From Parahoeflea alexandrii (GTDB lineage Bacteria; Pseudomonadota; Alphaproteobacteria; Rhizobiales; Rhizobiaceae): 64,000 bases of DNA. The stretch spans positions 62,001-126,000 of the forward strand of contig NZ_JAAAML010000001.1 in NCBI RefSeq assembly GCF_024105735.1. Direction: 5' to 3'. The notes under the pieces are model-generated. The model had not been told where the DNA came from. It saw nothing but the letters and a program-made list of their open reading frames with translations, and ran no database searches. Shown in pieces: positions 1 to 64,000 of the stretch. Within the stretch, counting starts at the first letter, position 1; every line of letters starts with the position of its first letter. The translations under genes and the position numbers were made by a program.

Positions 1-792
1 ACTGGGCGCGGACAGGCCGGGAATCGCCTGGCCCAGCACGACGGCGCGGCCGGCGCTGTCGGTTTCCATGTCGATGAGATTGGTCGAGCCGATGAAGTCG
101 GCGACGAAGGTGTCGGCGGGCCGACGATAGATTTCCATCGGGCTTGCCGCCTGGCGGATCTCGCCCTGGTTCATCACGACAACAGTGTCGGCCATGGTCA
201 TGGCCTCGCGCTGGTCGTGGGTGACGACGATGGTGGTGATGCCGAGCTGCTGCTGCAACTGTCTCAGTTCCACCTGCATGGCTTCGCGTAGCTTGGCATC
301 AAGCGCGGAGAGCGGTTCGTCGAGCAGGAACAGCTTGGGCGAACGGGTCAGCGCACGGGCGATGGCCACGCGCTGGCGCTGGCCCCCGGACAGCTTTGCC
401 ACCGGGCGGTCGGCATAGCCGGGGAGATGGATCATTGCCAGCAATTCATCGACGCGGCGCTTCTGCTCCTCGCGCGGTGCGCCGCGGATTCTGAGCGGAT
501 AGGCGATATTCTCTCCGACGGTGAGATGCGGGAACAGCGCCAGCGACTGGAACACCATGCCGAGATTGCGCTTGTGGGTGGGTACGGCGGTGATGTCCTC
601 GCCGTCGAGCCGGATCTCGCCGCTGGTTGGCAGGTCGAGTCCGGCGATCATCCGGAGCAGCGTGGTCTTGCCGCATCCCGATGGGCCCAGCATGCAAACG
701 AAAGTGCCGTGCGGAACGGTCAGTTGCACGTCATTGACCGCGGTGAAGCCGCCGAAGTCCTTGCGGACGGAATTGAGGGTCAAACCAGACAT
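1..792 (-). CDS. ABC transporter ATP-binding protein, PotA/spermidine type (partial, C-terminus beyond window)
   Basis: This is the ATPase of a polyamine/opine-class importer, hydrolysing ATP on the cytoplasmic face to drive uptake with the binding protein just upstream. The reading frame is open from an ATG at 792 to the window edge (264 codons). It shows Walker A GPSGCGKTT, the Q-loop in MVFQSLALFPH, the ABC signature LSGGQRQRVAIARAL, Walker B LFLLDEPLSALDAKLR and the switch His in VVTHDQ. The start of the regulatory TOBE region (FIGSTNLIDMETDSAG) is also present. It is third in a leftward operon after the ureohydrolase and the binding protein; permeases probably follow outside the window. 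Substrate is not proven by sequence; a guanidino compound or polyamine is inferred from the neighbouring hydrolase. Confidence 0.93.
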   Translation of the reverse strand, partial: MSGLTLNSVRKDFGGFTAVNDVQLTVPHGTFVCMLGPSGCGKTTLLRMIAGLDLPTSGEIRLDGEDITAVPTHKRNLGMVFQSLALFPHLTVGENIAYPLRIRGAPREEQKRRVDELLAMIHLPGYADRPVAKLSGGQRQRVAIARALTRSPKLFLLDEPLSALDAKLREAMQVELRQLQQQLGITTIVVTHDQREAMTMADTVVVMNQGEIRQAASPMEIYRRPADTFVADFIGSTNLIDMETDSAGRAVVLGQAIPGLSAPS

Positions 793-811
793 CGCGTCCC
801 CATGGGTCTTG

Positions 812-887
812 CCCCGGATTTGCCGGGGTGGGGAGGGCGGCGAAACTGCCCTCCCGCTTTCAGGCAATCACGTCCCCGTGCGGGACG
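812..887 (-). other. Three tandem hairpins in the binding protein-ATPase gap
   Basis: The 105-nt gap between the binding-protein stop (898) and the ATPase start (792) is almost filled by three perfect inverted repeats: 871-876/882-887 (CGTCCC/GGGACG), 831-838/848-855 (GGGAGGGC/GCCCTCCC) and 812-817/823-828 (CCCCGG/CCGGGG). None is followed by a clear U-run on the coding strand. They therefore look like transcript-stabilising or partial-termination structures that leave the binding-protein message in excess, as is common for ABC operons. That role is inference. Confidence 0.55.
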
Positions 888-897
888 CAAGCAGACG

Positions 898-1986
898 TCA
901 GCCGACGATCATTTCGGTCCACTTCTGGTTCAGCCAGTCCGATTTGGTCTGGTAGAGGTCGTAGCGCGGGATGATCGGATCGATGTCCGAGGAGACGCTG
1001 GCGAACTCTTCGGCGGTCAGATCAAGCAGATCACGCTTCAGTGTGGGCGCGGTGCCGACCTTGCGCGACAGGGTCGCCTGGATTTCCGGCTGGCTCATGT
1101 AATCAATGAAGACATGGGCTTCCTCGACCTTGCCGGAAGCGCGCGACAGCGCCCAGCAGCCCGAATCCTGAATGCCGCCTTCCTTGGGGAAGGTCGAGCG
1201 GACCGGATTGCCGTCGGCGGCGGCGAGGCCGGTGACGTCATGGTAGTACTGGCCCATCGGGATTTCGCCTGATTTCAGCGCCTGTTCGAACTGGGCCTCG
1301 TCGCGGTACCACAGACGGACGTTTGGCTTGACCTCGGCAAGCTTCTCGAATGCCTTGTTGAGGCCTTCTTCCGTGTCGAGCGCTTTGGTGCCGCCCAGGT
1401 AAGTCTTGGCGGTGACTTCGAGCAGGAAGGAATTCGAGACCAGCGCCAGCAGACCGAGCTTGTCGGCGTTGGCCGGATCCCAGAGTGCTGCCCAGCTGTC
1501 GGGGGCTTCCGGGTAGGCATCGGTGTTGGTGACCAGGGTGATGTACCAGGCCACCGCGCCGATGCCGGCAACGCGGCCATCGGGGTACTTGTTGACGAAC
1601 TGGCCAAGCAGGTCGTCATAGTTCCTGATCTTCGAGGTATCGATCGGCGCCCAGAGGTCGGTGGACTGGCCCTTGAGCATGGCGACCTGTGACATCATCG
1701 AGACATCGGCGGGCGCGACGCCGGCCTTGGCCGCCTGCTCGAGCTGGACCAGCCAGGCTTCGCCCGTCGGTTCGGCAATCGATTCCACCGCAATGCCTGT
1801 GGCTGAGGTGAAGTCCGGGAAGATGTTGGCGTCGAACGAATCCTTGAAGTAGCCGCCATAGACGCCGACCTTCAGGGAGCGGTCCTGGGCGCGCAGGATC
1901 GACGGCATCGACAGGGCGCCGATGGCTGCTGCCGTGCCGCCGAGGACTGCCCGGCGGCTGATGGGGCTGTTGAGAAACTTGGTCAT
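898..1986 (-). CDS. Periplasmic substrate-binding protein, PotD family, Tat-type signal
   Basis: A 362-residue solute-binding protein that would capture the importer's ligand in the periplasm. The N-terminus carries a twin-arginine motif (SRRAVLGGTAAA, residues 10-21), then a hydrophobic stretch ending near SILRAQD, so export by Tat and cleavage after ALRAQ-like residues is likely. The mature part begins SLKVGVYGGYFKDSF, typical of extracellular solute-binding family 1/8 proteins for spermidine/putrescine-like ligands. A good ribosome-binding site (AAAGGAG on the minus strand, near 1993-1999) precedes the start. It lies between the ureohydrolase gene and the ATPase gene, all leftward. The ligand is unknown; association with a C-N hydrolase for guanidino groups suggests agmatine, guanidinobutyrate or similar. 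Confidence 0.9.
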   Translation of the reverse strand: MTKFLNSPISRRAVLGGTAAAIGALSMPSILRAQDRSLKVGVYGGYFKDSFDANIFPDFTSATGIAVESIAEPTGEAWLVQLEQAAKAGVAPADVSMMSQVAMLKGQSTDLWAPIDTSKIRNYDDLLGQFVNKYPDGRVAGIGAVAWYITLVTNTDAYPEAPDSWAALWDPANADKLGLLALVSNSFLLEVTAKTYLGGTKALDTEEGLNKAFEKLAEVKPNVRLWYRDEAQFEQALKSGEIPMGQYYHDVTGLAAADGNPVRSTFPKEGGIQDSGCWALSRASGKVEEAHVFIDYMSQPEIQATLSRKVGTAPTLKRDLLDLTAEEFASVSSDIDPIIPRYDLYQTKSDWLNQKWTEMIVG

Positions 1987-2004
1987 GAACTTCTCCTTTG
2001 TTGG

Positions 2005-2019
2005 CCGGTCTCAGACCGG
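2005..2019. repeat. 15-bp palindrome in the ureohydrolase-binding protein gap
   Basis: CCGGTCT-C-AGACCGG is a 7-1-7 perfect inverted repeat lying in the 139-nt gap upstream of the binding-protein start. It could be an operator or the core of a small RNA hairpin; nothing else in the gap is recognisable. Confidence 0.4.
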
Positions 2020-2125
2020 TGTTCCCTTGCGGTTCTGCTTGAGGTTCTGTGCCTCAATGGATCGTCCTTGCCGCATTGCCACGATGGTTTTGAATGCGGA
2101 TCGTTGTCTTCGCGGGAGGCGCCGG

Positions 2126-3187
2126 TCAGGCTTTCCCGCCTGCGATGGCCGGGCTGAAGACCATCAGGCTGAGAATCTCGAACAGCACCTGGGCGCCAGC
2201 ATGGGCCGTGTTGGTGGTGGAATCATATTGCGGCGCAACTTCGACGACGTCGCCGCCGACGATGTTCATACCCTTCAGGCCGCGGATCAGCTCCAGCACT
2301 TCGCGCGTCGTCAGTCCGCCAACTTCCGGCGTGCCTGTGCCCGGTGCAAAGGCCGGGTCAAGGCTGTCGATGTCGAAGGACAGGTAGGTCGGTCCGTCGC
2401 CGATGATCTGTCTGGCGCGTTCTATGATCGCCGGCATGCCCATCCCGGTGACTTCCTCTGCGTGGATCACGGTCATGCCGGACTCGTAGGAGAATTCCCA
2501 AAGATACTCGGCCGGGCCGCGGATGCCGATCTGGATCGTCCGGGTCGGGTCGAGCACGCCATCAAGCACCGCATTGCGGAACGGGCCGCCATGGTGGAAC
2601 TTGGTCATGTCGAAGGCGCCGCCGGTGTCGCAATGGGCGTCGATGTGGATCATGCCGACTGGACTGTTCTTGCCGACGGCCTTGAGGATCGGGTGGGTGA
2701 TCGAATGGTCGCCGCCAATTGAGAGCGGCAGCACGCCGGCATCGACGATCTGGTGCAGCCGGCGCTCGATGTCCTCATGGCAGAGCTCGAGCCTGTAGCG
2801 GCTGCGGAAACTGACATCGCCGATATCGGCAACGTTCAGTTCGTGCACCGGGGCGCAATCAAGAACATGGTTGTAGGGGCCGATGCGCTCGATGGTGCGC
2901 AACGCGCGCGGACCGAAGCGCGAGCCGTTCCTGTTGGTGACGCCCAGGTCCATCGGCATGCCGATCATGGCCACCTGCAGATCACCGAAATCGGGATTGT
3001 CGTTGTCGATTTCGACATGGGGTGCCGTGAGGAAGGTCGGGATGCCGGAATAGGGCGCCAGCCGCGTGCCGCTTTCGGTGAAGATCTTTTCGGCCACGCG
3101 GCGGAACTTCGGATTGAACAGTTCGCCACCATGGCTCTCGCCGTATTTGCTCTTCAGCTCATCGAGCTTTGTCTTGTCCCACGTCAT
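2126..3187 (-). CDS. Ureohydrolase family protein: agmatinase / guanidino-acid hydrolase
   Basis: A 353-residue Mn-dependent ureohydrolase that would release urea from a guanidino compound in the cytosol. All metal-binding motifs are visible: GGDHSITHP, HIDAHCDTGG and SFDIDSLDPAFAPGTGTPE. The substrate loop reads GTGTPEVGG. Classical agmatinases usually have a proline where this has valine, while guanidinobutyrase and guanidinopropionase types have an aliphatic residue there; this is from memory and makes a guanidino-acid substrate at least as likely as agmatine. The family is usually 300-330 residues, so this belongs to the longer subgroup with an extra N-terminal arm (LFNPKFRRVAEKIF). It is first in a leftward operon with an importer and divergent from a LysR gene, suggesting substrate-induced uptake and hydrolysis. 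Confidence 0.88.
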   Translation of the reverse strand: MTWDKTKLDELKSKYGESHGGELFNPKFRRVAEKIFTESGTRLAPYSGIPTFLTAPHVEIDNDNPDFGDLQVAMIGMPMDLGVTNRNGSRFGPRALRTIERIGPYNHVLDCAPVHELNVADIGDVSFRSRYRLELCHEDIERRLHQIVDAGVLPLSIGGDHSITHPILKAVGKNSPVGMIHIDAHCDTGGAFDMTKFHHGGPFRNAVLDGVLDPTRTIQIGIRGPAEYLWEFSYESGMTVIHAEEVTGMGMPAIIERARQIIGDGPTYLSFDIDSLDPAFAPGTGTPEVGGLTTREVLELIRGLKGMNIVGGDVVEVAPQYDSTTNTAHAGAQVLFEILSLMVFSPAIAGGKA

Positions 3188-3210
3188 GTGAATGCCATCC
3201 CGAGATCATG

Positions 3211-3233
3211 CGGTGTCGCGACAACCGACACCG
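3211..3233. promoter_or_regulatory. Inverted repeat in the ureohydrolase promoter region
   Basis: CGGTGTCG-N7-CGACACCG, 8-bp perfect arms, ends 24 nt upstream of the ureohydrolase start and within the divergent region shared with the LysR gene. It is a plausible LysR operator for the leftward operon. No binding data can be read from sequence. Confidence 0.45.
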
Positions 3234-3294
3234 TTGCCGATTAAAATGTTGCAAAGCAGCGAAAGGAAAGCAATTGATATTGTTAGCGCCATTT

Positions 3295-3313
3295 ATGTGA
3301 AAATTTCTCACAT
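3295..3313. promoter_or_regulatory. Inverted repeat ATGTGA-N7-TCACAT upstream of the LysR gene
   Basis: Six-base perfect arms around an AT-rich 7-nt centre, ending 14 nt before the LysR start. The shape (short arms, AT-rich centre, T-N11-A-like spacing) fits an autoregulatory LysR-type site. It also resembles a CRP half-site pair, but the spacing is 7 rather than 6. Confidence 0.45.
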
Positions 3314-3326
3314 CAGGATTGAGCCC

Positions 3327-4316
3327 ATGACCCAGAGACTGCCGCCGTTGAACCCGCTTCGGGCCTTCGAGGCGACTGCGCGAAACCGCTCCCTGACCAA
3401 GGCGGCGAAGGAACTCTGCGTCACCCATGGCGCGATCAGCCATCAGATCAAGGCGCTGGAAGCGTCATTGAAGGTCAAATTGTTCAACCGCGCCGGGCAG
3501 AGACTGACGCTGACCGAACATGGGGCCGACCTTTTGCCCTCGGTAACATCGGCGTTTGCGGAAATCGCCGCTGCCACGGCGCGGATGACACGGCCTGCGA
3601 AATCCGGCTCGCTGTCCATTACCTGCGTGTCGGCGCTCTTGTCGCTGTGGCTGATGCCGCGGCTGGCGAGTTTTACCGCGCGGTATCCGGATATCCGGCT
3701 GACACTCAATGCGGCCAATGATCCGGCGGCTATCCACTCGCCCGATGTCGACATAGCCATTCTCTATGGCGACGGCAGCTGGACCGATTGCTGGCTCAAG
3801 CTCTGGTCGCATCTTGACCTGTTTCCGATCGCCAGCCCGTCGCTGATCAACAACCGGCCGATCCGCACCGCGCGGGACCTGGCGGAGCACACTATTCTGC
3901 ACGGCGATGATGGCCATGAATGGCACATCTGGCTGACGCAAGCCGACGTGCATGGGATCTCAGGCGTGCAGCAGCATCACTTTTCCGACGCGCGGCTTGC
4001 AATCGAAGGCGCATTGCTCGGCCATGGTATCGCGCTCGGTGATACGTTGACGGCAGCAAGCCTGTTGACGAGGGGACAGGTGATCGTTCCCTTCAAGCTC
4101 GCCGTGCCGGCGGTGGATGCATTCTATGTCGCCTGCAGCAATGATGTGCGGTCGACACCCGCGGTAGAGGCCTTTATCGACTGGCTGTTCTCAAGCCTCG
4201 AGGAAGACGACGCCAAGGCCGAGCCGATGATTGCGGCCCGCCGCACCATTCGCCGGGCACAGGCTGCCAGCCCCGCCCATGACGCCGCAACTTCCTTCGA
4301 ACCGTCCAATCCATGA
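3327..4316 (+). CDS. LysR-family transcriptional regulator (GcvA-like)
   Basis: A 329-residue LysR regulator. The winged helix-turn-helix occupies about residues 7-66 (LNPLRAFEATARNRSLTKAA, then VTHGAISHQIKALE), followed by the effector-binding domain from about residue 92 (GSLSITCVSALLSLWLMPRL). The opening RLPPLNPLRAFEA is typical of the GcvA subgroup. The frame extends further upstream, but the ATG at 3327 starts exactly where family homology starts. It is transcribed away from the ureohydrolase/importer operon and overlaps the aminotransferase gene by 4 nt (ATGA), so it probably controls both. The C-terminal tail (about residues 295-329, charged and Ala-rich) is longer than usual. Confidence 0.92.
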   Translation: MTQRLPPLNPLRAFEATARNRSLTKAAKELCVTHGAISHQIKALEASLKVKLFNRAGQRLTLTEHGADLLPSVTSAFAEIAAATARMTRPAKSGSLSITCVSALLSLWLMPRLASFTARYPDIRLTLNAANDPAAIHSPDVDIAILYGDGSWTDCWLKLWSHLDLFPIASPSLINNRPIRTARDLAEHTILHGDDGHEWHIWLTQADVHGISGVQQHHFSDARLAIEGALLGHGIALGDTLTAASLLTRGQVIVPFKLAVPAVDAFYVACSNDVRSTPAVEAFIDWLFSSLEEDDAKAEPMIAARRTIRRAQAASPAHDAATSFEPSNP

Positions 4317-5503
4317 AAGCGCCTGCCATGCCTAGTCCCCGCATCAATCCGCTTGTTGCAACACTGTCTGCTCCGCCGATCCCCGAGGTTCAGGCCTGGA
4401 AGAAGGCCTATGATGGCAGCCTGGGTCCGCTGATCGACCTGTCTCAGGCGGTGCCCGGCTACCCGCCGCATGCCGATATGTTGCGCTGGCTCGGCGAGGC
4501 CGCCGGTTCGGTGGCCTTGGCCGGATATGGAGATATCGAGGGCGAGCCAGACTTGCGTGCGGCCTACGCATCCTGGGTGAGTAATGTCTATGCGGCCGAG
4601 ATCGGTCCTGCAAACATCCACATCACCTCGGGCTGCAACCAGGCCTTCATGGCGGCGATGATGGCTATTGCCGGGCCAGGCGACGCGGTGCTGCTGACCA
4701 ATCCCTGTTACTTCAATCACGAGACGACGCTGGCGATGAGCGGGGTCGAGGTGCGGTATGTCACTTGCGATGCCGAGAACGGATTCCTGCCCGAACCTGC
4801 AGCCGTCGAGGCGATGATCTCCAGCGGGGTTCGGGCGCTGGCGGTGGTCACGCCGAACAATCCGACGGGGGCGACCTATCCGGACGGGCTGCTGCAGGCG
4901 TTGTTCGGTCTCTGCCGGGAGCATGGCATATGGATGATTGTCGACGAGACCTATCGCGACTTCCTGCCGCTCGATCTCGGCAGGCCCCACGGGCTCTTTG
5001 CGTCGCCCGGCTGGGAGGACAATCTGGTCGGGCTCTACAGCTTTTCCAAATCCTTCTGCATTCCCGGCCACCGGGTGGGCGCCATCACGGCGGGAGAAGC
5101 GGTTGTCGAACAGATTGCAAAGGTGATGGACAATCTGCAGATCTGCGCGCCGCGTCCGCCTCAGGCGGCACTGGCCCGAGCCATTCCCGCACTCGGCGAC
5201 TGGCGCAGGGCAAACACGCTGGAGATATCTGCGCGGGCTTCAGCCTTGCGTGATGTAGTGACGGGGGTCGAAGGCTGGGACATTGCGGCGATTGGCGCCT
5301 ATTTCGCCTTCGTCCGGCACCCCTTTCACAACCTGAGCAGCCATGAAGCCGCCCACAGGCTTGCGCGCGATGCCGGGGTCATCACCATTCCCGGATCCTT
5401 CTTCGGCCAGGGGCTCGAACGCTATCTGCGGGTGGCCTTTGCCAATGCGGACGTTTCCACAATCGGCGGGCTGGGTGGCCGTTTTGCATCCTGCAGCGGT
5501 TGA
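4313..5503 (+). CDS. PLP-dependent aminotransferase, class I/II
   Basis: A 396-residue fold-type I aminotransferase. Visible landmarks are the substrate/PLP loop YGDIEGEPDLRAAYA, the NPTGATYP motif, the PLP-contacting Asp in IVDETYRDF and the Schiff-base lysine in LYSFSKSFCIPGHRVG. It would transfer an amino group between an amino acid (or amino aldehyde precursor) and a keto acid in the cytosol. Translation is coupled to the upstream LysR gene by an ATGA overlap; a second ATG five codons in (4328) is a possible start. With a guanidino hydrolase and an importer next door, a role in further breakdown of the imported amine is plausible, but the substrate cannot be read from the sequence. Confidence 0.87.
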   Translation: MKAPAMPSPRINPLVATLSAPPIPEVQAWKKAYDGSLGPLIDLSQAVPGYPPHADMLRWLGEAAGSVALAGYGDIEGEPDLRAAYASWVSNVYAAEIGPANIHITSGCNQAFMAAMMAIAGPGDAVLLTNPCYFNHETTLAMSGVEVRYVTCDAENGFLPEPAAVEAMISSGVRALAVVTPNNPTGATYPDGLLQALFGLCREHGIWMIVDETYRDFLPLDLGRPHGLFASPGWEDNLVGLYSFSKSFCIPGHRVGAITAGEAVVEQIAKVMDNLQICAPRPPQAALARAIPALGDWRRANTLEISARASALRDVVTGVEGWDIAAIGAYFAFVRHPFHNLSSHEAAHRLARDAGVITIPGSFFGQGLERYLRVAFANADVSTIGGLGGRFASCSG

Positions 5504-5904
5504 TGCGGACGTATTGCCGTCCGTTTTGCAGGCATTGGAGGTGTTCTTGCTGACGCGCAAGGACGCGATCCTGCTTCCGTGACCTGTCGCTGATTTGCCA
5601 CATCGCTGCGGCGCGTTGGGTGTCGGCAGCTTTTTCGAGCAGATGTCCGTTTTGTGTTTTCCCATAAAAAACAAAAACTTAAAAATCTCTGCTGGGGTTG
5701 TACAGCTGGCGCGGCATGTCGATTTCTACCCATTAGCGGCTTTTCGCGTCTTTACTTGACTGATTTGGTCAACTATTGAGTCGCTCATTGTAGCCCGCCA
5801 ACCATCCCCTTTCGCGGATCGTGAGCCAGCCAACTCGTTACTCCTTGCGGCATTTCCGTGCGGGAGGCTCACCGATCTTTGTACATTTTTTAGGGGGATG
5901 GGAC
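5504..5904. other. Intergenic region upstream of the siderophore receptor
   Basis: A 401-nt gap with no convincing gene. It contains an A-rich stretch around 5666-5687, the iron-operator-like site at 5757-5771, and a ribosome-binding site AGGGGGA at 5892-5898 six bases before the ATG at 5905. A GTG at 5821 is in frame with the receptor, but a start there would put 28 extra residues in front of a normal signal sequence, so it is not preferred. Confidence 0.6.
5757..5771. promoter_or_regulatory. Putative RirA iron-responsive operator (TGA-N9-TCA)
   Basis: TGACTGATTTGGTCA fits the rhizobial iron-responsive operator TGA-N9-TCA bound by the Fe-S regulator RirA, and extends to a TTGAC-N7-GTCAA palindrome (5756-5772). 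It lies 133 nt before the receptor start, in the only long gap upstream of the rightward iron operon. Repression of the operon under iron sufficiency is inferred. Confidence 0.6.
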
Positions 5905-8403
5905 ATGACAGTCTCGCTCAGGGGCGTGCCGGTTTCCGGGAATCGCAAAACTTCACACTCGCAGATCTCCGACATGCTCAGCGCCACGGTGGCAGCAGCC
6001 TGCTTCGTGGCCGTGGGAACACATCCGGGACTCGCTCAGGACGGTGATGCGATCGTTCTTCCGACGGTCGAAGTGGAAACGACGCAGCAACAGGACCCCG
6101 CTGCTGCGGCAGCGGCTGCAGACCAGCAATCGGCGGCCGCAAGCCAGCGCGCAGCGCAACGGGCTGCGGCCGCAAGGGCCCAGCGCCAGGCTGAAGCCGC
6201 GGCCGCTCGCGCAGCGGCGCTCGAGGAAGCCAACCAGCGCGCGGAAGCCGAAGCCAGGGCTGCTGCCGAAGCGGCGGCAAAGGCCAAGGAAATCGCACGC
6301 GGCAACCCCTATGCCGATCCGGATGCCCCTTTCAAGAGCGACCGGCTTGCCAATTCCCGTCTGCCAGGGGCCATCGCCGACACGCCGCGCACCGTCACCG
6401 CGATCGGCAAGGAAGTGCTGGAGGCCACAGGCATGACCTCGGTCCGTGAGATCGCACGCACCACCCCGGGCATCTCGCTGGGTTTCGGCGAGGGCGGCAA
6501 CTCCTACGGCGACAACATCTATATTCGTGGCTTCAAGGCCAACAACGACCTTTATGTCGACGGGGTGCGCGATTCCGGGATCAGCGTCCATGAAACCTTC
6601 AACACTGAACAGATCGAGGTGATCAAGGGGCCGGCAGGGACGATTGGCGGACGCGGCACCACCGGCGGCGCTCTCGACATCGTCAGCAAGAAGGCCAAGG
6701 ACGTGTCGTTCTTCGAGGCTTCCACAACCGTGACCAGTGCGAAGACGAAGCGCGCAACGGTCGATTACAACCATGCCTTCAACGAACAGGTTCAGCTTCG
6801 CCTCAACGGGCTGGTGCAGGATGGCAAGGTCGCCGGGCGTGACAATGTCAATGATGACCGCCGCGGCCTCGCCGCTGCCGTGACCATCAAGCCGATCGAT
6901 CTGTTCACGATCGAGGCGGACATTGCGCACACGGTGATCAAGCAGACGCCGGACTGGGGTGTTCCCTACCTGTCAAACAATGGCGGGCCGGTGACCGAGT
7001 ACGGCGTTGACCGTTCGACCTTCTACGGCGTGGTCGGCCGCGACTACCAGGACGTGACCCAGACTGTCGGAACCATCAGGACGATCCTCGAATTCTCCGA
7101 CAGCGCGAAACTGACCAACACCGCGCGCTACTCCCGCTCGATCAATGATTATGTACTGACAGCTCCGAGCAGCCTGATCACCAACAACTCGACCGACATC
7201 AACGACTGGCAGGTGTCTCTGAGCTTCAAGAGCCGCTACCAGGAGACCGATGTATTCTCCGATGTTCTGGAACTGACCGGCGAAACCTCGCTGGGCGGGC
7301 TCTCGCACACCTACGTGGCGGGTCTGAGCTACAGCGACGAGAAGGTGAACACCTACTCCTACCAGAACCTGCAGAGCGAAGATTACCGGCCTCCGGCAGG
7401 GCAGCGCGGCTGCACGGTCAGCGCGGTCAATCCTGATCCGATCGCCCAGGGCTGCTGGTCGGGCGAAGCGCCGGTTCGTGGAACCGCCGCCACCACGACA
7501 CGGGTGCGCTCGACCTCACTCTATGCCCTCGACACCGTCGAGCTCAACGACCACTGGCTGGTCAATGGCGGCGTTCGCGTCGATTTTTACGACAACAAAC
7601 GCAGTTCCGGCACCACCGACCTTGAGCGCAAGGACACCTTGTTCAACTGGAATGCCGGCGTGACCTACAAGCCGTGGGAGCACACGAGCTTTTACGCGGC
7701 GATTGCGAGTTCATCGAACCCGTCCGGACAGGAAATTGCTGCCGGCGGCAGTTTCTACGGCGGTCTTGATGATGGCGGCGTGTTGCTGGCTCCGGAACGC
7801 AACATGTCCTACGAGGCAGGCGTCAAGTACGAGTACAATGACGATCTGCTGCTGACGGCCGCGGTGTTCCAGACGGTGAAATCCAGCGCACGCGAGGATT
7901 ATGATCCTGACGGTCGTGGCGGACCTGCGCCGACCCAGTACCTGGATACCCTCAAATACAGCATGACCGGCGTGGAGCTTGGCGTGTCGGGCAACCTGAC
8001 CGACCGGATCAGCCTGTTCGGTGGGGCCGTCCTGATGGACAGCAAGATCCTGGAAAGCAAGACGACTGCGGATATTGGCAAGGATATTGCCAATATCGCG
8101 CATCATCAGTTCAGCCTTCTGGGTACCTATGCGTACAATGAGAAGCTGACCCTGGGCGCGCGCGTGACCTATGCCGGCGGGCGCAAGCTCGGCAGCGTGG
8201 CGGCCAACGGCAACACGCTGCCGGACTATACCACGCTTGATCTGCTGGCGACCTACAAGTTCTCTGAAAACGCCGAGCTGCAGTTAAACGTCACCAATGT
8301 GGCGGACACCACCTACTATGACTCCGGTTACCGTTCCGGTTCGCCCTTCACCTATGTGGCGCCTGGCCGCGAGTTCTCGTTCAACCTGAAAGCCAAGTTC
8401 TAG
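5905..8403 (+). CDS. TonB-dependent siderophore receptor (Fiu-like) with an Ala-rich N-terminal insert
   Basis: An 832-residue outer-membrane receptor for iron-siderophore uptake, probably catecholate type. The signal sequence ends near residue 45 (HPGLAQ), followed by a TonB-box-like DAIVLPTVEV (48-57). Residues about 65-132 form a strikingly Ala/Gln/Arg/Glu-rich, probably helical segment absent from standard receptors. The plug domain then begins (about 145; LPGAIADTPRTVTAIGKEVL, IYIRGFKANNDLYVDGVRD, IEVIKGPAGTIGGRGTTGG). The 22-strand barrel ends in the expected aromatic terminal strand (GREFSFNLKAKF). The ATG at 5905 is chosen for its ribosome-binding site and signal peptide. It is followed by piuC, exbB, exbD and tonB, a complete energised uptake unit. 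The predicted class rests on Fiu-like plug motifs and the piuC neighbour. Confidence 0.93.
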   Translation: MTVSLRGVPVSGNRKTSHSQISDMLSATVAAACFVAVGTHPGLAQDGDAIVLPTVEVETTQQQDPAAAAAAADQQSAAASQRAAQRAAAARAQRQAEAAAARAAALEEANQRAEAEARAAAEAAAKAKEIARGNPYADPDAPFKSDRLANSRLPGAIADTPRTVTAIGKEVLEATGMTSVREIARTTPGISLGFGEGGNSYGDNIYIRGFKANNDLYVDGVRDSGISVHETFNTEQIEVIKGPAGTIGGRGTTGGALDIVSKKAKDVSFFEASTTVTSAKTKRATVDYNHAFNEQVQLRLNGLVQDGKVAGRDNVNDDRRGLAAAVTIKPIDLFTIEADIAHTVIKQTPDWGVPYLSNNGGPVTEYGVDRSTFYGVVGRDYQDVTQTVGTIRTILEFSDSAKLTNTARYSRSINDYVLTAPSSLITNNSTDINDWQVSLSFKSRYQETDVFSDVLELTGETSLGGLSHTYVAGLSYSDEKVNTYSYQNLQSEDYRPPAGQRGCTVSAVNPDPIAQGCWSGEAPVRGTAATTTRVRSTSLYALDTVELNDHWLVNGGVRVDFYDNKRSSGTTDLERKDTLFNWNAGVTYKPWEHTSFYAAIASSSNPSGQEIAAGGSFYGGLDDGGVLLAPERNMSYEAGVKYEYNDDLLLTAAVFQTVKSSAREDYDPDGRGGPAPTQYLDTLKYSMTGVELGVSGNLTDRISLFGGAVLMDSKILESKTTADIGKDIANIAHHQFSLLGTYAYNEKLTLGARVTYAGGRKLGSVAANGNTLPDYTTLDLLATYKFSENAELQLNVTNVADTTYYDSGYRSGSPFTYVAPGREFSFNLKAKF

Positions 8404-8419
8404 GGCTTGCTGAAAAACC

Positions 8420-8450
8420 AGCGTTCCGGGCGGTCATCGTCCGGAACGCT
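8420..8450 (+). other. Hairpin between the receptor and piuC genes
   Basis: AGCGTTCCGG (8420-8429) and CCGGAACGCT (8441-8450) form a perfect 10-bp stem with an 11-nt loop, 17 nt after the receptor stop and 17 nt before the piuC start. There is no T-run after it, so it more likely modulates readthrough or mRNA decay than fully terminates. Confidence 0.55.
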
Positions 8451-8467
8451 CATGATGGGATAGCCAG

Positions 8468-9151
8468 ATGCTGATCACAATTCCCGATCTCCTGAGCAAG
8501 GATGAAGTGCGTCATTTCCGGGAGGTGCTCGACAAGTCCGAATGGGAAGCCGGTTCCAAGACCGCCGGAGTGCAATCGGAAAGCGTCAAGCGAAACCAGC
8601 AGATGCCGGTCGGAAGCGATGCTGCGCTCAAGCTCGGGCAGTACCTGCTGCAGAAACTGTCCGCCAATCCGGTCTTTCTGTCCGCGGCGCTGCCGCTCAG
8701 AATCCTGCCGCCGATGTTCAACCGCTACGAGACCGACGAAACTTTCGGTGTGCATGTCGACAATGCCATCCGGCTCAATCACCTGACGCAGGAACGTCTG
8801 AGAACCGATCTTTCGATGACGGTGTTCCTCAGCGAACCGGATGAGTATGACGGCGGCGAACTCATCGTTGAAGATCATTACGGCGCCCAGGAGGTCAAGC
8901 TCGAAGCCGGGCACATGGTGCTCTATCCCTCGACCAGCCTTCACCAGGTGGTGCCGGTGACCCGCGGAGCGCGTGTTGCGTCCTTCTTCTGGCTGCAAAG
9001 CATGATCCGGTCGGATGCGCACCGCACCATGCTGTTCGATCTCGACCAGACCATACAATCGCTCGCCGTGCGCCTGGGTACGGGGGACAGCGAAGTGGTT
9101 CGGCTGACCGGGATCTATCACAACCTCATCCGTACCTGGGCAGAGACTTGA
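8468..9151 (+). CDS. piuC: PiuC/YbiX-type Fe(II)/2-oxoglutarate-dependent dioxygenase
   Basis: A 227-residue PKHD-type hydroxylase that usually accompanies catecholate siderophore receptors of the Fiu/PiuA group. The facial triad is visible: His and Asp in [10 protein letters not shown], the distal His in [15 protein letters not shown], and the 2-oxoglutarate-binding Arg in the same segment. The N-terminal sequence [20 protein letters not shown] and the length match the family. It is predicted to act in the cytosol or periplasmic face on an imported siderophore or related compound; the natural substrate is not established. It sits directly after the receptor gene, and its stop overlaps the in-frame upstream TTG of exbB by 2 nt; the preferred exbB ATG is 3 nt further. 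Confidence 0.94.
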
Positions 9152-9153
9152 TC

Positions 9154-10041
9154 ATGAAGACGAAGCTGATCCAAATAGGCATTCCGGGTATTCTCATGGT
9201 GCTGGCGGGCAGTGCCCTTGCTCAGGACGCGGTTCAGTCCGCGGCGCCCGGAGGCTGGCTCGAAGGCGTTGCTGCAGGGCTGAACGCCTGGCTTCATGAG
9301 GCGGGAGAAGACGAGCTGAGCGCCATGGGGATGTTCATGGCGGCCGACTGGGTGGTCAAGGCGGTGATGATCTCGCTGGCCTTTGCCTCGGTGCTGACCT
9401 GGTTGATCTTCTTCGCCAAGACCGCTGACCTGTTGTGGCAGCGATCCAGGTTGAAGCACGGCTTTCGGCGCATGGATGCCCACGCGACGCTGGCCGGTTC
9501 CACGTCGATCTTCAAACACAGCAAGGGTGTCGTCGGACGGATGGTGGACGCGGCCGTGCGTGAGCGCGACCGCAGTGTCTCCGCAAGCCTCGACAAAACC
9601 GGCATCAAGGAGCGCGTGGCCTCGGAACTGACGCGGATAGAGGCTGGTGCTGCCAGAAGCATGATGTCGGGCACCGGCATCCTCGCCAATATTGGCTCGA
9701 CAGCGCCTTTCGTCGGATTGTTCGGGACTGTGTGGGGCATCATGAACAGCTTCATTTCAATCTCCGAGAGCAACACCACCAACCTTGCCGTAGTGGCTCC
9801 CGGGATCGCGGAAGCCTTGCTCGCCACGGCGATCGGTCTGGTGGCGGCGATCCCCGCGGTGATCTTCTACAACCTGATTGCGCGCGGCCTGGGCGGCTAC
9901 AAGGTGATGCTCGCCGATGCGGCGGCGCTGGTCGAGCGGACGCTGTCGCGCGATCTCGATCTTGCCGAGCAAGCCACCAGGGGTGTGGCGGCGACCCCCG
10001 CCGTGGTCCCGACGTCAGATCTTGCCGAGGCTGCGGAGTAG
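9154..10041 (+). CDS. exbB: ExbB, tonB-system proton channel subunit
   Basis: A 295-residue inner-membrane protein that, with ExbD, converts proton-motive force into TonB motion. An N-terminal signal peptide (to SALAQDAV, about residue 26) and a periplasmic stretch precede the first membrane helix (WVVKAVMISLAFASVLTWLI). The MotA/TolQ/ExbB domain has two further helices (NIGSTAPFVGLFGTVWGIMN and EALLATAIGLVAAIPAVIFY). Signal-bearing, longer ExbB is common in alphaproteobacteria. A TTG two codons upstream (9148) is in frame, but the ATG at 9154 is preferred. It is part of a tight exbB-exbD-tonB block after piuC. Confidence 0.95.
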   Translation: MKTKLIQIGIPGILMVLAGSALAQDAVQSAAPGGWLEGVAAGLNAWLHEAGEDELSAMGMFMAADWVVKAVMISLAFASVLTWLIFFAKTADLLWQRSRLKHGFRRMDAHATLAGSTSIFKHSKGVVGRMVDAAVRERDRSVSASLDKTGIKERVASELTRIEAGAARSMMSGTGILANIGSTAPFVGLFGTVWGIMNSFISISESNTTNLAVVAPGIAEALLATAIGLVAAIPAVIFYNLIARGLGGYKVMLADAAALVERTLSRDLDLAEQATRGVAATPAVVPTSDLAEAAE

Positions 10042-10046
10042 GCGCC

Positions 10047-10523
10047 ATGGCGGGCAAGATCAGCGACGACGACGAACTTTCGGAAAACCACGACATCAAC
10101 ATCACGCCGTTTATCGACGTGATGCTCGTGCTGCTGATCATCTTCATGGTCGCGGCGCCGCTTTCGACGGTGGACATTCCCGTCGAGCTTCCCGTTGCCG
10201 TGGCGGAGCCTCCGCAGCGCCCGCTGAAGCCGGTGTTCATCACGATTGCAGAGGATCTTTCGCTGTCGGTCGGCGAAACCGAAACCACATTCGAGCGGCT
10301 TTACATCGATGTCGGCATTGCCACTCTGCAGAAGCGTGACACCAGGCTTTACATCCGGGCTGACAAATCTGTGCCCTATGGCGAGTTCATCCGCGTGATG
10401 AACATTCTCAGGGCCGACGGGTTCTTGAAGATCGGACTGGTGGGACTGGATGAAAGTGCGGTCGGGCCGGACCAGCAGAGCCCGGCCGGCGGCAGCGGAA
10501 CGGGAGCAGGGCTGAAGCCATGA
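10047..10523 (+). CDS. exbD: ExbD, tonB-system channel subunit
   Basis: A 158-residue single-span protein. The transmembrane segment contains the essential proton-relay Asp (INITPFIDVMLVLLIIFMVA), followed by a periplasmic domain (ISIRADKSVPYGEF-like segment reading LYIRADKSVPYGEFIRVMNI) and a Gly/Pro-rich tail. The start ATG at 10047 is the first residue consistent with the family's short N-terminus (MAGKISDDDELSENHDIN). It begins 5 nt after exbB and overlaps tonB by an ATGA, indicating tight translational coupling. Confidence 0.95.
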   Translation: MAGKISDDDELSENHDINITPFIDVMLVLLIIFMVAAPLSTVDIPVELPVAVAEPPQRPLKPVFITIAEDLSLSVGETETTFERLYIDVGIATLQKRDTRLYIRADKSVPYGEFIRVMNILRADGFLKIGLVGLDESAVGPDQQSPAGGSGTGAGLKP

Positions 10524-11365
10524 GCCTGGTCTATCAGCGGGGTGCATCGGGCGTCTGGTTCTGGGCTTGTGCCGCGGTCGTGAGTGCCGGTCTTCACGGT
10601 GGCCTGTCTTATCTGGCATTGCAGGATCCGCCTGTCGAGGTGGCTGAACAGCAGGTTGATGCCGGTATCACCGGTGCCATCATGTTCGATCTGTCGGACC
10701 TGATCGCCGCGCCGGCGGACATGGCTGAAGACAGCGCCGAAGCGGCGGAATCGGCTGAGGCCCCGACCATTGCCGAAAGCCCCGAAGTGGTCGATCCGGC
10801 GAAAGCCGCGGATGAACCAATCCTGAGCCAGATTCCCTACGAGGTCGAGGACGAAAGCCTGAAGTTCGGGGTCGCCAGCCCGGATCCGGTCGAGGAGACG
10901 GAAGATCTGGCGCACGAAATCGCCACGGAATACAGGCCGGAAGATGTCGACCAGGCCAGCACCACCGGTGCGCAGGAGAGCGACGCGGCCGATGCATCGG
11001 TTGCGGCCGTTGCCACCGAGGAGACCGCGGACACCAGCAAGGCAACCGGTGAGGGGCTGACAGCGGAAGAAAAGGAAGCGGTGCGCGAGTGGCAGCGCGA
11101 TATCGTGCTCAGGATCTCCAAGGTCCGGAAATATCCGCCGCAGGCGCGCAAGGAACGGATCGAAGGGGAGGTTCGGGTGCGCTTCACGCTCGACCAATAC
11201 GGTGCGATCCTGTCTTCGGAGATAGAAACCTCGTCAGGTTCGTGGGTTCTAGATGAAGCGGCCCTTGCGGTGTTCGACGAGATCGGCAAGCTGCCGACCC
11301 CGCCAAGATACCTTGAGGGCGAGCGTTTCACGCTGTTGGCGCCGATACGCTATTCGTTCCGGTAG
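10520..11365 (+). CDS. tonB: TonB energy transducer with acidic rather than Pro-rich linker
   Basis: A 281-residue TonB. An N-terminal membrane anchor (about residues 12-35, WFWACAAVVSAGLHGGLSYL, with the conserved His) leads to a long periplasmic linker and a C-terminal domain (about 195-281; VRKYPPQARKERIEGEVRVR, then ILSSEIETSSGSWVLDEAAL). It would contact the receptor's TonB box. Unusually the linker (about 50-180) is rich in Glu, Asp and Ala, with few of the Glu-Pro/Lys-Pro repeats typical of TonB. It is the last gene of the rightward iron operon, and its 3' end overlaps the convergent oxidase gene by 16 nt. Confidence 0.92.
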   Translation: MSLVYQRGASGVWFWACAAVVSAGLHGGLSYLALQDPPVEVAEQQVDAGITGAIMFDLSDLIAAPADMAEDSAEAAESAEAPTIAESPEVVDPAKAADEPILSQIPYEVEDESLKFGVASPDPVEETEDLAHEIATEYRPEDVDQASTTGAQESDAADASVAAVATEETADTSKATGEGLTAEEKEAVREWQRDIVLRISKVRKYPPQARKERIEGEVRVRFTLDQYGAILSSEIETSSGSWVLDEAALAVFDEIGKLPTPPRYLEGERFTLLAPIRYSFR

Positions 11366-12447
11366 ATAATGTCCGGCGTGATCTGGTCGAGAGACGCGCA
11401 GCCGGTCAGCATCATCGCGATTTCAAGCTCATCGCGGAGCAGGCGCAGCACATGGCTGACTCCTGCGGCTCCGGCGACTGTCAAGCCGGCGACTGGCAGC
11501 CGTCCGGCAAGTGCCGCCGTAGCGCCAAGCGCCAGCGCCTTGAGAACATCGGTGCCACGCCTGATGCCGCCATCCATAAGTACCGGAACCGCGCCGTCGA
11601 CCGCTTTTGCGACCGCCGGCAGCAACCGGATAGTGGCCGGCATGGTGTCGAGTGTCCGGCCACCGTGATTGGAAACGATGATGGCGCCGGCGCCTGCGTC
11701 GATTGCCTGCCTTGCATCCGCCGGGTGAACGACGCCTTTCACGATCACCGGCAGGGGGGATTTTCGGCACAGCCATTCAACCTCGGACCAGCGGGGCGTG
11801 ATGTGGGCAACACGGTCGAAGAGGATCGATTCCGATGGTGCCAACGGGGCGAACTGGGCAGCCGGCATGTCTGCCAGATTGACGGCCGCAATGTCCGGCG
11901 GCAGCTGGAAACCGGTTCGGGCCTCGTTGTCCCGCGCGCCTTGGACCGGCGCATCGACGGTCAGAACGATCGCGGCAAAACCCAGATCGGCGACGCGCTG
12001 GACCAATGCCCGGTTGGCATCGCGGGACGGGCCCCAGTAGAGCTGGAACCAGTTGCAGCCTGGGCTGGCGGCCCGCACCACTGCCGCATCGATACTGCTC
12101 TGGCTGCTCAGCACCATGGCTGCGTCCTGTGCCGCTGCGCCCATGGCCATGGCGGCTTCACCGTCGGGATGAACCAGTTTCTGGTAGGCGACCGGAGCCA
12201 CGAGGATCGGGTGAGACAGCGATTCTCCGAGCAGGGTCAGTCTTGTCGATCCGCCCCGCAGATCACGCAGCACGCGCGGAAGCAACTCCAGCTCGGAGAA
12301 AGCCTTCTGGTTGGCTGCAAGTGTTTGCTGGTCAGCAGCGCCGCCGAAGAAATAGGCCGACCGGTCGGCGCTCAATAGTGCCCGTGCCCGGCTTTCATAA
12401 TCCCGCAATGTCGGTTGCAGGTCGGCCGCCGGGTGTTTCGCGCTCAT
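11350..12447 (-). CDS. FMN-dependent alpha-hydroxy-acid oxidase/dehydrogenase
   Basis: A 365-residue TIM-barrel flavoprotein of the glycolate/lactate oxidase family that oxidises an L-2-hydroxy acid to the 2-keto acid. Signatures are HPILVAPVAYQKLVHPDGE, the FMN-binding NWFQLYWG, VIVKGVVHPADA, the active-site motif SNHGGRTLD (catalytic His and substrate Arg) and PVLMDGGIRRGTDVLKALAL. The usual active-site tyrosine near the N-terminus is placed in RSAYFFGGAADQ. It starts with an ATGA overlap on hemP, so it shares the HemP transcript and presumably its iron control. Whether it behaves as an oxidase (making H2O2) or a dehydrogenase is not decidable here. Confidence 0.9.
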   Translation of the reverse strand: MSAKHPAADLQPTLRDYESRARALLSADRSAYFFGGAADQQTLAANQKAFSELELLPRVLRDLRGGSTRLTLLGESLSHPILVAPVAYQKLVHPDGEAAMAMGAAAQDAAMVLSSQSSIDAAVVRAASPGCNWFQLYWGPSRDANRALVQRVADLGFAAIVLTVDAPVQGARDNEARTGFQLPPDIAAVNLADMPAAQFAPLAPSESILFDRVAHITPRWSEVEWLCRKSPLPVIVKGVVHPADARQAIDAGAGAIIVSNHGGRTLDTMPATIRLLPAVAKAVDGAVPVLMDGGIRRGTDVLKALALGATAALAGRLPVAGLTVAGAAGVSHVLRLLRDELEIAMMLTGCASLDQITPDIIYRNE

Positions 12448-12659
12448 TTGTTGAGAATCAGCTTGCCCTGGCGGGTAATCCGCAAACGATACATTGCCCC
12501 TTCGTGAGAGATAGTGATCTCGCGCCGGTCCTGAAACAGGGTGCTGGACGGTATGATGGCGGCCAAGGGGCTGGTCTGTGACGCCGGGGCGAGGGCGGCC
12601 CGTGGCGGCGACGCTGTCGAGCCGCTGGACAAGGACATCTGGCTTTGGAGGTTACGCAT
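12444..12659 (-). CDS. hemP: Hemin uptake protein HemP / HmuP
   Basis: A 71-residue protein with the characteristic HemP core at the C-terminus: REITISHEGAMYRLRITRQG then KLILNK, matching the short family (about 40-70 residues) found next to haem and siderophore uptake genes. In rhizobia HmuP acts as a co-activator needed for haem-uptake gene expression, which would make this a regulator of iron acquisition rather than a transporter. The N-terminal 30 residues are low-complexity and poorly conserved, so a start at the internal Met (12638) is possible. It is coupled to the downstream oxidase by an ATGA overlap and preceded by an iron-operator-like palindrome. Confidence 0.87.
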   Translation of the reverse strand: MRNLQSQMSLSSGSTASPPRAALAPASQTSPLAAIIPSSTLFQDRREITISHEGAMYRLRITRQGKLILNK

Positions 12660-12726
12660 GAAAATACCCGGACACTCGCTGCGGTTCCACCTGCAGCTGA
12701 AATGGCAGGGGAGGCTGGTTGTTAAT

Positions 12727-12747
12727 ATATGACAAATTCACTCATAT
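12727..12747. promoter_or_regulatory. Putative RirA iron-responsive operator upstream of hemP
   Basis: ATATGA-N9-TCATAT: a 6-9-6 palindrome containing TGA-N9-TCA at 12730-12744, the same motif as at 5757-5771. It lies 67 nt upstream of the hemP start and is the better of the two matches because both flanks are also symmetrical. Confidence 0.68.
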
Positions 12748-12817
12748 TTATTTTCGATGACCTTGTCCAGCGTCAATGCCTTGCCGCACTTCAACAGGTC
12801 GAGGTGAACTGCCGAAA

Positions 12818-12865
12818 GCAGTTTGGCAGTTTGGCAGTTTGGCAGTTTGGCAGTTTGACAGTTTG
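12818..12865. repeat. Tandem 8-bp repeat (GCAGTTTG x6)
   Basis: Six head-to-tail copies of GCAGTTTG, the sixth starting with A, in the gap between the hemP promoter and the 3' end of the LysR gene. A seventh copy begins (ACAG) and breaks off. This is a simple-sequence repeat of the kind that varies in copy number by slipped-strand pairing. Confidence 0.9.
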
Positions 12866-12929
12866 ACAGCCCCCTCTTGCTCGCACTGGTGACCTTCATC
12901 CTTTATGGACGGGCCGCGGGCTTGATCGC

Positions 12930-13889
12930 TCAGTCGTAGATGCGTTGTTCCATAGGTGTCCGCGCAATCAGGTCGATCAGTCCGGCCAGCATGGCGGCCT
13001 CTGCGCGGTTTGGCTTTGCATGGGGGTTCCAGACCACATGCACATCGATGGCGGGCGGAGACTCGTAGGGCGGCAAACGCCAAAGCCTGCCCCGCTCGAC
13101 ATCCTCGCGCACCACATGCAGCGGCAGTGGGCCAATGCCGAGCCCGGCGATGATCATGCGGCGTACCTCCTCGAGATTGGGCGAGGTGCCAACGATGCGC
13201 GCATCAAGCTGTGCCTCGGCCCGCATCTCGGCTACCGGACGCAGCGCGTCGCCCATCTGGTCGGTGACGAAACTGACCGAGGAGTGACCGGCGAGATCGG
13301 CCATCGTCACGGCCTCGCGCCCGTAAAGCGGATGGGCGGGGCCGCAAAAGAGCCCGAAATACTCCCTGAACAGGCGCCGGTATTCGAGTTGCGGGCTGCG
13401 CTCCATCACAAGGCAGATGGCAAAGGAAGCGCGGCGGGCGGCAACGGCACTGAGCGCGCTGCGGCTTGCCATGGCTTCAATGGACAGCGTCGCGCGGGGG
13501 TGGTCGGTGTGAAACCTGTTCAGAGCGGCGTCGAGCAACGGGCTGACCACATGACTAGCCATGACAATGCGGACATGGCCGCTGACTTCATCCTCTACAT
13601 CCCGGATGACCGTGCCCAGACGGAGGATGGCACCCTGAATGTCGATCGCCTCATCATAGAGCAATTGCCCGGCGGCCGTGAGTTCGAACCGGCCCGGCTT
13701 GCGGTTGATCAATCGCTTGCCAAGCCGTTCTTCCAGCCGCTTGAGGGCACTTGAGACTGTGGGCTGCTTCAGGCTGAGGCGTTCTGCGGCTTCGGTGACC
13801 GAGCGGGAATCGGCCAGCACCAGGAATGTGCGAAGCAGATTCCAGTCGAGTTCACGGGCGAGACGTTCGGGCGGTGTGAGGCTGCTCAT
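12930..13889 (-). CDS. LysR-family transcriptional regulator
   Basis: A 319-residue LysR protein. The helix-turn-helix is at about residues 14-73 (LDWNLLRTFLVLADSRSVTE, then LKQPTVSSALKRLEERLG), and the ligand domain starts around residue 103 (GHVRIVMASHVVSPLLDAAL). It is divergent from the importer/aminotransferase/BKACE operon and 107 nt away, the standard layout for a LysR activator of the facing operon. An inverted repeat lies in that gap. Some relatives with the same opening (ELDWNLLRTFLV) regulate amino-acid catabolic genes; the effector here is unknown. Confidence 0.92.
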   Translation of the reverse strand: MSSLTPPERLARELDWNLLRTFLVLADSRSVTEAAERLSLKQPTVSSALKRLEERLGKRLINRKPGRFELTAAGQLLYDEAIDIQGAILRLGTVIRDVEDEVSGHVRIVMASHVVSPLLDAALNRFHTDHPRATLSIEAMASRSALSAVAARRASFAICLVMERSPQLEYRRLFREYFGLFCGPAHPLYGREAVTMADLAGHSSVSFVTDQMGDALRPVAEMRAEAQLDARIVGTSPNLEEVRRMIIAGLGIGPLPLHVVREDVERGRLWRLPPYESPPAIDVHVVWNPHAKPNRAEAAMLAGLIDLIARTPMEQRIYD

Positions 13890-13895
13890 TTCATT

Positions 13896-13925
13896 ATTGA
13901 TATCATCTATGCAGGCAATATCAAT
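13896..13925. promoter_or_regulatory. Putative LysR operator (ATTGATAT-N14-ATATCAAT)
   Basis: Perfect 8-bp arms at 13896-13903 and 13918-13925, with the T-N11-A element typical of LysR sites inside. A second palindrome TTGATCAA follows at 13933-13940, giving two candidate half-site clusters between the divergent starts (13889 and 13997). Assignment to the adjacent LysR protein is inference. Confidence 0.55.
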
Positions 13926-13996
13926 TATCTATTTGATCAATGTAGTTGAAGCGAACATCATGGTTCCAACGAAAAACGCCGGGGAGCGTTGGGAAC

Positions 13997-14863
13997 ATGA
14001 GCATCGAACAACGTGAAGCGCGGCAGCCATGGATTCTGCTGACGCCTGCACTGACAGCAATCGTCCTGCTGCTGATCGTTCCGCTCATGTTCATCATCGT
14101 CTATTCGTTCTGGCTCAAGAGCGCCGCCGGTGCCGACACACCGGGTTTTTTCCTTGACAACTGGCAGGAAGCGCTGACCGACCCGTTTTACCGGGACATC
14201 CTGCTCAACACCTTGAAGATCGCCGCAGTGACCACGGTGGCCTGCGCTTTGCTCGGCTACCCGGCCGCCTACTTCATCGCCCGTTCGAAGGGCAACCGGC
14301 TGGTGCTGCTGGTGCTCCTGATGCTGCCATTCTGGATCAGCTACATCATCCGCACGATGAGCTGGATCAATATTCTTGGCGTTTCAGGAGCGCTCAATTC
14401 GGCGATGATCTGGATCGGGGTCATCGATGAGCCGATCCAGATGCTGTACAACGAGACCACCGTGATCCTCGGTCTTGTGCATTTTCTGCTGCCGTTCATG
14501 GTTCTCAACATCTTTGTCAGTCTCGAGGGTATCGACACCAATCTTGAGGACGCCGCCAATTCGCTCGGGGCGACGCGCTGGCAGGGTTTCCTGCAAGTGA
14601 CGCTGCCGCTGTCGCTGCCTGGACTGGCGGCGGGCGGACTGCTCTGCTTCGTGCTTGCCGCCGGCACGTACATCACGCCGGTCATTCTCGGCGGGCCGCG
14701 CGATGCGATGTTTGCCAATCTCGTCTACGAGGCGATTATCAGGCAGCTCAACTGGCCTCTCGGATCGGCCCTGTCGCTGATGCTTCTGGTTGTCCTTGGC
14801 GTTCTGGTGCTGATCTACAACCGCTATCTCGGCATGGCACAACTGGCGAAGGGGCTGGGCTGA
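13997..14863 (+). CDS. ABC transporter permease, PotB type
   Basis: A 288-residue inner-membrane permease with about six membrane helices, starting WILLTPALTAIVLLLIVPLM. The cytoplasmic EAA loop that contacts the ATPase reads NLEDAANSLGATRWQGFLQV. It is the first of the four importer genes (permease, permease, binding protein, ATPase), a PotB-PotC-PotD-PotA order. The ATG at 13997 is preferred over in-frame upstream starts because it has GGGA just before it and matches family N-termini. Its stop overlaps the next permease start by 1 nt (TGATG). Confidence 0.93.
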   Translation: MSIEQREARQPWILLTPALTAIVLLLIVPLMFIIVYSFWLKSAAGADTPGFFLDNWQEALTDPFYRDILLNTLKIAAVTTVACALLGYPAAYFIARSKGNRLVLLVLLMLPFWISYIIRTMSWINILGVSGALNSAMIWIGVIDEPIQMLYNETTVILGLVHFLLPFMVLNIFVSLEGIDTNLEDAANSLGATRWQGFLQVTLPLSLPGLAAGGLLCFVLAAGTYITPVILGGPRDAMFANLVYEAIIRQLNWPLGSALSLMLLVVLGVLVLIYNRYLGMAQLAKGLG

Positions 14864-15648
14864 TGGGTTGGCGTCTGATCCGCATCTACACAATCCTGGT
14901 CTATATGTTCATGTTCCTGCCGATTGCGGTGGTGGTGCTGTTGTCATTCAACGCCAACCAGTTCGGCAGCTTCCCGATGACGGGGCTGTCGACCCACTGG
15001 TTCGAGGTGTTGTGGGAAAATGACGCCATCATGCGGGCCTTCCGGACCTCGATCGTGCTTGGCCTGATGACCGCGGTGATTTCCACCGTCCTCGGTGTGC
15101 TCGCCAGCCTGGCGCTGGTCCGCTACAAGGTCCCGGGCCGCAACCTGATCACCACAATGCTGATCGCGCCGATCCTTGTACCAGAGGTGGTACTTGCGGT
15201 GGCCCTGCTTTTGTTCCTGAATTTTCTCGACATCGGCAAGAGCTTCACGCTTCTGCTTCTGGGGCACGTGATCTTCACGCTGCCTTTCGTCATTCTGGTG
15301 GTCCAGGCCCGTCTGGTCAGCATCAAGCGCGATGTGGAAGAGGCGGCGCTGAGCCTCGGAGCTTCGCCGCGGCAAACCTTCTTCGCGATCACGCTTCCTC
15401 TGCTGATGCCTGCGGTGGCCGCAGGCGGCCTTTTCGCCTTCACCATCAGCTTCGACGACATTACCGGAACGTTGTTCTGGAAGCCGGGCGGGATTGAAAC
15501 CGTTCCGACGCAGATCTTTTCGATGCTGCGCAATTCGATCTCTCCGGAGATCAACGCTCTTGGCACGGTCATGATCGTGCTGACGGTCGGGCTGCCGCTG
15601 ATCGGCGCGGCGATCGCCCGGACACTTGCAACAAGAAGCGGTGGGTAA
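14863..15648 (+). CDS. ABC transporter permease, PotC type
   Basis: A 261-residue partner permease with six predicted helices (first: IYTILVYMFMFLPIAVVVLL) and the EAA loop VEEAALSLGASPRQTFFAIT. It forms the membrane channel with the upstream PotB-type subunit and is translationally coupled to it. The family, with PotB, imports polyamines and related cationic or zwitterionic compounds; specificity is set by the binding protein that follows. Confidence 0.93.
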   Translation: MGWRLIRIYTILVYMFMFLPIAVVVLLSFNANQFGSFPMTGLSTHWFEVLWENDAIMRAFRTSIVLGLMTAVISTVLGVLASLALVRYKVPGRNLITTMLIAPILVPEVVLAVALLLFLNFLDIGKSFTLLLLGHVIFTLPFVILVVQARLVSIKRDVEEAALSLGASPRQTFFAITLPLLMPAVAAGGLFAFTISFDDITGTLFWKPGGIETVPTQIFSMLRNSISPEINALGTVMIVLTVGLPLIGAAIARTLATRSGG

Positions 15649-15685
15649 ACCGCCAAGAAAACCTGAACCAGAGATGGAGAACAAG

Positions 15686-16831
15686 ATGGACGATACAAAA
15701 CGCTATGAACGACTGCGCGAGCGGTTCCAGAACGGTGATATCAGCCGCCGCAATTTCTTTGGCCTCCTCGGCGCCGCGGGCGCTGCCTACGGTCTGCAGA
15801 TGCCGTTTGCCAGGCAGGCGTTCGCGCAGAGCGACGTGTCCCAGGTCCGCTTTGACGGCTGGGGCGGCGTTGTCTCGGAAGCGTTCCGCAAATTTGCTTT
15901 CGATCCCTACACCGAGAAGACCGGCATCACCGTGGTTGACGGCACCTTCCCCGGCGGCGACGAGTATCTCGCACTCGTGCGCGCCAGCCAGCCCGGCGAA
16001 TACAACATCGCCCACCTTTCCGGTGTGTTCGATTATGCCCGCTACGCGAGTTTCGATCTGACCAGCGAACTCAATGTTGCCAATATTCCGAACATGGCAA
16101 ATGTCATGCCGGCACTGATGGATGCCTTCAAGTCGATCACGCCCGACAGCCTGAGTGCGGCGCCATACGATTATGGCACAACCGGCCTCGCATATAACCG
16201 CAAGTTCATCTTCGACGAGGAAATGAAGGAGAAGGGCGCCAAGATTCTCATCGACGAGAAGTACAAGGGCAAGATCGGCGGCTGGGGCGATTGGCGCACC
16301 CGGATGTGGTACGCAGCATTGCAGACCGGACAGGATCCGAACAACATTCAGGACACGGAAGCTGCCTGGGAAGCCGTGCGCAAGCACCGCGATCTGGCGC
16401 TCAAATACTGGGCCTCCGGGGCCGAACTGATGAGCCTGCTTGCCGAGGAAGAAATCCACGTTACCGAGGGCTGGTCAGGCCGGATCTTCGCGCTGCAGGA
16501 GCAGGGCCACGATATCGGTTACTACGATCCGCCGAACGGCTTTGGCTGGCAGGAGTGCCTGTTCGTTCTCCGCGGCAGCCCGATGTCGGCTTGCGAAGAA
16601 CTGCTCAACTTCATGCTCGACAAGGAGACCTCGATCGCGGTGGCCGAAGGTCAGAATTATCCGCCCGCGCTCGACCCGACCAAGGTCGACCTCGGCGACA
16701 AGATTCCGACACTACCCGCCTTCGATCCGACCGGCACCCTGTCGGGCCTCACCTTCGCCAATCCGGCTTACTGGAACGGCAACGAGGCAGAGTGGTCGAA
16801 GGAATTCGGCCGCGTCCAGCGCGGATACTAA
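15686..16831 (+). CDS. Periplasmic substrate-binding protein, PotD family, Tat-type signal
   Basis: A 381-residue solute-binding protein. A short basic N-terminus leads to a twin-arginine signal (SRRNFFGLLGAAGAA) and a probable cleavage site at RQAFAQ. The mature protein opens VSQVRFDGWGGVVSEAFRKF, typical of spermidine/putrescine-class proteins. The start is taken at the ATG at 15686, which has GGAGA 5-9 nt upstream; an ATG at 15674 is in frame and possible. It is third in the operon, and a strong hairpin separates it from the ATPase gene. The ligand is unknown; the enzymes downstream suggest a diamino acid or its acetylated form. Confidence 0.92.
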   Translation: MDDTKRYERLRERFQNGDISRRNFFGLLGAAGAAYGLQMPFARQAFAQSDVSQVRFDGWGGVVSEAFRKFAFDPYTEKTGITVVDGTFPGGDEYLALVRASQPGEYNIAHLSGVFDYARYASFDLTSELNVANIPNMANVMPALMDAFKSITPDSLSAAPYDYGTTGLAYNRKFIFDEEMKEKGAKILIDEKYKGKIGGWGDWRTRMWYAALQTGQDPNNIQDTEAAWEAVRKHRDLALKYWASGAELMSLLAEEEIHVTEGWSGRIFALQEQGHDIGYYDPPNGFGWQECLFVLRGSPMSACEELLNFMLDKETSIAVAEGQNYPPALDPTKVDLGDKIPTLPAFDPTGTLSGLTFANPAYWNGNEAEWSKEFGRVQRGY

Positions 16832-16838
16832 GCCAGCA

Positions 16839-16867
16839 ACCGGTCCCGCCGTCGTGGCGGGGCCGGT
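16839..16867 (+). other. Hairpin between binding-protein and ATPase genes
   Basis: ACCGGTCCCGCC (16839-16850) pairs with GGCGGGGCCGGT (16856-16867) over 12 bp with one U-G wobble and a 5-nt loop, starting 7 nt after the binding-protein stop. The downstream tract is C-rich, not T-rich. Probably a 3' stabiliser or partial terminator that sets binding protein above ATPase levels. Confidence 0.6.
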
Positions 16868-16896
16868 CCCCCCTGCAAACCCGGAGGCATGATGTC

Positions 16897-17985
16897 GTGA
16901 GCGCCGTATCCCTGAGCAATATCGTCAAGCGCTTTGGCGACTATACAGCCGTCCACCAGATGTCACTCGACATCGAAGAGGGCAGCTTCGTCACGCTGCT
17001 TGGTCCCTCGGGCTGCGGCAAGACAACAACCTTGCGAATGATCGCCGGCCTACTAGACCCGAGCGAAGGCGAAATCGCGATCAAGGGCAAGCGAGTCAAT
17101 GACGTGCCGATCCACAAGCGCAATCTCGGTCTGGTGTTTCAGAACTATGCGCTGTTTCCACACAAGACCGTTGCCGACAACGTGGCCTTCGGCCTCAACT
17201 ACCGCAATGTCGGCAAGGAGGAAGCCAGGCGGAAGGTGGCGGAAGCCCTGGAACTGGTCCAACTGCCCGATCTCGGCGCGCGCTATCCAAAGGAACTCTC
17301 CGGCGGTCAGCAGCAGCGCATTGCACTGGCACGCGCGATCGTCATCGAGCCGGACGTGCTGCTGCTGGACGAGCCGCTCTCGGCACTGGACGCCAATCTT
17401 CGCGAGGACATGCGCGTCGAACTCAAGCGGATCCAGCAAAGCATCGGGGTGACCACGGTCTTCGTGACCCACGATCAGACAGAGGCGCTGGCGATGTCGG
17501 ACCAGATAATTGTCATGTCGGAGGGACGGGTCGAGCAGATCGGGGCGCCCGAAGAGGTCTACAATACCCCGGCAACAGAGTTTGTGGCCCAGTTTCTCGG
17601 AGCGTCCAACCTGCTTTCAGCCAAGTGTACGGCAGTTGAAGGCGGGGAGATCGAGTTGGATCTTCCGAGCTTCCCCCGCATTGTGATCCCCGGGGAACGC
17701 GCCCCTGGGGTTGCCGGAACGGGCCCGGTCCGGCTCGTCATCCGTGCCGAGAAACTGCATCTGCACCCTGCCGGCTCGACAGCCGAGGGCATGCTGAACG
17801 TTGACGCAATTGTCGAGAATGTCGATTATCAGGGCCAGTCGGCGCGCTACTTTCTGCGGGTCGGCGATCATCAGATGCAGGCGATCAACATGATCGAAGA
17901 TCACCCGTTCGCGGCCGGCGCGAAGGTGGCCTTGCGGTTTCGTGCGAAAGACTGTGCTGCCTTGCCGGTGGAGACCAATCCGTGA
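16897..17985 (+). CDS. ABC transporter ATP-binding protein, PotA type
   Basis: A 362-residue ATPase with Walker A GPSGCGKTTTLRM, Q-loop VFQNYALFPHKT, signature LSGGQQQRIALARAI, Walker B LLLDEPLSALDAN and switch His VFVTHDQ. A C-terminal TOBE domain starts around residue 240 (AQFLGASNLLSAKCT). The start is a GTG at 16897 with GGAGG 9 nt upstream; the ATGs at 16889 and 16892 are out of frame. The stop overlaps the GTG start of the aminotransferase gene by 4 nt, tying transport to metabolism in one transcript. Confidence 0.93.
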   Translation: MSAVSLSNIVKRFGDYTAVHQMSLDIEEGSFVTLLGPSGCGKTTTLRMIAGLLDPSEGEIAIKGKRVNDVPIHKRNLGLVFQNYALFPHKTVADNVAFGLNYRNVGKEEARRKVAEALELVQLPDLGARYPKELSGGQQQRIALARAIVIEPDVLLLDEPLSALDANLREDMRVELKRIQQSIGVTTVFVTHDQTEALAMSDQIIVMSEGRVEQIGAPEEVYNTPATEFVAQFLGASNLLSAKCTAVEGGEIELDLPSFPRIVIPGERAPGVAGTGPVRLVIRAEKLHLHPAGSTAEGMLNVDAIVENVDYQGQSARYFLRVGDHQMQAINMIEDHPFAAGAKVALRFRAKDCAALPVETNP

Positions 17986-19328
17986 AATCAGAAAGCAACC
18001 TGTTTTACCAGAGCCGTTCCCGACGGCCGGTGCTGGCCGAAGCGCGTGGCATTTACATGTGGGATGTCGACGGCAAACGCTATCTCGACGGCTCGTCCGG
18101 CGCCATGGTCAGCAATATCGGTCATTCCAATCCGCGTGTCATCGACGCGATGCGGCGGCAGATGGAGAAGTCGACCTTCGGTTACCGGCTGCATTTCGAG
18201 ACCGAACCAAGCGAGCGGCTTGCGGCCAAGGTCGCTTCGCTGTCGCCTGAGGGCATGGAAAAGGTCTTCTTCGTCTCCGGTGGATCGGAAGCCGTTGAGA
18301 GCGCCATCAAGCTGGCAAGGCAATATGCCGTGACGGTGGGCCAGGGATCGCGCTGGAAAGTGATCTCGCGGTTTCCCAGCTATCATGGCTCGACGCTGGG
18401 CGCGCTGGCGCTGACAGGATATGCGCCGCTGTCGGACCCATTCGCGCCGATGATGCAGGCAATGCCGAAGATCCCGGCTCCGCGCGCCTATCTTGACGGG
18501 ATTGCGATGGATGATCCGGCGACCGGCCAGCATTATGCGGCCATGCTGGAGGCCTGCATCCTTGAAGAGGGTCCCGAGACCGTCCTCGCCTTTATCCAGG
18601 AGCCGATCGGAGGTGCCTCGACCGGTGCGCTGGTGCCGCCGGCCGGGTACATGCAGGCGGTGCGCGAGATATGCGACCGGTACGGCATCTTGCTGATCCA
18701 TGATGAAGTCATGTCCGGCGGCGGCCGGACCGGCAAGTTCATGGGTGGCGAGCATTTCGGGGTTGCTCCGGACATCATCGCTATTTCCAAGGGGTTCGGT
18801 GCCGGCTATGCGCCGCTTGGCGCCATGATTGCCAGCGACCGGCTGATCAACCCGGTGCTCGATGCCGGCGGGTTCCTGCACGGTCATACCTATGCCGGAA
18901 ACCCGCTCGCCTGTGCTGCCGGACTGGCGGTGCTCGAGGAAATTGAAACCGACGATCTCATGGGCAATGCAGCACGGGTGGGTGCGGTGCTCAAGTCGCG
19001 GCTGCAAAACCTGATGCAGCGTTACTCCTTCATCGGGGATGTGCGCGGCGAAGGGCTGCTGCTGGCCTTCGAGCTGGTGTCCGACCGCCAGACCATGCAG
19101 CCCCTGCCAAAAGCGCTCAATGCCTATTCCGAGCTTGTTGAACTGGCCTATGCCGAAGGGCTGATCATCTATTCACGGCGGACGCGCGGTGGCGTCGATG
19201 GCGATCATTTTCTGGTCTGTCCGCCGATGATCACCTCGGTGGACCAGGTCGACGAGATCATCGACATGCTGACTTCTGCACTCGACAAGTTTTCCGCCAA
19301 AGCGGGGCTTGCCGCCGAGATGGCCTGA
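17982..19328 (+). CDS. Class III aminotransferase (omega/beta-amino acid type)
   Basis: A 448-residue PLP enzyme of the class III group, which uses substrates with a distal or beta amino group. Landmarks are GAMVSNIGHSNPRVIDAMRR, the PLP phosphate loop FVSGGSEAVESAIKLARQY, YHGSTLGALALTG, the Asp in LLIHDEVMSGGGRTGKFMGG and the Schiff-base lysine in AISKGFGAGYAPLGAMI. The start is a GTG overlapping the ATPase stop. It is followed 11 nt later by a beta-keto acid cleavage enzyme, so the natural reading is transamination of a beta-amino acid to the beta-keto acid that the next enzyme splits. The exact substrate is an inference. Confidence 0.9.
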   Translation: MKSESNLFYQSRSRRPVLAEARGIYMWDVDGKRYLDGSSGAMVSNIGHSNPRVIDAMRRQMEKSTFGYRLHFETEPSERLAAKVASLSPEGMEKVFFVSGGSEAVESAIKLARQYAVTVGQGSRWKVISRFPSYHGSTLGALALTGYAPLSDPFAPMMQAMPKIPAPRAYLDGIAMDDPATGQHYAAMLEACILEEGPETVLAFIQEPIGGASTGALVPPAGYMQAVREICDRYGILLIHDEVMSGGGRTGKFMGGEHFGVAPDIIAISKGFGAGYAPLGAMIASDRLINPVLDAGGFLHGHTYAGNPLACAAGLAVLEEIETDDLMGNAARVGAVLKSRLQNLMQRYSFIGDVRGEGLLLAFELVSDRQTMQPLPKALNAYSELVELAYAEGLIIYSRRTRGGVDGDHFLVCPPMITSVDQVDEIIDMLTSALDKFSAKAGLAAEMA

Positions 19329-19339
19329 CGGGAGACAGC

Positions 19340-20266
19340 ATGTCGAAGATCATCATATCCTGCGCCGTCACCGGCTCGATTCATACACCCTCGATGTCAC
19401 CCTATCTGCCAGTGACAGCAGAGGCGATCGCCGAACAGGCGATCGGCGCGGCAAAAGCTGGGGCGGCGATACTGCACCTGCATGCGCGCGATCCCAGCAA
19501 TGGCCGCCCGTCGGCTAGCGTCGAACACTACATGGGGTTTTTGCCAACCATCAAGACTGGGACCGATGCGGTGGTGAACCTGACGACTGGCGGCAGTGCG
19601 GTGATGACGCTTGAGCAACGCCTTGCCGGGCCATTGGCGGCGGAGCCCGAGATGTGTTCTCTCAATATGGGGACGATGAACTTCGCGCTCTATCCGATGC
19701 TCGGCAAGCGCACCGAATGGCTGCATGACTGGGAGGAGCCGTTCCTGCGGGACTCCGACGACCTGGTCTTCAAGAACACACCGAGGGATATCGCAAGCGT
19801 GCTGCGGCTTCTGGGGCAGGATCGCGGCGCCCGGTTCGAGTTCGAGTGCTACGATCTGGGCCATCTGCAGATGCTGCACCATTTCGTCGAGCGCGGCATG
19901 ATCAAGGCGCCTATCTTCATCCAGTTCGTCATGGGCGTGCTCGGCGGCGTCAGCGCCGAACCGGAGCACCTGGCCCATCTCAAGCAGACCGCGGACAATC
20001 TGTTCGGTGACAGCTACATGTTCTCGGTTCTTGCGGCCGGCCGCCAGCAGATGGCGATGGCCAGGCTCGGAGCGTCGATGGGTGGTCACGTCCGTGTCGG
20101 ATTGGAAGACAATCTCTATATCGCACGAGGCAGGCTGGCCCAGTCCAATGCCGAGCAGGTGGAGATGGTGCGTGAAATCGTTGAAGGCATCGGCAGGGAA
20201 GTGGCAACGCCCGATGAAGCCCGTGCCATGCTCGAGTTGAAAGGCCGGGACAAGGTTGGGTTTTGA
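19340..20266 (+). CDS. Beta-keto acid cleavage enzyme (BKACE, formerly DUF849)
   Basis: A 308-residue enzyme of the BKACE/3-keto-5-aminohexanoate cleavage family. It uses acetyl-CoA to split a beta-keto acid into acetoacetate and a shortened acyl-CoA. The family opening SCAVTGSIHTPSMSPYLPVT, the zinc His pair in ILHLHARDP, NLTTGGSAVM, SLNMGTMNFAL, and the C-terminal zinc site GGHVRVGLEDN are all present, so the catalytic core is intact. The family covers many substrates and this protein's pocket cannot be assigned by eye. Context (aminotransferase before; acetyltransferase and deacetylase after) suggests an amino- or acetamido-substituted beta-keto acid. Confidence 0.93.
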   Translation: MSKIIISCAVTGSIHTPSMSPYLPVTAEAIAEQAIGAAKAGAAILHLHARDPSNGRPSASVEHYMGFLPTIKTGTDAVVNLTTGGSAVMTLEQRLAGPLAAEPEMCSLNMGTMNFALYPMLGKRTEWLHDWEEPFLRDSDDLVFKNTPRDIASVLRLLGQDRGARFEFECYDLGHLQMLHHFVERGMIKAPIFIQFVMGVLGGVSAEPEHLAHLKQTADNLFGDSYMFSVLAAGRQQMAMARLGASMGGHVRVGLEDNLYIARGRLAQSNAEQVEMVREIVEGIGREVATPDEARAMLELKGRDKVGF

Positions 20267-20268
20267 GC

Positions 20269-20754
20269 ATGGATGACATCATCATCAGGCGGGCGATTGC
20301 TTCGGATGCGGTGGACCTGAACCGCGCGCTTGGCCAATTGTCTGCCGACATGGGTGACCAGCACCGGGCCGGTGATGGCGACATCGCACGTTTTTGCTTT
20401 GGGCCTGCGCCCGTCTTCCACGCGCTGCTGGCCGTGGCTCAGGACGGTACCGTTGTCGGGGCTGTGGCCTATTCACCGTTTTTCTCCACCGTCTATGGAG
20501 GCGTCGGCGTTTACGTTTCGGATCTCTGGGTGGACGCACAAACCCGCGGCAAAAGGCTCGGGCAGCGATTGCTGGCAGCGGTCCGCGCCGAAGGCATCAG
20601 GATGTGGGATGCGCAATTGATGCGGCTGAATGTCTATCACGACAATCCGAAGGCTTTGGCCTTCTATGAACGCATCGGCTTCGTCCCCGTTTCCGACACG
20701 CAGTATCTGACGCTGTCCGGCGAAGCACTCGAATCCCTGGGAGAGCAGGCATGA
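20269..20754 (+). CDS. GNAT-family N-acetyltransferase
   Basis: A 161-residue acetyltransferase with the acetyl-CoA loop QTRGKRLGQRLLAAVR (motif A, Q/RxxGxG/A) and the C-terminal motif B segment RLNVYHDNPKALAFYERIGF. The central VYVSDLWVDA strand resembles diamine/polyamine acetyltransferases. It would acetylate a primary amine of the imported compound or an intermediate. A TTG two codons upstream is in frame, but the ATG at 20269 is preferred. It sits between BKACE and a deacetylase of the acetylpolyamine class, overlapping the latter by 4 nt, which strongly suggests a protect-then-deprotect scheme for the amine. Confidence 0.88.
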   Translation: MDDIIIRRAIASDAVDLNRALGQLSADMGDQHRAGDGDIARFCFGPAPVFHALLAVAQDGTVVGAVAYSPFFSTVYGGVGVYVSDLWVDAQTRGKRLGQRLLAAVRAEGIRMWDAQLMRLNVYHDNPKALAFYERIGFVPVSDTQYLTLSGEALESLGEQA

Positions 20755-21773
20755 AGGCGGTATTTGACGAGCGTCAACGGGCGCATGATCCGAAACACTT
20801 CATGGCCAATGGCAGGCTTTCGGCCAATCCGGAACAGCCGCAGCGTATCGAGGAGTTGAGCCGTGGCGCTCGTGCTGCAGGCTGTGACCTCATTGCGCCA
20901 ACAGATCATGGTCTCGGCCCGGTCGCTGAAATCCATTCGCCTGAATACCTGACCTTTCTCGAGACCATTCACGCCCGCTGGATCCGGACCGAGGGCGCTT
21001 CCGACGAGGTGATCCCCAACATCCATCCCGATCGCCGGACTGTTAGCTATCCCAAGTCCGCCACCGGACAGTCCGGCTTTCACCAGGCCGACACATCCTG
21101 CCCGATTGCGGCAGGCACCTGGCAGTCTGCCTACTGGTCGGCGCAGTCGGCGCTGACTGCGACTGATATCGTATTGGCTGGAGAGAGCGCGGCCTATGCG
21201 CTGTGCCGTCCTCCCGGTCACCATGCGTACGGAGATCTCGCCGGCGGGTTCTGTTTTCTCAACAATTCGGCGATTGCGGCGCAGGCCCTTTTGCGCGCCG
21301 GGCGTCGTCCGGCGATCCTTGATGTCGATGTGCATCACGGCAATGGGACGCAGGGCATCTTCTATCATCGCCGCGATGTGCTGACCGTCTCGATCCATGC
21401 CGATCCGGCACGGTTCTACCCGTTCTTCTGGGGGCATGCGCAGGAGCGCGGCGAGGGAGAGGGAATGGGGTACAATCTCAATCTGCCGCTGCCACGCGGC
21501 ACCGGCGATGCCGACTATCTCGCAACGCTCTACCCGGCGCTGTCACGGATACGCTCGTTCGGGGCAGACGTGCTGGTCGTGGCGCTTGGTCTTGATGCAC
21601 ACGAAAACGATCCGTTCCACGGCTTCAAGGTGACCACTCCGGGCTTTGCAAAGATCGCCGGGGCGATTGCAGGGATGGACCTGCCAACGGTGATCGTGCA
21701 GGAAGGCGGTTATCTGTCTTCCGATCTGGGCGACAATCTGACCAGCTTTCTCAAAGGGTATGAAGCAGGATGA
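20751..21773 (+). CDS. Acetylpolyamine amidohydrolase / histone-deacetylase-family enzyme
   Basis: A 340-residue zinc hydrolase of the arginase-deacetylase fold. The active-site histidines (RPPGHHAYGD), zinc ligands Asp and His (LDVDVHHGNGTQGIFY) and Asp (LGLDAHENDPFHG), and the catalytic Tyr (EGGYLSSDLGDN) are all present. The opening HFMANGRLSANPEQPQR matches bacterial acetylpolyamine amidohydrolases. Expected reaction: removal of acetate from an N-acetylated amine in the cytosol. Coupled by ATGA to both the acetyltransferase before it and the FAD oxidase after it. In this operon a substrate such as 4-acetamidobutyrate or an acetylated diamine is the most reasonable guess. Confidence 0.92.
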   Translation: MKAVFDERQRAHDPKHFMANGRLSANPEQPQRIEELSRGARAAGCDLIAPTDHGLGPVAEIHSPEYLTFLETIHARWIRTEGASDEVIPNIHPDRRTVSYPKSATGQSGFHQADTSCPIAAGTWQSAYWSAQSALTATDIVLAGESAAYALCRPPGHHAYGDLAGGFCFLNNSAIAAQALLRAGRRPAILDVDVHHGNGTQGIFYHRRDVLTVSIHADPARFYPFFWGHAQERGEGEGMGYNLNLPLPRGTGDADYLATLYPALSRIRSFGADVLVVALGLDAHENDPFHGFKVTTPGFAKIAGAIAGMDLPTVIVQEGGYLSSDLGDNLTSFLKGYEAG

Positions 21774-22888
21774 GCGCAGGTTCCGACATTCTGGTGATTG
21801 GCGGCGGTATTGCCGGCATCAGCGCGGCTGCACGGCTGGCGCCCGATGCCAGCGTCACCGTGCTCGAAACCGAGCCGATGATCGGGCACCATTCCTCCGG
21901 ACGCTCGGCTGCGATCTTCATTCGCAATTACGGCAATGCCACGTTGCGGGCGCTCAACGCCGCATCGTCGCCGTTCCTGGCAGATCCCCAAGGTGTATGT
22001 GACACAAGCCTGCTGTCTCCCCGCGGTGAATTGCTGTTGGCGACCGAAGCGGATCTTTCCAAATTTGATGACTATCTTGATGGCAGCGATGGGCTTGAAC
22101 GGCTCTCACCGGCCCAGGCGCTCGAACTGGTGCCGATCCTGCGGGAAGACGCAATCGCTGCAGCGGCGATTGAATGGGACGCCCAGGACATTGACGTCGA
22201 TCGGATGCTGCAGGGATTTGCCCGCAGACTCCGTGCGCATGGGGGCCGGATCGTCACGGGTGCGTCCGTGCAGTCGATTTCCCGTCAGGAAAGTGGCTGG
22301 ACGGTTGTAACACCAGCTGGGAACTTTAGTGCGCCGATCGTGATCAATGCCGCGGGTGGCTGGGCCGATGCGGTTGCCGCCATGGCCGGTGTGCGTACCC
22401 TGGGTCTGGCACCGCTGCGCCGTTCAGCGGTGCTGATTCCTGCGCCGGATGGCCATGACATCACCCGATGGCCGCTGTTCGCCAATGCAGGTGATCAGTG
22501 GTACGCCAAGCCCGAAGCGGGCAAGCTGATGATCTCGCCTGCGGACGAGGATCCGGTCGAGCCACATGATGTCTGGGCGGAAGACATGGTGATTGCCGAG
22601 GGGCTTGATCGTTACGGGCAGGCTGTGACCACGCCGATCACCAGAGTTGAACACAGCTGGGCCGGAATGCGCACATTCGCGCCGGACAGGACGCCGGTGG
22701 TCGGCTTTGCAGCAGATGCTGAGGGGTTCTTCTGGCTTGCGGGTCAGGGCGGCTATGGTATGCAGACGGCGCCGGCGCTGTCGCAACTGGCTGCGGATCT
22801 GTGCCTTGGCAGGCTGTCGCCGCTGGGGCCGTCCGTACTCGATGCACTTAGCCCCGCGCGGGCGGCACTCAATCTTCAAAAGGGATAG
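21770..22888 (+). CDS. FAD-dependent amino-acid/amine oxidoreductase (DAO family)
   Basis: A 372-residue flavoprotein of the D-amino-acid oxidase/glycine oxidase family. The FAD-binding Rossmann motif is at the N-terminus (ILVIGGGIAGISAAARLA), followed by HHSSGRSAAIFIRNYG and a C-terminal FAD contact (FFWLAGQGGYGMQTAPALSQ). It would oxidise a C-N bond to an imine, passing electrons to oxygen or quinone. No membrane segment is evident. It overlaps the deacetylase gene by 4 nt and is followed 4 nt later by a RidA gene, a common pairing because RidA hydrolyses reactive imines. Confidence 0.9.
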   Translation: MSAGSDILVIGGGIAGISAAARLAPDASVTVLETEPMIGHHSSGRSAAIFIRNYGNATLRALNAASSPFLADPQGVCDTSLLSPRGELLLATEADLSKFDDYLDGSDGLERLSPAQALELVPILREDAIAAAAIEWDAQDIDVDRMLQGFARRLRAHGGRIVTGASVQSISRQESGWTVVTPAGNFSAPIVINAAGGWADAVAAMAGVRTLGLAPLRRSAVLIPAPDGHDITRWPLFANAGDQWYAKPEAGKLMISPADEDPVEPHDVWAEDMVIAEGLDRYGQAVTTPITRVEHSWAGMRTFAPDRTPVVGFAADAEGFFWLAGQGGYGMQTAPALSQLAADLCLGRLSPLGPSVLDALSPARAALNLQKG

Positions 22889-22892
22889 AAAA

Positions 22893-23240
22893 ATGAGCGA
22901 TATCAAACGTTTCGAAACCGGCCCGCGCATGAGCCAGGCTGTCGTCCATGGCGGCGTGGCTTACCTGGCCGGTCAGGTCGGCACCGCCGGGGCCAGTGTT
23001 GCCGACCAGACCAAGGACATTCTTGCCAGTATCGACCGGCTGCTGGAATCGGTGGGTTCGGACAAGAGCAAGATCCTGCAGACCACGATCTGGCTGGCCT
23101 CGATGGATGACTTTGCGGAAATGAACGCTGTCTGGGATGCATGGGTTTCTCCGGGCAACGCACCGGCACGTGCAACCGGGGAAGCGAAGCTCGCGACACC
23201 GGACTACAAGGTCGAGATCATCTGCATCGCCGCGGTCTGA
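22893..23240 (+). CDS. RidA/YjgF/YER057c family protein
   Basis: A 115-residue Rid protein with the family core AYLAGQVGTAGASVADQTKD, KILQTTIWLASMDDFAEMNA and the C-terminal APARATGEAKLATPDYKVEI. The catalytic arginine position (PARAT) is kept, so imine hydrolase activity is possible. The reading frame extends far upstream inside the oxidase gene, but homology starts at the ATG at 22893. As the last gene of the operon, before a clear terminator, it probably clears imines made by the preceding FAD enzyme or by PLP chemistry. Confidence 0.91.
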   Translation: MSDIKRFETGPRMSQAVVHGGVAYLAGQVGTAGASVADQTKDILASIDRLLESVGSDKSKILQTTIWLASMDDFAEMNAVWDAWVSPGNAPARATGEAKLATPDYKVEIICIAAV

Positions 23241-23270
23241 GCCAGGTACTCGGGGATCAAATCGTAAAGC

Positions 23271-23303
23271 ACGCCGCGTATCGATTGGGATGCGCGGCGT
23301 TTT
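23271..23303 (+). terminator. Rho-independent terminator after the BKACE operon
   Basis: ACGCCGCG (23271-23278) pairs with CGCGGCGT (23293-23300) and the stem runs into TTTT (23300-23303). It lies 30 nt after the RidA stop. Confidence 0.75.
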
Positions 23304-23393
23304 CATGCTTGGAATTGTGGGCAGAACGGGGAAGTGCTCGCGGCGGCAGGGCGATCTGTGCCATAGTCGGGGTCTTCCCGAGAAAGCGATTCC

Positions 23394-25256
23394 ATGCAGC
23401 AATCCCACGACCGCGCCGATCCCCCTTATACCGATGACAGGCTCGAAGAGCCGCTTGCAGTACTGAACCGGGTTTACGGATACAACGCGTTCCGCGGACG
23501 GCAGTCCGAGGTCGTCGAGCAGGTGGTCTCGGGTGGCGATGCGGTGGTGCTGTTTCCAACCGGCGCCGGAAAGTCGCTGTGCTTCCAGATCCCGGCGATG
23601 TGCCGGGATGGGGTGGGAATTGTCGTTTCGCCGTTGATTGCGCTGATGCGCGACCAGGTGGAGGCGCTGAGGCAGCTGGGCGTGCGTGCGGCCGCGCTCA
23701 ATTCCTCGCTGACGCGAGAGGAGTTCCTGGATGTCCGCGCGGCGATTGACCGGGGCGAGCTCGATCTTCTCTATGTCACGCCGGAGCGGATCGTCACGCC
23801 GGGTTTCAGGGAGATGATCGGCAATGCGAAGATTGCCTTGTTCGCCATAGATGAAGCGCATTGTGTTTCGCAGTGGGGGCATGATTTCAGGCCGGAATAC
23901 CGTGAGCTCGGGCATCTTGGGGAAGCTTATCCGGGTGTGCCACGCATGGCGCTGACGGCGACGGCAGACCCGCATACCCGTGATGACATCATCAACAAAT
24001 TGGCGCTTGGCTCGGCGGAAGTCTTCACGACATCGTTCGACCGGCCCAACATTGCTTACGAGATTGTCGAGCGCGACCAGCCGCGCCAGCAGCTTTTGCG
24101 TTTCCTGTCACGGCACAAGGGTTCGAGCGGCATCGTCTATTGCCTTTCGCGTGCGAAAGTCGAGGACACGGCGGAATGGCTCAACAAGCAGGGTATCCGC
24201 GCGCTCGCCTACCACGCGGGCATGGCGCGCGAGGTTCGCGACGCCAACCAGGATGCCTTCCTCAAGGAAGAAGATCTTTGTCTGGTCGCCACCGTCGCCT
24301 TCGGAATGGGGATCGACAAACCCAATGTGCGCTATGTCGCCCATCTTGACCTGCCGGGATCGGTTGAGGCTTACTACCAGGAGACCGGTCGGGCCGGGCG
24401 CGACGGTCTGCCGTCGGATGTCTGGATGGCCTACGGCATGGCCGATGTCATCCAGCGAGGACGGATGATCGATGGCGGCGCATCGGGCGACGACATAAAG
24501 CGGGTTGAACGGGCCAAGCTCAATGCGCTGCTGGCCATCTGCGAAACCGCAGGCTGCCGGCGGCAGGCCATCCTTGCCCATTTCGGCGAAACACATCCGG
24601 GCAATTGCGGAAGCTGCGACACTTGTCTCAAGCCGGTCGAGACCTGGGACGGCACCGATGCGGCGATCAAGGCACTGGCGGCAGTCTACAGGACCGGCGA
24701 GCGTTTTGGCACCGGGCACCTGATCGACGTGCTGATGGGCAACGAGAACGAGAAAACCAGCCGTTTCGGCCATGTCGACATGCCCGTCTTCGGGGCCGGA
24801 AAGGATATTGCCGCCAAGACCTGGCAATCGGTCTACCGGCAGCTTCTTGCCGCCGGCCTGGTCAGTGTCGACCACGAGGCCTTCGGTGCGCTGAAACTCG
24901 AACCGGAGGCGCGTGCGGTGTTCAAGCGCGAGCGAGAGGTCCGCTTCCGCAAGGACCGGCCGACCAAGGGAAAAGCGCCGCGAGGCAGTTCGTCACGCTC
25001 AATGGCGGCGAAATCGGCGCTTGAGGACGAAGCGGATATTGAACTGTTCGAGGCACTGCGCGCCGCCCGCATGACGATTGCCAAGGAACTGGGGGTGCCT
25101 CCCTATGTGGTCTTCCCCGATACGACCCTGGTGGGATTTGCCACCAGCCGGCCTCTCGACCGGGAAGCCATGCTCGGTATTTCCGGCGTTGGACAATCGA
25201 AGCTCGAGCGGTACGGGGATGCGTTCCTGCAAGTCATCCTGGCGCATCAGAGATAG
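23394..25256 (+). CDS. recQ: ATP-dependent DNA helicase RecQ
   Basis: A 620-residue superfamily 2 helicase unwinding DNA 3' to 5' in recombination and fork repair. Domains in order: helicase core with motif [13 protein letters not shown], motif [22 protein letters not shown], motif III ALTATAD and motif [14 protein letters not shown]. Then the zinc-binding RQC region (CETAGCRR and GNCGSCDTC) and winged helix, and a C-terminal HRDC domain (about 540-615; [20 protein letters not shown]). The length is normal. It is flanked by a terminator upstream and convergent oxyR downstream, so it is probably a single-gene unit with no link to its neighbours. Confidence 0.97.
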
Positions 25257-25320
25257 CACAAGGGTCTTCGCCACAGGCCGCAGCGATCGACATGCTTGCT
25301 GAAGCTTTCGCTCTTCGGGC

Positions 25321-26217
25321 TTAGGTTCGGGCGCTCGTGGTTTTGCGGACGACTTCGGAGATCTGTCCGAGTTGTTTGGCCAGCGGGCTGGTCTTGCGCC
25401 AGATCATGCCGATGGTTCGCGAGGGTTGCGGGTTTCTGAAATGAGCGATCGAGACCGGTGCGGAGCGGGTTTCCACCGCGATGGCCATTTCCGGAATGAG
25501 CGTCACGCCAAGGCCGGCGCCAACCATCTGGACCAGCGTGGCAAGCGAACTGGCATCAAGCATTTCGCGAGGCCGGGACGATTGAATGTTGCAGAAAGAA
25601 AGCGCCTGGTCGCGAAAGCAGTGGCCTTCCTCGAGCAGCAGAAGTTTCATCTCGCGCATGTCCTCGTGCCCGGGAACCGGTTTGTCCTGGTCGGCAACAG
25701 GCCGCACCAGCACGAAATTCTCTTCAAACAGCGCAACCTCCGTCAGTGACGGTTCGGAGACCGGCAAGGCGACGATGGCTGCGTCGAGCCGGCCGTCAGC
25801 AAGTTCGCGGACAAGGATCGGGGTCAGCGATTCACGGATCTGGATATCGATGCTGCTGTTGGATGCCGTCAGGTCGGTGATGATCTCCGGCAGCAGGTAG
25901 GGCGCAATGGTTGGTATCACGCCAATGCGAAGACGCCCGACCAAATGATCACGTGACGCCCTTGCCAGTTCCCCCAGTTCGTCGACCGATCGGAGGATGC
26001 CGCGGACGCGGTCGGCAAACTCCTCTCCGAAATTCGTCAGTCTGACCTGGCGAGCGCCGCGCTCGAACAATTCGGTTCCCAGAGATTCCTCCAGTTCCCT
26101 GATCTGCACGGACAAGGCCGGCTGGGAAATCGCGCAAGCCTGCGCCGCGCGTCCGAAATGGCCGTGGAGCGCCAGCGCCTCGAAATACCGCAACTGCTTG
26201 AGGGTCAGGTTTCTCAT
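25321..26217 (-). CDS. oxyR: Hydrogen peroxide sensor OxyR (LysR family)
   Basis: A 298-residue LysR regulator. Helix-turn-helix at about residues 4-63 (LTLKQLRYFEALALHGHFGR, then ISQPALSVQIRELEESLG). The redox-active cysteine pair of OxyR is visible in EEGHCFRDQALSFC (spacing C-x8-C), so the identification is firm. Oxidised OxyR activates peroxide-defence genes; here katG is divergent with a 262-nt shared regulatory gap, the classic arrangement in rhizobia and relatives. Confidence 0.96.
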   Translation of the reverse strand: MRNLTLKQLRYFEALALHGHFGRAAQACAISQPALSVQIRELEESLGTELFERGARQVRLTNFGEEFADRVRGILRSVDELGELARASRDHLVGRLRIGVIPTIAPYLLPEIITDLTASNSSIDIQIRESLTPILVRELADGRLDAAIVALPVSEPSLTEVALFEENFVLVRPVADQDKPVPGHEDMREMKLLLLEEGHCFRDQALSFCNIQSSRPREMLDASSLATLVQMVGAGLGVTLIPEMAIAVETRSAPVSIAHFRNPQPSRTIGMIWRKTSPLAKQLGQISEVVRKTTSART

Positions 26218-26241
26218 AGTTTCAAATTATCAGAGTGATGA

Positions 26242-26281
26242 ATTAAAACAACTTAATCCAATGGCGTATGTTTGCTATATG
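26242..26281 (+). promoter_or_regulatory. Candidate OxyR site and katG promoter
   Basis: An inverted repeat ATTAA-N6-TTAAT (26242-26257) overlaps a weak -35-like CTTAAT (26252-26257). Seventeen bases further is CTATAT (26275-26280), a possible -10. An activator palindrome on the -35 is what OxyR-dependent promoters look like. If correct, katG has a leader of about 190 nt, in which I recognise nothing. Confidence 0.4.
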
Positions 26282-26464
26282 TCAATGTGAGGAGATGAGG
26301 AGAGGGTAGGATTCACACTGCTTCTTGTCTCGGCAACCAATAACGCCCAAGCCAAGCGTTGTTTCGTCAGGCAGCAATCCAGACGGATCGGGCCTTGGGC
26401 GAGAGTTGTCAAACCCAGACATTTCAAGGCCTTCATCAAAAGATGAAGCAGTCAACACAGGTAG

Positions 26465-28651
<2,187 letters not shown>

Positions 28652-28667
28652 TTTCAGCGTGACATTG

Positions 28668-28713
28668 TTCGGGCGCGGATGGAGCTTTCCGTCCGCGCCC
28701 GAATTGCGTTTTT
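28668..28713 (+). terminator. Rho-independent terminator after katG
   Basis: TTCGGGCGCGGA (28668-28679) and TCCGCGCCCGAA (28692-28703) make a perfect 12-bp stem with a 12-nt loop, followed by a TTTTT run at 28709-28713. It starts 17 nt after the katG stop and may also serve the convergent synthase gene ending at 28742. Confidence 0.85.
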
Positions 28714-28741
28714 CATTGACGGTGCGGCCGGGTGGGGCCCG

Positions 28742-29959
28742 CTAGGTTTCGGCGCTGTCGGCGGCAACGGCCTCATACATGTTCCGCAACAGATCCGGGT
28801 CGGCGGACTGAATCCGGCTCCAGTTCGGTATGAACGGCGTCTCCATCGGGTTCTCAAGAAAGATCTGGCCGGCGGCGACAATGTTGGCCGCAAACAGCTC
28901 CACGGCTTCCTCCTCCTGGTGCCGGTCCGTGTGCAGCCCGTTCATCAGCGCATCATTGTGATACATCTCGATCAGGTCGAGGGCGGTCCGGTAATATGTG
29001 GCCTTGATGGTGCGGAAGGTCTCCTGATTGAAGACCACGCCATCGGTGGCGAGCTTGCGGAACAGCGCCTTGGAGATATCCACTGACATCCGCGAAAGTC
29101 CCTGAGTGGCATCGGCCTTGGAAAGGTCCTGGTGCTTGTGGTCATAGGCATCGGAGATATCGACCTGACAGACCGAACGGTTGGACAGGTTGCGCCAAAC
29201 TTCCGACAGAACGCCGATCTCCAGACCCCAGTCAGACGGAATGCGCATGTCGGGCAGCATGCTCACTCGCATGGCGAATTCGCCGGCGAGCGGGTAGCGA
29301 AAGCCCTTGAGATATTCGATGTAATCGAGGTGGCCGCAGACCTTCTGGATCGACAGAAGCAGCGGCGAAACCAGAAGCCGGGAAACCCGCCCGTTCAGCT
29401 TGCCGTTGGCGATGCGCGGATAATAACCCTTGCAGAACTGATAGGGGAACGCCGGATTGGTGACCGGATAGACCAGCCGCGCCAGCATTTCGCGTGAATA
29501 GGTTGTTATGTCGCAATCGTGCAGTGCCACCACGTCGGCGTTCTGCGAGGCCAGCGCATAGCCGATGCAATACCAGACATTGCGGCCCTTGCCGGGTTCG
29601 CTGGGCGCCAGGCCGGCGTTTTCGAGCTTGGTGTGGATGGCGTTCAGGCGTGGTCCGTCGTTCCACAGGATGTCGTGTTTCTGCGGCAGTCGCGAAAAAT
29701 ACTGCCGGGCAAAGCGGTACTGTTCGGCATCCGCCTGATCGAGCCCGATGATGACGTGGTTGATGTAGCTGGCGCCACTGAGCTCATCGATGATCTTGGA
29801 CAGTGCATCCCGGCCGAGCTCGGAGAACAGTGACGGCAGGATCAGCGTGATCTTCCGCGTCGCTGCAAACTGGCGTAGCTGTGCTTCCATCATCTCGAGT
29901 GGCATGCGGCTCAGGTTGTGGAGCGTGGCCACGCTGCCATTCTGATGAAAATCGGCCAT
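28742..29959 (-). CDS. Glucosyl-3-phosphoglycerate synthase-like glycosyltransferase (GT81)
   Basis: A 405-residue GT-A fold glycosyltransferase. It matches enzymes that join glucose (or mannose) from a nucleotide sugar to 3-phosphoglycerate, the first step of glucosylglycerate synthesis. Motifs: ITLILPSLFSELGRDALSKI near the N-terminus, the metal-binding DxD in VALHDCDITTYS (about 150), and GEFAMRVSMLPDMRIPSDWG. It is the last gene of a three-gene leftward operon whose other products are a phosphatase of the mannosyl-3-phosphoglycerate class and a GH13 phosphorylase. That context supports glucosylglycerate as the product; the sugar donor cannot be read directly. Confidence 0.85.
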   Translation of the reverse strand: MADFHQNGSVATLHNLSRMPLEMMEAQLRQFAATRKITLILPSLFSELGRDALSKIIDELSGASYINHVIIGLDQADAEQYRFARQYFSRLPQKHDILWNDGPRLNAIHTKLENAGLAPSEPGKGRNVWYCIGYALASQNADVVALHDCDITTYSREMLARLVYPVTNPAFPYQFCKGYYPRIANGKLNGRVSRLLVSPLLLSIQKVCGHLDYIEYLKGFRYPLAGEFAMRVSMLPDMRIPSDWGLEIGVLSEVWRNLSNRSVCQVDISDAYDHKHQDLSKADATQGLSRMSVDISKALFRKLATDGVVFNQETFRTIKATYYRTALDLIEMYHNDALMNGLHTDRHQEEEAVELFAANIVAAGQIFLENPMETPFIPNWSRIQSADPDLLRNMYEAVAADSAET

Positions 29960-29960
29960 A

Positions 29961-30815
29961 TCAGCTCCTGTTGTTCTCTGCCCGGTCGAGCAGCGACATG
30001 ATCACCTGGTTCCACCCTTCCGGACCGGCGGCTTCGGCGCGGACGATCCGGCCTGTGGCTTCGCCCTTGCATGGCGGGATGCCGGAATGGGTCGGATTGG
30101 GGATGATAACTCCCAGGTCAGCCTGCTCGATCATCGCCAGATCATTGCCGGCATCGCCAAGCGCCACGATGAAAGGCGTCATGCCTTGCCTTGAATGACG
30201 GGCGGCGATCTCCATCATACGCTCGGACTTGTTTCCGCCAAATGACAGCGTCAGGAAGCGGCCTCCCTGCTGCACGATCAGACCCATTGCGGTGACCGCC
30301 TCAACAAACCTGGCCTTGTCCGCTTCGCTCCCAAGCCAGAGGCCGGGTTCGGAAAACCGGCGCTTGCGGGCATTTGCGGCATCGGCGATCGAGAGTCCGG
30401 TCAAGTCGGATACTTCTTGTGCGCTCCAGTCGCTGAAACCCTCGTATTGAGCACGCAGGCAAGGGGGCAACCGTTCCAGCGCCTGACATATCGCATGGTA
30501 GCTGGTTTCGGTCGCATCGCCTTCATCACTGTCTTCATCAACGGCTTCAAGGATACCGGACCCGTTCTCAACGATGGCTTCGCAATCGGAGAAGCCGAGT
30601 TCTTTGCGCAACGGAGTGATTTCGGCGGCTGTCTTGCTCGAAGCGAGGATCAGCGGGACCTCAAGGTGCCGCAGTCTTGCCAGTGCCGGAGCGGCTGCGG
30701 AATGGGAGTAATTGCGGTGGTCGAGAAGCGTTCCATCGAGATCGCTGAAGACAATCAGGTTGCGGATGTCGAGGGCGCTCACATGATCACCATTCAGTTG
30801 GTGATCCATCGGCAT
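29961..30815 (-). CDS. HAD-family phosphatase, mannosyl/glucosyl-3-phosphoglycerate phosphatase type
   Basis: A 284-residue HAD phosphatase of the Cof/MPGP subgroup. Motif I is VFSDLDGTLLD (nucleophile and acid Asp), motif II ILASSKT, motif III Lys in FGGNKSERMME and motif IV ALGDAGNDLAMIEQAD. The predicted reaction is dephosphorylation of glucosyl-3-phosphoglycerate to glucosylglycerate. It overlaps the end of the upstream phosphorylase gene by 22 nt and is 1 nt from the synthase gene, so the three are co-translated. Two extra residues of N-terminal uncertainty exist (internal Met at position 3). Confidence 0.86.
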   Translation of the reverse strand: MPMDHQLNGDHVSALDIRNLIVFSDLDGTLLDHRNYSHSAAAPALARLRHLEVPLILASSKTAAEITPLRKELGFSDCEAIVENGSGILEAVDEDSDEGDATETSYHAICQALERLPPCLRAQYEGFSDWSAQEVSDLTGLSIADAANARKRRFSEPGLWLGSEADKARFVEAVTAMGLIVQQGGRFLTLSFGGNKSERMMEIAARHSRQGMTPFIVALGDAGNDLAMIEQADLGVIIPNPTHSGIPPCKGEATGRIVRAEAAGPEGWNQVIMSLLDRAENNRS

Positions 30816-32578
30816 TGATAGGGCGCGAATTCCAAGTCTCCGCCAAAACCGCCGATGTGCTCGCCAGAGATCAGGTCAGACCAGGTGTCGCCGTCGATCA
30901 GGTTGAGCGACATCAGGGGAATCGAGATGGTCTCACCGGTGAGGTTGTGGATGGCGAAGATGCTTTGCGACCGGTCGATGCTCTGCCGCCAGAAGCCGAA
31001 CAGCTGTTCGCCCAGTTGCAGGGTGAACTGCGTGGCGTTGGGGTGGAAAGCGGCCTGCTTCGAGCGCGTCTGAAGGATGGAGGTCAATGCGTTGAACACC
31101 CGGGCATGACGGCTGCCGGGATCATCGAGCTGCGTCAGCAGGTCGGGATAGTGCCAGCGATGCCGGTTGATCGCGCGGTTGTGCCCGGATTTCTCGACGC
31201 CATCGTGATCATTGCCGGTGGCGAGAAGCGAGTGAATATAGAAACCGGGAATGCCCTCAAGCCCCATGGCGATGATCTGGCTGCACAGGAAGCGCTCGAT
31301 GTTCCACTCGTCCTCGCCCTCGATCGTGCCTTTCAAGGCGTCAAACAGCGCGATATTGATCTCATAGGTGCGGGTGCTGCCGTCTGGCATTTTGCGCATG
31401 GAAAGACGCCCACCGAATTTCTCGGCCGTGTCGATGACGCGCTGAATATCTTCTTCACTCAGCAACCCCTCCGCCGGGCGCATGCCGATGCCGTCATGCG
31501 AGGCGGTGAAATTGAAATAGGTGCAGCCGAGCTGGGCCGGTGGCATCGACATCTGCCAGGCATTGAGATGCTTCGATGTGCCGTGGAGCAGGGCATGGAG
31601 CAACAATGGCGGCAGCGAGAAATTGTAGACCATGTGGGCTTCGTTGCGATTGCCGAAATAGCTCAGGTTCTCGGCATTCGGCACATTGGTCTCGGTGAGC
31701 AGGGCCAATGGTTCGGCGGTGTAGTCGGCAAGCAGGCGGATCAGCCGCACGATTTCGTGGGTCTGGCGCAGATGGATCGAGGGCGAACCGACCTCCTTCC
31801 AGAGGAAGGCGATCGCATCCAGCCGCAAAGTCCTGACGCCCTTGGAGATGTGAAAGCGAAGGATCCGCAGAAACTCCAGCATGACCTCCGGATTGGAGAA
31901 GTCGAAGTCCACCTGGTCATGGCTGAAGGTGCACCAGACATGCCGGGTGCCCGTGGCTGTCTCGACCTCCCTCAGCAGCGGGTGGGCCCGGGGCCTGACC
32001 ACCATGGAGAGATCATCGTCCGGCGAAGCTTCGAAGAAGAACCTGTCATAAGGCGTGTGGCCAAGCAGATACTCGTTGAAAAAGGTGCTCTGGCTCGAGC
32101 AATGATTGATCACCAGATCCGACATCAGACGGAAGTTTTCGGCGATGCGGCCAATGTCCTCCCATGCGCCCAATCCGCTGTCGACGGCATAATAGTCGGT
32201 AATGGCGAAGCCGTCGTCCGAAGTGTAGGGAAAATAGGGCAGGATATGCACACCGGTGGCGGTACCCTTCAACCGTGTGTCGAGGAAGTCGAACAGCAGA
32301 TCCAGCGGCTTGTGTTCGCCATTCACAAAGCTGTTGCCATAGGTGATGACGTAGCTGTCCCGTTCGGACCAGAGCGTGTTGGCCGGCACCCGGCCCCTGC
32401 GCTTCGGATGCTCGTTGCCGGGCCAGAAGGCCGCTATCGTCTGTTCCAAAAGGGCTGGCTGGTCGCTGTCCGGGTAGATCGACTGGAGCAGCATTTGCAA
32501 TCCGTCGCGCAATCTTCTGGGGATCGGCTTGGGGAGCGTCGCCGGCTTCTCCGGCGGGTCTGCATAAAAAATTTCCAT
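30794..32578 (-). CDS. GH13 subfamily 18 phosphorylase (glucosylglycerate/sucrose phosphorylase type)
   Basis: A 594-residue alpha-amylase-superfamily enzyme of the sucrose-phosphorylase group. Barrel signatures: VHILPYFPYTSDDGFAITDY, SDLVINHCSSQS, the nucleophile Asp in TLRLDAIAFLWKEVG, the acid/base Glu in LLTETNVPNAENLSYFG and the third carboxylate in FTASHDGIGMRP. Because it heads an operon with a glucosyl-3-phosphoglycerate synthase and phosphatase, glucosylglycerate phosphorylase is a better guess than sucrose phosphorylase: it would release glucose-1-phosphate and glycerate. The start is set at the ATG at 32578; a TTG two codons upstream is in frame. Confidence 0.87.
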   Translation of the reverse strand: MEIFYADPPEKPATLPKPIPRRLRDGLQMLLQSIYPDSDQPALLEQTIAAFWPGNEHPKRRGRVPANTLWSERDSYVITYGNSFVNGEHKPLDLLFDFLDTRLKGTATGVHILPYFPYTSDDGFAITDYYAVDSGLGAWEDIGRIAENFRLMSDLVINHCSSQSTFFNEYLLGHTPYDRFFFEASPDDDLSMVVRPRAHPLLREVETATGTRHVWCTFSHDQVDFDFSNPEVMLEFLRILRFHISKGVRTLRLDAIAFLWKEVGSPSIHLRQTHEIVRLIRLLADYTAEPLALLTETNVPNAENLSYFGNRNEAHMVYNFSLPPLLLHALLHGTSKHLNAWQMSMPPAQLGCTYFNFTASHDGIGMRPAEGLLSEEDIQRVIDTAEKFGGRLSMRKMPDGSTRTYEINIALFDALKGTIEGEDEWNIERFLCSQIIAMGLEGIPGFYIHSLLATGNDHDGVEKSGHNRAINRHRWHYPDLLTQLDDPGSRHARVFNALTSILQTRSKQAAFHPNATQFTLQLGEQLFGFWRQSIDRSQSIFAIHNLTGETISIPLMSLNLIDGDTWSDLISGEHIGGFGGDLEFAPYQCRWITN

Positions 32579-32637
32579 GTCCAATTTTTATGCATTTTTA
32601 ATTTGGTGGCAAGCCGGTTTATGGGAATTAAGGGAAG

Positions 32638-32656
32638 CGGGGCCAAGCCAGCCCCG
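32638..32656 (-). terminator. Weak hairpin downstream of the aldo/keto reductase gene
   Basis: CGGGGC (32638-32643) and GCCCCG (32651-32656) form a 6-bp stem with a 7-nt loop, 48 nt after the reductase stop on the minus strand and upstream of the phosphorylase operon. The following minus-strand sequence (CTTCCCTTAATT) has no clean T-run. The rest of this 125-nt gap is AT-rich and probably holds the phosphorylase promoter. Confidence 0.35.
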
Positions 32657-32703
32657 ACACCTCATTTTGGAGGTAACGGCATCCGGGTTTCGTTTGAGCT
32701 GCG

Positions 32704-33696
32704 TCAGCAATAGCCTTCCACACCGTTCGACTGTTCCCGTGAATAGCGGTCGCCGTGGGCGAAGCCCCGTGGCAGTATCCTGCCAATTTCCGCCAGTTCC
32801 GTCGCGCCAAGTCTAAGTTCGGCGCCCTTGACGCATTCCTCAAGATGGATTGCCGAGCGCGTGCCGGGGATCGGGATGACATGGCTGCCGCGGCTCAAGA
32901 GCCAGGCGATTGCCAGGGCAACCGGAGTGGTGCCGAGGTCGCCTGCATAGGCCTTGAAGGGGGCGACGGCTTCGATGTTGCGGGCCAGGTTGGGCTCGAC
33001 GAAGCGTGGATTGTGGCTACGGAAATCAGCCGCGCCAAAACTCGCCGGGTTGGGAGCCTTGCTTGCGAAAATCCCGCGTCCGAGCGGGCAGAAGGCGACC
33101 AGGGCAACACCGAGATCGCTGCAGGCCTCGACCATTCCAAGTTCCGGCTGTCTCGTCCACAGAGAGTATTCGCTCTGGACGGCCGTCACCGGGGCGACCG
33201 CGTGCGCCAGTTTCAGCGAACTCGGGGCAATTTCCGAAAAACCGAAGCCACCGATCTTGCCCTCTTCGATAAAGCGTTGAAGCGTGCCTGTAACCTCCTC
33301 GATCGGCCGATCCGCCTCCCGACGATGGACATAGAAGAGATCGACATGATCAACGCCGAGCCTCTTCAGCGATGCTTCAAGTTCGCTCCGGAGGTGGTCC
33401 GCGGAATTGTCGAAGTACCGGGCGCCGGTTGCTGGATCGCGACGGATGCCTGCCTTGGTGGCAATCCTGAAGTGACCCGGGTTGTGCCGGAGGTAGTTGC
33501 CGATCACCGTTTCAGAGATGCCCATGCCATAGACATTCGCCGTGTCGATCAGGTTCACCCCGAGATCCCTGGCAGCGGCCAGGGTCTCGTGGCTTTCCTG
33601 CTCGGTGGTTGGGCCATAAGGCCCTGCGAAATTCCAGCATCCGAGCCCAATCGCGGAAACGCTTGGTCCAGACAATCCCAATCGACGATGTTCCAT
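32704..33696 (-). CDS. Aldo/keto reductase
   Basis: A 330-residue NADPH-dependent oxidoreductase with a TIM barrel. The catalytic tetrad is present: Asp and Tyr in LIDTANVYGMG, Lys in RIATKAGI and His in DLFYVHRREAD. The NADPH contacts near the C-terminus (IPIPGTRSAIHLEE) mark the AKR13/yeast-like bacterial group. The ATG at 33696 (MEHRRLGLSG) is chosen because family homology begins there; an in-frame ATG 12 codons upstream exists. Substrate unknown; it may serve general carbonyl detoxification. It lies between the glucosylglycerate operon and the ectoine cluster with no evident link to either. Confidence 0.87.
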   Translation of the reverse strand: MEHRRLGLSGPSVSAIGLGCWNFAGPYGPTTEQESHETLAAARDLGVNLIDTANVYGMGISETVIGNYLRHNPGHFRIATKAGIRRDPATGARYFDNSADHLRSELEASLKRLGVDHVDLFYVHRREADRPIEEVTGTLQRFIEEGKIGGFGFSEIAPSSLKLAHAVAPVTAVQSEYSLWTRQPELGMVEACSDLGVALVAFCPLGRGIFASKAPNPASFGAADFRSHNPRFVEPNLARNIEAVAPFKAYAGDLGTTPVALAIAWLLSRGSHVIPIPGTRSAIHLEECVKGAELRLGATELAEIGRILPRGFAHGDRYSREQSNGVEGYC

Positions 33697-33780
33697 GGGA
33701 TCCTTGTACAGGGAAAATCCTCTGATCGACAATTCACAGGCGGTGATTGTCTGGCATGTTTCTCATCCATTGGAACTGCA

Positions 33781-33807
33781 AGGCCGGCCCGATGGGAGGG
33801 CCGGCCT
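33781..33807 (-). terminator. Hairpin downstream of doeD
   Basis: AGGCCGGCCC (33781-33790) and GGGCCGGCCT (33798-33807) form a perfect 10-bp stem with a 7-nt loop, 31 nt past the doeD stop. No T-tract follows on the minus strand (TGCAGTTCC), so efficiency is uncertain. Confidence 0.5.
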
Positions 33808-33837
33808 GCTTCTGATCCGGACTGGCCAGATTGCTGT

Positions 33838-35208
33838 TCAGCCGCAGACTTCCTTGAGAGCATCGGCCGTTGCCGAGACAATGGTGTCTGCTTCTTCCCG
33901 CGACAGGCAAAGTGGCGGGGCGAAGCCGATGATATCGCCCTGCGGCATTGCCCTTGCGATGACGCCGCGTTTGAGCAGGGCTGCGGCGACCGACGGCCCG
34001 ACTTTCCTGGCCGGGTCGAAGAAGACGCGGTTGTCCCGGTCCTCGACCAGCTCGACCGCGCAGAGCATGCCTTCGCCGCGGACGTCACCGACATTCTTGT
34101 GCTTGCCAACTGCGTCAGTCATGCCCTTGTTAAAGTAGGCGCCGGTATCTCCGGCATTTGCGACGAGGCCAAGGCTGTCGATAAGCTTGAGATTGGCGAC
34201 ACCCGCCGCTGCGCCGATCGGGTGAGCGGAGTAGGTCCAACCGTGGCCAATGGCGCCGAATTCATCGGTGCCCTGTTCGAGAACCTGCCAAACCTTTTTG
34301 GAAATGATGGAACCCGACAGCGGGGCATAGGCCGAGGTCAGGCCCTTGGCGATGGTGATGATGTCGGGCTCGATGCCGTAGTGGTTTGATCCCATCATGG
34401 TCCCCAGGCGTCCGAAGCCGGTCACGACCTCGTCTGCGACAAGCAGGATATCATGCTTCCTCAGCACGGTCTGGATTGCCTCCCAGTAGCCAGCGGGTGG
34501 CGGCACGATGCCGCCGGTGCCGAGAACCGGTTCGCCGATGAAGGCAGCAATGGTATCGGCGCCTTCGCGTTCGATCATGGCTTCAAGTTCGCTTGCGCAA
34601 TGGGCAACGAAATCGGCCTCCGACATCGAGAGATCGGCCCGCCGGTAGTAGTAGGGCGCCTCGGTGTGCAGCACCTGTGACAATGGCAGGTCGAACTTCT
34701 TGTGAAACAGATCAAGCCCGGTCAGCGAGCCGGTCATCAGGCCGGAGCCGTGATAGCCGCGCCAGCGGGAAATGATCTTCTTCTTCTCGGGCCGGCCCAG
34801 GATGTTGTTATAGTACCAGATGAGCTTGACGTTGGTTTCATTGGCGTCGGAGCCTGAAAGGCCAAAATAGACCCGGCTCATGTTTTCTGGCGCGCGGTCA
34901 ATGACCATCTTGGCAAGCGTCACCGAAGCTTCGGTGCCGTGGCCGACATAGGAATGATAATAGGCCAGCTCTTTGGCCTGCGCGGCAATGGCGTCAGCGA
35001 CTTCCTGGCGGCCATAGCCGATATTGACGCAGTAAAGGCCGGCAAAGGCATCCAGCAGGCGATTGCCTTCGCGGTCGTTGATGTAGACCCCTTCACCCCC
35101 GGTGACGATGCGGTTCTTCAACTCACCACGTGCGAACTGTGCAAGGTGCGTGGAGGGATGGAAAAAGTGATCGTGATCCCATTGGTCGAGCTGATCGTTG
35201 CGCAACAT
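33838..35208 (-). CDS. doeD: L-2,4-diaminobutyrate transaminase DoeD (class III aminotransferase)
   Basis: A 456-residue class III aminotransferase. Landmarks: LDAFAGLYCVNIGYGRQEVA, the phosphate loop GLSGSDANETNVKL, RWRGYHGSGLMTGSLTG, Asp in LLVADEVVTGFGRLGTMMG and the Schiff-base Lys in ITIAKGLTSAYAPLSGSII. On sequence alone it resembles putrescine/omega-amino acid:pyruvate transaminases. Position next to an aldehyde dehydrogenase, an AsnC regulator and eutBC-doeAB makes it the DoeD step, moving the 4-amino group off diaminobutyrate to give aspartate semialdehyde. The ATG at 35208 is preceded by AAGGAAAC and fits family N-termini, so longer starts are rejected. Confidence 0.85.
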   Translation of the reverse strand: MLRNDQLDQWDHDHFFHPSTHLAQFARGELKNRIVTGGEGVYINDREGNRLLDAFAGLYCVNIGYGRQEVADAIAAQAKELAYYHSYVGHGTEASVTLAKMVIDRAPENMSRVYFGLSGSDANETNVKLIWYYNNILGRPEKKKIISRWRGYHGSGLMTGSLTGLDLFHKKFDLPLSQVLHTEAPYYYRRADLSMSEADFVAHCASELEAMIEREGADTIAAFIGEPVLGTGGIVPPPAGYWEAIQTVLRKHDILLVADEVVTGFGRLGTMMGSNHYGIEPDIITIAKGLTSAYAPLSGSIISKKVWQVLEQGTDEFGAIGHGWTYSAHPIGAAAGVANLKLIDSLGLVANAGDTGAYFNKGMTDAVGKHKNVGDVRGEGMLCAVELVEDRDNRVFFDPARKVGPSVAAALLKRGVIARAMPQGDIIGFAPPLCLSREEADTIVSATADALKEVCG

Positions 35209-35230
35209 TGTTGTTTCCTTCTTGATTGTG

Positions 35231-36739
35231 TCATGCCCAGTCGCGGCAGACATATTTGACTTCCGTGAAGGCCTCCATGCCAAGACGTGAGCCTTCGCGC
35301 TCCAGCCCCGACTGCTTCATGCCGCCAAAGGGGATGGGAGCACCGGTCACCTTGGTCCGGTTGACCGCTACCATGCCGAACTGCAGCAAACGGCTGGCGC
35401 GGTAAATCCGGCGCGGATCCTGCGTGTGCAGATAGGCAACAAGGCCATATTCGGTATCGTTGGCCCGCTGCAGAACTTCTTCTTCCGTGTCGAAGGAGGC
35501 AATGGCTGCGACCGGGCCGAATGTCTCTTCATGCATGATCAATGCATCAGCTGTGACATCGGCAAGCACGGTTGGCTCAAAGAACAATGTTCCGGCCTTG
35601 TGACGCTTTCCACCAGCAAGTAGACGCGCCCCCTTGGAAACGGCATCGGCAACATGCCCTTGCTGCTTGGCGACCGCTTTGTCGTTCATCAATGGTCCGA
35701 TGTCTGGATTGTCCATGCCGATGCCAACGGAAAGCCTTGATGCTGCTTCCGAGAATTTCGCGCAGAACAGATCGTAGACCGGGCGCTCGACAAAGAACCG
35801 GTTGGCGCCAAGGCAATCCTGTCCGGATGTTGCGAATTTTGCCTTGATGGCCTCTTCGACAGCCTGGTCCAGATTGGCATCGGCGAACAGGATGAAGGGA
35901 GCGTGACCACCGAGTTCCAGGACCAGCCGCTTCACGGTGTCGGCGCCCTGCCTGTAGAGAAGCTTGCCGATCTCGGTGGAGCCGGTGAACGAGACAGCGC
36001 GAACGCGCTTGTCTTTCATCCATGGTTCAACAACAACCGGGGCAACGCCGGTCACGACATTGAATGCACCTTCCGGGAAGCCGGCGCGTTCGGCAAGCTC
36101 GGCAAGCGCCAGCGCCGAATAGGGTGTTTCAGCCGAGGGATGAGCGACAACGGTGCATCCCGCGGCCAGCGCTGCACTGGCCTTGCGGGTGAGCATGGCT
36201 GAAGGGAAATTCCACGGCGTGATCAGGGCTGCAACGCCCACAGGCTCGCGCCAGATCTCGACTTCGGCGTCAGGCAGGTGCGACGTCACGCTTTCGATGT
36301 TTGGCCGCTTGGCTTCCTCGGCGAAAAACTCCACGAAGGACGCAGCGTACTCGATCTCGCCACGCGCTTCCGAGATCGGCTTGCCCTGCTCCAGCACCAT
36401 GATCCGCGCCAGGTCTTCGCTGTTTTCACGAATCAGTTCAAACCAGCGCCGGAGGATTATCGAACGCTGCTGCGGCAGCATGGCGGACCAGATGCTGAAG
36501 GCGGTTTCCGCGGCATCAACTGCGCCAGCGCTGTCAATGGCGGACAGGCTTGCAACATCACCGAGATGGCTGCCATCGGCAGGATTGATCACGGCAATCG
36601 TCCCTGACTTCGCGCCGGCCGTCCAGCGGCCGCCAATATAGGAAAAGCCGCGAAACAGCGCCGGATCGGTCAGATCAAGCGGCGTTGCGTCAAAGGTTGA
36701 TGATCCGGCTCGCGGGGGATTTGTGCTCTGATGTGCCAT
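35231..36739 (-). CDS. doeC: Aspartate-semialdehyde dehydrogenase DoeC (ALDH family)
   Basis: A 502-residue NAD(P)-dependent aldehyde dehydrogenase. Signatures: ALITPWNFPSAMLTRK, the general base Glu in LVLELGGHAPFILF, the nucleophile Cys in TSGQDCLGANRFF and FGPVAAIASFDTEEE. It is closest in look to succinate-semialdehyde dehydrogenases (GabD), but in ectoine clusters this gene (also called ssd) oxidises aspartate beta-semialdehyde to aspartate. It starts the leftward doeC-doeD unit with a 22-nt gap between the two, and lies directly downstream of the asnC gene on the same strand. The N-terminal 25 residues are low-complexity and could be partly untranslated. Confidence 0.84.
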   Translation of the reverse strand: MAHQSTNPPRAGSSTFDATPLDLTDPALFRGFSYIGGRWTAGAKSGTIAVINPADGSHLGDVASLSAIDSAGAVDAAETAFSIWSAMLPQQRSIILRRWFELIRENSEDLARIMVLEQGKPISEARGEIEYAASFVEFFAEEAKRPNIESVTSHLPDAEVEIWREPVGVAALITPWNFPSAMLTRKASAALAAGCTVVAHPSAETPYSALALAELAERAGFPEGAFNVVTGVAPVVVEPWMKDKRVRAVSFTGSTEIGKLLYRQGADTVKRLVLELGGHAPFILFADANLDQAVEEAIKAKFATSGQDCLGANRFFVERPVYDLFCAKFSEAASRLSVGIGMDNPDIGPLMNDKAVAKQQGHVADAVSKGARLLAGGKRHKAGTLFFEPTVLADVTADALIMHEETFGPVAAIASFDTEEEVLQRANDTEYGLVAYLHTQDPRRIYRASRLLQFGMVAVNRTKVTGAPIPFGGMKQSGLEREGSRLGMEAFTEVKYVCRDWA

Positions 36740-36827
36740 GCCCGATGCTAGCGGCTGAGATCCAGAGGATTCCTCTGATGTGTCGGCTCCCGCCAGGCGG
36801 TTCGTCCAAATCTTGTCGGGCGAGGCG

Positions 36828-37328
36828 TTAATCTACCCCCGGTTCCAGCCCCATCAGAATTTCAAAGGGCGGGCTTGCCGAGTGTTTCACCGGCTTGGTG
36901 ACGATGTAGGTGAAATAGCGCGCCAGCCCCGCGCCGCGGCCCAGCAGATCGTCGATCAGCCGTTGATAGCTGTCGATATCTCGGGTGATGATGTGCAGGA
37001 GATAATCAAAGCCGCCGCCCAGCGCCCAGCAGGACAGAATTTCATCATATGTTTCAACGGCTTGCTCAAATGCCTGAAAGGTCGCCGCGCGGTGGTTTTC
37101 AAGTTCTGCCATGACGAAGACCGAGACTTGAGGCGCCACGGATCTGAGCTCGATCTCCGCCTTGTAGCCTGAAATGATGCCCGCTTTTTCCAGCCGGCTC
37201 AACCGTTCCCAGCACGGTGTGGCACTGAGATTGACCCTTTTTGCGAGCTCGGTTTTCGATATCCGGCCCTCCCGAGAAAGGATTGCAAGGATCTTGATAT
37301 CACGGTCATCGAGCTTGAATGGGGCCAT
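36828..37328 (-). CDS. Lrp/AsnC-family regulator of the ectoine catabolic genes
   Basis: A 166-residue Lrp/AsnC protein. The N-terminal helix-turn-helix (LDDRDIKILAILSREGRISK, then LSATPCWERLSRLEKAGIIS) is followed by the RAM ligand domain (about 75-150; VFVMAELENHRAATFQ and GGGFDYLLHIITRD). AsnC-type genes (asnC/doeX) are standard members of ectoine-degradation clusters and respond to pathway intermediates such as acetyl-diaminobutyrate or diaminobutyrate. Here it is divergent from eutB across 194 nt and in line with doeC-doeD, well placed to control both arms. I did not find a convincing palindrome in that gap. Confidence 0.9.
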   Translation of the reverse strand: MAPFKLDDRDIKILAILSREGRISKTELAKRVNLSATPCWERLSRLEKAGIISGYKAEIELRSVAPQVSVFVMAELENHRAATFQAFEQAVETYDEILSCWALGGGFDYLLHIITRDIDSYQRLIDDLLGRGAGLARYFTYIVTKPVKHSASPPFEILMGLEPGVD

Positions 37329-37522
37329 GACGGAGACTTTTGAGCCAGCGCCGTGGGGTTGTCAATTTCCGGGATTACGGTCAACAATACTTCATGACAA
37401 TTTGGCCTCCAGAATCCTCATGGTTAAACCACCCTGTCGGTAAATCCCTTGCGAAATCAAGGGTTCGCGCGGTTGGCTCTGGCCAATTACGTCCTTCCTA
37501 CCCCGGTTTCCGGTGAGGCCGC

Positions 37523-38527
37523 ATGAGCACGGCACAGCCCTTTGTCGAACTCGCGGAAATTGAAGCGGCGCGCTCCGCTATCGCCGCAACCGTGCGGCGA
37601 ACACCGGTCAACAAGTCGCCATCTCTCTCCGAATTGCTGGGGTGCCCGGTTCATCTGAAACTTGAACACACCCAGATCACCGGCAGTTTTAAACTGCGCG
37701 GCGCGACAAACGCCGTGGCTTCTCTGTCCGATGCGGACAAGCAGCGCGGTGTGGCTGGCGTGTCGACCGGAAATCATGGGCGGGGGCTGGCCCACGCCGC
37801 GAAGGCTGCCGGGGTGAGGTGCATCATCTGCATGTCGCGGCTGGTGCCGCAGGCCAAGATTGACGGCATCAAGGCACAGGGTGCCGAAGTCCGGATCGTC
37901 GGCAACTCGCAGGATGAGGCGCAACTGGAGGTCGACCGGCTGGTTGACGAAGACGGGTTGACCATGATCCCACCCTTCGATCATCGCGCCATCATTGCAG
38001 GCCAGGGTACGCTGGGGCTGGAGTTGCTGGAGCAGGTGCCGGATGTCGCAACCGTTCTGGTGCCATTGTCCGGCGGCGGATTGGTTTCGGGCGTCGCCGC
38101 TGCACTCAAGGCCATGCGCCCGGATGTCAGGATCATCGGCATATCGATGGAACGCGGGCCCGCGATGCATGAATGCCTCAAGGCAGGAGGGCCGGTGCTG
38201 GTTAAGGAGCTGGCGACGCTTGCGGATTCTCTCGGCGGCGGGATCGGGCTCGGCAATCAGCTGACATTCGCCATGACAAGAGATCTGGTCGACGATGTCG
38301 TGCTGGTGAGCGAAGCAGAAATCGCTGCCGGTATACGGCACATCTATTGGCAGGAACGCCAGATCGTCGAGGGTGCGGGCGCCGTCGGCGTGGCGGCTTT
38401 GCTTTCGCGCAAGATAGAGAGCGTCGGTCCGGTGGCTGCCATCCTCAGCGGCGGCAATATCGATATGAAACAGCATCATCGCGTCATATCCGGCGAAGAT
38501 GTTGATGTTACCCAAGAGGCAGCGTGA
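37523..38527 (+). CDS. eutB: EutB, threonine dehydratase-like PLP enzyme of ectoine/hydroxyectoine catabolism
   Basis: A 334-residue fold-type II PLP enzyme. The PLP lysine lies in GSFKLRGATNAVA, the phosphate-binding Gly loop is PLSGGGLVSGVAA, and VSTGNHGRGLAHAAKAAG contacts the cofactor. In ectoine clusters EutB is proposed to dehydrate a hydroxylated diaminobutyrate derived from hydroxyectoine. Taken alone it would be called threonine/serine dehydratase. A GTGAGG ribosome-binding site precedes the ATG. It begins the rightward eutB-eutC-doeA-doeB operon. Confidence 0.87.
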   Translation: MSTAQPFVELAEIEAARSAIAATVRRTPVNKSPSLSELLGCPVHLKLEHTQITGSFKLRGATNAVASLSDADKQRGVAGVSTGNHGRGLAHAAKAAGVRCIICMSRLVPQAKIDGIKAQGAEVRIVGNSQDEAQLEVDRLVDEDGLTMIPPFDHRAIIAGQGTLGLELLEQVPDVATVLVPLSGGGLVSGVAAALKAMRPDVRIIGISMERGPAMHECLKAGGPVLVKELATLADSLGGGIGLGNQLTFAMTRDLVDDVVLVSEAEIAAGIRHIYWQERQIVEGAGAVGVAALLSRKIESVGPVAAILSGGNIDMKQHHRVISGEDVDVTQEAA

Positions 38528-38528
38528 C

Positions 38529-39521
38529 ATGAGCAACATCAGGATCCTGACCGAGGCGGATTTACGCGGCCTGGTGAAGCTGGATCTTGATGCCATTGAG
38601 TGTGTCGAGCAGGCTTTCGCCGCATTGGCCACCGGCGATGTGGTTATGCCGCCGATCCTGTCCATGCCGATCGCGCCGTTCAACGGCGAGGTTGACGTCA
38701 AAACCGCGTTCGTGCCGGGTATCGACAGTTTCGCGATCAAGATCTCTCCGGGCTTTTTCGACAATCCGGAAATCGGCCTGCCGAGCACATCGGGGTTGAT
38801 GGTGCTGTTGTCGGCAAGGACCGGAATGCTCGAGGCTTTGCTGCTCGACAATGGCTATCTCACCGATGTCCGCACGGCTGCGGCCGGTGCGGTTGCCGCG
38901 CGGCATCTTGCGCGTGCCGACGCTTCACATGCCTGCATCCTCGGGGCAGGTTGCCAGGCCCGGCTGCAACTCAAGGCGCTGTGCCTGGTTCGTCCGATCA
39001 GGACCGCCACGATCTGGGCACGGGACGTCGTTAAAGCGCATACAGTGGCAGCGGAGCTTTCACAGGAACTCGGAATCGATGTGAGTGCCGTAAAGGATGC
39101 TGGCGCGGGGGTCAGACGCGCTGACGTGATTGTCACCACCACACCTGCGACAAGCCCGGTGCTTGAGGCAGCGTGGCTGCTGCCCGGTCAACACGTGACG
39201 GCAATGGGGTCGGATCAGGAGCACAAAAACGAAATCGATCCCGCATGTCTTTCAAAGGCTGATCTCTATGTCCCCGACCGCCTGTCGCAAACGCGGATCC
39301 TGGGCGAATTGCGCAGCGCCATCGCGGCGGGCCTGATCCCCGCCGAGACCGACTTTGCCGAACTCGGCGCCATCGTCTCCGGCGCCGTACCCGGGCGCAC
39401 CGCGCCCGACCAGATCACCATCGCGGACCTCACCGGAACCGGTGTTCAGGACACCGCCATCGCCACCCACGCCCGACAGCGTGCTTCACATGCCGGACTC
39501 GGCACCAACTTCGAGAGCTGA
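38529..39521 (+). CDS. eutC: EutC, ornithine cyclodeaminase/mu-crystallin family protein
   Basis: A 330-residue NAD-dependent ornithine cyclodeaminase-family enzyme. Motifs: KISPGFFDNPEIGLPSTSG (substrate side), the Rossmann motif ACILGAGCQARLQLKALC and the loop VIVTTTPATSPVLE, plus GSDQEHKNEID. In ectoine clusters EutC is thought to act after EutB on the hydroxyectoine branch; the reaction is not firmly established. The true start is the ATG at 38529, 2 nt after the eutB stop. Downstream neighbours are the ectoine hydrolase and deacetylase genes. Confidence 0.87.
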   Translation: MSNIRILTEADLRGLVKLDLDAIECVEQAFAALATGDVVMPPILSMPIAPFNGEVDVKTAFVPGIDSFAIKISPGFFDNPEIGLPSTSGLMVLLSARTGMLEALLLDNGYLTDVRTAAAGAVAARHLARADASHACILGAGCQARLQLKALCLVRPIRTATIWARDVVKAHTVAAELSQELGIDVSAVKDAGAGVRRADVIVTTTPATSPVLEAAWLLPGQHVTAMGSDQEHKNEIDPACLSKADLYVPDRLSQTRILGELRSAIAAGLIPAETDFAELGAIVSGAVPGRTAPDQITIADLTGTGVQDTAIATHARQRASHAGLGTNFES

Positions 39522-39524
39522 AAC

Positions 39525-40712
39525 ATGGCCGAAATCGACACATTCCGATTCACCGACGCCGAATACGAGACCCGCCTGTCGCGGGTGAGGGCCGCGATGG
39601 AGGCCAAGGGGATCGACACGCTGATCACCTCGGATCCGTCCAACATGGCATGGCTTACCGGTTACGATGGCTGGTCTTTCTATGTCCATCAATCCGTCAT
39701 CATAGGACCCTCCGGCGACCCGATCTGGTTCGGGCGCGAACAGGACGCCCAGGGCGCGCTGCGCACGGTCTGGATGAACGAGCCGGACCTGATCGGGTAT
39801 CCGGATTACTTCGTGCAATCAGCTGAACGCCACCCGATGGAATACCTCGCCGCCAAGCTGACCGAGCGGGGGTGGCACATTGGCCGGATCGGCGTGGAGA
39901 TGGATAATTACTGGTTCTCCGCCAAGGGATTTCTGTCGCTGAGCGCCGGGCTGCCCAACGAGCTGGTCGACGTCACCAACCTCGTCAACTGGTTGCGTGG
40001 CCCGAAATCTCCTGCGGAACTCGATCGCATGCGCAAAGCCGGCAAGATCGTCGAGAGGATGCATGCGCGTATCGCCGAGAAGATCGAGCCCGGCATGCGC
40101 AAGTGCGATCTGGTGGCCGAAATTTACGACGCCTCGCTGCGCTACGACGAGGGGTGGGGCTTTGGCGGCGATTACCCGGCGATCGTGCCGCTGCTGCCAT
40201 CGGGCGCGGATGCCGCCGCGCCCCATCTGACCTGGGACGACAAGAAGATGGTGACCGGCGAGGGCACCTTCTTCGAGATTGCCGGCTGTTTCCGCCGCTA
40301 TCACTGTCCGCTGTCGCGCACCATCTTCCTCGGCAAGCCGACACAGCAGTTCCTCGACGCGGAAAAAGCCGTGCTCGAAGGCATGGAGGCCGGATTGGAG
40401 GCCGCAAAGGCCGGAAACCTGTGCGAGGATATTGCAATCGCCTTCTTCGGCGTGCTTCAGAAGTATGACATCGTGAAGAACAACCGCACTGGCTATCCCA
40501 TCGGTCTGTCCTATCCGCCGGACTGGGGCGAGCGGACCTGTTCGCTGCGCCCGGGCGACCGGACGGTGCTGAAGCCCGGGATGACGTTCCACTTCATGAC
40601 CGGTCTCTGGATGGAGGGCATGGGCTTCGAGATCACCGAGAGCATCGCCATCGGCGAAACCGGCCCCGAATGCCTGTCGAACGTGCCCCGCAAGATGCTT
40701 GTGAAGGATTGA
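39525..40712 (+). CDS. doeA: Ectoine hydrolase DoeA/EutD (M24 peptidase-like)
   Basis: A 395-residue protein of the M24 (creatinase/prolidase) fold that opens the ectoine ring to N-acetyl-2,4-diaminobutyrate. Distinctive DoeA features are SDPSNMAWLTGYDGWSFYVH near residue 40, IGVEMDNYWFSAKGFL and the pita-bread domain with RYHCPLSRTIFLGKPTQQF and GLSYPPDWGERTCSLRPGDR. The combination with a DoeB-type deacetylase and eutBC is diagnostic of ectoine catabolism. It starts 3 nt after eutC. Length equals that of described DoeA proteins. Confidence 0.92.
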   Translation: MAEIDTFRFTDAEYETRLSRVRAAMEAKGIDTLITSDPSNMAWLTGYDGWSFYVHQSVIIGPSGDPIWFGREQDAQGALRTVWMNEPDLIGYPDYFVQSAERHPMEYLAAKLTERGWHIGRIGVEMDNYWFSAKGFLSLSAGLPNELVDVTNLVNWLRGPKSPAELDRMRKAGKIVERMHARIAEKIEPGMRKCDLVAEIYDASLRYDEGWGFGGDYPAIVPLLPSGADAAAPHLTWDDKKMVTGEGTFFEIAGCFRRYHCPLSRTIFLGKPTQQFLDAEKAVLEGMEAGLEAAKAGNLCEDIAIAFFGVLQKYDIVKNNRTGYPIGLSYPPDWGERTCSLRPGDRTVLKPGMTFHFMTGLWMEGMGFEITESIAIGETGPECLSNVPRKMLVKD

Positions 40713-40718
40713 TGCGAA

Positions 40719-41708
40719 ATGAGCGGTAATCCCATCACCTCCACAATCCCGCTCGACGAGGACGGCGAACATCACGGTTTTCTGAGACTGCCCTACAGCC
40801 GTGACGATTCGGCCTGGGGGTCCGTGATGATCCCGATAACGGTGATCAAGAATGGCGTTGGCCCCAGCGCATTGTTGACCGGCGCCAATCACGGCGACGA
40901 GTATGAAGGTCCGATCGCGCTCATGGACCTGGCGATGAGCCTGAAAGCGGGCGACATTGAAGGCCGGGTGATCATCCTGCCGGCCATGAACTATCCGGCG
41001 TTTCGGGCGGGAACGCGTACATCGCCGATTGACCGGGGCAACATGAACCGGTCTTTTCCAGGCTCGCCGAGCGGTACCGTGACGGAGAAGATCGCGGACT
41101 ACATCCAGACGGTTCTGCTGCCGGAGGCGAGCATCGTGCTCGATTTCCATTCAGGTGGCAGGACGCTGGACTTCATTCCTTTCGCATCGGCGCATGTGCT
41201 CGAAAACAAGGAGCAGCAGGCAGCCTGTGTGGCCGCCGTGGAAGCCTTCAACGCACCCTATTCGATGATCATGCTCGAGATCGACAATGTCGGCATGTAT
41301 GACACCAGTGTCGAGGATCAGGGCAAGACCTTCGTCACCACGGAACTCGGCGGTGGCGGCACCTCGACGGCACGCTCCAATGCCATCGCCAAGAAAGGTG
41401 TGCGCAACGTGCTCAAACATGCCGGGATCATGAAAGGGGAACTGGACCTCTCTGCCTCGGTGATGCTCGACATGCCGGATGATGATTGCTTTGTCTTCTC
41501 TCACGATGACGGGATGATCGAAGCGATGAAGGACTTGGGCGAGGAGGTGGAGAAAGGCGAAATTGTGGCCCGTGTCTGGCCTGTCGACCGGACCGGCAGG
41601 CCACCGCTGGACTATCGCGCCAGGCGTTCGGGTATCCTTGCGTCTCGGCATTTCCCGGGGCTGGTGAAGGCCGGGGACTGTGTGGCGGTGATCGCGGTCA
41701 AGGTCTAG
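40719..41708 (+). CDS. doeB: N-alpha-acetyl-L-2,4-diaminobutyrate deacetylase DoeB/EutE
   Basis: A 329-residue zinc deacetylase of the succinylglutamate desuccinylase/aspartoacylase (M14) family. Zinc ligands His and Glu are in GANHGDEYEGP and the third His in IVLDFHSGGRTLDF; the substrate-binding Arg/Asn region is RGNMNRSFPG. It removes acetate from the DoeA product to give diaminobutyrate, the substrate of DoeD. A 6-nt gap to doeA indicates co-translation. It is the final gene before a hairpin terminator. Confidence 0.92.
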   Translation: MSGNPITSTIPLDEDGEHHGFLRLPYSRDDSAWGSVMIPITVIKNGVGPSALLTGANHGDEYEGPIALMDLAMSLKAGDIEGRVIILPAMNYPAFRAGTRTSPIDRGNMNRSFPGSPSGTVTEKIADYIQTVLLPEASIVLDFHSGGRTLDFIPFASAHVLENKEQQAACVAAVEAFNAPYSMIMLEIDNVGMYDTSVEDQGKTFVTTELGGGGTSTARSNAIAKKGVRNVLKHAGIMKGELDLSASVMLDMPDDDCFVFSHDDGMIEAMKDLGEEVEKGEIVARVWPVDRTGRPPLDYRARRSGILASRHFPGLVKAGDCVAVIAVKV

Positions 41709-41746
41709 ACGCGGCAAGGCGATCTTCGAAACACTGCGGAAACAGA

Positions 41747-41779
41747 AAAGGCCCGTCAGAAGTCTGCCGGGCCCCTTTA
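41747..41779. terminator. Bidirectional terminator between doeB and the aldehyde dehydrogenase
   Basis: AAAAGGCCCG (41747-41756) faces CGGGCC-C-CTTT (41769-41779), a stem with one bulged base and an A-run on one side and T's on the other. It sits 38 nt after the doeB stop and 31 nt after the convergent aldehyde dehydrogenase stop, so it can serve both. Confidence 0.65.
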
Positions 41780-41810
41780 TGAAGACTTCAGTCGCAGGAG
41801 GAGTGCCGCC

Positions 41811-43301
41811 CTAGCCGATGCGGGCGGCGATGCTCTTGACCTTGCAATAGCTCTTGAGGCCTTCGAGACCCTTCTCGCGGCCGAAGCCTGATTGCTTGTT
41901 GCCGCCGAAGGGCACTTCGATGCCGCCGGCAAAGTACTCGTTGATGTAGACCTGACCGGCGTCAATGTCGCGGGCGAGCTGGTGGGCTCTCGTGAAATTG
42001 CCGGTGAAGACACCGGCCACCAGTCCGAAGCGGGTGCAATTGGCCAGCTGCAACGCATGTTCGTAATTGTCGGCTTTCTGGACGGTGAGGACCGGGCCGA
42101 AAATCTCTTCCTGCACCAGTTCATCCTCGGCAGGCCGGTTGGCAACGATCGTGGGTTCTATGAAATAGCCCTTGCCGGTTTCGGGATCGCTCGATGCCTT
42201 GCCGCCGCTGATGAATTCCGCGCCGCGTTCCCGCGCCCGATCGAGAAAGCCTGCAATCTTTTCCTGCTGCATGGCCGAATTGACCGGTCCCATGTCGGGT
42301 GAGCGAAGACCATGACCCAGCGAGATCGCCTTGGCCTTGCGTCCGAGGGCTTCGACAAAGCGGTCGTGAATTCCAGCTTCGATCACCAGCCGCGAGCCAG
42401 CGGAACAGATCTGTCCGGCATGCTCGAAAATGGCGCCTGCCACATTGGTGACGGTGCCGTCGAAATCGCAGTCATCGAGCACGACCACCGGCGACTTGCC
42501 GCCGAGTTCCATCACCGAGCGGGTGACGTTTTCGGCGCAGGCGCGCATGACGCTGGCGCCGGTGGTCACCGAACCGGTGAAGGTGACATGGTCGATGCCG
42601 GTGTTGGAGACCAGCGGGGCGCCGACCTCGATGCCGGTTCCGGTCACGACATTGCAGACGCCGGCGGGCAGTCCGGCCTCAAACAGCAGTTCGGCCAGCA
42701 ACAAGGCGGTGAATGGTGTCTGTTCGGCGGGTTTGGCAACCACGGTGCATCCGGCGGCAAGCGCCGGGGCCATGCCACGGGCGGCGGTCGAGATCGGGAA
42801 ATTCCAGGGAATGATGTGAGCGGTGACGCCGACCGGCTCGAACTGGCTGTAGCCGACATAGTCTGACGGCAGCGGGAAAGTGCTTCCCTCCAGCTTGTCG
42901 CATGCGCCTGCGTAGTACTCAAACGTTCTCGCCGCGCCGGAGACATCCCCCCTTGCCTCGGAAATCGGCTTGCCGCTGTCGAGGCATTCGGTGATGGCAA
43001 GCCGTTCCGAGTTGCGGCGGATCAGCTCTGCGGTGCGTGCGAGAATGCGTCCTCGTTCGGCAGGCGGTGTCCGGCGCCAGAGGGCAAACGCCTTGCGCGA
43101 ATTTTCGACGGCTTCAGCAACATCGTCGGCATTGCCGCGGGCAAAATCGGCAAAGGCCTCGCCGCGGCCCGGATCCTCGCTTTGCATGGAGCGCCCGGAG
43201 CGCGGAGCACGAAATCCGCCGTCGATGAAATGGCCATCGGGCAGGCGCAGTCCAGTGGCGTCATTGATGTAGGCGAGGAGGCTGTCGGGTTTTGTGAGCA
43301 T
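41811..43301 (-). CDS. Aldehyde dehydrogenase family protein (betaine-aldehyde type)
   Basis: A 496-residue NAD(P)-dependent aldehyde dehydrogenase with AHIIPWNFPISTAARG, the general base in SVMELGGKSPVVVL, the nucleophile Cys in FEHAGQICSAGSRLVIE and EEIFGPVLTVQKAD. The overall pattern is like betaine-aldehyde and gamma-aminobutyraldehyde dehydrogenases. It is 3 nt downstream of the enolase-superfamily gene, leftward, divergent from a MocR regulator. In that setting it probably oxidises the aldehyde produced by the GMC or amine oxidase encoded on the other side of the regulator. Substrate is not assigned. Confidence 0.88.
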   Translation of the reverse strand: MLTKPDSLLAYINDATGLRLPDGHFIDGGFRAPRSGRSMQSEDPGRGEAFADFARGNADDVAEAVENSRKAFALWRRTPPAERGRILARTAELIRRNSERLAITECLDSGKPISEARGDVSGAARTFEYYAGACDKLEGSTFPLPSDYVGYSQFEPVGVTAHIIPWNFPISTAARGMAPALAAGCTVVAKPAEQTPFTALLLAELLFEAGLPAGVCNVVTGTGIEVGAPLVSNTGIDHVTFTGSVTTGASVMRACAENVTRSVMELGGKSPVVVLDDCDFDGTVTNVAGAIFEHAGQICSAGSRLVIEAGIHDRFVEALGRKAKAISLGHGLRSPDMGPVNSAMQQEKIAGFLDRARERGAEFISGGKASSDPETGKGYFIEPTIVANRPAEDELVQEEIFGPVLTVQKADNYEHALQLANCTRFGLVAGVFTGNFTRAHQLARDIDAGQVYINEYFAGGIEVPFGGNKQSGFGREKGLEGLKSYCKVKSIAARIG

Positions 43302-43304
43302 GTG

Positions 43305-44420
43305 TCAGGCTCCCAACGAGCTGATCTGGTGACTTGATTGTTCGAGCCAGGCCGGGCTGACCTCGACGCCCCAGCCGGGTGCGTCTGTTACCGTCGCCTT
43401 GCCGTCGACGATGGCGTAGGGGGTTTCGACGAAGAGGCCGTCCTGCCAGGGATAGTAGTCCTCGCCCTCGATCGAGAACTCGAGATACTTGCCGGCATTG
43501 GGGATGGCGCGCAGCATGTGCATGGTGAACAGGGTGACCATCGACCAGTTGGCGCAGTGGGGCGTGCAGGGCAGGCCGGCCTTGTGGGCCATGTCCGCCA
43601 CCCGCAAAGTACGGGTCAGGCCGCCGAGATAACAGATGTCGGGCTGGACGATGTCGACCGCCTTCATGTCGATCATCCAGCGCCAGTTCGGAAGCTCGCA
43701 ATCCTGTTCGCCGCCGGTGACATCGATGGGCGGTGCGGACAGTGCTTCGGTGACCTGCCTGGTCTGCTCGTATTCCCAGTAGGGGCAGGGCTCCTCGAAA
43801 TGGCTGATGCCGTTGTCGACCAGCATTTTTCCAATTTCGATGGCCTGGGCCGGCGAATAGCAGGAATTGGCGTCGACCAGCAGCGCAACGCTGTCATCCA
43901 TGGCCTTGCGCATGGTGGGGACGATTTCCTCGGTTCGTCCGGGCCATTCATCCTTGCCGCGACCGCATTCCGCACCGATGCGGAACTTGAAAGCGTCAAA
44001 GCCGAATTTGTCGCGCAGTCGGCTCAGCCGCGTGGCCTCATCCTTCGGGGTGATGTCGCGTTTCATGGAAGAACCATAGGCGCGGATGGTTCCCGGTGTG
44101 CCGCCGATCAGCTCACAAACCGGCTTGCCTTCGATCCTGCCACGCAAGTCCCAAAGCGCTGTGTCGAGGCCGCCAAGTGCACGCTTGAGATAGGAGCCGG
44201 GAAACTTGTGTTCCTTCTCGGGGATCAGGTCCACCAGGTGATCGATGTCGAGCGCCGACTGACCAAGCGCGTAGGGCGCCACCTGCCTGTGCACGATCTG
44301 CGCTGTGATGTCGGCATAATAGGGAGCGACCTGGCCCCAGCCGATGTCGCCGGTGTCGGTGGTGACCTTGACGAAGCAGACGAACTCGTTGGTGAAGGTT
44401 TCAATGTGGGTGATTTTCAT
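43305..44420 (-). CDS. Mandelate racemase/muconate lactonizing enzyme family protein
   Basis: A 371-residue enolase-superfamily enzyme. The capping domain covers about residues 1-115 ([35 protein letters not shown]). The barrel carries a Lys in [10 protein letters not shown], metal ligands Asp in [11 protein letters not shown], Glu in [14 protein letters not shown] and Glu in [11 protein letters not shown], and a possible His in [11 protein letters not shown]. Such enzymes abstract the proton alpha to a carboxylate, giving racemisation, epimerisation or dehydration of acid sugars or related acids. The subgroup is not identified. It heads a leftward pair with an aldehyde dehydrogenase, divergent from MocR. 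Confidence 0.86.
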
Positions 44421-44465
44421 GTGATGTCATTCCATGCCGCAATTTTTGGCAAACCGTAGCGGGTC

Positions 44466-44512
44466 GATTGGACTTACGATAAGGTCCAATCTCGCAAAGC
44501 TTCCAGACCAAT
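44466..44512. promoter_or_regulatory. Candidate MocR operator
   Basis: GATTGGAC (44466-44473) and GTCCAATC (44484-44491) are perfect 8-bp arms of an inverted repeat. A related direct copy AGACCAAT follows at 44505-44512, 24 nt before the MocR start. Mixed inverted/direct half-sites are typical of MocR/PdxR operators. The gap also holds the divergent promoter for the enolase-superfamily gene. Confidence 0.55.
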
Positions 44513-44536
44513 TTTGACTACCGTGAGAGCCCATCC

Positions 44537-46018
44537 ATGAAAACCAAGGCCGGAGCAATTCTCTCCTCGATCCGGATCGATCGGAGCCTAGACCGGAAAA
44601 TCAGCGTGCAGCTCTACATGGGGCTGCGCGATATCATCCTGTCCGGCGGGCTCAATGGCGGGGAGCGGTTGCCCGCAACCCGGACCCTGGCTTCCGAACT
44701 GGGCGTTTCGCGAACCACGGCGCTCGATGCGGTCAGCCGCCTGATCTCCGAAGGATTGCTGGAATCGCGGATCGGGGCCGGCACATTCGTCAGCCACACG
44801 ATGACCGGGCGCACACCGGTCAAGCCGAAAGCTGCCAAGATCGATGCGGAGCGGGCGCCACGCTTGTCGCCCTCTACAATGCGGGCGCGGGCGATGTTTG
44901 CCGAGAGACGGCGACTGCCGCACAAATCCCAGGCTTTTGTCACGGCCTTGCCGGCGCTGCATGCATTCCCGATGGCGCAATGGGCGCGGCTTTCGGCCCG
45001 GCACCTGAGATCCGACCGGGATGCGGTGATGGGTTACGGCAACCCCTATGGTCTGCCAAGGTTGCGGGCAGCTATCGCGACACATCTCAATGCCAGCCGC
45101 GGGATCCAGTGTGATCCGGAGCAGGTTTTCGTGGTTGGCGGTGCTCAGCAGGCGTTCTCGCTTGTCGGCGGCATGCTGCTGGACCGGGGAGAGAAGGTCT
45201 GGTTCGAGAATCCCGGTGCGATCGGGGCGAGGAATGCCTTCATTTCCTGCGGTGCCGAATTGGTTGCCGTGCCTGTGGATGATGAAGGGATCGTGGTTGC
45301 CGATGGTTTGGCGAAGGCTCCGGATTTCCGGCTGGCCTTTGTCACGCCTTCGCATCAGCAGCCGTTGAGCAAGGTTCTCAGCCTGTCCCGGCGGCTGGCA
45401 CTGCTGGATGCGGCTGACCGGGCGGATGCGTTCATTGTCGAGGATGATTATGACGGCGACTTCTATTTCGGCGACCAGCCGCTGCCCACTCTCAAGAGCA
45501 TCGATACCAATGGCCGTGTAATCTATGTCGGCACATTCTCCAAAACCCTGTTTCCTTCGCTGCGCCTTGGTTTCCTGGTAGCGCCTGCCAGCATGGTGGA
45601 GGCCATGTCGGCGATCTTCTCCGCGGCGTTGAGCGGCGTTCCGACCTGGCCCCAGGCCATCGTTGCAGATTTCATCGACGAGGGGCATTTCGCCACCCAT
45701 ATCAGGACCATGCGGCACCACTACAGGCAGCGTCACGAACTCCTGCACGCGCATGCCCGGCAGATCGAACCGCACATGCTTGTCCAGCGTGCCTCGGCGG
45801 GTTTTCACACGGTCGGCTATTTCACCGATCCCGGGCGCAGCGAAGAGGATTTTGTCCGCGAGGCAAATGCCGCGGGATTGACGCTCTCCGGGATTGGCCG
45901 ATACTGCCTTGCTCCGATCGATCGCAAGGGGGTGGTCATAGGATATGGTGCCGCCAACGAGGCCGATATCCGGCAAGGCATGGATGTGCTCGCGCGGCTA
46001 TTCGCTACAGCGGGATGA
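44537..46018 (+). CDS. MocR-type regulator (GntR HTH fused to aminotransferase-like domain)
   Basis: A 493-residue MocR protein. The N-terminal GntR winged helix is at about residues 20-82 (VQLYMGLRDIILSGGLNGGE, then ELGVSRTTALDAVSRLISEG). A linker leads to a fold-type I aminotransferase domain from about 120 to the end. The PLP-binding lysine is retained in VGTFSKTLFPSLRLGF and the PLP Asp in FIVEDDYDGDF, so the protein should bind PLP or a PLP-amine adduct as its signal. It stands between a leftward enolase-superfamily/ALDH pair and a rightward importer/oxidase operon and likely regulates both. The ectoine regulator EnuR is also a MocR protein, but this N-terminus does not look like it to me. 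Confidence 0.92.
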   Translation: MKTKAGAILSSIRIDRSLDRKISVQLYMGLRDIILSGGLNGGERLPATRTLASELGVSRTTALDAVSRLISEGLLESRIGAGTFVSHTMTGRTPVKPKAAKIDAERAPRLSPSTMRARAMFAERRRLPHKSQAFVTALPALHAFPMAQWARLSARHLRSDRDAVMGYGNPYGLPRLRAAIATHLNASRGIQCDPEQVFVVGGAQQAFSLVGGMLLDRGEKVWFENPGAIGARNAFISCGAELVAVPVDDEGIVVADGLAKAPDFRLAFVTPSHQQPLSKVLSLSRRLALLDAADRADAFIVEDDYDGDFYFGDQPLPTLKSIDTNGRVIYVGTFSKTLFPSLRLGFLVAPASMVEAMSAIFSAALSGVPTWPQAIVADFIDEGHFATHIRTMRHHYRQRHELLHAHARQIEPHMLVQRASAGFHTVGYFTDPGRSEEDFVREANAAGLTLSGIGRYCLAPIDRKGVVIGYGAANEADIRQGMDVLARLFATAG

Positions 46019-46022
46019 ATGA

Positions 46023-46050
46023 GGCACGAAGACTGCGTCTTGTTGGTGCC
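46023..46050 (+). terminator. Imperfect hairpin after the MocR gene
   Basis: GGCAC/GTGCC (46023-46027, 46046-46050) encloses AAGAC/GTCTT (46029-46033, 46037-46041), giving a two-part stem just after the MocR stop. There is no T-run; a weak terminator at best. Confidence 0.35.
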
Positions 46051-46079
46051 AGAAAGTGTCGAAAATTCAGAAACTTATG

Positions 46080-46154
46080 GTGTACACGAGTGAGTGTTCC
46101 TGTCACAAATTGGTATGATAAAATATCTATAATGGATATGCGGTGCAGTCCAAT
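46080..46154 (+). promoter_or_regulatory. Promoter region of the PotDABC/GMC operon with a MocR-like half-site
   Basis: This part of the 216-nt gap holds a GTGTACAC palindrome (46080-46087), a consensus -10 hexamer TATAAT (46128-46133) and GTCCAAT (46148-46154), the same half-site found in the MocR inverted repeat 1.7 kb upstream. No good -35 is seen at standard spacing, which would fit an activator-dependent promoter. The link to MocR is inference. Confidence 0.45.
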
Positions 46155-46234
46155 GAGGGGCTACGCTTCGTCACATCTGCGCGGGTTATAAACAATAATG
46201 CGCCGATATTCAGAGGGTTCAAAGGGAGATCAAC

Positions 46235-47311
46235 ATGATCATGAAACTAGCAATTGCCGGGCTTCTGGCCACGACCGTGATGGCCGCCGCGCCGGCGCAG
46301 GCAGAAACCCTGCGTCTGCTGACATGGGGCTCCTATGCTCCTGACGAGCTGGTGAAAAAGTTCGAGGAAAAATATCCCGACATTACCGTCGAGGTGACGT
46401 TCTCGAACAACGAGGAAATGATCGCCAAGCTGCGTGCCACCGGCGGCGCAGGCTTTGACCTGGCCCAGCCAAGTCATGACCGCATCTATGCCGTGCAGCA
46501 GGAATACAACATCTACAAGCCGCTTGATCTGTCGAAGATCAACACCGATACCATGCAGGCCAAGCTGCTGGATGGCGTCAAGGCCAACACCACCATCGAC
46601 GGCGAAGTCTATGCCGTGCCGCACCAGTGGGGCACATCGGGCCTGATGGCCAACAAGACCATGGCACCGGACGTCAAGGCCTGGGGCGATCTTTGCGACC
46701 CGCAATACGCGGGCAAGACCTCCATGCGCCTGCGCCGCACGATCCTCCTGGGGATGGCGTTTGACATGGGCGAAGACCCGTTTGCGGCCTATGCCGATCT
46801 CGACAAGTACCAGGAGATCCTGGACAAGGTCGCCGACAAGCTGATCTCGTGCAAGGACAACCTGAAGGCCTACTGGAAGGGCGGTGACGACCTTTCGGCG
46901 ATGATGATGTCGGGCGAAATCGTCGCCTCGGAAACCTGGGATTCGACCGCCTACAAGCTCTATGGCGAGAACAAGGACATTGTCTTTGTGCCGCCGAAGA
47001 CCGGCGCGCTGGCCTGGATCGACACCTTTGCCATCCCGCGCAAGGGCGAAGCCGATGATGCCGCCTACAAGTGGATCAACTTCGTGCTCGAGCCCGAGAA
47101 CGTGAAGACCATGTCGGCCAGCACCGGCGCGATTGCCGCTGTCGAAGGCGGCAAGGACCTGCTTCCGGATGACAAGAAGGCTGCCGTCAATGCCGCCTTC
47201 ACCGACGAGGACATCAACAATCTGAAGTTCTTTGCCAACATCCCGGCAGGTGTCGAGGACATGGAAGGCAAGACACTTGAGAAGATCAAGGCTGCCACCG
47301 GCTCCGAATAA
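46235..47311 (+). CDS. Periplasmic substrate-binding protein, PotD/PotF family, Sec signal
   Basis: A 358-residue solute-binding protein with a classical signal peptide (KLAIAGLLATTVMAAAPAQA, cut before ETLRLLTWG). The mature opening LRLLTWGSYAPDELVKKFEE and VPHQWGTSGLMAN mark the spermidine/putrescine-binding class; ligand-contacting Trp/Asp residues (WDSTAYKLYG, WIDTFAIP) are retained. GGGAG lies about 10 nt before the ATG at 46235; a second ATG two codons on is also possible. It begins a PotD-PotA-PotB-PotC operon that continues into two oxidoreductases, so the imported ligand is probably an amine or amino alcohol that is then oxidised. Confidence 0.93.
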   Translation: MIMKLAIAGLLATTVMAAAPAQAETLRLLTWGSYAPDELVKKFEEKYPDITVEVTFSNNEEMIAKLRATGGAGFDLAQPSHDRIYAVQQEYNIYKPLDLSKINTDTMQAKLLDGVKANTTIDGEVYAVPHQWGTSGLMANKTMAPDVKAWGDLCDPQYAGKTSMRLRRTILLGMAFDMGEDPFAAYADLDKYQEILDKVADKLISCKDNLKAYWKGGDDLSAMMMSGEIVASETWDSTAYKLYGENKDIVFVPPKTGALAWIDTFAIPRKGEADDAAYKWINFVLEPENVKTMSASTGAIAAVEGGKDLLPDDKKAAVNAAFTDEDINNLKFFANIPAGVEDMEGKTLEKIKAATGSE

Positions 47312-47344
47312 GCCGGGTCTTACATCTTCGACTGATTGAGACTG

Positions 47345-47379
47345 AGTGCGGCTGCGCAGCCCGTTTGTGTAGCCGCACT
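47345..47379 (+). other. Hairpin between binding-protein and ATPase genes
   Basis: AGTGCGGCT (47345-47353) and AGCCGCACT (47371-47379) form a perfect 9-bp stem with a 17-nt loop, 33 nt after the binding-protein stop and 20 nt before the ATPase start. No T-run. Same position as the hairpins at 16839-16867 and 812-887 in the other two PotD operons. Confidence 0.6.
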
Positions 47380-47399
47380 TCAAATTCCAAAGACCTGAC

Positions 47400-48536
47400 A
47401 TGACACACTGCACTGGGTACTCGATGCAATCAAACACCGAGAACGATCTGGAATGCATCCAGATCAAGAAGCACTTCGGCTCGGTGCGGGCCGTGGATGA
47501 CGTCTCTTTCGAGATCCCGAAGGGCTCCTTCTTCTCGATTCTGGGCCCGTCGGGATGTGGCAAGACCACATTGATGCGGATGATTGCCGGTTTTGAGTCG
47601 CCCACATCCGGAGACATCCGGATCAAGGGCAAATCGGTCATCGGGACGCCGCCGAACCGGCGCAACGTCAAGATGGTGTTTCAGCACCTGGCCTTGTTTC
47701 CGATGATGAATGTCTATGAGAACATCGCCTACGGCCTGCGCTGCGCCGGGGCTTCCAAGGACGTCATCCGCACCAAGGTGCATGATGTTCTCGAACGCAT
47801 CTCCCTGCCCGATGTCGCCAATCGCGAGATCACACAGCTCTCCGGTGGGCAGAAGCAGCGCATCGCGATCGCCCGCTGCATGGTGCTGGACCCGGATGTG
47901 CTGCTGCTTGACGAGCCGCTCGGTGCGCTGGATCTCAAACTGCGCGAAGCCATGAAGATCGAGCTGAAGCTCCTGCAGCACCAGTTCGACACCACCTTCG
48001 TCTACATCACCCACGACCAGTCGGAAGCACTGGTCATGTCCGACAATGTGGCGATCATGAACGAGGGCAAGTTTGTCCAGATCGGAACGCCGCAGGAACT
48101 CTATCACAATCCATCGGCCGCTTTCGTTGCCGGGTTTGTCGGCGACACCAACCGGTGGGCCGGAAAGGTAACCCGCGTCGAAGGCAATACGGTCGAGGTG
48201 GAAACCGAGGCTGGTCTGGCGATGCGCGGATCGGTTCGTGGCGCTGGCGCACCGGGGATCGGCGACAGGGTGAATGCTTTCGTCCGGCCCGAATTCATCA
48301 CGGCCGAGAAAGCAGGTGGCTCTGCCGTTCAATCCGGAAATGGTCAGAACGTGATCGAGGGCAAGGTCGACAGTATTCTTTTCAACGGTGCCAACAGCCG
48401 GGTTCTGGTCCGCGACCGCGCCGGCGAGTTGATCGAAGCCGACGTGGTTCTGACCGGCGGAGCGCAGGACCTGAAGCCGAAGGATGACGTCACGCTTTCA
48501 TGGTCGCCGGAACAGACCATGAGCTTCAAGGCTTGA
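47400..48536 (+). CDS. ABC transporter ATP-binding protein, PotA type
   Basis: A 378-residue ATPase with Walker A GPSGCGKTTLMRM, Q-loop VFQHLALFPMMNV, signature LSGGQKQRIAIARCM, Walker B LLLDEPLGALDLK, switch His VYITHDQ and a C-terminal TOBE domain (from about 255; GDTNRWAGKVTRVEGNTV). The ATG at 47400 gives an eight-residue extension beyond the internal ATG at 47424; neither has a strong ribosome-binding site, so the start is uncertain. It is second in the importer operon. Confidence 0.92.
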   Translation: MTHCTGYSMQSNTENDLECIQIKKHFGSVRAVDDVSFEIPKGSFFSILGPSGCGKTTLMRMIAGFESPTSGDIRIKGKSVIGTPPNRRNVKMVFQHLALFPMMNVYENIAYGLRCAGASKDVIRTKVHDVLERISLPDVANREITQLSGGQKQRIAIARCMVLDPDVLLLDEPLGALDLKLREAMKIELKLLQHQFDTTFVYITHDQSEALVMSDNVAIMNEGKFVQIGTPQELYHNPSAAFVAGFVGDTNRWAGKVTRVEGNTVEVETEAGLAMRGSVRGAGAPGIGDRVNAFVRPEFITAEKAGGSAVQSGNGQNVIEGKVDSILFNGANSRVLVRDRAGELIEADVVLTGGAQDLKPKDDVTLSWSPEQTMSFKA

Positions 48537-48546
48537 GGGTGACGCG

Positions 48547-49416
48547 ATGATGCAAAGAGATATCAAGCGTCTGTCGCTGATCTTGCTGTTTGCGCCCTTC
48601 GCGCTGTGGATCCTGCTGCTTATCATCCTGCCGCATCTGGGGATGTTCTATATTTCGCTGCGGGAAAAGGTCGGGCCCCGGATGTATGAGTTCGGGCTCG
48701 AGAACTACATCAATTTCTTCACCGAACCGATCTACTGGAACACGCTGATCCGCACCGGGTCGATGTCGTTGCTGGTCACCGTATTGGCGCTGCTGCTGGG
48801 CTTTCCGATCGCCTACTACATCGCCAAGATTGCCGGTAACCGGACCCGCGGCGCACTTTTCCTGATGTGCCTGATCCCGCTGTGGGTGAGCGATCTCATT
48901 CGCGCCTTCGGCTGGATCCTGCTGTTGAGGGAAACCGGAATCATTTCGAGCAGCCTGCAGTGGGCCGGACTGATCAACACGCCGATCGAGTTCCTCTACA
49001 ACGATGCCACGGTGATCATGGGGCTGGTCTATACGGTTATCCTGTTCATGATCGTGCCATTGGTCTCGACGCTGGACGGTATGGATGATGCGATGATTGA
49101 AGCCGGCTACAATCTTGGCGGCAACGGACCGACCGTGCTCAGGCGGATCATCATTCCGTATGCCATGCCCGGTATCGTTTCGGGCTGCATCGTCGTGTTC
49201 ATGCTGACCGCGGGCAGTTACCTGACGCCGATCCTCTTGGGCGGCAAGAACTCGAGCTGGTTCACCGAGCAGATCTATGACCAGTTCATCACCCGCTACA
49301 ACTGGGAATCGGGTGCTGCGTTCGGTTTCCTGCTGCTGGCCTTCACTTCGCTGGTGGTCTGGGGCGGTCTCAAGCTCTCCGGTCAGACACTCAACAGCAC
49401 GGTGGCGCGAAGCTGA
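48547..49416 (+). CDS. ABC transporter permease, PotB type
   Basis: A 289-residue membrane permease with about six helices (first LILLFAPFALWILLLIILPH) and the EAA loop MIEAGYNLGGNGPTVLRRII. GAGGGTGA precedes two adjacent ATGs at 48547 and 48550. Its stop overlaps the next permease start by 1 nt (TGATG). It forms the channel with the PotC-type subunit. Confidence 0.93.
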   Translation: MMQRDIKRLSLILLFAPFALWILLLIILPHLGMFYISLREKVGPRMYEFGLENYINFFTEPIYWNTLIRTGSMSLLVTVLALLLGFPIAYYIAKIAGNRTRGALFLMCLIPLWVSDLIRAFGWILLLRETGIISSSLQWAGLINTPIEFLYNDATVIMGLVYTVILFMIVPLVSTLDGMDDAMIEAGYNLGGNGPTVLRRIIIPYAMPGIVSGCIVVFMLTAGSYLTPILLGGKNSSWFTEQIYDQFITRYNWESGAAFGFLLLAFTSLVVWGGLKLSGQTLNSTVARS

Positions 49417-50273
49417 TGGCTATCAAACCCAACACCGCCTTTCTCGCCAGCTACCGGATCTACGTTGGCCTGTTCTTTGTGTTTCTGGCAGCGCCGCTGG
49501 TTGCCGCGGGCGTTTTCGCCTTCAACGATTCGTTGTTTCCGTCGCTGCCTTGGCAGGGCTTCACGCTCGACTGGTTCTTCAACGATTCAGAGCCGAAACT
49601 TGGCATGTTTCATGACCGGCGGTTGCTGCGCGGGCTTTACTATTCCTTCGTGATCGCCAGCTTCGTGTCGCTGCTTTCCGTCTTTGTCGGCACCTGCAAC
49701 GCCTTCCTGTTCGTCCGCTGCAAGTTCCCGGCCAAGGACTTCTTTTACATCATGATGGTGCTGCCGCTGGTCATTCCCGGCGTCATTCTTGGTATCTCGA
49801 TCCTGCTGCTGGCCAGCAACATCGCCAATGGCGCGGAAGAAGCCTTGTCGCTTGATCTGGATTTTCTGCGCCCGGGCATCGTGCTGGTGGTGCTGGGCCA
49901 GTTCTCGTTCATCACCACGATCACGTCACTGGTGATCATTGCGCGATTGCGCAAGTTCGACGCGTCGATGGAAGAGGCGGCCTACAATCTCGGCGCCAGC
50001 CGGGCACGGGTGCTCAGGACGATCACGCTGCCATTCCTGTTTCCGGCCATGGCGGCGGCAGGTATCGTCGCCTTTCTGGTCTCCTTCGAGAACTTCAACA
50101 CCACGCTGTTCCTCGTTGGTTCGGAAGCGCCGCTGACGATCACCATGTATGACCGCATGGTCAAGGTTGGCTCGACGCCGGTGCTCAATGCGGTTTCGTT
50201 CTTCCTGATGATCGGCTCGGCGCTGCTGGCGCTGGTTTCGATCCTGGTGCAACGCGACAAACCCCAAACCTGA
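49416..50273 (+). CDS. ABC transporter permease, PotC type
   Basis: A 285-residue permease with six predicted helices (first [20 protein letters not shown]) and the EAA loop [20 protein letters not shown]. An unusually long first periplasmic segment ([20 protein letters not shown]) follows helix 1. It is coupled to the PotB-type gene upstream, and 16 nt separate it from the GMC oxidoreductase gene, so transport and catabolism share a transcript. Confidence 0.93.
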
Positions 50274-50289
50274 GCCTCATAACCAAAGA

Positions 50290-51924
50290 GTGGCGTACCC
50301 CGTGAAGACCCATGACTTCGTGATTGTCGGCGCCGGCTCGGCAGGATGCGTGCTGGCCAACCGGCTGAGCGAGAACGGCAGATATTCGGTGTTGCTGCTC
50401 GAAGCCGGCGGACATGACCGCAATTTCAAGATCTTCATGCCGATCGGTTACGGCATGGCATTCTACGACAAGCAGATCAACTGGATGTACCGGTCCGAAC
50501 CCGATCCCGGCACCGACAACCGGGTAAGCTACTGGCCGCGCGGCAAGGTGATCGGTGGTTCCTCCTCGATCAACGCGATGGTCTATATCCGCGGCCATCC
50601 CGGTGACTTCGACGATTGGGAGGTGATGGGCAATCCCGGCTGGGGCTGGAATGATGTTCTGCCCTATTTCAAGAAAAGTGAAACCAGCGACCAGGGCGAG
50701 ACGGAATGGCGTGGTGGCAGCGGTCCGCTCCATGTTTCGACCATGGAACGCGACTTGCATCCCACCTGCCGGAATTTCATCCGGGCCGGGGAAGAGTGCG
50801 GGCTCAGCTACAATCCCGATTTCAATGCCGCCACCAATGAGGGCGTCGGGCTTTATCAGAACACCGCCAGGGGCGGGTTCCGGATGTCGGCGGCGCGGGC
50901 CTATCTGCATCCGGCGCGGCGGCGCCAAAACCTGAGGGTCATTTCGCGCGCCCATGCGACACGGATCCTGTTCAAGGGCAGCCGTGCGACCGGGGTGGAG
51001 TATGTCCGAAACGGAAAGATCGAACGGGTCTACGCGGGACGGGAGGTCATCATTTCGGGTGGCGCGGTAAACTCGCCGCAGCTCCTGATGCTTTCCGGGG
51101 TCGGCTCGGCAGAAACGCTCAAGCGGCATGGCATTGAGGTCGTGCATGACCAACCGAATGTAGGCCAGCACCTTCAGGATCATCTTTGCATCGACCATAC
51201 CTACAAGGCTCGGGTGAAGACGCTCAATGACGACCTGAGGCCGCTCATCGGAAAACTGCGCCATGGCATCAACTATGTTCTCAGGCGCAGGGGGCCGCTG
51301 TCACTCGGCGTGAACCAGGCAGGTGGCTTCATCCGGACGCGGCCGGAGCTCGAGCGCCCCAACATGCAGCTCTATTTCTCGCCGGTAAGCTATACCAAGG
51401 CGCCGCCGGGCAAGCGTCCGTTGATGAGCCCGGACCCATTCTCCGGTGTGATCATGGGAACGCAGCCGACACGGCCGACCAGCCGCGGTCATCTGGGGCT
51501 GAAGTCGTCCGACCCGTTCGATGCGCCGGCGATCCACCCGAATTACCTGTCGACCAATCACGACGTTGCTGAACAGCTCGAAGGCGCGCGATTCCTACGC
51601 CGGCTTGCCGATTCTCCGGCGTTTGCGGAAATCCTCGAAGAAGAAATCCGCCCGGGACGCCAGGTAGAGACCGACGATGAGATGATCGCCGATATCCGCG
51701 CACGCGCTGGCACCGTGTTTCATCCGGTGAGCACCTGCCGCATGGGTGGCGACGCCAGTGACAGTGTCGTCAGCCCGAAGCTCAAGGTGCACGGGCTGGA
51801 CAATCTTCGAGTAATCGATGCCTCGGTTTTTCCGGCCGTGACATCCGGCAACACAAATGCGCCGACCATCATGGTTGCGGAAAAGGGCGCCGACATGATC
51901 CTCTCCGATCACGCGGGAACATAA
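50290..51924 (+). CDS. GMC-family oxidoreductase (choline-dehydrogenase-like)
   Basis: A 544-residue FAD alcohol dehydrogenase. FAD-binding motif [20 protein letters not shown] at the N-terminus, the GMC signature [20 protein letters not shown], the second signature [16 protein letters not shown], and the active-site His/Asn pair in [13 protein letters not shown] and [19 protein letters not shown]. It oxidises a primary alcohol to an aldehyde. Downstream of an amine-type importer, an amino alcohol is a reasonable substrate, with the aldehyde dehydrogenase at 41.8-43.3 kb finishing the oxidation. The start is a GTG at 50290; an in-frame GTG at 50302 is equally possible. Confidence 0.91.
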
Positions 51925-51925
51925 G

Positions 51926-53230
51926 ATGACAAAATCGAGCGATTGTTTTACTCCCGATTTCAAGCCCACGCCCTACTGGTGGGATGCGAGCCCGCAGCAG
52001 CCCGATGACATGGCGAAACCGCCGGCGACTGCGGATGTGCTGATCATCGGGTCAGGCTACACCGGGCTGCATGCGGCGGTGCAGACCGCGCGCGCGGGAT
52101 TGGAGACGGTCGTGATCGATGCGGAAGCAGCGGGCTTCGGCTGCAGCACCCGCAATGGCGGGCAGATCTCCACCAGCGTCAAACCGTCGTTTTCCACGCT
52201 CAAGCAGCGATATGGCGAGGCTCGCGCGGTTGCCATCCTGAAGGAAGGTCAGGCCTCGCTCGATCATGTGGCCCGGTTCGTGGCGGAGGAAAAGCTCGAT
52301 TGTGATTTTGGAGTGGTTGGCCGCTTCCACGGGGCACACACCGCGGGACAGTATGACAAGCTGGCAAAGGATTGCGAGAGCCGGCATCCCGGTTTCGAAA
52401 CCGGCGCCTTCATGGTGCCGCGTGGCAGCCAGCACGGGGAACTCGGCACCGATGCCTATCATGGCGGGATCGTCTTTCCAAAGCATGCCAGCATCGATCC
52501 CGGCAAGTATCATGCAGGGCTTCTTGGCGTGGCAAAGGCGGCGGGTGCCAACATCATCAGCCAGTGCCGGGTGAATGATCTCGAGCGTTCAGCCCAGGGA
52601 TTTGAAGTGTCGACCGACAAGGGACGGGTTCGTGCCAGCAAGGTGATCATCGCCACCAACGGCTACACGGGTCCGTTGTCGCCATGGCAGCAACGCCGGG
52701 TGATTCCAATCGGATCCTACGTGATCGCCACGGAGGAAATCCCCGCCGACGTGATGGACCGGCTGTTTCCCACCAACCGTATCCTGTCGGATACACGCAA
52801 GCTGGTCTATTACTATCGTCCGTCGCCTGACCGGAAACGCATCCTGTTCGGTGGCCGGGTGTCGCTGCAGGAAACCGATCCGCGCAAGAGCGGGCCGAAG
52901 CTCTTGGCCGAGCTGGTGCGCTTGTTCCCCGAGCTGGAAGGAACCCGTATCAGCCATTCCTGGGCCGGGATCGTGGCCTTCACTTTCGACACGCTGATGC
53001 ATTGCGGCGAAGACAAGGGGCTCTCCTACGCGATGGGCTATTGCGGCTCGGGTGTCGGGATGGCCGGTTATCTCGGCTCAAGGCTTGGAAAGGCAGCGGC
53101 TGGCGTCGATCCGGATCTGGGCGCCTTCAGCCAGATTCCGTTCCAGACGCGGCCGTTCTACACCGGAAAGCCATGGTTCCTGGCCCCTTCGGTTGCCGTC
53201 TATCGCCTGCGGGACCGGCTCGGGATCTGA
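51926..53230 (+). CDS. FAD-dependent amine oxidoreductase, PuuB/DAO family
   Basis: A 434-residue flavoprotein of the gamma-glutamylputrescine oxidase-like group. The N-terminal TPYWWDASPQQPDD is the signature aromatic segment of this group, followed by the FAD Rossmann motif IIGSGYTGLHAAVQ, AGFGCSTRNGGQIS and a C-terminal FAD contact (YAMGYCGSGVGMAGYLGSRL). It would oxidise a C-N bond of an amine or N-methyl amino acid. It starts 1 nt after the GMC gene stop and ends the operon. No terminator is obvious in the 12 nt before the convergent gene. Confidence 0.9.
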   Translation: MTKSSDCFTPDFKPTPYWWDASPQQPDDMAKPPATADVLIIGSGYTGLHAAVQTARAGLETVVIDAEAAGFGCSTRNGGQISTSVKPSFSTLKQRYGEARAVAILKEGQASLDHVARFVAEEKLDCDFGVVGRFHGAHTAGQYDKLAKDCESRHPGFETGAFMVPRGSQHGELGTDAYHGGIVFPKHASIDPGKYHAGLLGVAKAAGANIISQCRVNDLERSAQGFEVSTDKGRVRASKVIIATNGYTGPLSPWQQRRVIPIGSYVIATEEIPADVMDRLFPTNRILSDTRKLVYYYRPSPDRKRILFGGRVSLQETDPRKSGPKLLAELVRLFPELEGTRISHSWAGIVAFTFDTLMHCGEDKGLSYAMGYCGSGVGMAGYLGSRLGKAAAGVDPDLGAFSQIPFQTRPFYTGKPWFLAPSVAVYRLRDRLGI

Positions 53231-53242
53231 GCCGGATAGCCG

Positions 53243-54709
53243 CTAGTCCCGCTTGCGGCTGACGACGGCCTCGGCCTCGATCTCCACGCGGAAATCGCCG
53301 ATCAGGTTGCCCACCAGAAACGTGGTGTTGGCCGGCGGATTGGTGGTGAAGCGAAGCCCGTGGGCGCGGGCTGCGGCCTCGATGTCCTCCTCGCCACGCA
53401 GATACATGCGGGTGCGCAGAATGTCCTTCGGGTCTCCGCCGAGCGCCCGCACCGATGCCGCGATCTTGTCGAGGATGTAGGTTGTCTGGGCGCCGGCGTC
53501 ATCAAGGGCAACCGTGCGGTCGACGCCGTGGGTTGCTGTGGTGCCGGAAACCACGATCTTGTCGCCGTCGCGCAGCGCCCGGCAATAGCCGGCGATCGGT
53601 TCCCAAAGGGATCCGGAGAAGACACGTGCCCGGTCGGGATTGTCCGGGTCGGTGACGGCCTGCATGGCGCTCGGCATCTCCGACAAGTGATGGCTCAGAT
53701 CGCCCGATGCGGTGAGGAAGGGTGGCTGGCGGTACTCGTCGCCGCAATCGCCGGGGATCATGCGGGTCGCGGCGAAGGCCTGGTCGAGACGATCATGGTC
53801 GTCCGCATCGAGTTCGAACTGGAACAGCCGCAGATTGTCGGCGCGGTGCTGGTTTTCGCCGAGGCGCGCGCCGACAATGACGCCTGCGACATGGGCGTGC
53901 TCGAGAACCCAGCGGGTGGCGACGTTGGAGATCGAGACGCCATGCTTGCGGGCGATCTCGTCGGCAGCCTTGAGAATGCCCTGGTAGCCGTTCCAGCCTC
54001 CGGCAGCCTGGATGAACCTGAGATACTTGGATCCACTCCAGTCCTTGACCGCCTCGGGTTCGGGCTTGCCGATCCAGCGTTCGGAGAGGAAGCCACCGCA
54101 AAGGGTACCGTAGGCAAGCAGGTGGACACCATGCTTCTTGCAGATCTCCGCCAGATGCCCCGCGGCGCGGCGATCGATCAGCGAAAACGATACCTGGTTG
54201 GAAACCAACGGGATGCCTTCGGCCAATGCGAGATCAAGATGGGCGGCATCGAAATTGGTGACGCCGATTTCGCCGATCAGGCCCTCCTGCCTGAGCCGCT
54301 TCATCTCGTGCAGGGCATCGAGCCAGGCGGGATGTTCGAAGGTCCACCAGTGGAATTGCAGCAGGTCGACACGCTTGACGCCTAGTCTGTCGAGACGTTC
54401 CTGCACGCCGGCACGGACGATCTCCGGTGTCATCGGTCCGGGTTCGGGGCACCACTTGGTGAAGGCCCGGGGGCGGTCGCCACCCTGCCAGCTGCGCAGC
54501 AACTCGCCGGTGATCAGTTCCGAGGTGCCGTAGTGGTCCGCCATGTCGAAGGTGTCGAATCCTTCCCGGGAATAGTCGGCAAGCGCCTTCGCACCAGCGA
54601 CCGGGTCTAGCGTGACGCCGTCCTTTTCCTGGTCGGCAACCTGCCACAGGCCGGTCAGAATGCGGCTGATCGAGAGGCCGGGCGCGAGATCCTTGCGGTC
54701 GGGTTTCAT
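53243..54709 (-). CDS. Aldo/keto reductase-Rid domain fusion protein
   Basis: A 488-residue two-domain protein. Residues about 1-335 are an aldo/keto reductase with the full tetrad: Asp/Tyr in FDMADHYGTSE, Lys in AFTKWCPEP and His in LLQFHWWTFEHP. Residues about 365-488 are a Rid/YjgF-like domain (GDKIVVSGTTATHGVDRTVA, DILRTRMYLRGEEDIEAAAR, FRVEIEAEAVV). The position of the catalytic Arg of RidA (PARS in the standard protein) reads PANT, so the domain is probably not a classical imine hydrolase. The ATG at 54709 overlaps the LivM stop (ATGA). It is last in a leftward Liv-importer operon and paralogous to the reductase at 59258-60307. Confidence 0.88.
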   Translation of the reverse strand: MKPDRKDLAPGLSISRILTGLWQVADQEKDGVTLDPVAGAKALADYSREGFDTFDMADHYGTSELITGELLRSWQGGDRPRAFTKWCPEPGPMTPEIVRAGVQERLDRLGVKRVDLLQFHWWTFEHPAWLDALHEMKRLRQEGLIGEIGVTNFDAAHLDLALAEGIPLVSNQVSFSLIDRRAAGHLAEICKKHGVHLLAYGTLCGGFLSERWIGKPEPEAVKDWSGSKYLRFIQAAGGWNGYQGILKAADEIARKHGVSISNVATRWVLEHAHVAGVIVGARLGENQHRADNLRLFQFELDADDHDRLDQAFAATRMIPGDCGDEYRQPPFLTASGDLSHHLSEMPSAMQAVTDPDNPDRARVFSGSLWEPIAGYCRALRDGDKIVVSGTTATHGVDRTVALDDAGAQTTYILDKIAASVRALGGDPKDILRTRMYLRGEEDIEAAARAHGLRFTTNPPANTTFLVGNLIGDFRVEIEAEAVVSRKRD

Positions 54710-55671
54710 GGTTTGATGTCCTTGTTGCGGCGTCCGAGATGACGCGATACGGAGCGCACTTCGGGCAGGATGCCCTGCGGCCTCCACAATAGAATGACGC
54801 AGAGCATCACGCCGATGATGACGATCTGCAGCGAGGCCGCGCGGGCCTGCTGATCGGCGGGGAAAACCTCCGAGATCAGCGCACCGGACAGGGCCCAGAT
54901 GGCCCAGACAAGAACTGCGCCGAGGATTGCGCCGCGATTGTTGCCGGAGCCACCGACGATCAGCATCGCCCAGACCTGGAAGGTCATCATCGGCAGGTAG
55001 TTGCCCGGTGCGATGAAGCCGATGAAATGGGCCTGTACGGCGCCTGCCAGCGCCATGATTGCACCGCCGAGGGCAAAGGCCTGGATGCGTAGAAGAACCG
55101 GGTTCTTGCCGAGCGCCTGGGCGGCGACCTCATCCTCGCGCACAGCCCGCAGGGCGCGGCCCCACGGGCTTCGCAGGAGATGTTCAAGCAGCAGATAACA
55201 GGCGAGGACCACCGCAGCCGTCAGTGCCAGGTTGAGACCATTGAAGGCAAAGGCTTCTCCCTGAAGCCCCGAGAAGGGCCGCGGGATGAAGGCCATGCCG
55301 AAGGCGCCGCCGGTCAGGCTCTCGGTGTTCTGGAAGACAAGCTGGAGCGCCACGGCAATGCCGAAGGTGGTGATGGCCAGGTAGTCCGACCGCATTCTCA
55401 GGGTCAGCAGGCCGACCGCAAGCGCGAGGCCACCGCCGGCCGCCATGGCTGCCAGCCAGCCGAGTGCGATGGGGAGATCAAAGCCGCCGATGCGTTCGGC
55501 CGCGTCAGGTGTCGTCAGGGCCGCCGAAACATAGGCGCCGAGGCCGACAAAACCGGCGATGCCGACATTGAACAGCCCGGTTTGTCCCCATTGAACATTC
55601 AGTCCCAGGCAGATGATCGCGTAGGTGAGCGCAATGGTGAGGAAGAAGGCTGCGTAAGCGAGGAGTTCCAT
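54706..55671 (-). CDS. Branched-chain amino-acid-type ABC permease, LivM
   Basis: A 321-residue permease with eight or more hydrophobic helices; family motifs include LNVQWGQTGLFNVGIAGFVG, GALRAVREDEVAAQALGKNP and MLIVGGSGNNRGAILGAVLV. It pairs with LivH to form the channel of a high-affinity importer for hydrophobic amino acids or, in many soil bacteria, for amides, urea or aromatic acids. It is directly adjacent to livH and coupled to the reductase-Rid gene downstream. Confidence 0.92.
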   Translation of the reverse strand: MELLAYAAFFLTIALTYAIICLGLNVQWGQTGLFNVGIAGFVGLGAYVSAALTTPDAAERIGGFDLPIALGWLAAMAAGGGLALAVGLLTLRMRSDYLAITTFGIAVALQLVFQNTESLTGGAFGMAFIPRPFSGLQGEAFAFNGLNLALTAAVVLACYLLLEHLLRSPWGRALRAVREDEVAAQALGKNPVLLRIQAFALGGAIMALAGAVQAHFIGFIAPGNYLPMMTFQVWAMLIVGGSGNNRGAILGAVLVWAIWALSGALISEVFPADQQARAASLQIVIIGVMLCVILLWRPQGILPEVRSVSRHLGRRNKDIKP

Positions 55672-56586
55672 TTACGCCCCCTTCTGGCCAAACAGGCCCT
55701 GAGGGCGCAGCATGAGCACCAGCACAAGAATGACGAAGGAGATGGCGGCGCGCCATTCCGCGCCGACGATCTGTACCGCGAAGGCTTCCGCGAGCCCGAT
55801 GATCAGTCCTCCCAGCATGGCGCCCGGGATGGAGCCGATACCGCCGAGAATGGCCGCTGAGAACAATGGCAGCAGCAGGTCAAACCCCATGTAAGGACGG
55901 ATCTGCACCAGCAGTCCGGCCATGACGCCGGCGATGCAGGCGAGGCCCGCACCGATGATCCAGGTGACGCGAATGACATTCTCGACATTGACACCGTAGA
56001 CCCCGGCAAGGCTCGGGTTCTCCGAGACCGCCCGCATCGCCCTGCCGGTGGCGCTGCGGGTGACGAGGAGATGCAGCACCACCACGAGTACAGCGGTCAT
56101 GCCGATCACCAGCAACTGGTCAGGTGTGGCGCGCATGCCGAGCCCCAGTGGCTTGGCAATCTGCAGCGCCTTGGTGAAGTAGGCGGGTTTGGCGGTGAAG
56201 ATGAACTCAAGCAGCGACCGCAACGCCATCGATGCACCGAAACTTGCCATGACGATGATGATCGCATCGGCACCACGGGCCCGCAGCTTGCCGAACAGGA
56301 TACGGTCCAGTCCCAGTGTCAAAGCCACGGTCAGCGCCACACCGCCGAACATGGCAAGCGGAAGTCCCCAACCGAAGCTGAAGGGATAGACTGGCGCGCC
56401 GAGCCCGGCGGCAAGCCCGCCGAGGACACCAGCCACGGTCAATGTCAGGTAGGCGCCCCAGGCGAGAAAATCGCCATGGGTGAAGTTGGCAAAGCGCAGG
56501 ATCGAATAGGTCAGGGTCAGGCCGATCGCGCCAAGACCGATGGTCGATCCGGCTATCAATCCGTCGATGATGGCTTGCGGGTTCAT
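55672..56586 (-). CDS. Branched-chain amino-acid-type ABC permease, LivH
   Basis: A 304-residue permease with about eight helices; motifs include IDGLIAGSTIGLGAIGLTLT, FANFTHGDFLAWGAYL and AILGGIGSIPGAMLGGLIIG. It is the LivM partner. Its start overlaps the LivF stop by 4 nt, and its stop abuts the LivM start, so the permeases are made in step. Substrate specificity is not readable from the permeases. Confidence 0.93.
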   Translation of the reverse strand: MNPQAIIDGLIAGSTIGLGAIGLTLTYSILRFANFTHGDFLAWGAYLTLTVAGVLGGLAAGLGAPVYPFSFGWGLPLAMFGGVALTVALTLGLDRILFGKLRARGADAIIIVMASFGASMALRSLLEFIFTAKPAYFTKALQIAKPLGLGMRATPDQLLVIGMTAVLVVVLHLLVTRSATGRAMRAVSENPSLAGVYGVNVENVIRVTWIIGAGLACIAGVMAGLLVQIRPYMGFDLLLPLFSAAILGGIGSIPGAMLGGLIIGLAEAFAVQIVGAEWRAAISFVILVLVLMLRPQGLFGQKGA

Positions 56587-57314
56587 GTTCTAGCCTCCGC
56601 CGTGCGATGGCCAAGGAACAGTTCGCCCAGCAGCTTGCCGTCATGCAGGGTTTCCGAGGGGCCGTCATGGGCGAGCTTGCCGTCAACCAGAACAAGTGCG
56701 CGTTCTGTCAGCGTCAGGGCCGCGCGGACATTCTGCTCGACGAGGACAAGCGTCACGCCGGCTTCGGAGATACGGCGCAAGGTGTCGAACACCTGGCCAA
56801 CGAGCTTTGGTGAGAGGCCGGCGGAAGGTTCGTCGAGCATGAGCACCTGCGGCTCGGTCAGAAGGGCACGAGCAGCGGCAAGCATCTGGCGCTGGCCGCC
56901 GGAGAGTGCACCTGCCAGTTCGCCAGGCCGGGCGGCAAGGTCGGGGAACATGTCGAGCATCGCTGCGATCCGGCCGGCGCGCTCGGCCTTTGGCAGCAAC
57001 TGCGCCGCGATCTGCAGGTTTTCGAGAATCGTCAGGCGGGTGAAGATGTTCTCGGTCTGGGGCACGAACCCCATGCCGTTGCGCACCAGATGATGAGAGG
57101 CAAGTCCGGTCACATCGGTCTGTCCGAGCCGAACGTGGCCTGCGAAGCATGGCACAAGGCCGGCAATGGCCTTGATCATGGTGGATTTTCCGGCGCCGTT
57201 GGGGCCGAGAATCGAGACAGCCTCGCCTCGGGTGATGTCGAAACTCACACCCTTGACGATAGGCAGATCGGGATCATAGCCGGCGTGCAGACCGGCGACG
57301 GACAGCGCGGTCAT
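56583..57314 (-). CDS. ABC transporter ATP-binding protein, LivF
   Basis: A 243-residue ATPase: Walker A ILGPNGAGKSTMIKA, Q-loop GFVPQTENIFTRLTI, signature ALSGGQRQMLAAARAL, Walker B VLMLDEPSAGLSPKLV, and LVLVEQNVRAALTL at the switch region, characteristic of LivF (Glu-Gln-Asn rather than Thr-His-Asp). The start at 57314 overlaps the LivG stop (ATGA); upstream in-frame ATGs lie inside livG and are rejected. Confidence 0.93.
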   Translation of the reverse strand: MTALSVAGLHAGYDPDLPIVKGVSFDITRGEAVSILGPNGAGKSTMIKAIAGLVPCFAGHVRLGQTDVTGLASHHLVRNGMGFVPQTENIFTRLTILENLQIAAQLLPKAERAGRIAAMLDMFPDLAARPGELAGALSGGQRQMLAAARALLTEPQVLMLDEPSAGLSPKLVGQVFDTLRRISEAGVTLVLVEQNVRAALTLTERALVLVDGKLAHDGPSETLHDGKLLGELFLGHRTAEART

Positions 57315-58093
57315 GCGGGCATTCCCTCGAGGTAGACATCGATCACATCGGCGCGCCTGGTGACCTCTTCCGGCGCACCCTCGGCCAAGGACTTGCCGGC
57401 GGCCATGACGATGACGCGGGGACATAGGCGCGCAATCATTTCCATGTTGTGCTCGATCAACAGAATCGCGATTCCCAGCTTGTTGATGGCATGAATGCGG
57501 TCGATGATCAGATCGAGAAGCGCGGGATTGACCCCGGCCGCCGGTTCGTCAAGCAGGATGAGCTTTGGCTCGGCCATCAGCACACGGGCAAGTTCGAGCA
57601 GTTTGCGCTGCCCGCCCGAAAGCACCGCTGCCGGTTGATCCTCAAGATGCGAGAGGGAAACGAAATCCAGGATGTCGCGAGCACGAACGACATTCGTTCG
57701 CTCCTGCGCGGCGACCTGGCGCGGGGCGATGAGCGCCGAAAACAATCCTTCGCCGAGCTGGTTCTGAGCCGCCGTCATGACATTCTCCAGCACCGTCATG
57801 CGGGGGAAGGGGCGGGGGATTTGAAAGGTGCGGCCGAGGCCGGACAGGATCCGGGCTTCCGGCCGTGCTTTGGTCAGATCCTTGCCGGCCAGGTGGATGC
57901 TGCCAGCGTCGACCGGCAATGCACCGGCCAACAGGTTGAAGAGCGTCGACTTGCCCGCGCCGTTCGGCCCGATCACGCCCAGAATTTCCGAGGCGGCCAA
58001 ATCCAGCGAAATGTCGTTGACGGCGCGAAATCCTCCAAAGGATTTGGTGATGCCGCGGGCCTTGAGAATTGGTGGCTGACTGGATCCGGTCAT
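57311..58093 (-). CDS. ABC transporter ATP-binding protein, LivG
   Basis: A 260-residue ATPase: Walker A IGPNGAGKSTLFNLLAG, Q-loop GLGRTFQIPRPFPRMTV, signature VLSGGQRKLLELARVL, Walker B LILLDEPAAGVNPALL and the switch region LLIEHNMEMIARLC, all typical of LivG. The ATG at 58093 is preferred to an in-frame TTG three codons upstream. It is the promoter-proximal gene of the leftward Liv operon and is divergent from the GntR regulator across 99 nt with a strong palindrome. Confidence 0.93.
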   Translation of the reverse strand: MTGSSQPPILKARGITKSFGGFRAVNDISLDLAASEILGVIGPNGAGKSTLFNLLAGALPVDAGSIHLAGKDLTKARPEARILSGLGRTFQIPRPFPRMTVLENVMTAAQNQLGEGLFSALIAPRQVAAQERTNVVRARDILDFVSLSHLEDQPAAVLSGGQRKLLELARVLMAEPKLILLDEPAAGVNPALLDLIIDRIHAINKLGIAILLIEHNMEMIARLCPRVIVMAAGKSLAEGAPEEVTRRADVIDVYLEGMPA

Positions 58094-58106
58094 GAGGCTC
58101 AATCAA

Positions 58107-58132
58107 AGTTGATCAACTATCATTTATCATTT
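58107..58132. promoter_or_regulatory. Candidate GntR operator between LivG and the regulator
   Basis: AGTTGATCAACT (58107-58118) is a perfect 12-bp palindrome, followed directly by two tandem ATCATTT units (58119-58132). It lies 13 nt upstream of the LivG start, a position where binding would block the Liv promoter. FadR/FCD-type GntR proteins favour short AT-rich palindromes of this kind. Confidence 0.55.
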
Positions 58133-58192
58133 ACACGATCATGTTTCAGGCCTAAAGTAAAGATCCAAACGAGCAAGGCGGGCATTGTCGGA

Positions 58193-58918
58193 ATGAACAT
58201 CCAGACCACCACCAAGTTTGACGGGCCCGGGCTCGACGCGCTTTCGCCCGTCGGCCGCGAGACCGTTCAGGACCGGATCTATCGGCAGCTCCGCATCGCT
58301 CTCATCCAGGCGCGGTTCGATGCCGGCGAGATCTTTCTCGCCGGAGACGTGGCTCAGCGCATGTCGGTCAGTTCGATGCCGGTACGCGAGGCTCTGGCGC
58401 GGCTGGTGTCTGAACGTGCGCTGGAAGCGATGCCGAACCGTCGGGTGCGCGTGCCGTTGCTTACACTGGAGCGGGCGCGGGATATCGCTCAGGCACGAAC
58501 CCTGATCGAAAGCGAGCTGGCCGCCCGTGCGATTTCAAATCTGACCAATGACGATATCGAGCGGCTGGAAATGCTGACGGCAGAGTATGAGGATACGAGC
58601 GACGCCCAGGATGTCGCGACGCTGAACCATGCCTTCCATTTCCATCTGTACGAGGCGGCAGGCTCGTCGGTGTTCATGCCCATCGTTGAAAGTCTCTGGA
58701 TGCAGGCAGGGCCCTATGTCCGGGCTGCGGCGAAGCTGCACAAGCCACTCACAGACACGGCCGCCACGCTGCATCACAGGGGCATTCTCGAAGCCATCCA
58801 GGCCGGCGACAAGGCCCGCGTTGCCAGCGAGTTGACGGCTGATATCAGCCAGTCATTCGCCATTCTGGAAAGGGCGGATCCGGATTTCTGGAACGAGGGC
58901 GAGGGAGGCGCATCATGA
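58193..58918 (+). CDS. GntR-family regulator with FCD ligand domain
   Basis: A 241-residue GntR/FadR-type protein. Winged helix at about residues 25-90 (VQDRIYRQLRIALIQARFDA, then MSVSSMPVREALARLVSERA) and an all-helical FCD domain (about 100-230) with the metal-binding His/Asp pattern NHAFHFHLYEAAG and LHHRGILEAIQAGDKA. Homology starts at the ATG at 58193; the long upstream frame is antisense to livG and is rejected. It overlaps the TIGR04076 gene by 4 nt and is divergent from the Liv operon, which it probably represses in the absence of substrate. Confidence 0.92.
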   Translation: MNIQTTTKFDGPGLDALSPVGRETVQDRIYRQLRIALIQARFDAGEIFLAGDVAQRMSVSSMPVREALARLVSERALEAMPNRRVRVPLLTLERARDIAQARTLIESELAARAISNLTNDDIERLEMLTAEYEDTSDAQDVATLNHAFHFHLYEAAGSSVFMPIVESLWMQAGPYVRAAAKLHKPLTDTAATLHHRGILEAIQAGDKARVASELTADISQSFAILERADPDFWNEGEGGAS

Positions 58919-59271
58919 GCAAGGATGATGGCTTCGAGCTGTGGGATCTGAAGGTGGAAGTGGTTGCACCGGAAGGCGCAAAGATCTGGTGCGGCGCCAA
59001 TGTGGGCGATTATTTCGAACTGCGCGGAGAGATGCTGCACCTGCCTGACGGGCAGGGAATCTCGATCTACTCGCTGGCTTCCGTGCTGCCCCTGCTGGCC
59101 GCCAAGCAGCGTCAGACAGATGCGAATGACTGGATGTCCACCGATGCTGAGATTGCCTGTCCGGATCCGAATTGTCCCTCGCGGTTGAGGATAACGCGTA
59201 CCGGGCTGAGGCGTTTCAGCCATTCCGAGACCACTGCCGTGCCACTGGGAGATGACAATGCAGACCTATGA
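58915..59271 (+). CDS. TIGR04076-family protein
   Basis: A 118-residue protein of a small family of unknown function. The family pattern is visible: LKVEVVAPEGAKIWCGANVG, GDYFELRGEMLHLPDGQGIS, and the C-terminal metal-like cysteine cluster IACPDPNCPSRLRITRTG. There is no signal or membrane segment. It is coupled to the GntR gene upstream and overlaps the aldo/keto reductase start by 14 nt, so it belongs to the catabolic unit. Relatives in other genomes sit next to catabolic oxidoreductases, as I recall, but no activity is known to me. Confidence 0.78.
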   Translation: MSKDDGFELWDLKVEVVAPEGAKIWCGANVGDYFELRGEMLHLPDGQGISIYSLASVLPLLAAKQRQTDANDWMSTDAEIACPDPNCPSRLRITRTGLRRFSHSETTAVPLGDDNADL

Positions 59272-60307
59272 CCTGGCTCCGGGACATCGGATTTCCCGTG
59301 TCATCAAGGGTGGTTGGCAACTGGCCGGCGGGCATGGCGATATCGACCGGCAGGCCAGTATCGACGATATGATCGCCTTTGCCGATTCGGGGATCACGAC
59401 ATTCGATTGTGCCGACATCTACACCGGGGTGGAAGCCCTTATCGGGGATTTCCGAAAGGAGTATGAACGGGTCCGCGGCGCCGAGGCGCTCGACAAGATC
59501 AAGGTGCACACGAAGTTTGTTCCCGATCTGGGCAATCTCGCGACACTTACAAAAGCCGACGTGGCCGCCGCCATCGAGACCTCGCTCAAGCGCCTGAACA
59601 TGGACCAGCTCAATCTGGTACAGTTTCACTGGTGGGATTATGAAGTCGACCGCCAGGTTGAAGTGGCCACTTGGCTTGCCGAGCTCCGGCAGGAAGGCAA
59701 GATCGGCAATATCGGCGGCACCAATTTCGACACGGAACAGATGCTGCGGATCATCGATGCCGGTGTGCCGCTGGTCTCCATGCAGGTTCAGTATTCGCTG
59801 ATCGACGGCCGTCCATCGCGCGCGATGACGACCGCGGCTGCCCAGCACGGGGTTCGCTTTCTTTGCTACGGGTCGGTCGGCGGCGGGCTGTTTTCCGAAC
59901 GCATGCTCGGCGCGCCCGAACTGACGCCGCCCTTCGAGAACCGGTCGCTGATCAAGTACAAGCTGATCGTCGACGAGTTCGGCGGTTGGGCATTGTTCCA
60001 GGAGCTGTTGAAGGCATTATCCGTGGTCGCGGCGCGGCATGGCAGCGATATTGCCTCGATCGCCAGCCGCGCGGTTCTCGAGCGTCCCGGCGTGGCAGCC
60101 GTCATCGTCGGTGCGCGCAACCGCAACCATCTCGAGCGCAATCTGGCGATCCCCGGCATCCAGTTGAGCGAACGGGATTTCGCCGAGATCAACGCCGTTC
60201 TGGCGCAGGCCAATCCTGTGCCCGGCGATGTCTACACGCTGGAACGGGACCGGAACGGCAAGCATGGTTCGGTGATGAAATACAATCTGAACAAACAGGG
60301 GCATTGA
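59258..60307 (+). CDS. Aldo/keto reductase
   Basis: A 349-residue NADP-dependent reductase. Tetrad residues: Asp/Tyr in TFDCADIYTGVE, Lys in KVHTKFVPD and His in NLVQFHWWDYEVD. The QFHWW motif, IGGTNFDTEQM and VQYSLIDGRPS tie it closely to the reductase half of the fusion protein at 53243-54709, so the two are paralogs serving one pathway. The ATG at 59258 has GGGAG at 59247-59251; an in-frame ATG at 59252 is too close to that site. It lies inside the GntR-TIGR04076-AKR-NTF2-LivJ run. Direction (reduction, or lactone-forming oxidation as in fucose dehydrogenases) is not known. Confidence 0.88.
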   Translation: MQTYDLAPGHRISRVIKGGWQLAGGHGDIDRQASIDDMIAFADSGITTFDCADIYTGVEALIGDFRKEYERVRGAEALDKIKVHTKFVPDLGNLATLTKADVAAAIETSLKRLNMDQLNLVQFHWWDYEVDRQVEVATWLAELRQEGKIGNIGGTNFDTEQMLRIIDAGVPLVSMQVQYSLIDGRPSRAMTTAAAQHGVRFLCYGSVGGGLFSERMLGAPELTPPFENRSLIKYKLIVDEFGGWALFQELLKALSVVAARHGSDIASIASRAVLERPGVAAVIVGARNRNHLERNLAIPGIQLSERDFAEINAVLAQANPVPGDVYTLERDRNGKHGSVMKYNLNKQGH

Positions 60308-60715
60308 ATGGTGGACCTGATCACGCGCGCTCAGGCCGAAGTCGTCAACCGGCACCATTTTTTCGTCGAATGGTTCACCGGCCGCGCCAGCGAGGCAGAG
60401 CTTGAGGCTTCACTGCGCGCCTTTGCGCCAGACATGGTGATGATCGAGCCCGACGCCAACACCATCGGCAGGGACGACGTCGTGGTCATGATCAGCAACG
60501 CCCGTGGCAAGCGCCCGGCGGATTTCGAAATCAGGGTGGACCTGATCTCGGCGCGCCTCATCGACAGCGACACGGTTGCTGTCGTCTACGATGAACATCA
60601 GGTGATCGCTGGCGAAAAGTCCGCCCGCCGTTCCTCTGCCGTGTTCAGTGCCGATCCTGAAGCACCCGAGGGGGTGGTCTGGCGGCATCTGCAGGAAACC
60701 TGGATTACGACATAA
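60308..60715 (+). CDS. NTF2-like (SnoaL/DUF4440-type) small protein
   Basis: A 135-residue protein with the cone-shaped NTF2-like pattern: an N-terminal helix pair (EVVNRHHFFVEWFTG), a strand with LRAFAPDMVMIEPDA, and C-terminal strands (DTVAVVYDEHQVIAG, VVWRHLQETWI). The fold is used by hydratases, isomerases and binding proteins, and no catalytic pair stands out. It starts immediately after the aldo/keto reductase stop and precedes the binding-protein gene. Its function is unknown but is probably tied to the Liv-cluster substrate. Confidence 0.7.
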   Translation: MVDLITRAQAEVVNRHHFFVEWFTGRASEAELEASLRAFAPDMVMIEPDANTIGRDDVVVMISNARGKRPADFEIRVDLISARLIDSDTVAVVYDEHQVIAGEKSARRSSAVFSADPEAPEGVVWRHLQETWITT

Positions 60716-60755
60716 CAAAACGGGCGAGAGAGGCCCCATAACAAGGAGAACGAGA

Positions 60756-62012
60756 ATGAACATGATCCGCAAATCCGGCCTTGCCTTGGCCATGCTTTGT
60801 GCCTCGGCGCTCAGCTCGCAAGCCTGCGACATCACCATTGGAATGGTGATGGAGCTCACCGGTCCCGCAGGTGCCTACGGGCAGGCTGGTGCCAAGTCCG
60901 TGGAGATGGCTTTCCGCGACCTTAACGAAGCCGGGGGTGTGCTTGGGTGCAATCTGGTCACCGATACCCGAGACAGCCAGAGCCAGGGCAATGTCGCCGT
61001 CGACCAGGCGACGCAGCTTGTCAATGTCAAGCAGGTGCCTGTGGTGATCGGCGGGATCATTTCGTCGGTCTCGATCCCGATCCTGACGTCTGTGACCGCC
61101 GCTGCCGGCGTCGTGCAGGTGTCGCCCGCATCCTCAAGCCCGACGCTCACGCAACTGAGCCGTGACGGCAAGACCGGTGGCTACTTCTTCCGGACCATCA
61201 CGTCCGACGCGCTGCAGGGCATTGCGGCTGCCAAATACGCGATCGATTCAGGCCTGAAGAAGCTGGCCATCATTCACGTCAACAATGATTTCGGCGTCAA
61301 CCTGATGCGCGAATTCTCCGCTTCCTATGAAGCGCTCGGCGGTGAAATCACATCTGTCACGCCCTACAACGAGAACCAGCCCAACTATGGTGCCGAAGTC
61401 ACCGCAGCCATGGAAGGCAGCCCGGATTCACTCTACCTGATCAGTTATCCGGTCGACGGTGCAACCGTTGCCCGGGCCTGGATCAGCCAGGGCGGCCCGC
61501 AGAAGTTCCTGCTCAATGACGGGATGAACTCGACGGATTTCATCGAGGCCGTCGGCGCCGAATATCTCGAGGGCGCTTTTGGCACGTCTTCGGGGACGAC
61601 CGAGACGGAGTCGACCAAGTATTTCTACGCCAATTACGAGGCTTTCTCGGGGGGCATCGCGCCGTCGGCGCCCGCCGCCGACCGGTCCTATGATGCCGGT
61701 GCTATTGTCGGGCTGGCCGTGGCCAAGGCCGGCAAGGCTGAATCCGACGCCATCCGCGATGCGATCCGTTCGGTGGTCGATCCGGCAGGCGAGACGATCT
61801 ATGCCGGACCCGAAGAGTTCAAGAAAGCACTGGCGCTGATCAATGAAGGCAAGGCGATCAATTACCAGGGCGTCATCGGCAATGTGTCGTTCGACCAGTA
61901 TGGCGACATTTCCGGTCCGTTCCGGCTCTGGCAGATCAAGGGTGGCGAAGTCGTCACCAATGGCCAGATGACCGCCGCCGATGTTGCCGATGTGAAGGCT
62001 TCCATGCAGTAA
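60756..62012 (+). CDS. Liv-type periplasmic binding protein (LivJ/amide-binding class)
   Basis: A 418-residue type I periplasmic binding protein. The signal peptide (KSGLALAMLCASALSSQA) precedes CDITIGMVMELTGPAGAYGQ. The family body includes VIGGIISSVSIPILTSVTAA, SPASSSPTLTQLSRDGKTGG and IHVNNDFGVNLMREF. The long C-terminal part and YAGPEEFKKALALI resemble proteins binding amides, urea or aromatic acids more than Leu/Ile/Val, although this is a loose impression. AAGGAG lies 8 nt before the ATG at 60756. It completes the importer encoded leftward at 54.7-58.1 kb, so the two arms from the GntR region work together. Confidence 0.92.
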   Translation: MNMIRKSGLALAMLCASALSSQACDITIGMVMELTGPAGAYGQAGAKSVEMAFRDLNEAGGVLGCNLVTDTRDSQSQGNVAVDQATQLVNVKQVPVVIGGIISSVSIPILTSVTAAAGVVQVSPASSSPTLTQLSRDGKTGGYFFRTITSDALQGIAAAKYAIDSGLKKLAIIHVNNDFGVNLMREFSASYEALGGEITSVTPYNENQPNYGAEVTAAMEGSPDSLYLISYPVDGATVARAWISQGGPQKFLLNDGMNSTDFIEAVGAEYLEGAFGTSSGTTETESTKYFYANYEAFSGGIAPSAPAADRSYDAGAIVGLAVAKAGKAESDAIRDAIRSVVDPAGETIYAGPEEFKKALALINEGKAINYQGVIGNVSFDQYGDISGPFRLWQIKGGEVVTNGQMTAADVADVKASMQ

Positions 62013-62052
62013 CCCGGCCCCCCGGGGGCGGTTACGCCTGCAGGAATACGAA

Positions 62053-62078
62053 AGAGGCGCCATCACGGTGGCGCCTCT
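62053..62078. terminator. Hairpin between LivJ-type gene and the glutamine amidotransferase
   Basis: AGAGGCGCCA (62053-62062) and TGGCGCCTCT (62069-62078) form a perfect 10-bp stem with a 6-nt loop. It sits 41 nt after the binding-protein stop and 41 nt past the stop of the convergent amidotransferase. T-runs are weak on both sides, but position between convergent genes supports a terminator. Confidence 0.65.
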
Positions 62079-62118
62079 CACCCGGTCGGAGGCAGTTCCG
62101 TACTGACTGGAGCGAGTT

Positions 62119-62823
62119 TTACCGCGCGAAGCTGGAGATCCAGTGGCGGTAGAGGTTTTCCCGCATAAGCGAGAGGCTCGCCTCGGCAGCGGAAAGATCG
62201 TCGAAGATCCGGTTTGCGTCGTCGCCGATATGGGTGCGGAGCATCTCTTCACATTGTTCGATATCATACCAGTCGGCAAGAGTGCCGGTATCCAGCTCGG
62301 CATGGAACTGGAAAGAGTGTGCCGTTCCGCCCCAGACCATGGCCTGAACATTGCAGTGGTCGGAAGATGCAGTGACCTCGGCACCCGGCGGCAAGCGGCT
62401 CACCTCCGCACTGTGCCATTGAAAGCACCCGAATTCTTCGGACAGGCCTTCGAACATCGGCGGATTGCCGCATTTGCTCACATGCAGCAACCCGACCTCG
62501 GATTTGGCCGCAGGAGCAACCTCGCCGCCGAGCACGTGCGCCAGCAGCTGATGGCCGAGGCAGATTCCGAAATAGGGCAGCTTGCGTTCGAGGACCGCCT
62601 CGCGGATCAGGTCGATCTCGCGTGACAGCCACGGCAGTTCGCCAGCCTCCCAGACCTGCATCGGGCCGCCCAGAACCCAGAGCCCGTCGATGCCGTTCAG
62701 CTCGGCGTCGCCGATCTCGTCGGGCGCCGTACAGGCAATCACCTGATGCCCGTCGCGGGAAAACAGCGGCCTGAACCCGCCGGCATGTTCTTTGCCGGAG
62801 TGCTGAATGATGAGGATGCGCAT
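62119..62823 (-). CDS. Class I glutamine amidotransferase (GMP-synthase-like domain)
   Basis: A 234-residue stand-alone GATase1 protein. The nucleophile Cys lies in YFGICLGHQLLAHVLGGEV and the His-x-Glu pair in SFQFHAELDTG, so the triad is complete; GLWVLGGPMQVWE forms the oxyanion region. Such proteins release ammonia from glutamine or hydrolyse gamma-glutamyl compounds; the partner is not encoded here. The start is placed at the ATG at 62823 (MRILIIQHSGKE), where homology begins; an in-frame ATG four codons upstream is possible. A 75-nt gap separates it from the phosphotransferase gene on the same strand. Confidence 0.85.
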   Translation of the reverse strand: MRILIIQHSGKEHAGGFRPLFSRDGHQVIACTAPDEIGDAELNGIDGLWVLGGPMQVWEAGELPWLSREIDLIREAVLERKLPYFGICLGHQLLAHVLGGEVAPAAKSEVGLLHVSKCGNPPMFEGLSEEFGCFQWHSAEVSRLPPGAEVTASSDHCNVQAMVWGGTAHSFQFHAELDTGTLADWYDIEQCEEMLRTHIGDDANRIFDDLSAAEASLSLMRENLYRHWISSFAR

Positions 62824-62897
62824 CGGCGTAACCATGTAAGAGTTCGACGTCAGCCCCGGCAAAGGGGCAATCGCTTTTGCAGTCTGTATTGCGGGCC

Positions 62898-63809
62898 TCA
62901 AGCCGTTTGCAGGGTGCGGAGACTGTCGGCGAACGTGTCGCTTGCCATCAGTGTCCTGCAGCGGGCGAAGCGGCCATCCGCATAGGCACGAAAATCGTCG
63001 GCCGGATTGCCATTGGCCAGTTGTATCAAACCCCAGAGCGTCCACAAAAGATCGCACATCGCCTTGTAGATGATCATCCGCGCCCGGTCGGCGGCTTGCG
63101 GCTCACCGCAGGCATAGGCCTCGAGCAAGGCCTGATCCTGGGCGGCATCGAATTCTCCCTCCACGGAAAGATCGCCCAGATCCCACATCGGGTCGTTCAT
63201 CCCCGAATATTCCCAGTCGACGATGTAGATCTGCTCGCCGGTATCGAGGAAGTTCTCGCAAAGCGGATCGCAATGGCAGGCAACCAGCGGGACCGGGTTT
63301 CGCGCCAGGGCCGCGCGGACCGATTGGGCTTCGCTGACCACGTCATGGTAGCCGTCCGGCAGTGCCACATCCTTGGTCGAAAGGATGCCGAGATACTCGT
63401 CGATCATGGCAAAGAGCTCGAATGTGAAGGGAAACTTCGCGCCGGACGTGTGCAGCCGTCGAAAGGCTTGGCCGGCGCGGCGGACGGTGCCGATGTCCGC
63501 ACGGAAACCGGCAGGGGTCATGGTTGCGGCGCCATCGATGAACCGGGTCGCCATGACCCCGGTCTCAGGATCGGCAAAAATGACCTCGGGGCTGACGCCT
63601 GCATCCGCCGCAGCCCGGGCGGAAACCGCCTCGTGCGCCCGGTTGATGTATTCCTCGGTTCCGGCACCGGGCAATCGCACACAAGTGTCGCCGACCCGGA
63701 ACACCAGGTTGGTCAGACCGCCCAGCCGTTCGACCGGGCCGGTGTAGTTCACGAGCGACGGGATTGCGGAGAGGCTGGCGCGCAGCCGGGTCTCGGTTTT
63801 ATCTGGCAT
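62898..63809 (-). CDS. Choline/ethanolamine-kinase-like phosphotransferase (APH/LicA fold)
   Basis: A 303-residue kinase of the aminoglycoside phosphotransferase fold. The catalytic loop is VACHCDPLCENFL (His-x-Asp...Asn) and the metal-binding Asp is in YIVDWEYSGMNDPMWDLGDL, the pattern of LicA-type choline kinases. GGLTNLVFRVGDTCVRLPG is the nucleotide loop. It would phosphorylate choline, ethanolamine or another small alcohol in the cytosol. It is divergent from a methyltransferase gene, and the same-strand amidotransferase follows it. Confidence 0.83.
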   Translation of the reverse strand: MPDKTETRLRASLSAIPSLVNYTGPVERLGGLTNLVFRVGDTCVRLPGAGTEEYINRAHEAVSARAAADAGVSPEVIFADPETGVMATRFIDGAATMTPAGFRADIGTVRRAGQAFRRLHTSGAKFPFTFELFAMIDEYLGILSTKDVALPDGYHDVVSEAQSVRAALARNPVPLVACHCDPLCENFLDTGEQIYIVDWEYSGMNDPMWDLGDLSVEGEFDAAQDQALLEAYACGEPQAADRARMIIYKAMCDLLWTLWGLIQLANGNPADDFRAYADGRFARCRTLMASDTFADSLRTLQTA

Positions 63810-63911
63810 GGCGGTGCGCCTCCTTTTCCTCGTTCAGCTCTTGTGACACAGTTCCACAAAGTTATTGAAATGGCTATGGTAACCGGTAACGGAATGACAG
63901 TGGAGCGTGAC

Positions 63912-64000
63912 ATGACGACGGATGACAAGACTGCCCGCCTCGGCGCTGTGTACCAGGCTGACAGCACGGAAGATGTCGCGCGGGTCTATGATGCCTGGGC
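63912..64000 (+). CDS. Probable class I SAM-dependent methyltransferase (partial, N-terminus only)
   Basis: Only 29 complete codons are present before the window ends. The peptide opens MTTDDKTARLGAVYQADSTE and continues DVARVYDAWA. The closing ARVYDAWA matches the first conserved segment of class I methyltransferases, where the phrase is usually followed by a Tyr-Asp motif and the SAM-binding loop, both outside the window. The ATG at 63912 is 103 nt from the divergent kinase start. The assignment rests on this short pattern only. Confidence 0.5.
   Translation, partial: MTTDDKTARLGAVYQADSTEDVARVYDAW

Follow-up and report, generated by a model that had tools for sequence, protein, structure and literature searches.

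A candidate operon for the catabolism of an omega-N-acetylated beta-amino acid in Parahoeflea alexandrii

Gene content and regulatory signals of the locus

The window, a stretch of 64,000 nucleotides from Parahoeflea alexandrii (assembly GCF_024105735.1, contig NZ_JAAAML010000001.1, positions 62,001 to 126,000 of the forward strand), contains ten genes at 13997-23240 that face a LysR gene (Table 1). The importer, aminotransferase, beta-keto acid cleavage enzyme (BKACE), GNAT, deacetylase, FAD enzyme, RidA and LysR genes that the original prediction had named from the sequence are all present, each in the place it had given. From PotA to RidA, neighbouring genes either overlap by 4 bases or are separated by a gap of 4 or 11 bases. 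A scan with family models detected no acyl-CoA synthetase among the ten genes.

Table 1. Genes and sequence signals at the locus, in positions of the window
Feature	Position	Strand	Evidence
LysR-family regulator	12930..13889	-	PF03466 120.7 bits, PF00126 73.8 bits; divergent from operon
Operator-like site	13920..13937		conserved bases in the gap between LysR gene and operon
ABC permease, PotB-like	13997..14863	+	PF00528 27.8 bits
ABC permease, PotC-like	14863..15648	+	PF00528 56.1 bits
Periplasmic binding protein, SBP_bac_8, distantly PotD-like	~15674..16831	+	PF13416 79.3 bits; start codon uncertain
ABC ATPase, PotA-like	~16894..17985	+	PF00005 131.7 bits, PF08402 48.5 bits; start codon uncertain
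Class III aminotransferase	17982..19328	+	PF00202 336.9 bits
BKACE, beta-keto acid cleavage enzyme	19340..20266	+	PF05853 353.5 bits
GNAT N-acetyltransferase	20263..20754	+	PF00583 50 bits
Acetylpolyamine-amidohydrolase-like Zn deacetylase	20751..21773	+	PF00850 238.1 bits; 3men 322.3 bits
FAD enzyme related to DauA (D-arginine dehydrogenase)	21770..22888	+	PF01266 189.3 bits; DauA 3nyc 281.4 bits
RidA-type imine deaminase	22893..23240	+	TIGR00004 56.2 bits, below cut-off of 106.25; ATG at 22893
Terminator-like hairpin, 12 pairs, then TTTT	23271..23303	+	sequence, fold energy

The operator-like site has the sequence ATCAATTATCTATTTGAT, with an inverted ATCAA/TTGAT. These 18 bases recur with at most four mismatches in the corresponding gaps of 48 of 64 relatives, compared with 0.1% of single-base shuffles. 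The 14-base core, ATTATCTATTTGAT, has one exact match and one match with a single mismatch in the whole genome, in which the backwards pattern used as a control has none. At the other end of the operon, the segment 23235-23320, which includes the hairpin after RidA, folds with -31.1 kcal/mol (z -2.40), and an equally good fold is reached by 3 of 200 shuffles.

Conservation of the operon core and of its optional genes

A search of sequenced genomes gave 563 confirmed candidate loci, of which the best 80 were kept; the locus counts in this text are taken among these 80. The LysR gene is in the same position in most of them. Among the 73 of the 80 with at least 3.5 kb of sequence upstream of the deacetylase gene, the aminotransferase is present in 69, and 68 have both aminotransferase and BKACE directly before the deacetylase. 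Because 68 of 73 loci keep this order, the arrangement is more than chance, and aminotransferase, BKACE and deacetylase form a strongly co-conserved core of the operon. The GNAT gene is missing from the position between BKACE and deacetylase in 20 of 74 loci (among the best 80 of 563). One locus, L094, has aminotransferase and deacetylase without BKACE, and no BKACE was found at 1e-40 in its genome, which is a metagenome bin; in L043 and L045, both of genus g3, no BKACE adjoins the aminotransferase. Among 398 genomes of the phylum, deacetylases of at least 62% identity occur only inside the class of the window, and 35 genomes outside that class have a weaker match; in the three of the 35 whose surroundings were inspected, no BKACE lies near it.

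The 20 loci without GNAT in its place lead us to reject GNAT as a required step. Its presence or absence changes 12 times on the tree of 72 loci, at least eight of these changes being forced by starred branches. When 16 GNAT-less genomes were searched, 13 had no strong copy anywhere, compared with a strong copy in all four GNAT-bearing controls. A strong GNAT was found elsewhere in the other three, and in one of them, L085, it lies only some 4 kb past the LysR gene. Three more of the 16 have intermediate matches of 75-87 bits. Because copies are located elsewhere in some genomes, the step may in some cases be relocated and not lost. GNAT thus seems to be optional in the operon family, and the substrate may therefore often arrive already acetylated.

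The FAD gene is present in 41 of 64 loci and missing in 23, and RidA occurs together with it in 24 of the 64 (among the best 80 of 563). We regard both genes as accessory, optional parts of the operon.

Enzyme families and the proposed pathway

The class III aminotransferase, which scores 464.7 bits against NF005685, slightly below the cut-off of 485, is proposed to act on a beta-amino group. The BKACE belongs to the subfamily NF053538 (491.3 bits, cut-off 430) and, in the alignment, keeps the HLH zinc motif and the catalytic residues E171 and R254 (BKACE15 numbering); it is predicted to use acetyl-CoA in cleaving a beta-keto acid. The same NCBIfam equivalog includes BKACE15 of Paracoccus denitrificans (PDB 8RIO, 8RIP, 9HNF), at 522.1 bits. 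Its published description (PMC11961710) confirms neutral C5-C6 3-keto acids as substrates, malonate semialdehyde is also cleaved, and the authors read its gene context as aromatic degradation and regarded its role as unknown. Because malonate semialdehyde is also accepted, membership in NF053538 leaves the chain of the substrate unfixed; the neutral C5-C6 substrates would agree with a side chain that ends in an uncharged acetamido group.

The operon BKACEs differ from BKACE15 in having F at position 198 (98 of 99 rows, some of which represent one gene twice) and at position 230 (94 of the 99); BKACE15 itself carries T and W at these positions. Among 39 other rows, F is found at 198 in three and at 230 in five, and the three rows with both are L192, L219 and L223. 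L192 belongs to an operon that is truncated at a contig end, but L219 and L223 are BKACEs with no other operon genes nearby, and the pair is therefore rejected as an exclusive marker of the operon. The 3-keto-5-aminohexanoate cleavage enzyme of lysine fermentation, Kce (NF052387), belongs to the same superfamily and shares the reaction type, but the window BKACE scores 246.9 bits against the Kce model, below its cut-off of 382, and the substrate of Kce has a free amino group and no acetylation.

The best solved matches of the GNAT are thialysine, diamine and ornithine acetyltransferases, whose names point to acetylation at the far amine of diamines or lysine-like diamino acids. An AblB-type identity is rejected, because TIGR03827 has no match at 0.001 in the genome of the window; the controls match in 5 of 14, with three over the cut-off. 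AblA and AblB synthesize N-epsilon-acetyl-beta-lysine, the very compound proposed here as substrate, but neither AblB nor lysine 2,3-aminomutase (TIGR00238) has a match in this genome, so that the absence of the aminomutase noted in the original prediction extends to the whole genome. TIGR00238 matches in 5 of 15 operon genomes, all of genus g3, on another contig or 1.3 Mb from the operon. The aminomutase as a local source of beta-lysine is accordingly rejected.

The GNAT relatives, the BKACE subfamily, the deacetylase residues and amino-acid importers described below and the gabT-gabD genes would all fit an omega-N-acetylated beta-amino acid. We tentatively read the locus, with a probability of about 0.45, as an inducible catabolic operon for such a compound, most likely N-epsilon-acetyl-beta-lysine or beta-lysine from outside. 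N-epsilon-acetyl-beta-lysine, an osmolyte of methanogens, appears to be the best-fitting substrate.

In the proposed pathway, the ABC importer would take up the substrate and, if free beta-lysine arrives, the optional GNAT would acetylate its far amine. The aminotransferase would then take off the beta-amino group to form 3-keto-6-acetamidohexanoate, which BKACE and acetyl-CoA would convert into acetoacetate and 4-acetamidobutyryl-CoA. The deacetylase would strip the acetyl group, with CoA being removed either by the deacetylase itself or by an enzyme encoded elsewhere. Finally, the resulting 4-aminobutyrate would be consumed via gabT-gabD; gabT (NF005692, 840.8 bits, cut-off 724) adjoins the gene of a succinate-semialdehyde dehydrogenase, SSADH (TIGR01780, 718.9 bits, cut-off 646.35), in the genome. 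Our guess for the DauA-like FAD enzyme and RidA is that they probably handle the other stereoisomer or a D-amino acid that accompanies the substrate.

The degradation of L-beta-lysine in a soil Pseudomonas was reportedly studied as enzyme activities in the Barker laboratory in about 1979-1981, and we know of no gene for its steps. That route starts with N6-acetylation and beta-transamination, then uses acetyl-CoA to split the product into acetoacetate and 4-acetamidobutyryl-CoA, and ends with deacetylation to 4-aminobutyrate. For each of these steps via N6-acetyl intermediates, a candidate gene from a fitting family can be named here, but the operon has no dedicated thioesterase gene; it also differs in belonging to another bacterial class, in the optional acetylation and in the extra FAD enzyme and RidA. 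The route by way of acetylated beta-lysine or another beta-amino acid, as originally put forward, is partly borne out and keeps its aminotransferase, BKACE and deacetylase core. It loses the obligatory GNAT and the free 4-acetamidobutyrate, since BKACE chemistry gives an acyl-CoA, and the statement that each enzyme fills one step is unsupported, because the FAD enzyme and RidA lack an assigned step and are optional.

Alternative explanations and significance

It is rather unlikely that the same logic serves another substrate. This could be an omega-N-acetylated beta-amino acid that is shorter or otherwise altered, such as a beta-ornithine, or a conjugate (peptide or lactam) in which such an acid is joined to a D-amino acid. 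The other half of the conjugate would be cleaved off and consumed by additional amidohydrolases together with the DauA-like enzyme or a racemase. In favor of this possibility, variant loci carry a dimethylformamidase-like gene, a creatininase-family gene, an M20 amidohydrolase gene accompanied by one of racemase fold, or an ArgE/DapE-type deacylase gene. Among the best 80 of 563 loci, however, the creatininase cluster is found in five, M20 in four, racemase in four and the dimethylformamidase-like gene in none. The FAD enzyme of the window keeps Y53, E87, R222, Y249 and R305 of DauA, which, together with H48, we take to be active-site residues, but it has I in place of H48 and lies in a different operon. 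Both of the DauA arginines that presumably bind the carboxylate are among those kept, in favor of a D-amino acid, but the FAD gene itself is missing from the 23 loci mentioned above. The DauA-like enzyme and the racemase, creatininase and M20 variants suggest substrate parts outside the proposed scheme.

Quite unlikely is a route in which a polyamine or acetylpolyamine is imported and deacetylated, and beta-alanine is then converted via malonate semialdehyde to acetoacetate and formyl-CoA by the aminotransferase and BKACE. The importer and deacetylase do resemble polyamine-type families, and malonate semialdehyde is a substrate of BKACE15 (PMC11961710). However, the equivalog cut-offs are reached by none of PotA (353.8 bits, cut-off 482), PotB (214.7, 348), PotC (214, 326) and PotD (30.6, 582), the best model for the ATPase is PhnT2 (375.4 bits, cut-off 457.7), and in 9 of 66 loci (among the best 80 of 563) the place of the Pot type is taken by an importer for amino acids. 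In a low-identity alignment with PotD, the binding protein keeps W229, W255 and mostly D168, and has E for D257 in 61 of 61 rows, which would suit a polyamine, but T for E171 in 60 of 61. The AF2 model of the binding protein, built with 16 sequences, has a mean pLDDT of 52.0 and a pTM of 0.49.

The 340-residue deacetylase shares its fold family, zinc site and catalytic residues with the acetylpolyamine amidohydrolases of Mycoplana ramosa and Pseudomonas aeruginosa; H157, H158, D193, H195, D282 and Y321 (zinc ligands, catalytic His and Tyr) are invariant in all 81 rows. In the M. ramosa enzyme, glutamate E117 holds the polyamine (PMC5454378), whereas at this position 53 of the 81 rows have A and the other 28 have S. 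Because E117 is also lost in 21 of 21 other deacetylase rows, this loss is a trait of the clade. E223 is replaced by R in 79 of 81 operon rows and in none of 15 other deacetylases, which could be simple ancestry. The partners of the deacetylase also differ from those of polyamine catabolism, the FAD enzyme being DauA-like and not a polyamine oxidase.

It is very unlikely that GNAT and the deacetylase form a protein acetylation switch, in the way that AcuA and AcuC control acetyl-CoA synthetase in Bacillus, and regulate an aminotransferase and BKACE pathway for a plain beta-amino acid. The adjacent GNAT and HDAC-fold genes of the operon would suit such a switch. However, small-molecule acetylpolyamine enzymes are the nearest relatives of the deacetylase, which persists in the 20 loci without an adjoining GNAT; the best GNAT relatives are named for small amines, and acyl-CoA synthetase is missing from the ten genes.

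For the catabolism of N-epsilon-acetyl-beta-lysine, a wider claim can be formulated, although it is somewhat improbable: Alphaproteobacteria of sea and soil would possess a dedicated, widely conserved operon for the uptake and degradation of this compound, imported already acetylated, and genes would thereby be given to three enzymes for which we know of none, namely N6-acetyl-beta-lysine transaminase, 3-keto-6-acetamidohexanoate cleavage enzyme and 4-acetamidobutyryl-CoA deacetylase. No account of this gene set was found in the open-access literature, and among the matches listed there, no paper joins beta-lysine with BKACE or an acetylpolyamine-type deacetylase; most subscription papers lie outside that literature. 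With a compact operon, an importer and just one operator-like site, the claim lends itself readily to testing. If it is true, genes would be supplied for a pathway that was studied at the level of enzyme activities about 45 years ago, annotations as "acetylpolyamine deacetylase" and uncharacterised BKACE would become a testable pathway, and a connection would emerge between these bacteria and the turnover of an osmolyte from archaea.

Operon structure and conservation

Open reading frame calls and family searches bore out the predicted operon facing a LysR gene, with all of the named genes present (table below). The site in the gap between the LysR gene and the operon recurs with at most four mismatches in 48 of 64 related gaps, as against 0.1% of single-base shuffles; genome-wide, its 14-base core has one exact and one one-mismatch match, compared with none for a backwards-read control pattern. 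The tandem repeat just downstream of the LysR gene is the sole array detected within the window.

Features of the operon and its flanks (window positions)
Feature	Position	Strand	Remark
Tandem repeat GCAGTTTG	12818-12869		6.5 copies, 97%
LysR gene	12930-13889	minus	divergent from operon
Site ATCAATTATCTATTTGAT	13920-13937
Operon genes, in order: PotB-like, PotC-like, binding protein, PotA-like, class III aminotransferase, BKACE, GNAT, acetylpolyamine-type deacetylase, FAD enzyme, RidA	end 23240
Hairpin, 12 pairs, then TTTT	23271-23303		marks operon 3′ end

Related loci were taken as the best 80 of 563 confirmed candidates from a search of sequenced genome contigs with deacetylase alignment A1. 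The host genera, many of them marine, include Hoeflea, Roseovarius, Roseibium, Stappia, Sneathiella, Defluviimonas and Rhodovulum; where a genus name is available for the best full-length matches (85-91%), it is Hoeflea. The aminotransferase and BKACE genes directly precede the deacetylase gene in 68 of the 73 loci whose sequence upstream of it spans 3.5 kb or more, and in the remaining five there is an aminotransferase without BKACE (L094), BKACE without an aminotransferase (L096) or neither (L087, L093 and L114). The operon of L096, in which BKACE lies in two overlapping pieces (8100-9000) with no aminotransferase seen upstream, looks broken or misassembled. Where 7 kb or more of upstream sequence is available (66 of the 80 loci), the importer is of Pot type in 56, of amino-acid type (SBP_bac_3 family) in nine and of neither in one; the FAD gene is present in 41, and together with RidA in 24, of the 64 with at least 2.6 kb downstream. 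On a quick tree, the importer type changes twice (65 loci) and the FAD gene state eight times (62 loci).

BKACE adjoins the deacetylase in 74 of these 80 loci, with GNAT between them in 54; in the other 20, GNAT is absent there and the gap measures 37-119 bases, as against 449-561 bases with GNAT. Across a quick 72-locus tree, GNAT switches state 12 times, and starred branches force at least eight of these changes. When 16 of the 20 GNAT-less genomes were searched with a GNAT profile, three gave a strong copy (147-203 bits), three gave 75-87 bits and ten gave a weaker or no match; four GNAT-bearing controls scored 190-203 bits. In the genome of L085 the strong copy sits some 4 kb past the LysR gene (seen in L170); that of L168 is next to a dimethylformamidase-like gene and a second aminotransferase, and that of L169 has no other operon genes nearby. 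Because of this pattern of presence and absence over the related loci and the GNAT-less genomes, the importer, aminotransferase, BKACE and deacetylase are the core of the operon, and GNAT, the FAD enzyme and RidA are optional.

Variant loci

A DMFA2_C (dimethylformamidase-like) gene precedes the aminotransferase in four loci of the window's family (genera g3 and g125), as assigned by domain scan (L042), clustering (L041 and L046) or similarity (L174); L042 has, in addition, an importer of amino-acid type. L168 combines a dimethylformamidase-like gene, an aminotransferase and GNAT, with no BKACE or deacetylase match at the locus. A creatininase-family gene lies within the amino-acid-type importer genes of L104 (scanned) and of L097, L111, L129 and L131 (by clustering). 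In the GNAT-less L117 (10001-12308), L119 and L121, genes for an M20 amidohydrolase and an alanine-racemase-fold protein come after the deacetylase; in L112, which has GNAT, a racemase-type gene follows the deacetylase and an M20-type gene is at the opposite end. In L187, a GNAT-less locus of another family, an ArgE/DapE-type deacylase (11391-12677) separates the FAD gene from RidA. The additional hydrolase and racemase-fold genes of these variants suggest that, in some lineages, parts of the substrate are conjugated or D-configured.

In L062, a protein of 958 residues (10010-12886) that matches Pec_lyase and PMT_2 sits between the deacetylase and the FAD gene. L047, L048, L049 and L236 (family f50, genus g54) hold an aminotransferase-BKACE-GNAT cluster with no deacetylase match. 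L234 (8906-13884), in which a GNAT-BKACE pair accompanies enolase-superfamily-like, SDR-like and acyl-CoA-ligase-like genes, is another BKACE-GNAT association.

Enzyme families and conserved residues

The operon BKACE passes NF053538 (491.3 bits; cut-off 430), as does Paracoccus BKACE15 (522.1 bits), and retains the HLH motif and the catalytic E171 and R254 (BKACE15 numbering). Phenylalanine occupies position 198 in 98 of 99 operon rows as against 3 of 39 other rows, and position 230 in 94 of 99 as against 5 of 39. The top solved-structure matches of the GNAT profile are thialysine acetyltransferase (97.6 bits), a probable N-acetyltransferase and diamine acetyltransferase 2, followed by diamine acetyltransferase 1 and ornithine N5-acetyltransferase; a search with the single GNAT sequence gave best matches of the same kinds. 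Identity with AblB, the known beta-lysine N6-acetyltransferase, was rejected because the AblB family model gave no match.

The deacetylase keeps its catalytic residues. PMC5454378 describes a salt bridge between E117 of the Mycoplana ramosa acetylpolyamine enzyme and the polyamine; in contrast, all 81 operon rows have A or S at this position, a loss common to all 21 other rows. E223 is replaced by R in 79 of 81 operon rows (exceptions L096 and L187) and in none of 15 deacetylases that fall outside the group. The nearest relative of the FAD enzyme is D-arginine dehydrogenase DauA (281.4 bits), and five of six presumed DauA active-site residues are retained. The binding protein is distantly PotD-like (30.6 bits against the PotD model), with W229 and W255 kept, D257 replaced by E and E171 by T; an invariant arginine, R226, adjoins this T.

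Proposed degradation of an acetylated beta-amino acid

We infer every reaction of the pathway from enzyme family and gene context. BKACE requires a beta-keto acid, which the co-conserved aminotransferase could form from a beta-amino acid. GNAT has relatives that modify the far amine, and the operon also encodes an acetyl-amide hydrolase; together these suggest that an acetyl group shields this amine and is taken off last. The acetyl group probably often arrives with the substrate, because GNAT comes and goes and the deacetylase stays. The lack of lysine 2,3-aminomutase was confirmed for the window's genome. The end product, 4-aminobutyrate, would be handled by gabT (NF005692, 840.8 bits; cut-off 724) and the adjoining succinate-semialdehyde dehydrogenase gene (TIGR01780, 718.9 bits; cut-off 646.35) on contig 9 of this genome. 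The same contig carries a BKACE paralogue of 60% identity (L051, 49703-60185), roughly 7 kb away from gabT-gabD and with a TRAP transporter gene close by.

Several observations count against a beta-lysine reading. The product of BKACE would be an acyl-CoA, and the operon has no thioesterase gene. BKACE is missing at L094 and, in genus g3, at L043 and L045; a BKACE of 58-59% identity is located elsewhere in the genomes of the latter two (G105 and G229), and a search of the L094 genome found none. Among 398 genomes of the phylum, deacetylases at least 62% identical to that of the window were seen only within its class; 35 genomes outside the class have a weaker match, and BKACE was not seen in the surroundings of the three inspected. 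The classical work on beta-lysine degradation was reportedly done in a Pseudomonas.

The proposed chemistry is that of the Barker beta-lysine pathway. The enzyme families are known, and in searches of open-access literature we found a description neither of this conserved catabolic gene set nor of a gene for its steps. As a candidate substrate, N-epsilon-acetyl-beta-lysine, which methanogens use as a compatible solute (PMC12776343), fits the enzyme set and the optional GNAT.
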